From Synechococcus sp. CS-1330 (GTDB lineage: Bacteria > Cyanobacteriota > Cyanobacteriia > PCC-6307 > Cyanobiaceae): a DNA stretch of 38,246 bases. The first letter of the stretch is position 1; each line of letters opens with the position of its first letter. The DNA is taken from the NCBI GenBank assembly GCA_025128025.1, contig JAHLYR010000039.1, positions 1-38,246 of the forward strand, written 5' to 3'. The notes below the pieces were generated by a model that searched no databases, was not told the DNA's origin, and saw only the letters and a list, made by a program, of their open reading frames with translations. A program made the translations under genes and the position numbers. Positions 1-38,246 of the stretch are shown here, in pieces.

Positions 1-189
1 GCCTAAAAAACCAGCCCAAAGTGGCTGAACATGAGACCAAAAGTCCTCAGAAAATGGCCTCAGAGGCAATTCTCGGTCAAAGGCACTCTTTCCTGCTCAC
101 TGCCTCCGCTCAAGCCCCGTTTGTCCAGAGATTCCCTAGGGGCCGTTGCCGCTGGCTGATAGCGTCCAATCCAACTGGCCACAGGGTTG
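1..189. other. upstream region of gatA, no gene seen
   Basis: No convincing coding sequence, RNA gene or terminator is visible between the window edge and gatA. A 60-codon open frame here has no recognisable protein character. The region presumably holds the gatA leader, but I cannot point to clear -35/-10 boxes or a strong ribosome binding site. Confidence 0.4.
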
Positions 190-1674
190 ATGGGGATCGC
201 TGATTCGCGCGAACAAGGGATTGCCGAATGGCGTCAACAACTGGAGAAGGGTGAGGTTTCAGCCCGTGAACTCACCGAACACCATCTGGCTCGCATACAG
301 GCGGTTGATCCCACTGTTCACGCCTATCTCGAGATAACCTCCGAGCGGGCCAGGGCAGATGCGGACCGTATCGACGCACGGCGCGCCGCTGGAGAAACTT
401 TGCCACCCCTGGCAGGTATTCCTCTGGCGATCAAGGACAACCTCTGCACCAAGGGGGTTACCACCACCTGCTCCAGCCGCATGCTGGAGCACTTCGTGCC
501 CCCCTACGAGAGCACTGTTACCGACCGCCTCTGGCAGGCTGGAGCTGTCCTGCTTGGCAAGACAAACCTCGATGAGTTCGCCATGGGCAGCTCCACCGAG
601 ACCTCAGCCTTCGGCCCCAGCCGCAACCCTTGGAATCCAGAGAGGGTGCCTGGTGGTAGCTCCGGTGGCAGCGCCGCCGCAGTGGCTGCAGGCGAATGCA
701 TCGCTGCCCTTGGCTCCGATACCGGCGGGTCGATTCGCCAGCCAGCCTCCTTCTGCGGAGTCGTGGGATTGAAGCCCACCTATGGCCGCGTCAGCCGCTA
801 CGGCCTGGTCGCCTTTGCCAGCTCCCTCGACCAGGTGGGCCCGTTCACCACCTCGGTGGCGGATGCAGCCGAGCTGCTGCAGGTGATCGCCGGTGCGGAT
901 CCGCGGGATGCCACCTGCCTGCAGGCCCCCGTGCCCGATTACGTAGCTGCCCTTGACCAGCCTGTTGCTGGTTTGAGGGTGGGCATGGTGCGCGAGTGCT
1001 TCGAGGCTGAGGGCCTTGATCCCCAGGTGAAGGCTGCGGTGCTGGCGGCCGCCGCCCAGCTCGAGGCCCTGGGCTGCGAGCTGGTGGATGTGAGCTGCCC
1101 CCGCTTCAACGACGGCATCGCCACCTACTACGTAATTGCGCCTTCTGAGGCCTCTGCAAACCTGGCCCGCTACGACGGTGTCAAATACGGCTACCGGGCC
1201 CCGGATGCCACCAGCCTGGCCGAGATGACCGCCCGCAGCCGGGCTGAGGGCTTTGGCGACGAGGTGCAGCGCCGCATCCTGATCGGCACCTACGCCCTCT
1301 CGGCCGGATATGTGGACGCCTACTACAAGAAAGCCCAGCAGGTGCGCACCTTGATTCGGCGTGACTTTGACCGGGCCTTTGAGGCGGTGGATGTGCTGCT
1401 CACCCCCACCTCACCCACGACGGCCTTTGGCTTTGGCGCCCACAGCGACGACCCCTTGGCGATGTATCTCGCCGACCTGCTCACGATCCCGGCAAACATG
1501 GCTGGCCTGCCTGCCATCAATGTGCCCTGCGGTTTTGATCTCGAGGGCCTACCGATTGGTCTGCAGCTGATCACGGGGGTGCTCGAAGAGCCGCGCCTGC
1601 TTCAGGTGGCTCATCACTACGAACTGGCTGCCCAGGTGATGCAGGCTCGCCCTGTGGCCCCATTGGTGCCCTAG
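190..1674 (+). CDS. gatA: Aspartyl/glutamyl-tRNA amidotransferase subunit A
   Basis: Amidase subunit of the cytoplasmic GatCAB complex. It hydrolyses glutamine to supply ammonia for converting Glu-tRNA(Gln), and in some organisms Asp-tRNA(Asn), to the amidated form. The 494-aa product has the normal family length. The amidase-signature triad is visible: Lys82 in AIKDNL, cis-Ser157 in GGSSGGS and nucleophile Ser181 in [10 protein letters not shown]. The glycine-rich signature spans about residues 155-187. ATG at 190 is chosen over the TTG directly before it. It is followed by dnaE on the same strand with a gap of about 110 bp. gatB and gatC are not in this window. Confidence 0.97.
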
Positions 1675-1787
1675 GCGCTGGCCCCAGATCTAGTGGTTTT
1701 GCCCTGGTATGGGGCGCAAATGACACTGGATCTTGCGTGGTCGCCTAGTTTGGGGAGGCTTCCGATGCCTTCCGGCTAGACCTGCCC

Positions 1788-4700
1788 TTGGCCTTCGTTC
1801 CGCTCCACAACCACAGCGACTACAGCCTTCTAGACGGGGCGAGCCAGTTGCCGGCGATGGTGGATCGGGCTGTGGAGCTGGGCATGCCAGCCCTTGCACT
1901 CACCGACCACGGTGTGATGTATGGCGCCATCGAGCTGCTCAAGCTCTGCACCAAGGCCGGGATCAAGCCGATCATCGGCAATGAGATGTATGTCATCAAT
2001 GGCTCCATTGATGACCCCCAGCAGAAAAAGGAGAAGCGCTACCACCTGGTGGTGTTGGCCAAGAACGCGGTCGGCTATCGCAACCTGGTGAAGCTCACCA
2101 GCATCAGTCACCTACGCGGCATGCGCGGCCGGGGCATCTTTGCCCGTGCCTGTATCGACAAGCAATTGTTGAGCCAATACAGCGAAGGGTTAATCGTGGC
2201 AACTGCCTGCCTGGGAGGCGAAATTCCCCAGGCGATTTTGCAGGGCCGGCCCGATGCGGCTCGGGAGGTTGCCAGCTGGTATCAACGCACTTTTGGCGAC
2301 GACTTCTACCTGGAGATCCAGGATCATGGCGGCATCGAAGATCGCATCGTCAACACCGGCATTGCCCGCATCGGTGCCGAGCTGGGCATTGAGCTGATTG
2401 CCACCAATGATGCCCATTACCTCAGTGCCAACGACGTAGAAGCCCACGACGCCCTGCTTTGCGTGCTTACGGGCAAGTTGATCAGCGACGTGAAACGCCT
2501 GCGCTACACGGGGACCGAATACATCAAGGGGGAGGCAGAGATGCTCTCCTTGTTCAATGATCACCTTCCCTCTGAGCTGATCGAGCGGGCTGTGGCCAAC
2601 ACAGCCAAGGTGGCCGAAAAGGTGGAGGCCTACGACATCCTCGGCCGCTATCAGATGCCCCGCTTCCCGATCCCGGCGGGGCACACAGCGGTGAGCTATC
2701 TCACTGAGGTGGCCGAGCAGGGCCTCCGGCAGCGTCTGCGCCTGGCTGAGGACGTTAGCTTCGAGTCCCACTACGGCGACCGCCTCGCCTTTGAGCTCCA
2801 GGTAATGGAGCAGATGGGTTTTCCCACCTACTTCCTGGTGGTGTGGGACTACATCCGCTTTGCACGAGACAACGGCATACCTGTGGGGCCGGGTCGAGGT
2901 TCAGCGGCAGGTTCTTTGGTGGCCTACGCCCTGGGGATCACCAATATTGATCCGGTTACCAATGGCTTGCTGTTTGAGCGGTTCTTGAACCCTGAGCGCA
3001 AGTCGATGCCTGATATTGATACGGATTTCTGTATCGAGCGGCGTGGCGAAGTTATCGACTACGTCACTAAGCGCTATGGCGAAGAGAAGGTGGCCCAGAT
3101 CATCACCTTCAACCGCATGACTTCAAAAGCGGTGCTCAAGGATGTGGCCCGCGTACTCGATATTCCCTATGGCGATGCGGATCGCCTGGCCAAGTTGATC
3201 CCAGTGGTGCGAGGCAAACCTGCCAAGCTCAAGGAAATGATCGGAGCCGAATCACCGGCGCCAGAATTTCGCGAGAAATATGAAAAAGATCCGGTGGTAC
3301 AGCGCTGGGTTGATATGGCAATGCGTATTGAGGGCACAAACAAGACCTTTGGTGTACACGCGGCTGGCGTGGTGATTGCGGCGGAGCCCCTTGATGAATT
3401 GGTCCCCCTGCAGCGCAACAACGATGGCCAGGTGATTACTCAATACTTTATGGAGGATGTGGAGTCGATGGGTCTATTGAAAATGGACTTTCTCGGCCTC
3501 AAAAACCTCACAATGATTGACAAAACTGTCGATCTTGTGCAGCAATACAGTGGCATTAAGGTTGATCCAGATGATCTACCTCTTAACGATGCAGGAACCT
3601 ACGCCCTGCTTGCCCGTGGTGATCTGGAGGGCATCTTTCAGCTTGAATCAAGCGGCATGCGCCAGATTGTGCGCGATCTCAAGCCTTCGTCGCTTGAGGA
3701 TATATCTTCTATTTTGGCCCTATACCGGCCCGGTCCGCTTGATGCAGGCCTGATCCCTAAATTCATTAACCGCAAGCACGGTCGTGAGGTAATTGATGTA
3801 GCCCACGAGAAGCTTGAGCCGATCCTTAAGGAGACTTACGGGATCATGGTTTACCAAGAGCAGATCATGAAGATCGCTCAAGAATTGGCGGGCTATTCCC
3901 TTGGCGAAGCAGACCTGCTGCGGCGGGCGATGGGTAAGAAGAAAAAGAGTGAGATGGAGAAACACCAGAGCCTTTTCGTAAGCGGTGCTACTGAACGTGG
4001 CGTCGAACCGCGGATAGCAGAGGCATTGTTTGAGCAGATGGTTCTATTTGCTGAATACTGTTTCAACAAGAGCCATTCCACTGCCTATGGCGCGGTTACC
4101 TATCAAACCGCGTATCTCAAAGCCCACTACCCAGTTGCCTACATGGCGGCGCTGCTCACCGTCAATTCTGGGGACTCGGCCAAGGTGCAGCGATATATCG
4201 CCAACTGCAATGCTATGGGTATCGAAGTGATGCCCCCCGATGTAAATGCTTCCGGCATCGATTTCACACCCGTTGGTGATCGAATCCTGTTTGGCCTTTC
4301 GGCCGTTCGCAATTTGGGTGATGGGGCGATTCGACAGTTGATTGAGGCCCGCTCTGGCGATGGTCGTTTCAACTCCCTGGCCGAGCTATGCGATCGCATT
4401 CCTGGTCAACAGCTCAACCGCCGCGCCTTGGAGGCCCTGATCCATTCAGGAGCACTCGATGCCCTCGAGCCTCTGGGCAATCGCGCCCAATTGATGGCTG
4501 ATCTGGATCTGGTGATCGACTGGGCCAGCTCCCGTGCCAAGGACCGGGCCAGCGGTCAGGGCAACCTCTTTGATTTGTTTGGCGCCACTGCCGCAGCCGA
4601 TTCTGCTGGGGGTTCCGATGCCGCCGGTCTGGCCGATATAAGCACCGCTCCCAAGGCTGCTCCGGTGCGCGACTATCCCCCAACCGAAAAACTACGCCTG

Positions 4701-5330
4701 GAAAAGGAGTTGGTGGGCTTTTACTTATCAGACCATCCCCTCAAGCAGCTGGACCAGCAGGTGAAGTTGCTATCGCCTGTGGCTCTGGGCAATCTCGAGG
4801 AGATGGCAGACAAGGCCAAGGTCAGTGCAATTGTGATGGTGCCTGAGCTGCGTCAGGTGAACACCCGCAAGGGCGACCGGATGGCCGTGCTTCAGCTTGA
4901 GGATCTAACCGGCAGCTGTGAGGCGGTCGTTTTTCCTAAAAGCTATGCCCGTTTAGCCGACCACCTAATGGTGGATGCGCGCTTGCTGGTGTGGGCTTCG
5001 GTGGATCGCCGCGATGATCGGGTGCAATTAATCGTCGAGGACTGCCGCTCCATTGACGATCTGCAATTGTTGATGGTCGATTTACCCGCCGATCAGGCCG
5101 CCGACATCGCCATTCAGCACCGCCTGCGCGAGTGTCTACATCGTCACAAGCCACCGCAGGATGAGGCTGGCCTGCGAGTGCCTGTGGTGGCCCTGATTCG
5201 TCAGGCTGGCCAGACCCGCTTTGTGCGGCTTGGCCCCCAATTCTGCGTAGGCGATGTGGGCGCTGCCCTTGATACCCTGATCGCTGCCGATTTTCAGGCC
5301 CGCATCAGCTCATCGCTCTTGGCGGCCTGA
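1788..5330 (+). CDS. dnaE: DNA polymerase III subunit alpha (intein-free)
   Basis: Catalytic subunit of the replicative C-family DNA polymerase, 1180 aa. The N-terminal PHP domain opens with [14 protein letters not shown]. The polymerase core has [10 protein letters not shown] and the metal-binding PDIDTDF motif near residue 410. A C-terminal OB-fold covers roughly residues 1010-1090. The start is TTG at 1788: no ATG, GTG or TTG lies upstream in frame before a stop, and the protein then begins [10 protein letters not shown] as expected for cyanobacteria. There is no good Shine-Dalgarno sequence close by. Many cyanobacteria carry a split intein before the Cys of YCFNKSH; here that site (Cys758, codon at 4059) is continuous. 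The 3' end overlaps the convergent PAM68 gene by 21 bp. Confidence 0.97.
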
Positions 5331-5741
5331 GCTGGTTGGCTGATTGCTTGCACCATTGCGCATCGCCTTAACCGAGCTGCGCAAGCGGCTGATGTTGAGT
5401 CCGATCTGCTCGGTGCCAAGCAAGCTGCCTGGCTTTTCTTCCCAACTGGCGGAAAGCACACCGAAGCTCAAGCCCAGCAGCCCTAGAAAAAAACATCCAC
5501 CCGATGCCGCCAAGGTGGCACTGGGTGGAACGTCAAAGATTTGGCGGCTGACTAATAGGTAGCTGCCAATAAATACGCCCATGCCCATCACGGTGGGAAT
5601 GCCCGTGCCGATTGCAATTCGGCGCGCCATGCGGTTAGCAACCGCGTCAGGGATTACCTGCTGGCTGGGACCGGAACGCCGGGTCGGTTTTGGGTTGCCC
5701 TTGCCCGATTGGGCGCGACCCTGCATTCCCTTTCCGGCCAT
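5310..5741 (-). CDS. PAM68 family protein (DUF3464), photosystem II assembly factor
   Basis: This 143-aa membrane protein resembles the PAM68/DUF3464 family, which takes part in early photosystem II assembly at the thylakoid membrane. The N-terminal 40 residues are hydrophilic and rich in Gly, Lys and Arg. Two hydrophobic helices follow, at about residues 45-67 and 78-97, and then a soluble tail with the family-like sequence GTEQIGLN. It lies 11 bp downstream of rpsO on the same strand and is probably cotranscribed with ruvA and rpsO. Its last codons overlap the 3' end of dnaE on the opposite strand. The family call rests on the two-helix architecture and the conserved C-terminal segment. Confidence 0.85.
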
Positions 5742-5752
5742 GGCTGCCTCGA

Positions 5753-6022
5753 TCAGCCCCGGATGCCGAGCTTGGCGATCAAGGCGCTGTAACGCTCCTT
5801 GCTGATGCCATTTAAATAACCAAGCAGACGCTTACGGCGTCCAATCATCTTCAGCAGCCCTTGGCGCGAAGAAAAATCGTGCTTGTTTTTCTGCAGATGG
5901 CCGGTCAGCTGGGTGACCCGCTCACTGAGCATGGCCACCTGCACTTCCACCGATCCGGTGTCTGTGCCATGGGTCTGGTGACCGTTGATCAGTTCCTGCT
6001 TTTTAGTGGTGGTGAGCGGCAT
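5753..6022 (-). CDS. rpsO: 30S ribosomal protein S15
   Basis: Small-subunit ribosomal protein that binds 16S rRNA in the central domain and nucleates platform assembly. With the start at 6022 ([11 protein letters not shown]) the protein is 89 aa, exactly the usual S15 length. A longer frame reaching 6085 adds 21 residues without family resemblance. Recognisable segments are [12 protein letters not shown], the [11 protein letters not shown] region and the C-terminal RRKRLLGYL. It sits between ruvA (upstream, 93 bp) and the PAM68 gene (downstream, 11 bp). The leader could hold S15 autoregulatory structure, which I did not resolve. Confidence 0.96.
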
Positions 6023-6115
6023 GGGCTGGGGAATAAAACGCAGGCTGGGCCCGGTTTGGGGACCTACGGTGCAAGCATCCACCATACCTTCTGGCGGACA
6101 TTGGTTATGCCCTTA

Positions 6116-6763
6116 TCAGTCCATTGGGCGGGATAGCCAGCGCAGGCACTCTCGGATCCAATCTTCTGCCCCGGCCGACTCCCCCATGCCCACGGCGGCT
6201 ACGGCGCGCAGGGCGCGATGGATTTCAAGGGCTTCGTAGCCCAGGGCAGCCAGGGTTAGCTGCACTTCATCACGGCCTTCTGCCGGCAGCAGGGGGCCGT
6301 CTGCCAGTGAATCCGGATCGCCGTGGTTTTCCAGTTGCCCCAGAAACCGCTGTTGCAGTTTGGTGCGCAGCTCGACAGCCAAGCGCTCGGCGGTGCGCTT
6401 GCCCACCCCGGGCGCCTGGCAGAGCCGGCGTAGATCGGTTTGCACGATGGCCTGCACCAACTCCCTGGGATCCATCACTCCCAGTAATCCCAGGCCCATT
6501 TGGGGCCCTACGCCGCTGACGGCTACCAATTCCCGAAACAGATCTCTTTCGTGGCGCTCACCAAAGCCGTAGAGAATCCAGGCGTCGTCGCGGATGGCCA
6601 GGTGGATGTGCAGCTCCAGAGCACTGCCCTGCACCGGCAGCTGCTGCCATTGACGCTGGCTCACCTGAACCTCGTAACCCACCCCCTGACACACCAGCAG
6701 CAGGCCGTAGCGCTTGTCCTGCTGCCAGGGATGGTTGAGTTGCCCTTGCAGCCAGCCGATCAT
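6116..6763 (-). CDS. ruvA: Holliday junction branch migration protein RuvA
   Basis: DNA-binding subunit of the RuvAB branch-migration motor that processes Holliday junctions in recombination and repair. The 215-aa protein begins MIGWLQGQL with the N-terminal OB-fold. Two helix-hairpin-helix motifs follow in the middle: VAVSGVGPQMGLGLLG (about residues 77-92) and APGVGKRTAERLA (about 112-125). The C-terminal domain that contacts RuvB closes the protein. It heads a minus-strand group with rpsO and PAM68 and is divergent from the lipoprotein gene starting at 6788, so promoters for both probably share the 24-bp gap or lie inside the neighbouring genes. Confidence 0.96.
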   Translation of the reverse strand: MIGWLQGQLNHPWQQDKRYGLLLVCQGVGYEVQVSQRQWQQLPVQGSALELHIHLAIRDDAWILYGFGERHERDLFRELVAVSGVGPQMGLGLLGVMDPRELVQAIVQTDLRRLCQAPGVGKRTAERLAVELRTKLQQRFLGQLENHGDPDSLADGPLLPAEGRDEVQLTLAALGYEALEIHRALRAVAAVGMGESAGAEDWIRECLRWLSRPMD

Positions 6764-6787
6764 GGAGTCAGTAATAGGTTCCCCATC

Positions 6788-7264
6788 GTGCCCGCCGTGT
6801 TCAGCCGTGCCCAGCCCCTGCTGCTTCGCCGGTTGGGCGCCTGGTTGCTGCCACTGCTGTTGATGGTTTGCGTAGTGCTCACCGGTTGCAGTGCTGCCGC
6901 TCAGCCGCCGCGATCGGTGTTGCTGCAGGCCCTTGAGTTGCAGATTCAGCTCACCCAGGGCGCCATCGCTGATGCCCTGGCCCTAGATGCCGGCGGCATG
7001 CCGGAGGTGAGCCGGGTGCGGGTGGCTGAGCAGCAGTCGATCTTGATTGGTGAGGCCAAGGGGCTGCGGCTGCAGGGCCAGTTCGACTGGCGCCTCGCTG
7101 GCGATCCGATCCGCGTGGACAGTCCCTTTGAACTCTTCCTGCAGCGGGGCGAGCGCGGGCAAAGCTGGCGTCTAGCCCGCCCCGTGGGCCCTGCCGCATC
7201 TGCCGGGGCTGAAGACCAGCAGACCTGGATCACCGACCCACTACCACTCAAGGCAATGGGCTGA
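6788..7264 (+). CDS. predicted lipoprotein, function unknown
   Basis: A 158-aa protein starting at GTG 6788. The N-terminus has Arg-rich positive charge followed by the hydrophobic stretch LLPLLLMVCVV and a lipobox LTGCS, so it should be lipidated on the Cys and anchored in a membrane. The mature part has no motif I recognise. It reads as a compact soluble domain with a repeated pattern of Gln, Arg and Leu. The frame stays open upstream to 6500, but that part is antisense to ruvA and not protein-like. A hypothetical gene follows 17 bp downstream. Confidence 0.75.
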   Translation: MPAVFSRAQPLLLRRLGAWLLPLLLMVCVVLTGCSAAAQPPRSVLLQALELQIQLTQGAIADALALDAGGMPEVSRVRVAEQQSILIGEAKGLRLQGQFDWRLAGDPIRVDSPFELFLQRGERGQSWRLARPVGPAASAGAEDQQTWITDPLPLKAMG

Positions 7265-7281
7265 TCAGCAAGACTTGAAGG

Positions 7282-7728
7282 ATGGATACGAGCCCGCCTG
7301 CCTGGCTGCCTGAGATAGCCGCCCGCATCTACCCCGGTTGGGTGCAGCGCAAGGCGGTCACCCTGTGCAAGCGGGATCAGAAACGTGGCGGCAGCAGCAA
7401 CGTGCAGGAATACCGCATAGCCATTCACAACGCGGTGGTGGCATCGGGCGGCCTGGACCACTGGACCGGTGAGCAGCTCGACTGGCATCTGATTGGTACG
7501 TATGACAACCGGGAAGCTGAAGCCGGAAGGGGCGCACACAAGAAGCAGTACGCCCTGCTTCCCACAATCGATCACCGTTCCAATCTCCCCGAACCAGATT
7601 TCGTTATCTGCGCCTGGCGAACCAACGACGCCAAACACGACATGACGCCGGAGGAGCTGGTGGAGTTTTGCCGCCGGGTTCTCGCCCATGCCGAGGCTAA
7701 GAAGGCTTCTGTCGCTGACTGTGGCTAA
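7282..7728 (+). CDS. conserved hypothetical protein
   Basis: A 148-aa soluble protein without signal peptide or membrane segment. I do not recognise the family. The composition is ordinary, with many aromatic and charged residues (WLPEIAARIYPGWVQRK near the start, PEPDFVICAWRTND near residue 110), which supports a genuine folded protein. An upstream GAAGG precedes the ATG at a usable distance. It follows the lipoprotein gene by 17 bp, and its last 32 bp overlap the convergent EamA permease gene. Confidence 0.75.
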   Translation: MDTSPPAWLPEIAARIYPGWVQRKAVTLCKRDQKRGGSSNVQEYRIAIHNAVVASGGLDHWTGEQLDWHLIGTYDNREAEAGRGAHKKQYALLPTIDHRSNLPEPDFVICAWRTNDAKHDMTPEELVEFCRRVLAHAEAKKASVADCG

Positions 7729-8548
7729 GGCTCACCAGGGTGGCTGCCAGTACGAGGCCAGCCCCGGCGATGGTCCAGCTGTCGATTGACTCGCCAAATA
7801 GCAACCAGCCCCAGCCACCGGCAAACAGCACTTGCACGTAGCTGATCGCCGTTGCTCGCGCCGCCGGCAGGACAGTGAGGCTGCGGGTCAAATACACCTG
7901 ACCAAGCTGGGTGAATATCCCAACCCCGACCAGCCAAAGCAGCTCCGCTGGGGTGGGAAGCACGGGATTAAGGGCCACCAGGGGCAGGCTCAAGGGCAGA
8001 GCCACCAAGGGGAAGTAGAAGACGATCACCAGCGGGTGCTCGCTCGTGCCCAGGGAGCGCACGCTTACGTAGGCAAGGGCGGTGAACAGGGCACCGGCAA
8101 CGGCGATCAGTACGGGAACAAGCGCCAGGGTCGCGCCGCCCTGCACCAGGCCGGCCGGCTGGGCGACGAGCAGCACCCCGAGCCAGCCCAGGGCCATGGC
8201 CGCCAGCACCCGCTTGCCGATTGGCTCCCCCAGCAGCAGCCAGGCCAGCAGGGCCGTGAACGGCGGGTAGAGGTACTGCAGCACCGTGGCCGCTGCCAGG
8301 GGCAAGGCCGCTAGGGCGGCATAAACACACAGCAGGGCGGCTGTGCCGATTGCTCCGCGCCATATGAGTAGCCAGCGCCTGTTGCCCCAAGCTGGAATTC
8401 CGGCTCGGTGCAGCAGCCACCAGCTCAGGGCCACGCTCACGATCGCCCGGGCGAACACCACCTCGGCAGCGGGAATGCGTCCGCCCACCTGCTTGACGCA
8501 AACGCCCATCAGCGAAAAGCTCAGGGCACTGGCCACCATGCCGAGCAT
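7697..8548 (-). CDS. DMT superfamily permease (EamA type)
   Basis: An inner-membrane transporter of 283 aa with about ten hydrophobic helices in two tandem EamA halves, typical of the drug/metabolite transporter superfamily. The substrate cannot be deduced. The start is placed at ATG 8548 (MLGMVASALSFS) because a strong GGGAGG lies six bases upstream of it. A GTG at 8593 would extend it by 15 hydrophilic residues and leave only 17 bp to the divergent dnaG. Characteristic pieces are LQYLYPPFTALLAW at the end of the first half and AISYVQVLFAGGWG in the second. Confidence 0.9.
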   Translation of the reverse strand: MLGMVASALSFSLMGVCVKQVGGRIPAAEVVFARAIVSVALSWWLLHRAGIPAWGNRRWLLIWRGAIGTAALLCVYAALAALPLAAATVLQYLYPPFTALLAWLLLGEPIGKRVLAAMALGWLGVLLVAQPAGLVQGGATLALVPVLIAVAGALFTALAYVSVRSLGTSEHPLVIVFYFPLVALPLSLPLVALNPVLPTPAELLWLVGVGIFTQLGQVYLTRSLTVLPAARATAISYVQVLFAGGWGWLLFGESIDSWTIAGAGLVLAATLVSLSHSQRQKPS

Positions 8549-8610
8549 GGCTTGCCTCCCCCGGTCAGAATCAGGCTTCGCTTCAGCGCCCACCGCAACT
8601 AGCCCCTTCC

Positions 8611-10704
8611 TTGAGCCTGCCGCGTCTCCACCCCCGCACGATTGAGGCCGTCAAGGAGCGGGCTGACATCGTTGATGTGGTGGGCGAGCACGTGGTGCTC
8701 AAGAAGAAGGGGCGTGAGTACGTAGGCATCTGTCCCTTCCACGACGACACATCGCCGTCGATGACGGTGTCCCCGGCAAAGCAGTTCTACTACTGCTTCT
8801 CCTGTGGTGCCGGTGGCAATGCCATCAAGTTTTTGATGGAGCACCAGCGTCAGAGCTTCAGCGATGTGGTGCTGGAGCTGGCGCGCAAATACCAGCTGCC
8901 GATCGAGACCCTCGATGGCCCCCAGCAGGAGCGGCTGCGCAAGCAGCTCTCCCGCCGCGAACAGCTGCACCGGGTACTCACCCTGGCGGCTGGTTGGTTC
9001 CGCAGCCAATTGCGCGCCCCTGAGGGAGCGGCCGCTCTCACCTATCTGCGCGAAAGTCGCGGCCTGAGTGAAGCCACCCTGGAAGCCTTCGAGCTCGGCT
9101 TTGCTCCCGACCGTTGGGATGGCCTGCTGAGCCACCTGCAGCAGGTGGAGGGGCTGGGGCCGGAGCTGCTGGAGGAAGCTGGCCTGGTGGTGCCACGCAA
9201 GGGCGCCAGTTCCCAGGACGGCCGTGGTTTCTACGACCGCTTTCGCGGCCGGGTAATGGTGCCGATCAAGGACCGCCAAGGGCGGGTGATTGGTTTCGGT
9301 GGCCGCAGCCTTGATGGCGGCGAGCCCAAGTACCTCAACTCTCCGGAGACTGAGGTGTTCGAGAAGGGCAAGCATCTCTTTGGCCTCGATAAAGCCGCAG
9401 CCGCAATCCGCAAGGACGACCGAGCCGTGGTGGTGGAGGGCTACTTCGACGTGATCGCGCTGCACGCCGCTGGTATCACCAATGCGGTGGCGTCCCTTGG
9501 TACTGCCCTAAGTAGCCAGCAGATCACCCAGCTCTGCCGCTGCTGCGAGGGGCGGCGGATGGTGCTCAACTTCGATAGCGATGGCGCCGGTGTGCGCGCT
9601 GCCCAACGGGCCATCGGTGAAGTGGAGCAGCTGGCCTTGCAGGGCCAGCTGGAGCTGCGGGTGCTGCAGCTGCCCTCCGGCAAGGATCCCGATGAGTTCC
9701 TCAAGAGCCAGGGTGCCGGCGATTACCGGGCCCTGCTTGATCAGGCGCCGCTCTGGCTCGACTGGCAGATCGAGCAGGTGCTCGAGGGCCGAGATCTAGC
9801 CCGTCCCGACCAGTTCCAGCTTGCGGTGACGGCCCTTGTTGCCCTGCTTGGCAAGCTGCCCCAGAGCGCGGTGCGCAGCCACTATCTGCAACGGGTGGCT
9901 GAGCGCCTCAGCGGTGGTCAGGCCCGTCTGGCGATCCAGCTGGAAGACGATCTGCGTCAGCAGGTCAAAGGCCAGCGCTGGCATGGACGTTCCCAGAAGT
10001 GGGAGTTGCCGGGTGAGGCTGGGCTTCGGGAGCGGGCAGAAGCGGAGGTGTTGCGGATGTATCTGCATTGCCCCAACTACCGCAGTGCGATCCGGGTGGA
10101 GTTGCGGCAGCGCGAACTCGACGATTTCGCTCTCAAGCACCACCGCCTGCTTTGGGCTGCGATTAGCGGCCTAGAGGAGGTCAACCTCGGTGTGGGCCGG
10201 CTCGAGGCGATCAACCGAGGCCAAGACCCCGGCTCAGACCTCGCCGATCTTGATTTGCCCCGGTTGCTGGGCGATCAGCTGGTGGTGGAGCAGAGCGCCC
10301 TGCTCTCCAGGCTGACGCCTTTACTTGAGCCTAATGAGTTGCAGCGCATGGCTTTTGGCCAGCCCCTGCTTCAGTTGCGCGGTGCCACGGCATCTCTGGA
10401 GCGCCAGAAGAGCGTCAAGCGCTGCCGGCATCTGCTGGATGCCTGGAGCAGTCAGCGACTTGAGACCCTGGAGCGTTGTATTGCCCTGCTGCTGGAGCAA
10501 GAAAGGGAGGAGGCCCGGGCCACGGCCTCAGGCCTGGCACCGCTGAGCGATATGGAATCGCGCATCGAGGCCCTCTTCAGCGAACTCAACAGCGACGCCC
10601 TGCGCTTTCAGGAGCTCTATTACAACGAACGCAAACATCTCGAACACCTCGACTCCCAGCGCCGCGCTGGCTACGAGGAGGTGATGGCTCAACCGGCGGC
10701 TTAA
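8611..10704 (+). CDS. dnaG: DNA primase
   Basis: Synthesises RNA primers at the replication fork. The 697-aa protein has the N-terminal CHC2 zinc finger (CPFHDDTSPS followed by YYCFSCG, residues about 39-70). The Toprim catalytic core has VVVEGYFDVIALH near residue 275 and LNFDSDGAG near residue 320. A long C-terminal helicase-interaction region closes it. The start is TTG at 8611, giving MSLPRLHPRTIEAVKERADI. It is divergent from the permease gene and followed by a small secreted-protein gene. This is the chromosomal primase, distinct from the accessory primase-helicase at 31.2 kb. Confidence 0.97.
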   Translation: MSLPRLHPRTIEAVKERADIVDVVGEHVVLKKKGREYVGICPFHDDTSPSMTVSPAKQFYYCFSCGAGGNAIKFLMEHQRQSFSDVVLELARKYQLPIETLDGPQQERLRKQLSRREQLHRVLTLAAGWFRSQLRAPEGAAALTYLRESRGLSEATLEAFELGFAPDRWDGLLSHLQQVEGLGPELLEEAGLVVPRKGASSQDGRGFYDRFRGRVMVPIKDRQGRVIGFGGRSLDGGEPKYLNSPETEVFEKGKHLFGLDKAAAAIRKDDRAVVVEGYFDVIALHAAGITNAVASLGTALSSQQITQLCRCCEGRRMVLNFDSDGAGVRAAQRAIGEVEQLALQGQLELRVLQLPSGKDPDEFLKSQGAGDYRALLDQAPLWLDWQIEQVLEGRDLARPDQFQLAVTALVALLGKLPQSAVRSHYLQRVAERLSGGQARLAIQLEDDLRQQVKGQRWHGRSQKWELPGEAGLRERAEAEVLRMYLHCPNYRSAIRVELRQRELDDFALKHHRLLWAAISGLEEVNLGVGRLEAINRGQDPGSDLADLDLPRLLGDQLVVEQSALLSRLTPLLEPNELQRMAFGQPLLQLRGATASLERQKSVKRCRHLLDAWSSQRLETLERCIALLLEQEREEARATASGLAPLSDMESRIEALFSELNSDALRFQELYYNERKHLEHLDSQRRAGYEEVMAQPAA

Positions 10705-10769
10705 TTAGCGGCAACCACCTATGTCTTGCCCTAAGACCTTTTCAGCACTCTGTTTTTCCTCTCGCTTTG

Positions 10770-11069
10770 ATGTTTCTTCCCCGGCTTTCCCTGTTTTTAC
10801 TGCCATCTTTACTGCTGCCTTTGTGGCTTACCCCTGCCGCGCTTGCCCAACCCTGCCCCTGCAGCTGTGAGCAACCCAGCCAGGGCGTGATCGGCCCAGA
10901 TGGTCTGTGTCAGTGCCCCTGTGGGGTGGTGCCGATTCCCGGCATCAACGCCGAAACCCTCTCCGGCCCCCCAAAACCGCCGCAGGCAGGTGGCCCCACC
11001 CCTTCATGGACCGTGGAACCCGGCTATGACGACGATTTTGGCGGCCCTTTATGGGATGACTGGTGGTGA
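10770..11069 (+). CDS. small Cys-rich secreted protein, unknown
   Basis: A 99-aa protein beginning at ATG 10770. A signal peptide is clear: a long run of Leu/Phe/Pro residues ending at AALAQ. The mature 70-odd residues open with a six-cysteine cluster (PCPCSC and then CQCPCG), continue with Pro/Gly-rich sequence and end with an acidic-aromatic tail (DDDFGGPLWDDWW). The paired cysteines suggest disulfides or metal binding in the periplasm or lumen. I know no family for it. The open frame extends upstream into dnaG, but only the part from 10770 is protein-like. Confidence 0.65.
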   Translation: MFLPRLSLFLLPSLLLPLWLTPAALAQPCPCSCEQPSQGVIGPDGLCQCPCGVVPIPGINAETLSGPPKPPQAGGPTPSWTVEPGYDDDFGGPLWDDWW

Positions 11070-11071
11070 TT

Positions 11072-11808
11072 TCACCAGAGCGTCAACAGGTGGGGCAGCC
11101 AGCCAACGTTGCGCAAACCCTCCACCAATTCAATGATTGCCGCAATCCATACAAACCAGATGTCGCTGAGGATGTGGCGGCGAAATAGACGCGGATTGCT
11201 GCTCCAACTCGCGGGCTCGCTGTAGAGCCCGCGATTGGGCCAGAAGCGTGGCACCCGCTGCTGATATTGGCGGAAGGATTCGCCGAATAGTTCTTCGAGC
11301 CGTCTTTCCTCCCTAGCCATAATCCCCGGGTAATAAAGACCAAATATCACCAGAAATAGCAGCGGGTAGGTGAGTGTTTCTGTGCTAAGCCCCACCCCCA
11401 CTAAGGAAGGTCTGGATAACCTGCTGTTGAGAAATCGCCGTTAAGACAGGGGCATAAGTCTCAGTCCCAGCAGTGGGCGATTTCCTGGGTTATCCAGACC
11501 CTCCCTAAACCAATGCAGCTGAATACATATAACGGGTTGCGACTGATCGAGTAGGGACCTTCAGTAACCAGCTCTCCGTCCTTGCGGCCGGAGATAAAAA
11601 ATGAACACCAGATCCGCCCTGTTGCTCCAATGGCGGCCAGGCCAAGGCCCGTGCTGAAAAGGAACGTGGCCACATTTTCATGGTGCAGCTCCCAGTGGCT
11701 CTGGGTGAGTGCCACCAGAATGAAAGCCAGTGCTGCCACCAATTTTGATAGCCCGGTGCGCTGGTGTTCCCACCAAGTCTTGCCGGACGCCTTAGGCAAT
11801 GGGGTCAT
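11072..11808 (-). pseudogene. isoprenylcysteine carboxyl methyltransferase (ICMT/PEMT-like) gene, interrupted by a MITE
   Basis: Two minus-strand pieces of one membrane methyltransferase gene. The 5' piece (11808 to 11509) encodes 100 native residues with hydrophobic helices and the SAM-binding signature GPYSISRNPLY. The 3' piece (from 11404 to 11072) encodes helices and the family C-terminal motif AREERRLEELFGESFRQY followed by RVPRFWP. Between them lies a 100-bp inverted-repeat element flanked by CTAA. Removing the element plus one CTAA (104 bp) joins the pieces in frame (CIG-LVGVGL) into a 210-aa protein. As it stands, translation of the first piece runs into the element and stops after 115 residues. 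A fragment starting at GTG 11401 could still be made, but would lack the signature motif. Confidence 0.88.
11405..11504. mobile_element. 100-bp IS5-type MITE with CTAA target duplication
   Basis: Terminal inverted repeats of 17 bp: GGAAGGTCTGGATAACC at 11405-11421, and the complement of GGAGGGTCTGGATAACC at 11488-11504 (16 of 17 identical). Subterminal repeats GAAATCGCC (11431-11439) and GGCGATTTC (11476-11484) extend the symmetry. CTAA occurs directly outside each end (11401-11404 and 11505-11508), matching the YTAR target of the IS5 group. No transposase is encoded. The GGAAGGT end resembles IS5 termini, so an IS5-family transposase probably moved it. Its hairpin-forming ends could also affect transcription. 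Confidence 0.88.
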
Positions 11809-11893
11809 CGGCCCGTCACAGTCAGCCTTGGTCTACTCCTTTCTTTGCTGATCCCCGCATACGCTGCCTACCTGCTGATTTCACCCTGGTTCC

Positions 11894-12142
11894 ATGGGGT
11901 TTTTCGAGGTGTTCTGGGACGGTGAAGCCATCGGTGATGGCAGCGATCTTGAGGAAGCTCTCACCGCCTATCTCTCCGTGCAGCCTGAAGACAGCAGCTG
12001 GGCTGAGGCCTGCGCCGCTGCCAGCGCTCCTCCCTGCATCCGGCGCTATGCCTCGTTTGAGGCCTACCTCGACAATGCCGATGAACTGGAGACGATCACT
12101 GTTACTGCCGCCATGATCGAAGCGGCCTTGTTGCCATTGTGA
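11894..12142 (+). CDS. small hypothetical protein
   Basis: An 82-aa acidic soluble protein starting at ATG 11894 (MGFFEVFWDGEAIG). No family is recognised. The regular alternation of acidic and hydrophobic residues and the absence of a sensible overlapping reading frame favour a real gene. It is transcribed away from the broken methyltransferase gene and converges on umuC, with 15 bp between the stops. No strong Shine-Dalgarno sequence was seen. Confidence 0.55.
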   Translation: MGFFEVFWDGEAIGDGSDLEEALTAYLSVQPEDSSWAEACAAASAPPCIRRYASFEAYLDNADELETITVTAAMIEAALLPL

Positions 12143-12157
12143 TCTGGCCCGCAGTGA

Positions 12158-13462
12158 TCAGGCCCGCACCACCGGGATGGCGTCTAGGCGGGTGGTGGCC
12201 GCCCCAGACAGTCGTGAGCGCCGCATCCGCCAGGGGGTTTGCATTCCCGCGGCTGCCCATTGCACTGTGCCGCTGCCGTAGTGGCGGTTGAGCTGGTCGA
12301 TGGTGGCCATCAGGGCTGTGCGACGGTGTTGCTGCTTCAAAGGCAGGGGCAGCAGCAAGTTGTGCTGGAGGGTCTCCTCGCCCTGCAGTTGCTGCAGCAG
12401 CACCCCCGCTTTGTGCAGGGGCTTGTGGGGGCTGAACAGCACTGCCAGCAGGGGTAGGGCTGCCTGCAGCAGCACGGCGGTGTCATTGCTGGCCAGCGGC
12501 AGGCTCACCGTGGCGCTGTTGCTGTAAAAACTGGTGCCATTGAAGGGGTTGCTGCGCACAAACACCGTGATGGCTCCAGCCCGTTGCTGTTGCCGCCGCA
12601 ATTTCTCCGCTGCCCGGCTCAGGTAGGTAGCAACCGCCTCCCTCAGTTCGCTCTGGCTGGTAATCGGCTGGCTGAAGCTGCGGCTCACGCAGGTTTCCCG
12701 CTTGGCGGCCGGCAGGGTCTCTAGGGGTAGGCAGGCCATACCCCGCAACTCCTGCTGCAGGCGCAGTCCCACCACGCCGCAGCGGCGGCGCAGTTCGCCA
12801 CTGGGCATGTCGCGCAGAGCCTTGGCATCGGCGACACCGCGCAGGCGGCACCAGCGGGAGAGCTGGCGGCCAATGCCCCAGACATCCTCGATGGCGACCG
12901 CTGCCAGGTGGGGGTCGGGGTCATCCATGCTGCCGAGATCGAAGACACCCGTGGCGCGGGCCGTCGTCTTGGCAAGGCGGTTGGCGAGCTTGGCCAGCAC
13001 CTTGCTGGGGCCGATGCCTATCGCCACCGGTAGACCTAGCTGGCAGAGCACGTGGTGACGCAGCCGCCGGCCCCAATCGTGCAGGCTGCGCTGGTCGGCG
13101 GGCCGGCTTAGCTGGCCGAAAGCTTCATCGATCGAATAGATCTCCAGAGCTTCCACCCAGGGCTCCAGGGTGGCCATCAGCCGCTGGCTCATGTCGGCGT
13201 AGAGGGCGTAGTTGGAGCTGCGCACCACCACGCCCTGGCGCTCCAGCTCACGCCGCACCTGAAAGTAGGGCTGGCCCATGCGGATGCCGAGGGCTCGGGC
13301 CTCGGCGCTGCGCGACACGATGCAACCGTCGTTATTGGAGAGCACCACCAGCGGCCTCCCCAGCACGGCTGGATCCAGCACCGCTTCGCAGGAGGCGTAG
13401 AAGTTGTTGCCGTCGATCAGCACGATTGCCTGGCGGCGGCCGCTCCAGGGTTCGCAGCTCAT
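12158..13462 (-). CDS. umuC: translesion DNA polymerase V catalytic subunit
   Basis: Y-family error-prone polymerase, 434 aa, that copies past lesions during the SOS response together with UmuD' and RecA. The first catalytic motif is VLIDGNNFYASCE near the N-terminus. The palm motif YSIDEAF lies near residue 108. A helix-hairpin-helix region follows around VWGIGRQLSRW, then the little-finger and UmuC C-terminal (DUF4113-like) regions. The ATG overlaps the stop of umuD by 4 bp, so the two are translationally coupled and transcribed from the site upstream of umuD. Confidence 0.95.
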   Translation of the reverse strand: MSCEPWSGRRQAIVLIDGNNFYASCEAVLDPAVLGRPLVVLSNNDGCIVSRSAEARALGIRMGQPYFQVRRELERQGVVVRSSNYALYADMSQRLMATLEPWVEALEIYSIDEAFGQLSRPADQRSLHDWGRRLRHHVLCQLGLPVAIGIGPSKVLAKLANRLAKTTARATGVFDLGSMDDPDPHLAAVAIEDVWGIGRQLSRWCRLRGVADAKALRDMPSGELRRRCGVVGLRLQQELRGMACLPLETLPAAKRETCVSRSFSQPITSQSELREAVATYLSRAAEKLRRQQQRAGAITVFVRSNPFNGTSFYSNSATVSLPLASNDTAVLLQAALPLLAVLFSPHKPLHKAGVLLQQLQGEETLQHNLLLPLPLKQQHRRTALMATIDQLNRHYGSGTVQWAAAGMQTPWRMRRSRLSGAATTRLDAIPVVRA

Positions 13463-13839
13463 GGCGCTTTCAGGGTGCGGACCACGTGCAGGGCCACCGC
13501 CCAGATGCGAGCGCCATCAAAGCAATCCAGCTCTAGGGGTGGGTAGGCCGGGTGGGCTGCCTCCAGTCGTAGCCGGCCCTGGTGGGCTACTAGCCGTTTA
13601 AGGGTGAAGCACCCATCCAGGCAGGCCACCACGATCTGGCCGGGGCGGGGCTCCAGGCCTCGATCGACGATCAGCAGGTCGCCGTGGTCGATTCCGGCTG
13701 CCTGCATCGATTCACCACTCACCCGCAGCAACACCGTGCTGGCGTGGCAACGGATTAACTGGGCACTGAGACTGGCGCTGCCCGGCAATGGCGAGGAGGC
13801 TGGATGGGCTGGGTGTGCCAGGCGCGCGCCGCGGGTCAA
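13459..13839 (-). CDS. umuD: UmuD-like S24 peptidase with atypical cleavage site
   Basis: Partner of UmuC, 126 aa from TTG 13839. The S24 catalytic dyad is intact: Ser44 in SGESM and Lys81 in FTLKRL, with the same 37-residue spacing as Ser60/Lys97 of E. coli UmuD. Aligned without gaps, the position of the E. coli Cys24-Gly25 self-cleavage bond is Ala8-His9 here, so the usual Ala/Cys-Gly dipeptide is missing. A stop codon 9 bp upstream prevents any longer N-terminus. Either the protein does not mature by cleavage or it starts further in and is made directly in a UmuD'-like form. A LexA-box-like sequence lies immediately upstream. Confidence 0.85.
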   Translation of the reverse strand: MTRGARLAHPAHPASSPLPGSASLSAQLIRCHASTVLLRVSGESMQAAGIDHGDLLIVDRGLEPRPGQIVVACLDGCFTLKRLVAHQGRLRLEAAHPAYPPLELDCFDGARIWAVALHVVRTLKAP

Positions 13840-13847
13840 GCCACACT

Positions 13848-13861
13848 AGTTCAGGCGTACT
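13848..13861 (-). promoter_or_regulatory. candidate LexA (SOS) box upstream of umuDC
   Basis: Read on the minus strand the sequence is AGTACGCCTGAACT. It matches the cyanobacterial LexA consensus RGTACNNNDGTWCB at every position except one (A for T in the right half-site). It lies 8 bp upstream of the umuD start used here, the expected place for an SOS operator. The closeness implies a very short leader or a start codon further downstream. Confidence 0.55.
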
Positions 13862-13872
13862 GCTGCGCTGTT

Positions 13873-14106
13873 TTAGTCCGGCTCGCCGGACTCGGGCGTA
13901 GTGGTCGTGAAGCGGCGGTAGAGCCAGGCGCCAGCTGCGCCCCACAGCAAGGTCCACAACACAAAGGTGGTGAGGGTGCCGAGCTGGCCGGTTTCGAGGG
14001 AATAGACGCCGGCCTGGATTAGTCCCGCATCGATCAGGGAGCCGCCGATGCCCCAGCCGAGCACCCAGCTGAACAAAAAGCCGATCGCCTGGAGATTGCC
14101 GGTCAT
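13873..14106 (-). CDS. small membrane protein, conserved hypothetical
   Basis: A 77-aa protein from ATG 14106 (MTGNLQAIGFLFSW). It has two predicted membrane helices, around residues 8-28 and 44-65, and a short charged tail ending in GEPD. The longer frame to 14169 is antigenically implausible as native sequence because it overlaps the upstream gene heavily. The chosen ATG overlaps the stop of the upstream gene (ATGA), so translational coupling is likely. No function is known to me. Confidence 0.7.
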   Translation of the reverse strand: MTGNLQAIGFLFSWVLGWGIGGSLIDAGLIQAGVYSLETGQLGTLTTFVLWTLLWGAAGAWLYRRFTTTTPESGEPD

Positions 14107-14480
14107 GGGGTGGAGGTTAGGCGCTGGTTGAAGCGACGTATGAACAGTGCCAGCGGCATCGGACCGCAACGGCGTTGCCAGCCCAGCCCTTCCGGATAGC
14201 GCCGCCAGCAGGACACACGGCCACCGCGCCGGTCCAGGCAGATCAGGTAGCGGTAGGTAGCAGCAGGTGTAGGAGAAAGGTTTTCCGGGGCTGGCAGCGG
14301 CGCCAAGGGCAAGAAAACAGCATTCAGCTCCTGCCAGCTGCTGGGCGGCCTGCCGCTGCTGCGCAGGGGCGAGCCAAGCAAGCTGGCCAGCTGCTGGGGG
14401 AAGCCGGCATCTGGCAGCAGCCAGTGGCCCTGGCGGGATTGGCAGGGTTCAAGCAGGGAGATCACGGCGGCACAGGCCAT
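14103..14480 (-). CDS. conserved hypothetical protein
   Basis: A 125-aa soluble protein of unknown family. It has an ordered look: an N-terminal hydrophobic stretch (MACAAVISLLEPC), a Pro-rich middle, and a basic C-terminal half with YRYLICLDRRGGRVSCWRRY and GPMPLALFIRRFNQRL. Its stop overlaps the start of the downstream membrane protein gene, so the two probably form a unit. It lies downstream of the GAPDH gene on the same strand, separated by 63 bp containing a likely terminator. Confidence 0.7.
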   Translation of the reverse strand: MACAAVISLLEPCQSRQGHWLLPDAGFPQQLASLLGSPLRSSGRPPSSWQELNAVFLPLAPLPAPENLSPTPAATYRYLICLDRRGGRVSCWRRYPEGLGWQRRCGPMPLALFIRRFNQRLTSTP

Positions 14481-14484
14481 GGGC

Positions 14485-14503
14485 AGAAAAGGGCAGGACC
14501 CTT
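14485..14503 (-). terminator. possible intrinsic terminator after the GAPDH gene
   Basis: On the minus strand AAGGG-TCCTG-CCCTT is followed by TTCT, a 5-bp stem with a 5-nt loop and a short T-rich tail. It sits 41 bp past the GAPDH stop and just before the next gene on the same strand. The stem is short, so the call is tentative. Confidence 0.4.
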
Positions 14504-14543
14504 CTCCAGTGCCCGGCCTGTCCCACGGTCAGCGGCGCAGGCC

Positions 14544-16260
<1,717 letters not shown>

Positions 16261-16264
<4 letters not shown>

Positions 16265-16677
16265 TTATCAATAGCTGAGGGCATGTCCTCCTCGTCCTCC
16301 AGCAGCAATTGCTGAAAGGCGGTATACAGATCGCCATATTCAGCTGCGGTGCGGCGATCGGCCCGCCCAGAGGTGTTGCGACCACGGAGCTTGCTGGGGC
16401 TGGCGGCAATGCTTGGCGCCGGAGCAGGGGTAGCGCTCTGGCGGCGGCTTTCCAGCTCGCGCAGCCGCTCCATCAGGTGAGGTGGCACCTTGCCATCGGG
16501 GCTGACCTGCATCAGCTCGCGAAACAGGGCCTCCGGGTTTTGCTCAAGCTCCACTCGGTGGCGCTTATCGGTGGCTTTGGTTTGGCTTTGCTGAGGCGGC
16601 TCAGGCTTGGGTAGGGGTTGGGGCAGGATGCGGCCTAAGGCTTGGAGGCGTTCGCGGCTACGGGCGTCGAAGCTCAT
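16261..16677 (-). CDS. conserved hypothetical protein
   Basis: A 138-aa hydrophilic protein of unknown function with no membrane segment. The middle (PEALFRELMQVSPDGKVPPH, then LMERLRELESRRQ) looks like a short helical domain, flanked by Pro/Gln/Ala-rich, probably disordered stretches. The acidic C-terminal region is LLLEDEEDMPSAI. It lies directly upstream of the Mn-transporter-like gene with a 4-bp overlap, and 10 bp downstream of the pentapeptide-repeat gene. All three may be one transcript. Confidence 0.75.
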
Positions 16678-16687
16678 CGATTAGCTC

Positions 16688-17227
16688 TCAGCTGCAGCCC
16701 AGGCTGGCGCGGGTGTCGCGGCCGGTCACCGGGTTGGTGCCACTGGCCAGGCCACAAAGGGTTTTCAGCGCATCCCCCCGCAAGGGCACATTGGTGAAAT
16801 CTGCCCCCTCAATCACCACATTTGTGAATTTGGTGTTGAAGGCAAAGGCGTCTTCCAGTACTGCATTGGTGAGGTTGGTGCCATCAAAGATCGCCGAATC
16901 GAGCGTTGCCTCTTTCAGGTTGGTGTTGCTTAGGTCAGCGTCCTGAAGCTTGGCGCCAAAGAGGCTGGCCCCCTGCAGGTCCGAGCCGGCAAAGGTGGCA
17001 TCCCGAAGGTTGGTGAGGTTGAAGGTGGCACCCCTCAGATCCTGGTCATGAAAATCAGCGCCAATCAGCACCTGCTTGGCCACATCCATGGCCGCCTGGG
17101 CGGGCAGGGGGGATACCAAGGCCAAGCCGATGGCACTGGCCAGGGCGAACAACAGCGCCAGCACCCCGCCGGCCAGGCTGCGCGGAGAACGACCGGAACG
17201 GGATCGACCGGAAGATGAAGGCAACAT
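16688..17227 (-). CDS. pentapeptide-repeat protein with signal peptide
   Basis: A 179-aa exported protein. The N-terminus is Ser/Arg-rich, followed by a hydrophobic segment and an Ala-x-Ala-like cleavage region (PLPAQAAMD), consistent with targeting to the thylakoid lumen or periplasm. From about residue 58 to 150 it consists of pentapeptide repeats of the A(D/N)Lxx type, for example GATFN LTNLR DATFA GSDLQ, which fold as a right-handed quadrilateral beta helix. A conserved C-terminal segment with two cysteines (TLCGLASG and SLGCS) ends it. The function of lumenal pentapeptide proteins is not established. Confidence 0.88.
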   Translation of the reverse strand: MLPSSSGRSRSGRSPRSLAGGVLALLFALASAIGLALVSPLPAQAAMDVAKQVLIGADFHDQDLRGATFNLTNLRDATFAGSDLQGASLFGAKLQDADLSNTNLKEATLDSAIFDGTNLTNAVLEDAFAFNTKFTNVVIEGADFTNVPLRGDALKTLCGLASGTNPVTGRDTRASLGCS

Positions 17228-17311
17228 GACAGCTGGGTGGCTACTTCCAGCCTAGGCAGGGCACCTAGCAGCGCACTGCGTGGGAACCCTGAAGGCCGCT
17301 GCTCCAGGCCA

Positions 17312-17677
17312 ATGGCTCGCACCACTGCACGCCGCCAGGGCGACTGGGCCGAGCAGCGGGTGCTGCGCCTACTGCTCGGCAGGGGTTGGCGTTTGCTCTC
17401 CCGCCAGTGGTCATGTCGCTGGGGAGAACTGGATCTGGTGCTGGAAAAAGGGGGGCTCCTATTGGTGGTGGAAGTGAAAGGTCGCAGCCGTTGCGGGCCA
17501 GATAATTGGGGTGCCAGTGCCTTGCGCCGCGGCAAGCGGCAGCGGTTGGAGCGAGCCTGGCACTGCTGGCTGGAGGAGCATCCGGTTTGGGCGGAGAGCT
17601 CGGTGGAGCTGGTATTTGCCTTGGTGCCCCTGGCACCGGCGCCCGGACCTGTGCGCTGGATCCGAGCCGATCACTGA
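17312..17677 (+). CDS. YraN/UPF0102 family endonuclease-like protein
   Basis: A 121-aa protein of the UPF0102 family, which has a restriction-endonuclease-like (Holliday-junction resolvase) fold. Visible family features are GDWAEQRVLRLLLGRGWRLL near the start and the catalytic-type pattern GELDLVLEKGG-(x)-VVEVKGRS. ATG 17312 (MARTTARRQGDWAE) is preferred. The frame to 17237 adds 25 residues with no family resemblance. Whether the protein is an active nuclease in cells is unknown. It converges with a small secreted-protein gene, overlapping its stop by 7 bp. Confidence 0.88.
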   Translation: MARTTARRQGDWAEQRVLRLLLGRGWRLLSRQWSCRWGELDLVLEKGGLLLVVEVKGRSRCGPDNWGASALRRGKRQRLERAWHCWLEEHPVWAESSVELVFALVPLAPAPGPVRWIRADH

Positions 17678-17958
17678 TCGGTAGTGGCCGCTGGCGCTGG
17701 CTGGCTGAACTCGACGGTGCATAGGTAGCGATAGTTGCCCATCCCTACCTCCGTTTCCTGGCAACGCTCAGCGGTAACAACCGCACCTGCTGGAAGCTGC
17801 TGCCGGGCCCGCTGAATAGCGTTGCTTTTGTCCCAGATCGAGGATGCGGTGACGCTGCCTGCTTGAGCGGGGAGGGTCAGGAACGGCAGAGCGGCAACCA
17901 TGGCCGCCGCGCAAATCAAAGCCTGCGGAGGAATGCCTGGATATGGGGCAACAGCCAT
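17671..17958 (-). CDS. small secreted protein, hypothetical
   Basis: A 95-aa protein with a clear signal peptide (hydrophobic ICAAAMVAALPFLTLP followed by AQAG). The mature part is about 62 residues and has two cysteines (ERCQETEVG and YLCTVEF) likely to form one disulfide. The family is unknown to me. It is divergent from rsmA, with 23 bp between the two start codons, and converges with yraN. Confidence 0.68.
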   Translation of the reverse strand: MAVAPYPGIPPQALICAAAMVAALPFLTLPAQAGSVTASSIWDKSNAIQRARQQLPAGAVVTAERCQETEVGMGNYRYLCTVEFSQPAPAATTDQ

Positions 17959-17981
17959 TGTGGATACCTGACGACTTCAAG

Positions 17982-18821
17982 ATGACATTTACTGCCCACC
18001 GCGCCCGCAAGCGCTTCGGCCAGCACTGGTTGATAGATCAGACGGTCCTCGCGCGCATCGTGGCGGCAGCAGAGCTTGAAGCCAGCGATCGGGTGTTGGA
18101 AGTGGGGCCGGGTCGGGGAGCTCTCAGCGAGCGGCTGCTGGCTACCCCGGCGGCAGCAGTGGCTGCAGTGGAGCTTGATCGCGATCTGGTGCTGGGCCTA
18201 CAGGAGCGCTTCGGCGACCAGCCGCGCTTCCAGCTCACCTCGGGGGACGTGCTGACAGTGGATCTGCCTGCCGCCAACAAGGTTGTGGCAAACATTCCCT
18301 ACAACATCACCGGCCCCCTCCTAGAGCGGCTGGTGGGCCGGCTCGATCGGCCGGTGGCCCACCCCTACGACCGCCTAGTGCTGCTGGTGCAAAGGGAGGT
18401 AGGGGAGAGGATCCGCAGTGAACCAGGCGACAGCGCCTTTTCGGCTCTGAGCGTGCGCATGCAGCTGCTGGCCAACTGTCGCTCCGTATGTGCCGTGCCA
18501 CCGCGCTGTTTTCAGCCGCCGCCCCAGGTGCACTCGGAGGTGATCCTGTTGGAGCCGCTGCCAGTGGAGCAGCAATTGGCCCCCCAACTAGCTCGCACGG
18601 TGGAGATGCTTTTGAAGCGCTGTTTTGCCGCTCGCCGCAAAATGGTGCGCAACACCCTGGCAGGCCTGCTGCCCGAAGCGGAACTGGCTGGGTTGGCGGA
18701 AGCAGCGGGCATCGGCCTGCAGCAGCGGCCCCAGGAGATCGCGCCAGCAGCCTGGGTGGCCTTGGCGGGCAGCTTGAATCAGGTCATTGCTGAGCCCGCT
18801 GCCGCCCCTACCCATGGCTGA
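17982..18821 (+). CDS. rsmA: 16S rRNA dimethyladenosine transferase (RsmA/KsgA)
   Basis: Methylates two adjacent adenines in the terminal helix of 16S rRNA, a late ribosome-assembly step. The 279-aa protein starts at ATG 17982 ([17 protein letters not shown]). The SAM-binding motif I is [16 protein letters not shown] near residue 39, and the catalytic motif IV is [14 protein letters not shown] near residue 106. The C-terminal helical domain contains [14 protein letters not shown]. Its stop overlaps the start of ispE, so the two genes are coupled. Confidence 0.96.
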
Positions 18822-19749
18822 TCTATGCGTGCGTGCCCCCGCCAAGATCAATTTGCACTTGGAGGTGCTTGGCCTGCGCCCCGATGGCTTCCACGAGCTG
18901 GCGATGCTGATGCAGTCGATCGATCTGGCCGACAGCCTAAGAATGCGGCCCACGGCGGATGGCCAAATCAGCCTCCAGTGCGATCGGGCCGACCTGCCCA
19001 CTGACAGCAGCAATTTGGTCATCAAGGCAGCTGAGATGCTGCGAGCCCGCTCGGGTTTTGCCGAGCTTGGAGCCCAGATCGTGCTCGAGAAGCGCATCCC
19101 GATCGGGGCTGGCCTTGCGGGCGGCTCCAGTAATGGAGCGGCGGCGCTGCTTGGTCTCAACGAGCTATGGGGACTGGGCTTTAAGAGTCAGGAGCTTCAC
19201 AGCATGGCGGCTGAGCTTGGCTCCGACATGCCGTTTTGCCTTGATGGCGGCACCCAGCTTTGCTTTGGCCGCGGTGAGCGTCTGGAAGCCTTGCCCTTCA
19301 ATGCAAGCGAGCCTCCGGCGCTACTACTGATCAAGCACCCGGAGGTGAGTGTCAGCACGCCCTGGGCCTATGGGCGCTGCAAGGAGCTACGCGGCGATTT
19401 CTATCTCGAAGCTGAAGCCGACTTTGAGCAGCGCCGTCAGGCCCTACGCCAAGCGCCCTTGCTAGGCGCCATCGCGGGAGATGGGAGCTGGCCACCACTG
19501 CGCAACGACCTGCAGGCCGTAGTGGAACCAGAGGTTGAAACCGTGCGGCAGGGCCTGGCATTACTGCGCCAGAGCGAGAAACCCCTGGCGGTCGCCATGA
19601 GCGGTTCTGGACCCACTCTGTTCGCCCTATTCCCCAGCCAGGACCAAGCTCGCAGCGCCCATGCAGACCTAGCCGAACGGTTTGAGCGGGACGGCTTTGA
19701 GTCTTGGTGTTGTGGCTTCAGCGATCGGGGTGTCAGCCTGATTCAGTGA
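18814..19749 (+). CDS. ispE: 4-diphosphocytidyl-2-C-methyl-D-erythritol kinase
   Basis: Fourth-step kinase of the MEP pathway, which makes isoprenoid precursors for carotenoids, phytol and quinones. The 311-aa protein is a GHMP kinase. It has [11 protein letters not shown] at the N-terminus, the ATP-binding glycine-rich loop [17 protein letters not shown] near residue 95, and the C-terminal GHMP motif [13 protein letters not shown] near residue 260. ATG 18814 lies inside the end of rsmA (8-bp overlap). The stop overlaps the GTG of the DUF3082 gene. Confidence 0.96.
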
Positions 19750-20081
19750 CCAAATCCGAATCCCCCATCAAGCCCAGTGATCCAGCGCCCCGTAAAGGGC
19801 CGCTGAGTTTCCTCTCGGGCTCGCTCACCGCTGGTCTGCTGGCCTGGCTGGCCTTGGGTCTGAGCCAGAAATTGGTGGCGTACTACGCCCTGCATCCACC
19901 CAGCTACGGCTCGGCGATTGCCCAGAGCATCGCCACGGCCCTCAAAACACTGATTGTTGGCATGTCGTTTCTTGCCACCTTCAGCTTTGCCTTCATTGGC
20001 ATTGGTCTGGCGCTGGTGTTCGTGCGCAGCTTGGTGTCCGGTTCCGGATCGGCCCCTGCCGAGGCGGGCGAAAAGCCCTAA
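19746..20081 (+). CDS. DUF3082 family membrane protein
   Basis: A 111-aa cyanobacterial membrane protein of unknown function. It begins at GTG 19746, overlapping the ispE stop as GTGA. A hydrophilic Pro/Lys-rich N-terminus (about 20 residues) is followed by two hydrophobic helices, around residues 28-46 and 66-94, and a short acidic tail. The position behind rsmA-ispE suggests cotranscription. The family assignment rests on general resemblance in length, topology and context. Confidence 0.78.
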
Positions 20082-20090
20082 CTTCTTCCC

Positions 20091-20186
20091 ATGACTCCCC
20101 ACGATCTGGGCCTGCTAGTAACGCTGCTGCTCCCCGGCATGCTGCTTTCGGTGTTGCTGTTATCAACCTTCGCCGCCGGCGGCTGA
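20091..20186 (+). CDS. 31-aa single-span membrane peptide
   Basis: A short open frame, ATG to TGA, encoding a peptide that is nearly all one hydrophobic helix ([20 protein letters not shown]) with a small polar N-terminus and an AAGG end. It fits neatly between the DUF3082 gene (9 bp upstream) and pdhB (34 bp downstream). Size and hydrophobicity resemble small thylakoid subunits, but I cannot match it to a named Psb, Psa or Pet protein. No clear Shine-Dalgarno sequence is present. Confidence 0.5.
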
Positions 20187-20220
20187 GATAGGTTGGCAGC
20201 TAAATGGTGCAAGCCCAGAC

Positions 20221-21204
20221 GTGGCAGAGACGCTGCTTTTCAATGCCCTCCGGGAAGCCATCGACGAGGAGATGGCTAGAGATCCGTATGTGTGCGTGAT
20301 GGGTGAGGACGTCGGCCAATACGGCGGCTCCTACAAGGTCACCAAAGATCTCTACGAGAAATATGGTGAGCTGCGGGTGCTGGACACCCCGATCGCCGAA
20401 AATGCATTTGCTGGCATGGCGGTTGGCGCGGCAATGACTGGGCTGCGCCCAATCGTGGAGGGCATGAATATGGGCTTCCTGCTGCTGGCCTTCAACCAAA
20501 TCTCCAACAACATGGGGATGCTGCGTTACACCAGCGGTGGTAATTACACCATTCCCACTGTCGTGCGGGGTCCTGGCGGTGTTGGTCGCCAGCTAGGCGC
20601 TGAGCACAGCCAGCGCCTAGAGGCCTATTTCCATGCCGTACCCGGCATCAAAATTGTGGCGGTGAGCACTCCCACCAATGCCAAAGGCCTGATGAAGGCC
20701 GCAATCCGCGACAACAACCCCGTGCTCTTTTTTGAACACGTGTTGTTGTACAACCTATCGGAAGATATTCCGGAGGGTGATTATATCTGTGCCCTTGACC
20801 AGGCTGAGGTTGTAAAGGTTGGATCGGATGTCACGATCCTTACCTACTCACGCATGCGCCATCACTGTCTCAAGGCTGTCGAGCAGTTGGAGAAGGCTGG
20901 GGTAAGCGTGGAGCTGATCGATCTAATCAGCCTTAAGCCCTTTGATATGGAGACCATATCCGCCTCGATCCGTAAAACCCACAAGGTGATTGTGGTGGAG
21001 GAATGTATGAAGACAGGCGGCATTGGGGCTGAATTATTAGCCTTGATTACGGAACATTGTTTTGATGAGCTTGATGCACGGCCGATTCGGTTGTCTTCCC
21101 AGGACATCCCCACTCCCTACAACGGTGCCCTGGAAAACCTGACCATCATTCAACCCCATCAGATTGTTGATGCGGCCCAGCAGCTCGTCGCCGGAAAGAT
21201 CTAG
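20221..21204 (+). CDS. pdhB: pyruvate dehydrogenase E1 component subunit beta
   Basis: Beta subunit of the thiamine-diphosphate-dependent E1 that decarboxylates pyruvate and passes the acetyl group to lipoamide, supplying acetyl-CoA. The 327-aa protein shows the transketolase pyrimidine-binding domain ([16 protein letters not shown], then [16 protein letters not shown]) and the C-terminal domain with [16 protein letters not shown] 20221 is the only start consistent with the family N-terminus ([15 protein letters not shown]). The nearby ATG at 20204 is out of frame. secD begins 2 bp after its stop. Confidence 0.96.
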
Positions 21205-21206
21205 AT

Positions 21207-22676
21207 ATGGCTCGTCAACAGGGGTGGTTTGCCCTGATCCTTGCCTTGGCAATTGCTGCCGGGGCCTTGCTCTTTAGCTGGAACACGCCGGAGACCCCCC
21301 TAGGCCAGCGCCTAGGCCTGGATCTGCGTGGTGGCAGCCAGCTAACTCTCCAGGTCCTGCCAGCTGGTGCCATAAAAACTGTCCAGAAGGAGCAGCTAGA
21401 TGCGGTCAAGGAGGTGCTTGACCGCCGCATTAATGGTTTGGGTGTGGCTGAGTCGACCTTGCAAACTGTCGGTGACGATCAGCTTGTGCTGCAACTGCCT
21501 GGGGAGCAAGATCCCTCCCGCGCCGCCAAGGTTCTTGGCACTACAGCACTACTTGAATTTCGGGCCCAAAAACCAGGTACCGAGCAGCGGATGCAGGAGT
21601 TGCTAAGCCTAAAGCGTCAAGCAACAGCACTTTTAATCCGCCTAAACGGTCCTGTCAAGGAAGCTGCTGACTCCCAGCCGGATGTACCAACTTCGCCTGA
21701 CGCCAAACAAGCTGATCGTGATCAGCTAGAGGCAGACCTGCAGCGTATCAACGTTGACATCGTTGCCCAATTCGAACCAGCTGGCCTCAGCGGCAAGGAT
21801 CTTGTCACCGCAGGACGCCAGCAGCAGCAAACAGGCACCGGCTGGGATGTGACTCTCGGTTTCACTAAGGATGGGGGAGATAAGTTTGCCAGCCTCACCC
21901 AGTCGATCGCCGGCACTGGCCGCTTGCTTGGCATTGTTCTGGATGGTCGCTCCATAAGTGAGGCCAGCGTTGGCCCTGAGTTCAAGGCAGCGGGCATTAC
22001 TGGAGGCTCAGCAAGTATCACGGGTAATTTCACCGCCGAGCAGGCTAGGGATTTGGAGGTTCAGCTCCGAGGGGGCTCCTTGCCCCTGCCAGTGAAAATC
22101 CTCGAAGTGCGCACAGTTGGGCCCTCATTAGGAGCTGAAAACATTCGGACCAGCCTTGTGGCAGCCCTTACAGGCTTACTGCTAGTAGCTGTGTTTATGG
22201 TGATCGTTTATCGATTGGCTGGCCTTGTTGCGGTAGTTGCCCTATCCCTTTATGGCTTGTTTAACTTGGCTGTTTATGCCCTTATCCCTGTCACACTTAG
22301 TCTGCCAGGGATTGCTGGATTCATCTTGTCGCTAGGAATGGCAGTAGATGCAAACGTGCTTATTTTTGAGCGGATCAAGGAGGAGCTGCGATCTGGCAAT
22401 ACCTTAATTCGCTCAATCGATACTGGCTTCGCTCTTGCTTTTTCATCTATCGTTGATGGTCAGGTTACTACGCTAATAAGCTGCATCGCTTTATTCGCCT
22501 TGGGAACTGGGCTTGTCAAGGGATTTGCGGTAACGCTTGGAATTGGTGTTTTGCTTAGTTTGTTTAGCTCCCTCACTTGCACCCGCACACTTCTGAGGGT
22601 ACTGATGAGCTATCCAGGCTTACGACGCATCAACTATTTCATCCCGCTTGTTCAACGTTCAGAGGGGGTTGCCTGA
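21207..22676 (+). CDS. secD: protein translocase subunit SecD
   Basis: RND-type accessory subunit that works with SecF and SecYEG, pulling exported proteins across the membrane using the proton gradient. The 489-aa protein has one N-terminal helix, a large extracytoplasmic P1 region starting with LGLDLRGGSQLTLQV, and five C-terminal helices. These include FILSLGMAVDANVLIFERIKEE-type RND motifs near residue 375, given here in fragments: GMAVDANVLIFERI. It starts 2 bp after pdhB and ends 1 bp before secF, so pdhB-secD-secF are probably one operon. Confidence 0.96.
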   Translation: MARQQGWFALILALAIAAGALLFSWNTPETPLGQRLGLDLRGGSQLTLQVLPAGAIKTVQKEQLDAVKEVLDRRINGLGVAESTLQTVGDDQLVLQLPGEQDPSRAAKVLGTTALLEFRAQKPGTEQRMQELLSLKRQATALLIRLNGPVKEAADSQPDVPTSPDAKQADRDQLEADLQRINVDIVAQFEPAGLSGKDLVTAGRQQQQTGTGWDVTLGFTKDGGDKFASLTQSIAGTGRLLGIVLDGRSISEASVGPEFKAAGITGGSASITGNFTAEQARDLEVQLRGGSLPLPVKILEVRTVGPSLGAENIRTSLVAALTGLLLVAVFMVIVYRLAGLVAVVALSLYGLFNLAVYALIPVTLSLPGIAGFILSLGMAVDANVLIFERIKEELRSGNTLIRSIDTGFALAFSSIVDGQVTTLISCIALFALGTGLVKGFAVTLGIGVLLSLFSSLTCTRTLLRVLMSYPGLRRINYFIPLVQRSEGVA

Positions 22677-22677
22677 G

Positions 22678-23649
22678 ATGTCCCTGGCACCAACTAGTCA
22701 CCAGCCAATGTTTTCTTTTCGCGTTAATCGCCATCGTCGCCAGCTATGGCTTCTATCCGCAGTGGCGTTGCTTTTGAGTTTGTTGGGAATGGCTGTCAGC
22801 TGGTTGTCGCCCTCAATCCGAGCTCCACTGCGCCCAGGCCTTGATTTCACTGGCGGCACTCAGATACAGATTGAGCGCAGCTGCGACCCAGCCTGTGCCC
22901 CATTGGCTGCTGATTCGGTCCAAGCGAGCCTGGTGGCATTGAAGCTGCCAATGGATGGCTCAGATCCTGCTCCACCACTAAATGGAGCCACAGTTCAGCT
23001 TCTTGATGGAGGGCGATCACTGGTCTTGCGTCTGCCCAGTCTGAGCCCAGCCCAGTCCGAAACGGTGCTTAGGTCTCTTAAGGGCCAAATCGGCGAGACG
23101 GTCTCGGGGGGGCTGTCCGTAGACACGATTGGCCCCACACTTGGTTCCCAGCTGCTGCGGGCCAGCTTGATTTCTTTGTTAGTCAGTTTCGTCGGTATAT
23201 CCATATACATTTCCTTCCGCTACGACCGCGTTTATGCACTGTTGGCACTTGTTTGCCTGGGTCATGATGTTTTGATCACTTGTGGCTTATTTGCTTGGCT
23301 TGGGGTGCTGGCGGGGATAGAGGTTAATAGTCTTTTTGCTGTGGCCCTACTTACTATTGCGGGCTACTCAGTGAATGACACGGTCGTCATTTTTGACCGA
23401 ATAAGGGAGAAGCGTGCCCAGCTTAAAGACTTGCCCCTAGCAGATCAGGCAGATGAGGCGGTGATAAGTACTTTGACCCGCTCCGTTTACACATCCCTTA
23501 CAACACTTCTGCCGTTGATTGCCCTAATCTTCTTTGGCGGCAGCACTTTGTTTTGGTTCTCAATTGCCCTGAGTTTTGGCATTTTGGTGGGAGCTTATTC
23601 AAGTATCGGTGTGGCGCCCACCCTGTTACCGGTATTGTCCCGTCGCTAA
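22678..23649 (+). CDS. secF: protein translocase subunit SecF
   Basis: Partner of SecD in the secretion motor, 323 aa from ATG 22678. The N-terminal helix is followed by the SecF signature RPGLDFTGGTQIQIE, a periplasmic domain, and five helices with the conserved AGYSVNDTVVIFDRIRE near residue 235. An internal ATG at 22708 (MFSFRVNRHRRQ) could be an alternative start, because the first ten residues are not conserved in the family. A small membrane-protein gene follows. Confidence 0.95.
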   Translation: MSLAPTSHQPMFSFRVNRHRRQLWLLSAVALLLSLLGMAVSWLSPSIRAPLRPGLDFTGGTQIQIERSCDPACAPLAADSVQASLVALKLPMDGSDPAPPLNGATVQLLDGGRSLVLRLPSLSPAQSETVLRSLKGQIGETVSGGLSVDTIGPTLGSQLLRASLISLLVSFVGISIYISFRYDRVYALLALVCLGHDVLITCGLFAWLGVLAGIEVNSLFAVALLTIAGYSVNDTVVIFDRIREKRAQLKDLPLADQADEAVISTLTRSVYTSLTTLLPLIALIFFGGSTLFWFSIALSFGILVGAYSSIGVAPTLLPVLSRR

Positions 23650-23704
23650 TCAACCTCCTGCCCATGGTGCAAGGCTGGGCCGGCGCAGCCTGGGAGGCTC
23701 CATT

Positions 23705-23878
23705 GTGCCCATTTTGCTCGCTCTGCTTGCGCTTCTGGATCTGCGAGTCGAGCTGCAGCTACTGGCAGACCACTTCACCTTAGCTTCCTTGGCGGCAGCG
23801 ATTCGCAATCATCTCCTGGCAACAGCAGTGCTGTTGTTATTGCCTTCATTGTTTCATCACTATCGCCAAAAGCTCTAG
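23705..23878 (+). CDS. 57-aa membrane protein, hypothetical
   Basis: A short protein starting at GTG 23705. A GGGAGG ribosome binding site lies seven bases upstream, which is the main reason for choosing this start over the longer frame from 23576 that overlaps secF. It has two hydrophobic stretches (PILLALLALLDL and LLATAVLLLLPSLF) and a basic end (HHYRQKL). It follows secF by 55 bp and may be cotranscribed. The function is unknown. Confidence 0.55.
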   Translation: MPILLALLALLDLRVELQLLADHFTLASLAAAIRNHLLATAVLLLLPSLFHHYRQKL

Positions 23879-23918
23879 TAATTATTCTGTCGATCACTCC
23901 GGGTAATAATTCAAGGCC

Positions 23919-24920
23919 TCAATTCCAGTGATCCATCACTTCCTTCACCAATACTTCTTCAGAGAGAACTTGCAAGACAACAACTAAAGGCAAGGCAAGT
24001 AGCACTCCTGGGAGGCCAAGCAGAGCTCCTAGGCATAGCTGGGCAGTGAGGGCGACGGTGGGTAGCAAATTTACGGTTCGCCGAAGCAGCACAGGCGTAA
24101 GCAAAAAGGCTTCGGCATTCTGCAAAATGAGCCGCAGCACTAGTACCTGCAGCATTTTTGCTGGTGACACCAGCAACCCCACCGCCAGGGGCAACAAGGT
24201 GGCTGCGGTGGGGCCAATCGTGGGCACGAAGGTGAGCAGGCCGCAAACCAGGGCGCTCAATAGGGCCAGCGGTACGCCCAACAGGGCTAGGCCGGCCCAA
24301 GTGAGCAGAAACACGCTCACGGCAGAAAGGGTCATGCCAGCCAGCCAGCCACCCAGGGCCTGGCGGGATTCCCCCAGCAGATGTTGCATCTGGGGGCGCC
24401 AAAAGTTTGGAGTAAGGGAAACAATCACCTTTTGATGACTGCGAGGATCCAGGGCCAGCAGAATCGCCAGCAAGGCCATCAACAGCATCTGAATTGTGGT
24501 GTTTGCAGCGCCGCCGGCCAGGCCAAGCAGCTGGCCGCCTAGGGGCTGGAGCCGCTCCCAGGTACCAAGCGCCATCAACTGCTGCTCCAGATCAGGCAGC
24601 CAATCCACCTGGCGGGCCAGGCTGCTCAGCCGCAAAGCCAAGACAGGCAAAAGGGTGGTCAATTGCTTGATCTGCTCCAGCAGCTCAGGCAGCAACAGCT
24701 GGCCCAGCACCCCACCGAGCAACACCAGTGAAACCAGCACGACTATTAGGGCAGCGGGGCGGTTCAGAGGCAGGAGACGCCGCAGCAGGGTGATCGGTAC
24801 ATCAAGGGCGACAGCCAGTACCACGGCGCCGAACAGCACCAGCAGCACCCATCGCAATTCCCAGGTGAGCAGCCCGATGACAATCAGGGCTAGTGCTCCA
24901 AGCACTGTGCGGCCGTTCAT
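23919..24920 (-). CDS. AI-2E family transporter (UPF0118)
   Basis: A 333-aa inner-membrane permease with about eight helices, of the PerM/YdiK (AI-2E exporter-like) superfamily. Two helices near the N-terminus, a soluble segment with LLPVLALRLSSL, and the C-terminal block FVPTIGPTAATLLP are typical. The transported substrate is unknown; family members include putative exporters and Na+/H+ antiporters. It lies 4 bp downstream of a second member of the family, so this is a tandem pair on one transcript behind psb28. Confidence 0.88.
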   Translation of the reverse strand: MNGRTVLGALALIVIGLLTWELRWVLLVLFGAVVLAVALDVPITLLRRLLPLNRPAALIVVLVSLVLLGGVLGQLLLPELLEQIKQLTTLLPVLALRLSSLARQVDWLPDLEQQLMALGTWERLQPLGGQLLGLAGGAANTTIQMLLMALLAILLALDPRSHQKVIVSLTPNFWRPQMQHLLGESRQALGGWLAGMTLSAVSVFLLTWAGLALLGVPLALLSALVCGLLTFVPTIGPTAATLLPLAVGLLVSPAKMLQVLVLRLILQNAEAFLLTPVLLRRTVNLLPTVALTAQLCLGALLGLPGVLLALPLVVVLQVLSEEVLVKEVMDHWN

Positions 24921-24924
24921 CGCG

Positions 24925-26049
24925 TCAGCCTGCCAGGCGTAGACGTTTCCATGGGTCCAGGATGTCGCGAATTAGCAGTTCGCGCACCATCACCTGCAGG
25001 CAAACGGCTAATGGCAATGCCAGCAGCAACCCCAGCGGACCAAACACAACCGTGAACAGCAACTGGGCCGTGAGGGTGAAGCCAGGCAGCAGCTTGAGCT
25101 GGTGATGCATCACCGAAGGGGTAATTAGATAGCTCTCCAGGTTTTGAACAGCGACATAAAGCGCCAGCACCGCTGCCGCTTTCCAGGGAGCATCTAGCAG
25201 CGCCACGGACATCGGAAAAACCGTGCTTAGGGTTGGTCCAATGTTGGGAATGATGTTGAGCAGCCCTGCTAGCAGGGCGTTTGCTGCCACCAACTTCACC
25301 CCGAGCAAGCTCAGGCCGATAGCCGCCAAGATGCCAACGCAAAGTGAGCTGATTAACACCCCCACCATCCAGGCACTTAGGGCATCCCCGCATTGCACCA
25401 ACACCTGACGGAAGCGGCGCCGGTAAAAGGAAGGCACTAGCAGCACACCCACCTCTAGGTAGGCGGTGGGCTGTACAGCCACCATCAGAGCAACGGCAAC
25501 TACAAACAGGATTTGCAGCAGACCGGTGCCAACGCCACCTGCAAGCCCGAGCAGGCGCAGGGCGCCGCTGCCCAGGCTGCTGCCAAAGCGGGGAGAGAGG
25601 CCTGGAGTTGCGCCAGCATCGCTACCAACTAGCCCCTCTCGTAGCCAGGCAAGACCGCCATCCCTGCTGCCATAAATCATTTGTGAGATCTGCGATAGAC
25701 CATCCCTCAAGAGATCCAGCAGGGTTTCGGCTGCTGCCGGCAACTTGCCGAGCAACTGGCTGAATTGGTCAATGAAAGGGGGGATAACCACGGTGGCTGC
25801 CACGGCTAACACCAGAAGTACCGTGCCCAGGCTGAGCAGGAGAGCCAGCGGCCTAGAGCACCCCAGCCGGGACCTTATCGATCCCACCAGGGTGCAAAGG
25901 GCCATAGCCAGCACGACGGCGGCAAACAGGTAAATTAGGCTCTGACGCAGGCTCCAAAGCAGCACCAGGGATGCCACCAGGGCCAACAGGCCTAACCACT
26001 GGCCGAATTTCAAGAGATCAGACCTCGTCCTGGTCGGGCTGATCATCAT
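24925..26049 (-). CDS. AI-2E family transporter (UPF0118), second copy
   Basis: A 374-aa paralogue of the neighbouring permease with the same topology and the conserved C-terminal sequence [15 protein letters not shown]. The substrate is unknown. As drawn, the start overlaps the end of psb28 by 32 bp. A TTG at 26013 (giving [10 protein letters not shown]) would avoid the overlap and has GAGG nine bases upstream, so the true start may be there. The two copies differ clearly in sequence, so the duplication is not recent. Confidence 0.86.
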
Positions 26050-26389
26050 CTTTATTACCCGAGAAGCCCAGCTCGTGGCTGTCGGCGTAGCGCTGGGCGA
26101 AACGCATGAAGCGATCGAAATCCTCCGTGCTCTTCCAGGTAAAGGTGCACTCCAGGGCGCTGGCCTTGCCGTTGACGAAGCGGGCCTTCACCTCACGGGT
26201 CACCAGCTCGCCTTCCTCATCGACCAGAAACATGCCGGTGATGTCGCCCATGCTTTCGGGGGCAAGGGCATCGGGCTCTTCAAACACGAAAAGGGCCTGG
26301 CCGGTGCGGCCGTCCCGCGAGCGGGTGAGGCGGATGTCGGGCACGACCGGCTCATCCACCCCACGGAAGAACTGAATGGCGGCGCCCAT
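26018..26389 (-). CDS. psb28: photosystem II reaction centre protein Psb28
   Basis: Cytoplasmic-side photosystem II assembly factor that binds transiently to the RC47 intermediate and protects it during assembly and repair. The 123-aa product from ATG 26389 begins [13 protein letters not shown], the normal family start, and contains [17 protein letters not shown] and [13 protein letters not shown]. An upstream ATG at 26404 adds five residues and is less likely. The acidic C-terminus ([10 protein letters not shown]) is an extension beyond the conserved domain. The first AI-2E permease gene follows, overlapping or nearly so. Confidence 0.95.
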
Positions 26390-26413
26390 GGCAAGCGGGG
26401 ACAAAAATCGATC

Positions 26414-27481
26414 CTAGGAGCCCGCCTTAACTAACTCCCCGCAGACCTGCTCCCACCAGGGAGCTGGTTGCAGCAATTCTGCTGCAGCTGCATCGGGGTC
26501 TAGTCCGCCCAAATCGAAGCTGGACAGCAGGGGTTTTTCGCGCCTGCTGAGCTCTTTGTCGTAGCAGCGGTCGTAGTAGTCGAGCATTTGCTGGCAGGCA
26601 GCCGCCCAGTCTTGAGAGGCGATCGCCTCTAGAGCTGTTGCTGTGCGCTGGGGGCCAAGCCGCCGGGAGATGCGTTCGGTGGCGAGGCGCAAGGACTCCT
26701 CCCCTTGATTGCCATATACCGCAACCAGTTGCTCAACCCGCTCCGCCATAGGACGTTGGATCTCAACAGCCGGCGCCTCACCCATTTGGCGCCACAAGCC
26801 CGCAGGAATACGGCAGCGACCAACCTGGGCGCTTTCGGCTTCAAGCCAGATCGGTGCCTGGCCTGCGCTGGCCGTAAGGCTGGCAGCCAGTAGGTTCTCG
26901 TAATGCTCCGTGCTCGGCTGGGGTGGTTGGCCCAAGCCACCGAAACTGCTGCCCCGGTGATTGGCCAGTCCCTCGAGATCAACGACCGCCTGCCCTCTTT
27001 GCCGAAGGGCATGCAACAGGTCGGTTTTGCCAGTGCCGGTGCGACCGCCCAGCACCAGCAGGGGCCAGGCGGACTCAAAACATGCCAAGACCCAGCGGCG
27101 GTAGGCCTTGTAGCCGCCTTCCAACAGCAAAACGGGCAGCTCCAGGGTGCTCGCCAGCCAAGCCATGCTGCCTGAGCGCATGCCACCTCGCCAGCAGTGC
27201 AGGCGCAGGGTCTGGTCTGCTTCGGCAAGCTCCAACAGAGCCTGGGCAAGGGATGGCAACTTCAGACCAACAAATTCCAGGCCAAGTTGCACGGCAAGCT
27301 GCCGTCCCTGTTGCTTGTAGGTAGTGCCAACTTGGGCCCGCTCGTCGTTGCTAAACAAAGGCAGGTTGACCGCTCCGGGCACATGACCCTGTTCAAACTC
27401 CCCAGGGCTGCGCACGTCCACGATCGGCCCCTTGGCCGCCAGGAATGCGTTCACATCTTGGGGAGGGCAGGGGCCCGACAT
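26414..27481 (-). CDS. mnmH: tRNA 2-selenouridine/geranyl-2-thiouridine synthase MnmH
   Basis: Modifies 2-thiouridine at the wobble position of certain tRNAs, replacing sulfur with selenium through a geranylated intermediate. The 355-aa protein has an N-terminal rhodanese domain with catalytic Cys96 in LHCWRGGMRS. A P-loop domain follows with Walker A GGRTGTGKT at residues 145-153, typical of the two-domain family. ATG 27481 is chosen over the GTG just before it. It is divergent from the GUN4-domain gene. No selD is visible in this window. Confidence 0.92.
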   Translation of the reverse strand: MSGPCPPQDVNAFLAAKGPIVDVRSPGEFEQGHVPGAVNLPLFSNDERAQVGTTYKQQGRQLAVQLGLEFVGLKLPSLAQALLELAEADQTLRLHCWRGGMRSGSMAWLASTLELPVLLLEGGYKAYRRWVLACFESAWPLLVLGGRTGTGKTDLLHALRQRGQAVVDLEGLANHRGSSFGGLGQPPQPSTEHYENLLAASLTASAGQAPIWLEAESAQVGRCRIPAGLWRQMGEAPAVEIQRPMAERVEQLVAVYGNQGEESLRLATERISRRLGPQRTATALEAIASQDWAAACQQMLDYYDRCYDKELSRREKPLLSSFDLGGLDPDAAAAELLQPAPWWEQVCGELVKAGS

Positions 27482-27549
27482 CACTGTTGAGGATCTCAGC
27501 TGACATAGTGGGCCACGCTGGCACTGCTTCAGGCTCGGCTTCCATTTCC

Positions 27550-28278
27550 ATGCTTTCCGGACCTCCGGTCACCGCCACTACCGGCACCAGCCCTAGGGCC
27601 CTGCTTGAGCGCTTTCAGGCTGGCAATCCCCGTCAAAGGCGTGCCTTGCTGGCAACCCTGCAGCAGCAGAGCCACGGCTTGCGGCCCCTAATCCCAGACC
27701 ATCTGGCCGGCGTTGATGCCACCGGAGATGACTGGGCAGCTGGTTTCTTAATTCAGCTCCTGCTCGATGAACAGGATGGACTGCGCGAAGAGTTTCTGGC
27801 CCGCTATCCCGAAGGCTGGCTTGCCACGGTGTCGGCCCGTGGGCTGGACTATGCACCCCTGCAACGGGCCCTGATGGCTCAGCAGTTTGAGGAAGCTGAC
27901 CGAATCACCAGCAGCTTGCTGCGGGAGCTGGCCGGCTCAGAAGCCGTACGCCGCGGTTACGTGTACTACAGCGAGGTGCCGCCGATAGCCTCCGCCGACC
28001 TAGACAGCCTCGATCGGCTCTGGGTCTGTTTTTCACGCGGCCGTTTTGGCTTCTCGGTGCAGGGCAGGTTGCTACGCAGTTGTAATGGCCGCTGGGACCT
28101 GCTCTGGCCCAAGTTGGCCTGGAAGGATGCAGGCCGCTGGACGCGCTATCCCGGCTCCTTTCAGTGGTCTATTGAGGCCCCTGAGGGCCACATGCCCCTT
28201 GTCAATCAACTGCGCGGCGTACGGCTGATGGATGCCCTGCTCAACCACCCAGCTCTGCAACAGCGGATCAAGGCCTGA
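27550..28278 (+). CDS. GUN4 domain-containing protein
   Basis: A 242-aa protein with an N-terminal helical region (about residues 12-80) and a C-terminal GUN4 domain. The domain shows LDYAPLQRALMAQQFEEADR, then LDRLWVCFSRGRFGFSVQ. GUN4 binds protoporphyrin IX and Mg-protoporphyrin and stimulates Mg-chelatase in chlorophyll synthesis. The two-domain layout matches cyanobacterial Gun4. Paralogues exist in these organisms, so the gene symbol is not assigned. ATG 27550 is the first plausible start after the divergent mnmH. Confidence 0.88.
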   Translation: MLSGPPVTATTGTSPRALLERFQAGNPRQRRALLATLQQQSHGLRPLIPDHLAGVDATGDDWAAGFLIQLLLDEQDGLREEFLARYPEGWLATVSARGLDYAPLQRALMAQQFEEADRITSSLLRELAGSEAVRRGYVYYSEVPPIASADLDSLDRLWVCFSRGRFGFSVQGRLLRSCNGRWDLLWPKLAWKDAGRWTRYPGSFQWSIEAPEGHMPLVNQLRGVRLMDALLNHPALQQRIKA

Positions 28279-28333
28279 GCCAGGGTGCAGGCAGCGGCGT
28301 ATGGTCAAAAAGGCACCTGCGTAACTCAGCCCG

Positions 28334-28783
28334 ATGGCCCTGCGCTGGTCGGACTTCATCACGCCTTCAACGCTGCAGCTGGCACCGCTGTTGGAACTGT
28401 TGATTGAGCCCATTCGCTGCCTGCAGCTTCAGGGTCAGGTGCAGCTTGGCCTGCAAGAAGCACTGGTCAATGCGGTCCGCCATGGCAACGGTTGCGACCC
28501 AGCCAAATGCTTGAGAGTGCGCCGCATTGAAACCCCCAACTGGCTGGTGTGGCAGGTGCAAGACGAAGGAGCTGGGGTGCCACCAGCGGCTCGCAGCACC
28601 AGCCTGCCTGAGCAGCTTGATGCGGCGGGTGGCCGCGGGCTGTTTTTGATTCATCACTGCTTCGATGACGTTCGCTGGAGCAACCGGGGCAACCGGTTGC
28701 AACTGGCGGTCAGTCGGCAGAGAGCGTCGTCGCAGGCGCCGGTCGGTGACTGGGGCAGCCAGGATCGCTCAGCTCAGCCTTAA
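28334..28783 (+). CDS. HATPase/anti-sigma-factor-like protein (RsbW type)
   Basis: A 149-aa single-domain GHKL ATPase related to anti-sigma factor kinases. The N box is LGLQEALVNAVRHGN (near residue 40), the G1 box QDEGAGVP (near 79) and the G2 box GGRGLFLIHH (near 100). Such proteins usually phosphorylate an anti-anti-sigma factor or sequester a sigma factor, but no partner gene is adjacent. The C-terminal tail (about 20 residues) is not part of the domain and overlaps the convergent downstream gene by 74 bp. Confidence 0.85.
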   Translation: MALRWSDFITPSTLQLAPLLELLIEPIRCLQLQGQVQLGLQEALVNAVRHGNGCDPAKCLRVRRIETPNWLVWQVQDEGAGVPPAARSTSLPEQLDAAGGRGLFLIHHCFDDVRWSNRGNRLQLAVSRQRASSQAPVGDWGSQDRSAQP

Positions 28784-29045
28784 GCCAGCCCAGCCCATGC
28801 TCAACCAACTCGATGGCCTGGCGGCGGGCGTCCGAGCTTTGAGGTGCCCCGGGATCATCGGCCCTAAGCAGCAGCACCAGGGCTGCTGCAAGCTGCTCAG
28901 CGCCGCGCCGGGGGCGTTGGGACTTCAAGGCGTGCCAATCCCTGTCACCTATTGCGAGATGTCGCTGCAAAGCGACAGCCACCTCTAAGGAGCCTTCTGG
29001 CCAGCTTTGTTTTTGCTTGGACAACGGGGTTTGCACTGGACGCAT
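28710..29045 (-). CDS. cyanobacterial hypothetical protein (DUF6439-like)
   Basis: A 111-aa protein when started at ATG 29045 (MRPVQTPLSKQKQSW). The core (AIGDRDWHALKSQRPRRGAE, then LAAALVLLLRAD and IELVEHGLGWLKAELSDPG) is helical and resembles a small cyanobacterial family of unknown role, which I think is DUF6439. The longer frame to 29135 would overlap the divergent gene starting at 29097 and is not preferred. It converges with the HATPase gene with a 74-bp overlap of the two tails. Confidence 0.7.
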   Translation of the reverse strand: MRPVQTPLSKQKQSWPEGSLEVAVALQRHLAIGDRDWHALKSQRPRRGAEQLAAALVLLLRADDPGAPQSSDARRQAIELVEHGLGWLKAELSDPGCPSHRPAPATTLSAD

Positions 29046-29096
29046 ACAGGCTCGCGTTCCATCCTGAAGCCTGTAACGCCTCATTGGGAGCTGGCC

Positions 29097-29366
29097 ATGC
29101 CGACGCGACCATTGGGCCACCATTCGGTGCGCCAACCAATTCGCCTACTCCACCTGCTGGATGGGTTGCTCACTCAGGCATCTTTGACAGCTAAAAGTTC
29201 CGGGGTGAATCAGCGGCGGCAACGCCAGCGCCTTGAGTTAACTCAGAGGTTGCTAGATCCCTTGCCCGAACAGCTAGCTCCCCCCTATCGCCAGGAGGTG
29301 CTGTTTTGGCGCGGGCTGCGCTGGGCCACAACCGGTCTGCTCCTGGCCTGGATTCTGAAGCGCTAG
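29097..29366 (+). CDS. small hypothetical protein with C-terminal helix
   Basis: An 89-aa basic protein from ATG 29097, preceded by GGGAG at a good distance. It is rich in Arg, Gln and Leu and ends with a hydrophobic segment (ATTGLLLAWILKR) that could be a membrane anchor. No family is recognised. Its stop codon overlaps the stop region of the convergent methyltransferase gene by 4 bp. Confidence 0.65.
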   Translation: MPTRPLGHHSVRQPIRLLHLLDGLLTQASLTAKSSGVNQRRQRQRLELTQRLLDPLPEQLAPPYRQEVLFWRGLRWATTGLLLAWILKR

Positions 29367-30421
29367 CGAGGTTTGCGGGCCGTCCAGACCCGAGTCATGA
29401 AATGACTTTGGGCTGTGATGCCCTGAAAGCCAGGCTGGGCAAGGCGAGCGCCGATGTCATCTGAGATGTAATCGCGGTAATAGGGCTCATGGAAAACGCG
29501 CCGGAAGTTTTCCATTACGGCACTGAATTGGGGTGAATCAGCCAGTTGTACGGAGTCGGCAATGACCACAACCCCGCCTGGCTCCAACACCCGGTAGGCC
29601 TGATTGATCACGTTCTGACGGGCCTCGCCTGGAAGCTCATGAAACAGAAAAACGCAGGTGACCGCTTGGAAACTTTCGTCGGCAAAGGGCAGTGCCTCAG
29701 CGTTGCCTTGGGTTAGCTGGGGAAGTTCACCGGGCAGCTGGCTAAGCCATTTGTTGGCCTGGCGCAGGTAGGCACTGGAAAGATCCAATCCCACCAGCTG
29801 GGCCTTGGGCATAGCCGCCCTGATCTGGCGCAGGGTGCGACCGGTGCCGGTGGCAAGGTCGAGCACGCGCACCTGGCCGGCTGGCCGGTCGGCGAAGGCT
29901 TTGATACCCCGCAGCAAGGGAGCCAGCACCCGCCGCCGCATCGGGTCGGCAGTGCCATTAAACAGAATTTCCACCTGCAGGTCGTAGAGAGCCGCGGAGT
30001 GGTCGCTTAAGTAGCCGTCAGTCTGGTGATGAAAATTTTGAAGGTAATAGTCGGGGTAATTATCTAGATCAACACTGCTGGGTAAATCGCGCACGTTGCG
30101 CTCCTGGCGGCGAGTCCAGGTGCTGGGCATATCGAGCCACACCAGTGGATACCGACTGGCCCAATCCAGCCAGGGGGCATCGAACAGCAGAGATGGCGGG
30201 TACAGACCCTGTTCTGCTTCCTGCCAGTCGCGCTCGTGCAATGAAGCCATCGCCTGCCTGAGGCTGCCCAGCAATTCAGGCGGTATTGGCACGGTTTTGG
30301 GGGTGCCATCTGGAGCAAGCAACCCCATCAGCCTGGTACTCACCTCCTTATGGGTTACCCCCAGCAGCGCCCTGCCCTGCTGCATGGTTTGGTAGGCCAG
30401 TTTTGTGAGCTGATCGGGCAT
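29363..30421 (-). CDS. class I SAM-dependent methyltransferase
   Basis: A 352-aa protein from ATG 30421 (MPDQLTKLAYQTMQQG). An alternative start at 30511 adds 30 residues of doubtful value. The N-terminal third is a domain of its own with tryptophan-rich segments (DAPWLDWASRYPLVW). The Rossmann methyltransferase domain begins near residue 190: motif I VLDLATGTGRTLRQI, motif II acidic residue in VGLDLSSAYL, and the post-motif segment LPFADESFQAVTCVFLFHE. The substrate is unknown. The resemblance to quinone or lipid methyltransferases is only general. Confidence 0.88.
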   Translation of the reverse strand: MPDQLTKLAYQTMQQGRALLGVTHKEVSTRLMGLLAPDGTPKTVPIPPELLGSLRQAMASLHERDWQEAEQGLYPPSLLFDAPWLDWASRYPLVWLDMPSTWTRRQERNVRDLPSSVDLDNYPDYYLQNFHHQTDGYLSDHSAALYDLQVEILFNGTADPMRRRVLAPLLRGIKAFADRPAGQVRVLDLATGTGRTLRQIRAAMPKAQLVGLDLSSAYLRQANKWLSQLPGELPQLTQGNAEALPFADESFQAVTCVFLFHELPGEARQNVINQAYRVLEPGGVVVIADSVQLADSPQFSAVMENFRRVFHEPYYRDYISDDIGARLAQPGFQGITAQSHFMTRVWTARKPR

Positions 30422-30560
30422 GGCGAGGCAATGGCTTGCGCCCATTCCAGCGAATTTGAACTCACACCGCGATTGCTGAAGAGCTGTGAAGCTCTGGCTA
30501 TTTAGTAGCAACCGCTACCAAAACAGCTGCAGACTGGATTGAGAGAGAGGGGAGCACGCC

Positions 30561-30815
30561 ATGACCACGACCCGCCTACAAGGCCAGTATGCCGATCCTG
30601 AATTTCAAACCTGGAGCCTGTTGCACGCCCGCGACAACCGCCTCCATGGCGCCGAACTGGCCCAGATAACCCAGCACCACGATCCCAACCCTGCCGGCGA
30701 CGCCCTACATCAGCTCCAGGCCTGGGCCAGGCGCCAGGCCCGCGCAAAGCAACTGCAGGCAAGCGCGATCGCCCACCTGCGCTATTGCCCACCGGCGCCT
30801 GCTCAGGCGTCGTAG
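30561..30815 (+). CDS. small hypothetical protein
   Basis: An 84-aa soluble protein starting at ATG 30561 with GAGGGG eight bases upstream. It is rich in Ala, Gln and His and appears mostly helical (HARDNRLHGAELAQI, then ALHQLQAWARRQARAKQLQA). A HIP1 octamer lies inside the gene. This is the last gene with ordinary core character before the accessory region. No function can be assigned. Confidence 0.65.
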   Translation: MTTTRLQGQYADPEFQTWSLLHARDNRLHGAELAQITQHHDPNPAGDALHQLQAWARRQARAKQLQASAIAHLRYCPPAPAQAS

Positions 30816-31236
30816 TACATCACGGACGTCCTAGGGTCTGGTCTTTTGCCCGGAAAGCATTGGCGTAACTGGGGTTCTTGGGTTTGGGTGGTTCCTGTTT
30901 TGGGGACGTTTTTGGGGACTGTTTTGGGGACCTCCTGGCGCTGCTTGCTTCTGGCAGGTGATTTGCAAGTGGCGGGCTAACTCTGCATCGGTTACGGATT
31001 GGCTGCAGCTCAATCCCGGCCGTCTGCGATCTGACATGACGGGGGTATAGAGCGCCATGACAGATCGACGACGGTCCGGCTCTAGCCCAGATCAATGGGA
31101 ACCAGGCGCCAGCGCTTGCCGGCTGCACGGGTTTCCACCTCCTTGACCGGGGAGAAGCCGATGCTCTTCGCCAGCGACCTCGGAACACTCTCGCGCATTC
31201 GACGCATAGCGAGTGCTGTTCCATAGCTGTCGATCC
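30816..31236. other. 421-bp region without a clear gene, left edge of the accessory region
   Basis: No convincing gene or tRNA. It holds a cluster of three TTTTGGGGAC repeats (30897-30931). On the minus strand there are fragments of protein-like reading frame: a 41-codon frame at 31082-31207 with SIGFSPVKEVE and a Pro/Lys-rich frame ending at 30820. The fragments are in different frames and could be remains of a decayed gene, perhaps an integrase end, but nothing diagnostic is visible. The promoter of the primase-helicase gene should be near 31180-31236. Confidence 0.4.
30897..30931. repeat. three iteron-like GTTTTGGGGAC repeats
   Basis: GTTTTGGGGAC at 30897-30907, GTTTTTGGGGAC at 30908-30919 and GTTTTGGGGAC at 30921-30931 stand in direct orientation, spaced 11 and 13 bp. 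They lie about 300 bp upstream of the primase-helicase gene. Such short direct repeats can be iterons of a replication origin, operator repeats, or a simple low-complexity expansion. The sequence alone does not decide. Confidence 0.6.
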
Positions 31237-33585
31237 ATGAAAACTGAAGACCGCCTCCTGACCTCGGGTAGGGGGAACCCGTGCCCTGTTTGTGGCCGGG
31301 CAACTGATGGCGACTGCCGAATCGGAGTCGACGTCGTCCTCTGTCATAGAGGTAAATCCGCAGCTCCGCCTGAGGGCCTTGCCGTAGGCGAGGTTGTCAA
31401 CGGCTGGGCCTACACCGGGGAAAGCTCCGATGGCCGCTGCTCTGTCTTTACGCGTGACAAAGAACCAGTAGCTCTGAGATTCGGGTCTGCTGTTCACGAT
31501 CGTCTAGGGCATCAGAGCAAACCGACGAAGATTTCGCTGGCCAGGCTCCCCAGGGCAACAGCAGAGCCACCTCCACATCTTCCCGACGGACAGAGCCTGA
31601 CCTATGGGCCTGATCAGTGGGTCGAAGTTGATGGCAAACGCTTCATCCCGCATCACAAGGATGAAGAAGGGCAGGTTCATGGCAACGCAGGCCCAGGGCC
31701 CTGGCCTCTTTACCGACACCAGGATGCGTTCGATCACGCACGTGATCAGTGGGTGGTGGAAATGGAAGGCGAGAAGTGTTGCCGGTGGGTCATGGCGGCA
31801 GGCCGGGTCGGCATCAGTCAGCCGGGTCACAACCACAAGCAGGAGGCCATCACCCGGCGGTATGGAGAGCTGAAGGCTGCTGGTGTGGCAGGTGTGGTCT
31901 ACGTTGCCGACAATGATCAGACCGGTAACAGGAAGGCCCAGAAATGCGCGGCATGTGCAGAGGGGGTGGGCCTGCCCTTCCTCTGGCTACCGGCCATCCG
32001 TATCTGGGGAGATGACCTTCCAATCGGCGGATCGATTGATGATGCCCAGGGGAGCGCTGTAGAGCGCTTCTGTGCCTTGGAGGTGGCCGTCGAAGCCCAC
32101 CTGGAGCTGGATCTAGAGGCACCGGTTGACGACACCGCGCAGGATCTCACCGTGATGCTGGAGCGATGCGCCCAGCGGGTTCTGGAATTGCCCCTGGAGC
32201 ATCGCAGTCACACGCTGAGGGCCATGGCGAAGGACCTCGGAGCTTCGCTAAGCGGCCGCGATGTGGACCGACTCATCGCGTCGGCGCGTTCCCGGCGTGA
32301 CGGGAGAGGTGCGCGCAGGCGCGGTCGCCGGACACTGGAAGTGAAAGCCACACCCTGGCTGTGGGAGGGCCTGCTGATCGGCCAGGCGATCAACATCATG
32401 GGTGCGCTTCCGAAGGTGGGAAAGACATCACTGCTGATCCAGGCCATTGCCGCATGGCATCAGGGAGCCGTGAGCTTTCTCGGTCAACGGTTCATCGGCC
32501 CCTGCCCACCGTTGATCCTCATCGGCACAGACCAGCCTGCCGCTGACTGGGCTCGGATGCTGCAAGGTGCTCAACTGCATGCAGGGGCTGACCCTGATGG
32601 GCTCACGACTCCGGTGCGTGAGATCTGGACGATGGAAGACGGCTTCGTTCTGAACGAAGAGGGCATGGAGATGTGTGGCGATCTCGCCAGGGAGTACCCA
32701 GGGGCCCTCTTCCTGGTTGATTCAGTAGCCGCCGCTGTTACCACCCCGCTGGGCATCCCTGAGGAATCTCCAGAGATCGCGGAACCGTTGCGACGCCTGC
32801 ATGCAGTCGTAGCTCCCCATGGTGGGACCTCTGTGTTTATCGCTCACGCCGGCAAGGGGCGCGCCGGTGACGACCCCATCCGTGCCTTACGCGGGTCGAC
32901 AGCCCTCCCTGCCGTTGCTTCGCAGATCCTGGGGCTGTCAAGACTGTCCGACGCGCCTGGTGATGACCGTTTGATCCTTCTGACCCAGGGCCGAGGTGGG
33001 CACCCGCTGAAGCTGCTGGTGTCACGCGATCACGAAGGAAAGTTCGTAAGTGATGGCGATGCAGCGTCGGTGATCATCAGCCAACGGCTCCAGGAGGCCG
33101 AGAACAGGCTCACTGAAGATCAGACCGATACCTTGCAGCGCCTGCGCAATCGTCATGCAGATGGACTCGACACCTCTGTCGCTGACCTCGCAACAGACAA
33201 CAGCCGCCAGGCTCTGGATCGATCCAGAACTCTTCTCAGAGGCCTGAAGCGTGCTGGCCTGGCGACATCACGCAAGGCGACAACGGCCTCTGGCCAAAGG
33301 GAACTCTGGGAACCATTCGCATTGCCGAGTCAAGGCCTACACCATGACCCTTCAAAACCTTCACTACCTAGTCATACAAAAGGGTGTGAAGGGTTTGAAG
33401 GAAGTGAAGCCCTGCCGGTAGGCCCCCTGTCTGGTGTGATATTTCATCTAATGACCCGTTGTGCAGAGACGTTCCACGAGGCCTCCCCTCAGGAGCTTGC
33501 ATTGTGCTGTGCTGATCAGCATCCAGAATTGCAGAACGAGAACCTTGATGATCTTGTCGCCATTGCTATTCAGATCAGTAAGTGA
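31237..33585 (+). CDS. phage/satellite-type primase-helicase (zinc finger, Toprim, RecA-like AAA)
   Basis: A 782-aa multidomain replication protein, started at ATG 31237 (MKTEDRLLTSGRG). An N-terminal zinc-finger-like motif has CPVCG at residues 16-20 and then GDC and LCH. A Toprim-like primase core has EMEGEKCCRW near residue 174 and VADNDQTGN near 222. A RecA-fold/AAA_25-type helicase has Walker A GALPKVGKTSLL near 387-398 and a Walker B-like ALFLVDSVAAA near 490. A C-terminal winged-helix-like segment (about 630-690) precedes a Pro/Ser linker. This order is typical of mobile-element primases, distinct from chromosomal DnaG. It probably starts replication of the element it sits on. Confidence 0.85.
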   Translation: MKTEDRLLTSGRGNPCPVCGRATDGDCRIGVDVVLCHRGKSAAPPEGLAVGEVVNGWAYTGESSDGRCSVFTRDKEPVALRFGSAVHDRLGHQSKPTKISLARLPRATAEPPPHLPDGQSLTYGPDQWVEVDGKRFIPHHKDEEGQVHGNAGPGPWPLYRHQDAFDHARDQWVVEMEGEKCCRWVMAAGRVGISQPGHNHKQEAITRRYGELKAAGVAGVVYVADNDQTGNRKAQKCAACAEGVGLPFLWLPAIRIWGDDLPIGGSIDDAQGSAVERFCALEVAVEAHLELDLEAPVDDTAQDLTVMLERCAQRVLELPLEHRSHTLRAMAKDLGASLSGRDVDRLIASARSRRDGRGARRRGRRTLEVKATPWLWEGLLIGQAINIMGALPKVGKTSLLIQAIAAWHQGAVSFLGQRFIGPCPPLILIGTDQPAADWARMLQGAQLHAGADPDGLTTPVREIWTMEDGFVLNEEGMEMCGDLAREYPGALFLVDSVAAAVTTPLGIPEESPEIAEPLRRLHAVVAPHGGTSVFIAHAGKGRAGDDPIRALRGSTALPAVASQILGLSRLSDAPGDDRLILLTQGRGGHPLKLLVSRDHEGKFVSDGDAASVIISQRLQEAENRLTEDQTDTLQRLRNRHADGLDTSVADLATDNSRQALDRSRTLLRGLKRAGLATSRKATTASGQRELWEPFALPSQGLHHDPSKPSLPSHTKGCEGFEGSEALPVGPLSGVIFHLMTRCAETFHEASPQELALCCADQHPELQNENLDDLVAIAIQISK
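33349..33401. repeat. 16-bp inverted repeat inside the primase-helicase gene
   Basis: CCTTCAAAACCTTCAC (33349-33364) and GTGAAGGGTTTGAAGG (33386-33401) are complementary at 15 of 16 positions, separated by 21 nt. The arms encode the peptide linker PSKPS and GFEG near the C-terminus of the protein. A stable hairpin of this size within a coding region is unusual and may be a regulatory or replication structure. Confidence 0.75.
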
Positions 33586-33662
33586 GTCACTAGTGGCCTA
33601 GAGAAGGGGCCCTACCTCGGAATACTCATGCGGGTCGACAGCCAACCCTCTGATGCCTTCGG

Positions 33663-33692
33663 AAGCCCTGGGGTCTAAAGATCCTGGGGCTT
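33663..33692 (+). terminator. strong hairpin, probable terminator after the primase-helicase gene
   Basis: AAGCCCTGGGGTCT and AGATCCTGGGGCTT can pair over up to 14 bp, counting G-U pairs, around an AA or a slightly larger loop. It stands 78 bp past the stop of the primase-helicase gene and before the terminase-like gene. The following TTTCGTTGT has only a short T run, so termination efficiency is uncertain. Confidence 0.5.
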
Positions 33693-33834
33693 TCGTTGTA
33701 GTTAAGTTGTGATTGGGCCAGATCTGTCCTCCATAGGACGCCATCCGCGTTCATTGGCGTTCAAATCTGTTCAGCCGCCTCCGTTGAACTGGCGGTGCTT
33801 GGAATCCTGAAGCATCTCTCACGCCCCTGCCGGC

Positions 33835-34338
33835 ATGGAGTTCCACCGCCTGAAAGATGAACCCTCAGCTGACTTTGCTGCTCTCCTGATCCATCGCGAC
33901 ACCGGACCAGGCCGCACTCTCAGCGCCACTGCTCTTCAGGTGGGGCGATCGGAAAGCACGGTCCGTCGGGTGGCGAATCGCTGGAGATGGGCGGATCGTC
34001 TTCAGGCCTTCGACAGCGCTGTGCTCACGCAGGTGGCTGCAACCGGGGCTCACACCGCTGAGATTCGCCATCGCCAGCAGCTCCTGGCCTATCGGGACGA
34101 CCAGCACCGCCGGGCCAAGCAGCTGGCAACCGCTGCTGAACAGCTCATGCAGCTGGTGGTGGAATCAGTGCAAGCCCACCTGGAGGCCGGGACCCTGCTT
34201 CAGCCAGGACAGCTGGGTGCTGCCCTGGGTGCTGCAGCCCGGGCCCTGGAGGCTTCCGGCTCCACGGCTGCAGCAGCCCTGGGCGTCGATGAGCTGATGG
34301 AACAGCTGCTGGGCGACGCCGAGGCAAAGAAAGCCTGA
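33835..34338 (+). CDS. terminase small subunit-like HTH protein
   Basis: A 167-aa protein with an N-terminal helix-turn-helix (LSATALQVGRSESTVRRVAN, about residues 29-48) followed by RWRWADRLQAFD, a pattern seen in phage small terminase subunits. A long coiled-coil-like helix (HRQQLLAYRDDQHRRAKQLA) and an Ala-rich C-terminal region complete it. Small terminases recognise the packaging site and oligomerise through such helices. No large terminase gene is next to it, which is typical of satellites that redirect helper-phage packaging. A role as an ordinary DNA-binding regulator cannot be excluded. Confidence 0.6.
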   Translation: MEFHRLKDEPSADFAALLIHRDTGPGRTLSATALQVGRSESTVRRVANRWRWADRLQAFDSAVLTQVAATGAHTAEIRHRQQLLAYRDDQHRRAKQLATAAEQLMQLVVESVQAHLEAGTLLQPGQLGAALGAAARALEASGSTAAAALGVDELMEQLLGDAEAKKA

Positions 34339-34637
34339 GTTTCGATCGGCCCTGGCCAGACTGCTGGCGGAGTGACTCCGGTCGATCGCCATTCCTATCG
34401 ATCTACGCAACCCCCGCGTGCGGGACTGCTTCGATTCGATGCTGATGTCAGCAGCGGAGACCCTGACACCCCAGCAGCTGGTGAAGTGGCATCACCGGAT
34501 AGAAAACTGCGTCAACCTGGACCAGGCCGCCGAGGTCACCAGCGAGATGTGCGGCCGGCCGATGACGAACTCCTAGAGGCTGATCGCCAGAGAAGTGCGC
34601 AACTCCTGGATCCTGCTGGGCGACAGGCTCGTTACGG
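34339..34637. other. 299-bp region with one possible small ORF
   Basis: Between the terminase-like gene and the next ORF lies a stretch with two competing frames. One (34418-34576) looks protein-like and is entered separately. The other, an 89-codon frame from GTG 34372, is Pro/Arg/Gly-rich and looks like a shadow. No RNA gene or terminator was seen. Confidence 0.4.
34418..34576 (+). CDS. possible 52-aa ORF of the accessory region
   Basis: From GTG 34418 the frame reads VRDCFDSMLMSAAETLTPQQ and continues through LVKWHHRIENC to a stop at 34576. The balanced composition and amphipathic helices suggest a real small protein. The frame is open back to 34376, with the protein-like PIDLRNPR upstream, so the true start may be a rare codon such as ATT 34391. 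No good ribosome binding site was found and no function is known. Confidence 0.35.
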   Translation: MRDCFDSMLMSAAETLTPQQLVKWHHRIENCVNLDQAAEVTSEMCGRPMTNS

Positions 34638-34886
34638 GTGAAGAGCGAAAAGCACGATCTAAGTAAAGTGAAGAAGTGGGGTGCGTATGTGGGGAAAGAA
34701 ATGATTGGAAGTGAAGCCATGGGCCGGATCACCTGCCAGGTACTGGCGGGTAGCAAGCCTCCGGCCAACGAAACAGCGGAAGAGCGGGAGTTCCGCGAGG
34801 AAACGGAACAGTGGCTGGTGCGGATGCGCCGCGATGCTGAGCTGCGCGGCCTGAACCTGGTGGTGGAAATCCCCAGCGAATGGTGA
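34638..34886 (+). CDS. small hypothetical protein of the accessory region
   Basis: An 82-aa charged protein from GTG 34638 (MKSEKHDLSKVKKWG). The N-terminal third is basic and the middle acidic (NETAEEREFREETEQWLVRM), and the whole is probably helical. It has no membrane segment and no known family. It precedes the small membrane-protein ORF by about 20 bp. The surrounding genes point to a mobile element, but the role is unknown. Confidence 0.5.
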   Translation: MKSEKHDLSKVKKWGAYVGKEMIGSEAMGRITCQVLAGSKPPANETAEEREFREETEQWLVRMRRDAELRGLNLVVEIPSEW

Positions 34887-34908
34887 TCGGCTGTGGCTGG
34901 GCATCGGT

Positions 34909-35175
34909 GTGGCGATCGGCCTTGCTCTCTGGCCGCTGTTGTTGCCGCTTGTGTTGTTGATCGCTCTAGTGGCTGTCTTGCGGCACGGAGCGCGATCCGG
35001 CCAGAGGCCCCCCCGCCGGCAGCATCAAGCGAACTCCTCGCCACAACCGCAGCCGAGCTCAGCGGCAACGGTTCTGGATCCACTGGTTCGCGCCAAGGTC
35101 TTGGCCCAGGTAGAGCGGATCAACACCGAAGTGCACCGAGAGAGACTGGAGCGCAGCTTCAGCGAACACTCCTAG
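34909..35175 (+). CDS. small membrane-anchored hypothetical protein
   Basis: An 88-aa protein from GTG 34909. A strong membrane helix (LALWPLLLPLVLLIALVAVL) is followed by a basic Pro/Gln/Ser-rich linker and a C-terminal helix (VRAKVLAQVERINTEVHRER). A single-span protein with a cytoplasmic coiled-coil tail is suggested. The frame is open to about 34885, so a non-ATG start slightly upstream is possible. No known family. Confidence 0.5.
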   Translation: MAIGLALWPLLLPLVLLIALVAVLRHGARSGQRPPRRQHQANSSPQPQPSSAATVLDPLVRAKVLAQVERINTEVHRERLERSFSEHS

Positions 35176-35176
35176 C

Positions 35177-35836
35177 CTGAAGTTCCGCTTTGCCTTCCTG
35201 CTGATCACACCCCGCTACGGCAACGCTCTGGCCTGGGCTGATGCGCTGCATCGTGATCAGCGGCGCAAAGGCAAACCGGTGCCCTACATCTCCCACCTGA
35301 TCGCTGTCAGTGGCCTGGTGTGGGAGGACGGAGGCACAGAGGATCAGGCGATCGCTGGCCTGCTGCACGACGCGATCGAAGACGCCGGCCAGAGCCATAG
35401 CTCAATCGCTGAGCGTTTCGGGATCCCCGTGGCCGACATCGTGCGTGACTGCACTGATACCAGCCAGGAGGCACCAGCAGGAGAAAAGGAGCCGTGGCTG
35501 CTGCGCAAGACCCGCTACCTCAAAGCCCTGGCACACAAGCCCGAGACCTCCCTACATGTGACAGCGGCCGATAAGGCCCGCAACGCCCGCGACATGGTGC
35601 TTGATGCCTGCCGCGATCCGGAGATGTGGGTGAAATTCAATGCCGGGTTGGAGGGCTCAGCCTGGTATCTGCTGCGGATGCATCAGCAGCTCAGCCATCG
35701 CCTGCCCCAGAGCCGCTCCACCGAACTGCTGGGGGAAGCGGTGCGCGAGATCTTGGCCAGTGCGCCTTTCCAGCGGATCGCGCCCGAGGGTATGGCTGCA
35801 GCCGTGTGGGTAGCCAGCCATGACGTGCGGCAGTAA
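35177..35836 (+). CDS. HD-domain phosphohydrolase-like protein, unusual start
   Basis: The HD-type metal-binding pattern is clear: PYISH near residue 40 and LLHDAIED at 62-69, followed by VSAADK-like TAADKARNARDM, as in HD_4/RelA-SpoT-related hydrolases that act on nucleotides. Sequence similar to the family (ALAWADALHRDQRRKGK) is encoded upstream of the first conventional start, GTG 35279. No ATG, GTG or TTG exists further up in this frame. The gene is therefore drawn from CTG 35177, giving 219 aa, just behind the preceding stop. A CTG start, coupling, or a lost start codon are all possible. The substrate is unknown. Confidence 0.7.
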   Translation: MKFRFAFLLITPRYGNALAWADALHRDQRRKGKPVPYISHLIAVSGLVWEDGGTEDQAIAGLLHDAIEDAGQSHSSIAERFGIPVADIVRDCTDTSQEAPAGEKEPWLLRKTRYLKALAHKPETSLHVTAADKARNARDMVLDACRDPEMWVKFNAGLEGSAWYLLRMHQQLSHRLPQSRSTELLGEAVREILASAPFQRIAPEGMAAAVWVASHDVRQ

Positions 35837-36097
35837 CCCCCTAATATTTGTGATGTGCCAGCAGCCGGAAAGGGACTGACGTATAGCGAGTGGAGATGCT
35901 CGGAAACGAGAGAGTATTTTAAACTGGGTACCGTGGTGTATTTGAAATGTTAAATTGCTTTTCGCCTAGATGTCTCACCTGAAATGGCATACACTCACGA
36001 ATAGCCGGCTGTCCATATCGCTCCGGGCAGGCTTTGCAGATGTTGGCTATATTGATAAGCAGTATCTATTGTTCTGTAGTCTGAGGGGTTAATTGTT
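35837..36097. other. A/T-rich intergenic region, junction to the restriction-modification genes
   Basis: Base composition changes sharply here, from GC-rich to A/T-rich. No gene is seen. A possible promoter is TTGATA (36052-36057) and TGTAGT (36075-36080) with a 17-bp spacer, but the start site would then fall on the ribosome binding site GAGGGG (36083-36088), so I give it little weight. This is a likely insertion boundary of the restriction-modification cassette. Confidence 0.4.
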
Positions 36098-37750
36098 TTG
36101 ACTGGGCCGACTGATTACGGGCAATACAATTTATTTGAAAATGTTCTTCCGTCTTCTCTGGGGCTGGAAGAAGCCGGAAAAAAACTGGGAGTCTCGACAG
36201 CAACAATACGTAATTGGCTGAAAACTGGCTATCTCAAGTCAGCGGGTAGGGGGAGGTTTGAGATTCAGTCTTTAGCAGGCTTTCAGGCTGATATTCTTGG
36301 AAAGGCAAAGTTGACTCAGCGCGCAAATAAGTCTTTAAAAGATTCGCACAACCACAACGAATTGCAAGAGTATATCATCAATGAATGCTTGCAGGGAGAG
36401 CGCTGTGTTGACAAATTAGCGCAGGAATATGAGGAGGCTCTTTCGAATGCTTACCGGAACAAAGAAGGTGTCTATTACACTCCGGTGGATGTGGCATCTG
36501 ATCTCTTAAGATCGTCACTTCTGGCTAATCAGATGTCAACTTTCTGCGATCCTTGTTGTGGGTCGGGAAATTTTGTAATTCGCGCGCTTGACTTGGGGAT
36601 TCGGCCGGAAAATATATATGCTTATGACGTCGATCCAGTGGCTGTTGAGTTGACCAAATCAAGGCTCTATCGAAGAACAGGATTTGAGAGTCCAAATATT
36701 AGATCGTTAGACTTCCTGGAGTATGCATTAAATGCGCCATTGATGTTCGATTGCATATTCACTAACCCTCCTTGGGGAAAGAAGATTTCACGTGAAACTC
36801 GGATGTCTTTAGGTGAAAAGTATGGCGCTGGCTCTAGTATTGATACATGCGCTCTTTTCTTTTTTGCTTGTTTAAAGTGTCTGAATAACGATGGAACCCT
36901 TGGCTTGCTTCTGCCGGAAGCGTTCTTCAATATTGCAGCTTTTGAGGACGCCCGCAAAAAAGCTTTATCGTTGTCAATTATTAGGCTTATCGAATACGGA
37001 CGCGTGTTCAATGGACTCTTGACTAAGGCACAGGGAATTGTTATTGAGAAAAAATCAGCAGAGAAGACTAGTGTCATCGAGTGCTGCAATGCCGAGATCG
37101 CATTTATTCGGGATAAGAAATCATTTGAATCCAACCCAAAATCCATCTTAAATCTTAATTGTGATGAGCACGATTCAGAGATTCTTTCTTATTTATTTTC
37201 ATTGCCGCACGTCACTCTTGAAGAGCAGGCCGACTGGGGATTGGGAATCGTAACAGGCAACAATAAGAAGTTCATAAGAAACAAGAATGACGATAACTGT
37301 ATTCCTGTCTTCAGGGGCTCTGATTTGATTGAAGGGATTTTCAGAAAGCCGTCCAACTTTATACCAAAAGACCTAAGCCTCTATCAACAAGTCGCCCCAG
37401 TCACTCTTTATCTTGCGAAAAAGAAGCTAATATACAAATTTATCTCTTCAAAGCTCTCATTTGCTTACGATGATCAGCAAAGATATGTTCTCAATAGTGC
37501 AAATATTGTTATACCACATGACACTTTCCCTGTCCCAATGAAGTTGATGGCTCAGCTACTGAACAGTGACTTTATGAACTGGATCTTCAATAGGGTCTTC
37601 TGTACCCATAAGGTGCTTCGCAAGGATATTGAGCGATTGCCAATCTATAGCCAAAAGCTTGAAAACATGGTAGAGTTCGATGAGGAGGCTTATCTAGACA
37701 GTCTCTCTCTTGTCAAGATTAAAGATGGAACTTATCGAATTAAAAGATAA
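36098..37750 (+). CDS. type II N6-adenine DNA methyltransferase with N-terminal HTH
   Basis: A 550-aa modification enzyme. Residues about 20-65 form a MerR/excisionase-like helix-turn-helix (LGVSTATIRNWLKTGYLKSA). The methyltransferase core follows: YYTP near 125, the SAM motif DPCCGSGNF at 151-159, and the catalytic NPPW at 223-226, as in gamma-class TaqI/Eco57I-like adenine methylases. The C-terminal half should hold the target-recognition domain. TTG 36098 is supported by GAGGGG nine bases upstream. Codon use is A/T-rich, unlike the core genes, indicating transfer. It overlaps the endonuclease gene by 26 bp. Confidence 0.88.
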   Translation: MTGPTDYGQYNLFENVLPSSLGLEEAGKKLGVSTATIRNWLKTGYLKSAGRGRFEIQSLAGFQADILGKAKLTQRANKSLKDSHNHNELQEYIINECLQGERCVDKLAQEYEEALSNAYRNKEGVYYTPVDVASDLLRSSLLANQMSTFCDPCCGSGNFVIRALDLGIRPENIYAYDVDPVAVELTKSRLYRRTGFESPNIRSLDFLEYALNAPLMFDCIFTNPPWGKKISRETRMSLGEKYGAGSSIDTCALFFFACLKCLNNDGTLGLLLPEAFFNIAAFEDARKKALSLSIIRLIEYGRVFNGLLTKAQGIVIEKKSAEKTSVIECCNAEIAFIRDKKSFESNPKSILNLNCDEHDSEILSYLFSLPHVTLEEQADWGLGIVTGNNKKFIRNKNDDNCIPVFRGSDLIEGIFRKPSNFIPKDLSLYQQVAPVTLYLAKKKLIYKFISSKLSFAYDDQQRYVLNSANIVIPHDTFPVPMKLMAQLLNSDFMNWIFNRVFCTHKVLRKDIERLPIYSQKLENMVEFDEEAYLDSLSLVKIKDGTYRIKR

Positions 37751-38207
37751 AATTGTCTCGGAGTTCGTTGGTTCTGAGGCCGATTTACTAGATGTCCTTG
37801 CCCTAGTTGATCAGGATCAATCCGTTTTCCCTTTTAATGAGTACGAACATCTTGTGTGTTCCCTGATGAGCAAGGGAGGCTTGAGCTATGCTCAGTATCT
37901 AGATATAAGGACGCAGTACATCAATGAGAATCCAAATCTCTGGATCTTTGAGATCTCGGCTCCTCGCGGATTTGGAGAAAAATTTGCGCAGACATATGTT
38001 CAAGGAAAGTGCTCAAAGCTTAAGAAGCCTTCGAAAGTGCTACACCCTGAGTACGTGGGTGAATACGATCTTTGGCTTGATGGAATTACTATTGAGGTAA
38101 AGGCATCTAGGGAGACTCTGGAAAACCGAGGCCGTTTGCGGGACAATAACCCTGTGATCGCAGGCCAGGACTGGGTTGATGGGCGGCAAGCAGCTTGGCT
38201 TCTCTGA
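37725..38207 (+). pseudogene. type II restriction endonuclease, interrupted by an IS5-family element
   Basis: Starts at ATG 37725 inside the end of the methyltransferase gene, the usual arrangement of a type II system. The native part runs to 38110 (128 full codons) and contains a PD-(D/E)XK-like core: GEYDLWLDG with Asp115, then ITIEVKAS with Glu124 and Lys126. At that point a CTAG site is followed by IS5-type terminal sequence, and the frame continues into the element for about 32 foreign codons to a stop at 38207. The remaining C-terminal part of the gene would lie beyond the element, outside this window. Endonuclease activity is probably lost. I do not recognise the specificity. Confidence 0.75.
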
Positions 38208-38246
38208 TTACGAGCTCACCACAGCCAAGAAGCAGACCAAACGGGA
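38111..38246 (+). mobile_element. left end of an IS5-family insertion sequence (runs off the window)
   Basis: GGAGACTCTGGAAAACC at 38111-38127 follows directly after CTAG (38107-38110), a YTAR target as used by the IS5 group. It matches 14 of 17 positions of the MITE end GGAGGGTCTGGATAACC. The transposase start codon is 68 bp inside, the spacing usual for IS5. The right end and the second CTAG copy would be outside the window. Confidence 0.75.
38179..38246 (+). CDS. IS5-family transposase, N-terminal fragment
   Basis: The first 22 codons (MGGKQLGFSDYELTTAKKQT and on) match the typical N-terminus of IS5-group DDE transposases, which read similarly to the QLTFADSEF-type start of IS5 itself. 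The frame is open at the window edge. The enzyme would catalyse cut-and-paste movement of this element, and possibly of the MITE at 11405, whose ends it could recognise. Confidence 0.8.
   Translation, partial: MGGKQLGFSDYELTTAKKQTKR

Follow-up and report, generated by a model that had tools for sequence, protein, structure and literature searches.

The 3' end of glnA, the glutamine synthetase gene, in Synechococcus sp. CS-1330 is occupied by an island that is quite probably an integrated element of the phage-satellite type, which would be moved by packaging through a helper phage. A preliminary description had proposed such a satellite, and this reading is supported by the presence of attachment ends, an integrase, a replication protein and a small terminase subunit (TerS), and by the absence of structural genes from what was found. 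The limits given at that time, 31237-35836, had to be revised. The island starts at 30803 and extends past 35836, where a methyltransferase is followed by a restriction enzyme that is cut by an insertion sequence. The window, i.e. the whole contig of 38,246 nucleotides that was analysed, ends at 38246.

Synteny with close relatives (three compared) ends at 30823-30827. The attachment core is located at 30803..30824 on the reverse strand and consists of the terminal 22 bp of glnA, which remained here after integration. An identical copy at positions 136471-136492 of contig C19 of the same genome completes an intact glnA there. Contig C19 holds the other end of the island, with glnA, the attachment core, the integrase, a serine recombinase and the C-terminal part of the restriction enzyme. 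No attachment pair was findable inside window positions 28000-38246, because the right end of the island is situated on this other contig. An integrase and attachment repeats, for which the preliminary description had suggested searching both flanks, were thus both found at glnA, the integrase on C19. Its proposal that the element might be a presence/absence locus among related strains is borne out by three close relatives (G005, G004 and G012), in which the site is empty and glnA uninterrupted.

The window contig (C56) and C19 were joined as one island because a single restriction gene is split across both. In the window, a type II DNA methyltransferase of the N6-adenine type (36098..37750, forward strand; PF02384, PF12950; PADLOC PDLC03356, E = 9e-186) is followed by the N-terminal part of an interrupted type II restriction endonuclease (37725..38110, forward strand; PDLC03414 positions 8-133 of 244, E = 7.5e-66). 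The C-terminal end of the latter is present on the reverse strand of C19 (L066:10588-10677; PDLC03414 positions 218-242, E = 3e-5). Lying inside this gene, the gap between the contigs comprises some 84 unread codons in addition to an insertion sequence. The left end of this multi-copy insertion sequence, which we take to be IS5-like, occupies 38111..38246 (forward strand) and runs to the contig end; a 77-bp probe matches 19 places in the genome, and the start was fixed at 38111, the 139 bp at this end being common to the three copies compared. The island measures 11.8 kb as assembled, plus the gap, and an estimated 10.6 kb or so without the later insertion sequences. Neither Rfam families nor tRNA genes were detected in the window, and the C19 part (L066) is likewise without a tRNA.

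The tyrosine integrase adjoins glnA on C19, which also carries the small serine recombinase (L066:9562-10416; PF00239, E = 8e-34). The copy of the island in this strain is probably immobile, and stranded unless helped in trans, because insertion sequences split the integrase and break the restriction gene. The integrase was matched in 14 other genomes, seven of which were fetched for inspection, and its strong homologues were situated beside glnA in five out of five cases. Among the integrase relatives, the attachment core is present at both ends only in G642 (exact, 17,101 bp apart). G626 (3 mismatches) and G007 (exact) have it solely as the glnA copy, and no core with up to 3 mismatches was detected in G538 or G548.

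The replication protein (790 aa; 31213..33585, forward strand, with an ATG at 31237) contains a RepA/RecA-like ATPase domain (Pfam AAA_25, E = 4e-10) and matches phrog_30286 (E = 4e-76). It had been described as a zinc finger/Toprim/RecA-like protein. The ATPase part of this description stands, whereas the other parts were read by eye, from a CPxC..C..H cluster and from EGEK and DNDQTG, which are presumably Toprim-like motifs; no Toprim or zinc-finger family of Pfam matched the protein. After TerS, the several small ORFs and the HD-domain hydrolase of the preliminary description are indeed present, all on the forward strand. Two ORFs of 52 aa (34418..34576) and 82 aa (34638..34886) belong to no family, and a third of 88 aa (34909..35175) has a hydrophobic N-terminus and only chance-level matches. 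The hydrolase (HD_4; 35279..35836; PF13328, E = 2e-12) is regarded as cargo; its frame is open back to 35180 without an ATG, GTG or TTG.

Among the eight proteins tested from 31213-38204, no match to capsid, portal, tail or large terminase (TerL) was obtained at E up to 1, and the best lysis-type match was to a spanin at chance level (E = 0.34). Structural genes were also not found among the scanned ORFs of the C19 part. The reported lack of capsid, portal, tail and TerL genes therefore holds for both assembled parts, with the unassembled gap as a reservation. That such genes might follow just beyond the window, as the preliminary description had considered, is countered by C19, which has none, and by the position of the gap within one restriction gene. 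A regulator of the Stl/Rpr, AlpA or MerR type was not recognized among the island genes, the only regulator-like trace being in the methyltransferase, whose N-terminus is HTH_17/MerR-like at a level below the cut-offs, nor was a gene for capsid redirection or capsid size.

The 167-aa protein (33835..34338, forward strand), for which a TerS function had been suspected, is by sequence a TerS of the cyanosiphovirus type. It matches phrog_6299 'terminase small subunit' over residues 4-165 (E = 6e-14), the first gene of P-SS2 (31% over 135 aa) and the TerS of S-CBS2 (26% over 148 aa). This identity was assigned because the homologous cyanosiphovirus proteins sit beside TerL: in P-SS2 and S-CBS2 TerS is directly upstream of the large terminase, and the homologue in the cyanosiphoviruses S-CRES1/3 adjoins TerL too. 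P-SS2, S-CBS2 and S-CRES1/3 are full phages with structural genes, in which respect the glnA island differs from them. A supported branch in a tree separates the island TerS proteins from four phage TerS proteins. The predicted structure is helical; against solved structures it produced no more than matches to long helices and to generic HTH folds, and a TerS profile had no match to PDB sequences at E up to 1. Comparison of the model with two phage models resulted in TM values, by query length, of 0.84 and 0.80. In plasmids TerS had no match at E 1e-5.

The TerS family was present in 24 of 400 genomes. From 31 matches, 11 fragments or weak ones (E above 1e-29) were set aside, leaving 20 substantial copies. 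In 17 of these, TerS has a large gene at a distance of at most 1.4 kb (replication-type in 12, family-less in 5); the remainder are G666, at a contig edge, and G607 and G624, whose TerS contains stops. Because Pfam (two proteins scanned) and a phage comparison (989-aa protein, E 1e-5) gave no match, the neighbours of 986-1,032 aa were dropped as replication proteins and counted as an unknown family. Relatives of the island are located beside mutY or a DUF4336 gene, and some TerS islands near tRNA genes. The surroundings of nine other TerS islands yielded no convincing exact direct repeat apart from one of 17 bp in G601. A set of 95 ORFs from TerS loci was chosen by hand, mostly from a list of 232 ORFs and some from C19 and from the ORF tables, presumed host genes being left out; in this set 14 of 14 TerS proteins matched phrog_6299, and none of the families listed as matches bears a terL, portal, head or tail label. 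On contigs shared with TerS, neither phrog_2 (below 1e-18) nor phrog_38 was found within 80 kb of it.

It could be argued that the island is what is left of a prophage whose structural genes have disappeared, with TerS and the replication gene as chance survivors. The island is being eroded by insertion sequences, TerL is present in a sister island at the same glnA site, and the replication protein is similar to siphovirus ones (38.5% to S-CBS1 and 32.6% to an S-CBS3 protein annotated as RepA helicase, each with about half of the query covered) and, in part, to one from a prophage-like locus of G004. However, the island has kept its two attachment ends and the modular make-up of a small integrative element, and the sequence breaks off in one gene that resumes on C19. 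Moreover, TerS is repeatedly accompanied by a large gene, either replication-type or unknown, at loci with various integrases and insertion sites, and five loci (G414a, G281, G591a, G648 and G642a) have one gene order in common, in which a large serine recombinase is followed by Rep, TerS and a small serine recombinase. A remnant is, against this evidence, unlikely. That the island is one for cargo or defence, in which a TerS-like protein has been recruited as a regulator that binds DNA, with packaging uninvolved, seems distinctly improbable: the TerS N-terminus is a generic HTH (below Pfam cut-offs), there is no sign of packaging, and restriction-modification genes on the island and copper-resistance-type genes in some relatives would fit, but the homology spans the C-terminal half, none of the 20 aligned TerS proteins, from islands and phages, has lost the LG(V/I) motif there, as expected if the contact with TerL were kept, and TerS is associated with replication-type genes.

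For the satellite-type element we infer that the island would be packaged into helper particles. Upon infection by a helper phage or its induction, the integrase would excise the island as a circle, which the Rep protein would then amplify. The N-terminal HTH of the island TerS may bind a site in the island DNA, while its conserved C-terminal end (LGV motif) would engage the large terminase of the helper. Redirected in this way, the helper terminase would fill helper heads with island DNA, which would integrate at the glnA gene of the next cell. A P-SS2/S-CBS2-like siphovirus would be the likely helper; a second candidate is a prophage-like region on contig C11 of the same genome (phrog_38 match), with TerL, portal and scaffold genes. 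Presence in virion DNA, a further suggestion of the preliminary description, was not observed: scans of IMG/VR viral contigs, with either TerS or replication proteins as queries, revealed no island relative and no packaged copy, the sole matches being partial relatives of TerS on two phage contigs, at 33% over 67 residues. This absence is weak evidence, because the scans reach mostly close relatives.

Prochlorococcus tycheposons, as Hackl et al. are said to have described them in 2023, are integrative islands with variable cargo, some of them described as viral satellites; they reportedly integrate at tRNA genes and have a deep-branching tyrosine recombinase. The glnA island is likewise a picocyanobacterial integrative island with variable cargo, and is set apart by its insertion site, which is glnA and not a tRNA gene. 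Passages of the literature place tycheposons at tRNA genes (PMC10872708) and name them as a proposed satellite family (PMC11389934). According to the PICI/SaPI passages of PMC6092414, these are compact islands with an integrase, a replication protein, a TerS homologue and accessory genes, and without structural genes. The glnA island shares this composition as far as found, as well as a specific attachment site with its integrase (the glnA 3' end, with the 22-bp core at both ends). PICIs typically measure about 15 kb, the glnA island 11.8 kb as assembled, plus the gap. The island differs in its cyanobacterial host, its restriction-modification cargo and the lack of a recognized Stl/AlpA-type regulator or capsid-redirection gene. 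A picocyanobacterial element described in passages of PMC10187409 has a tyrosine integrase, often with a small serine recombinase beside it, and is located in variable islands carrying restriction-modification cargo, typically next to tRNA-Phe or tRNA-Cys. The small serine recombinase near the integrase and the cargo are alike, whereas no tRNA adjoins the glnA island, and those passages contain neither a TerS nor a satellite role. PICMI, a small marine satellite of Vibrionaceae, integrates at fis and has no identified terS homologue according to PMC10803314; the glnA island is similarly a small, putative satellite at a protein gene, but at glnA and with terS.

The preliminary description had regarded a TerS-using satellite in a cyanobacterium as new. 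A cyanobacterial satellite as such is not, because passages of a review already cite such satellites (PMC11389934); the new part is the glnA insertion site and the TerS family. Together with the sites at mutY and the DUF4336 gene, glnA extends the reports, tRNA-centred in the passages concerned, with protein-gene insertion sites. More tentatively, with the balance slightly against it, picocyanobacteria may harbour a wide class of satellites united by one gene, the cyanosiphovirus-type TerS, in which Rep, recombinase and insertion site are exchanged, as is the cargo, which includes restriction-modification and copper resistance across the TerS islands. TerS would then be a portable address label by which islands become cargo of P-SS2/S-CBS2-like siphoviruses. 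The finding bears on how picocyanobacterial islands move between cells: the cyanosiphovirus-type TerS points to a helper group and a mechanism that can both be tested, and ties the mobility of the islands to cargo of the defence and copper-resistance type.

In three close relatives of the host genome (G005, G004 and G012; 93.4-96.8% DNA identity), the alignment to the window stops at 30823-30827, beyond which their sequence continues as glnA, ending HPHEFVMYYDA (YYAA in G012). The window retains no more of glnA than its final 22 bp (30803-30824), and this core differs from that of the relatives by 0 (G005) to 2 bases as read by eye. The three genomes, in which glnA is uninterrupted and the island is absent, represent its empty sites, and the presence/absence pattern that the preliminary description had proposed to look for in related strains was thus observed. 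The intact glnA of the host genome (G000) was found on another contig, C19, with the same 22-bp ending (C19:136471-136492). Directly downstream of it lies a tyrosine integrase in two parts (6538-7503 and 8705-9502 of the fetched locus L066), with transposase ORFs in between (PF13808 in the one scanned), followed by a serine recombinase (PF00239, E 8e-34). The C-terminal integrase part shares 77% identity with the uninterrupted integrase found in genome G642 and matches Phage_integrase at E 2e-4, which is below the Pfam cut-off. Judging by eye, we take its arginine (TGTRIQE), HxxR (HSWRET) and tyrosine (QYTS) to be kept. The integrase and att repeats that had been suggested for the flanks are therefore both present at glnA, the 22-bp core being found on C56 (the window contig) and on C19.

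The C19 end falls inside a repeat common to five contig ends. The C56 end lies in a different repeat, which occurs at 19 places in the genome and of which the left end starts at 38111. This insertion sequence, present in G000 at 38111-38246 of the window and at 18 further sites, helps to break the assembly, and 9 of its 19 matches begin at base 1 of a contig. At 37725-38110 lies a gene for a Type II restriction enzyme, which matches the PADLOC model PDLC03414 at positions 8-133 of 244 (E 7.5e-66), and a 30-residue open frame beside the C19 repeat matches positions 218-242 of PDLC03414 (E 3e-5). Since both contig ends match one model, they are apparently the opposite ends of a single restriction gene struck by insertion sequences; about 84 codons plus insertion sequence were left unread between them. 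A hidden structural module in this gap is unlikely, because one restriction gene appears to span it, although a composite insertion may be present. The assembled island measures 7,444 + 4,348 = 11,792 bp, or an estimated 10.6 kb without insertion sequences.

All genes named in the preliminary description (a replication protein, a probable small terminase, small ORFs and an HD-domain hydrolase) were found in the window, which covers one contig of 38,246 bases in full; the genome measures 2.5 Mb and is assembled into 72 contigs. The 790-aa replication protein (Rep; 31213/31237-33585, plus strand) matches phrog_30286 (E 4e-76). It had been described as zinc finger/Toprim/RecA-like; Pfam revealed an AAA_25 ATPase domain (E 4e-10), whereas the zinc-finger-like and Toprim-like motifs were read from the sequence and found no confirmation in Pfam. 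Three small ORFs of the island are without family, and the hydrolase that follows the small ORFs matches HD_4 (E 2e-12). At 35180-35279 the HD-domain frame is open upstream of its first GTG, without an ATG, GTG or TTG start.

The 167-aa protein (33835-34338, plus strand) matches PHROG 6299, terminase small subunit, over residues 4-165 (E 6e-14). When it was compared by tblastn with 50,697 phage records (E up to 0.01), the terS of S-CBS2 (two records, E 1e-4), which lies directly upstream of terL, was the only match. The genes upstream of TerL in S-CRES1, S-CRES3 and P-SS2 are also homologous to it; identity amounts to 31% over 135 aa for P-SS2 and 26% over 148 aa for S-CBS2. With the TerS profile the phage proteins scored E 3e-22 to 2e-16, the best unrelated ORF in the 79-sequence set scoring 0.4, and island and phage TerS have the C-terminal motif A-x-x-LG(V/I) in common. 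In the AlphaFold model (pLDDT 82, pTM 0.43) two long helices come after a short HTH, and Foldseek against viral models gave TM 0.84 and 0.80 by query length. The proposed identification as a small terminase is thus upheld by homology to cyanosiphovirus TerS encoded beside TerL, whereas comparison of the model with solved structures was uninformative. By sequence the protein is a TerS.

A profile of six TerS sequences matched 24 of the 400 genomes of the family set, G000 included, and 20 matches were substantial (E below 1e-29). Of these 20, 17 have, within 1.4 kb of TerS, a large gene that belongs to one of four types. It encodes a DUF3854-type protein or relative in nine (with a weak Toprim match), an AEP-TOTE-like primase in two (E 3e-4, below cut-off) and the RepA-like type of the window in one, which brings the replication-type neighbours to 12. 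The remaining five encode a 986-1,032-aa protein without known family (no Pfam or phage match), for which a replication role is a guess from position. The satellite reading requires at least two kinds of replication gene next to TerS; three are present, and its odds are unaffected by the five unassigned neighbours. The nearest relative of the window TerS (G563, 64% identity) has a neighbour gene of another kind. A supported branch (97/92) of the TerS tree (20 rows) separates the island proteins from four phage TerS; a long-branch warning applies to the latter. The order large serine recombinase-Rep-TerS-small serine recombinase is common to G414a, G281, G591a, G648 and G642a, three of which have identical TerS; mutY comes next in the first four and was not seen at G642a. 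Copper-resistance-type cargo (multicopper oxidase, DUF411, MerR) occurs in such islands, and on the mutY side it was seen in loci L130 and L091 (G414:C2, MAG CPC316). In G601, G414b and G580 the integrase adjoins a DUF4336 gene (L141-L148 region, with G591b); G601 has a 17-bp repeat within the 5' part of this gene and G591b a 5' fragment of it.

The catalytic integrase part matched 15 of the 400 genomes, G000 included, and loci were fetched from 7 of the other 14. All five strong homologues (G642, G626, G538, G548 and G007; E 1e-30 or better) lie directly downstream of glnA, the G007 locus being cut by its contig end, whereas the weak homologues among the fetched loci, G587 and G330, do not. 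glnA is the target of this integrase family. The two distant relatives (L192, L193) occupy other chromosomal places, each near small serine recombinases. In the single-contig genome G642 an intact 599-aa integrase lies inside the element and the 22-bp core is present without change at both ends, 17,101 bp apart. G626 (3 mismatches) and G007 have the core on the glnA side alone; with up to 3 mismatches allowed, G538 and G548 gave no copy. Besides a Rep different from that of the window, the G642 glnA island encodes a large terminase of 639 aa (phrog_38, E 7e-39), which has 21-24% identity to those of S-CRES, S-CBS2 and P-SS2; no TerS was detected in it by the profile (L183, G642:C1:1452001-1472000, 11.5-17 kb). 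It also carries several short ORFs with a repeated leader-like sequence, which by eye we presume to be of Nif11 type. In G548 a relative of the window Rep (E 9e-61; phrog_30286, E 2e-95) adjoins the integrase.

When 95 hand-chosen ORFs from TerS-type islands were compared with PHROG families (E 1e-5), all 14 TerS matched phrog_6299 and several other proteins matched integrases or invertases. Among the matches listed (at least 25 families, 13 unlabelled) none was labelled terL, portal, head or tail. Large terminases (phrog_2, phrog_38) in the same genomes lie elsewhere, either on different contigs from TerS or on a shared one, where the nearest is at about 81 kb from it (G580). A phrog_2 match at background level (E 4e-4) falls within an 873-aa ORF close to the G466 TerS. 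Contig C11 of G000 has a prophage-like region (L209-L210, about 70-87 kb) with TerL (phrog_38, E 2e-74), portal (E 7e-18), scaffold (E 2e-13) and a primase, and is a second candidate for a helper; the island TerS profile had no match in the 50 kb fetched there. A likely prophage near tRNA-Pro in G004, a genome of the same genus (L026, G004:C5:113001-133000) carries a large terminase, a primase partly related to the window Rep and a gene that by eye resembles the C11 portal.

Tycheposons are reportedly the subject of a study by Hackl et al. from 2023. In the literature compared (PMC10187409, PMC10803314, PMC11389934, PMC10872708 and PMC6092414), a review (PMC11389934) already mentions cyanobacterial satellites, so that a satellite in a cyanobacterium is not new as such. 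The search, which covered little of the subscription literature, met no picocyanobacterial satellite family that sits in glnA or is defined by TerS, and such a family may tentatively be considered unreported.

As its integrase is split and its restriction gene broken, this copy of the island is probably stranded. Scans of viral contigs yielded no packaged copy. The anatomy of the island shows integration at glnA. Rep would allow it to replicate and TerS would redirect packaging, for which kinship of TerS points to P-SS2/S-CBS2-like siphoviruses as the putative helper.
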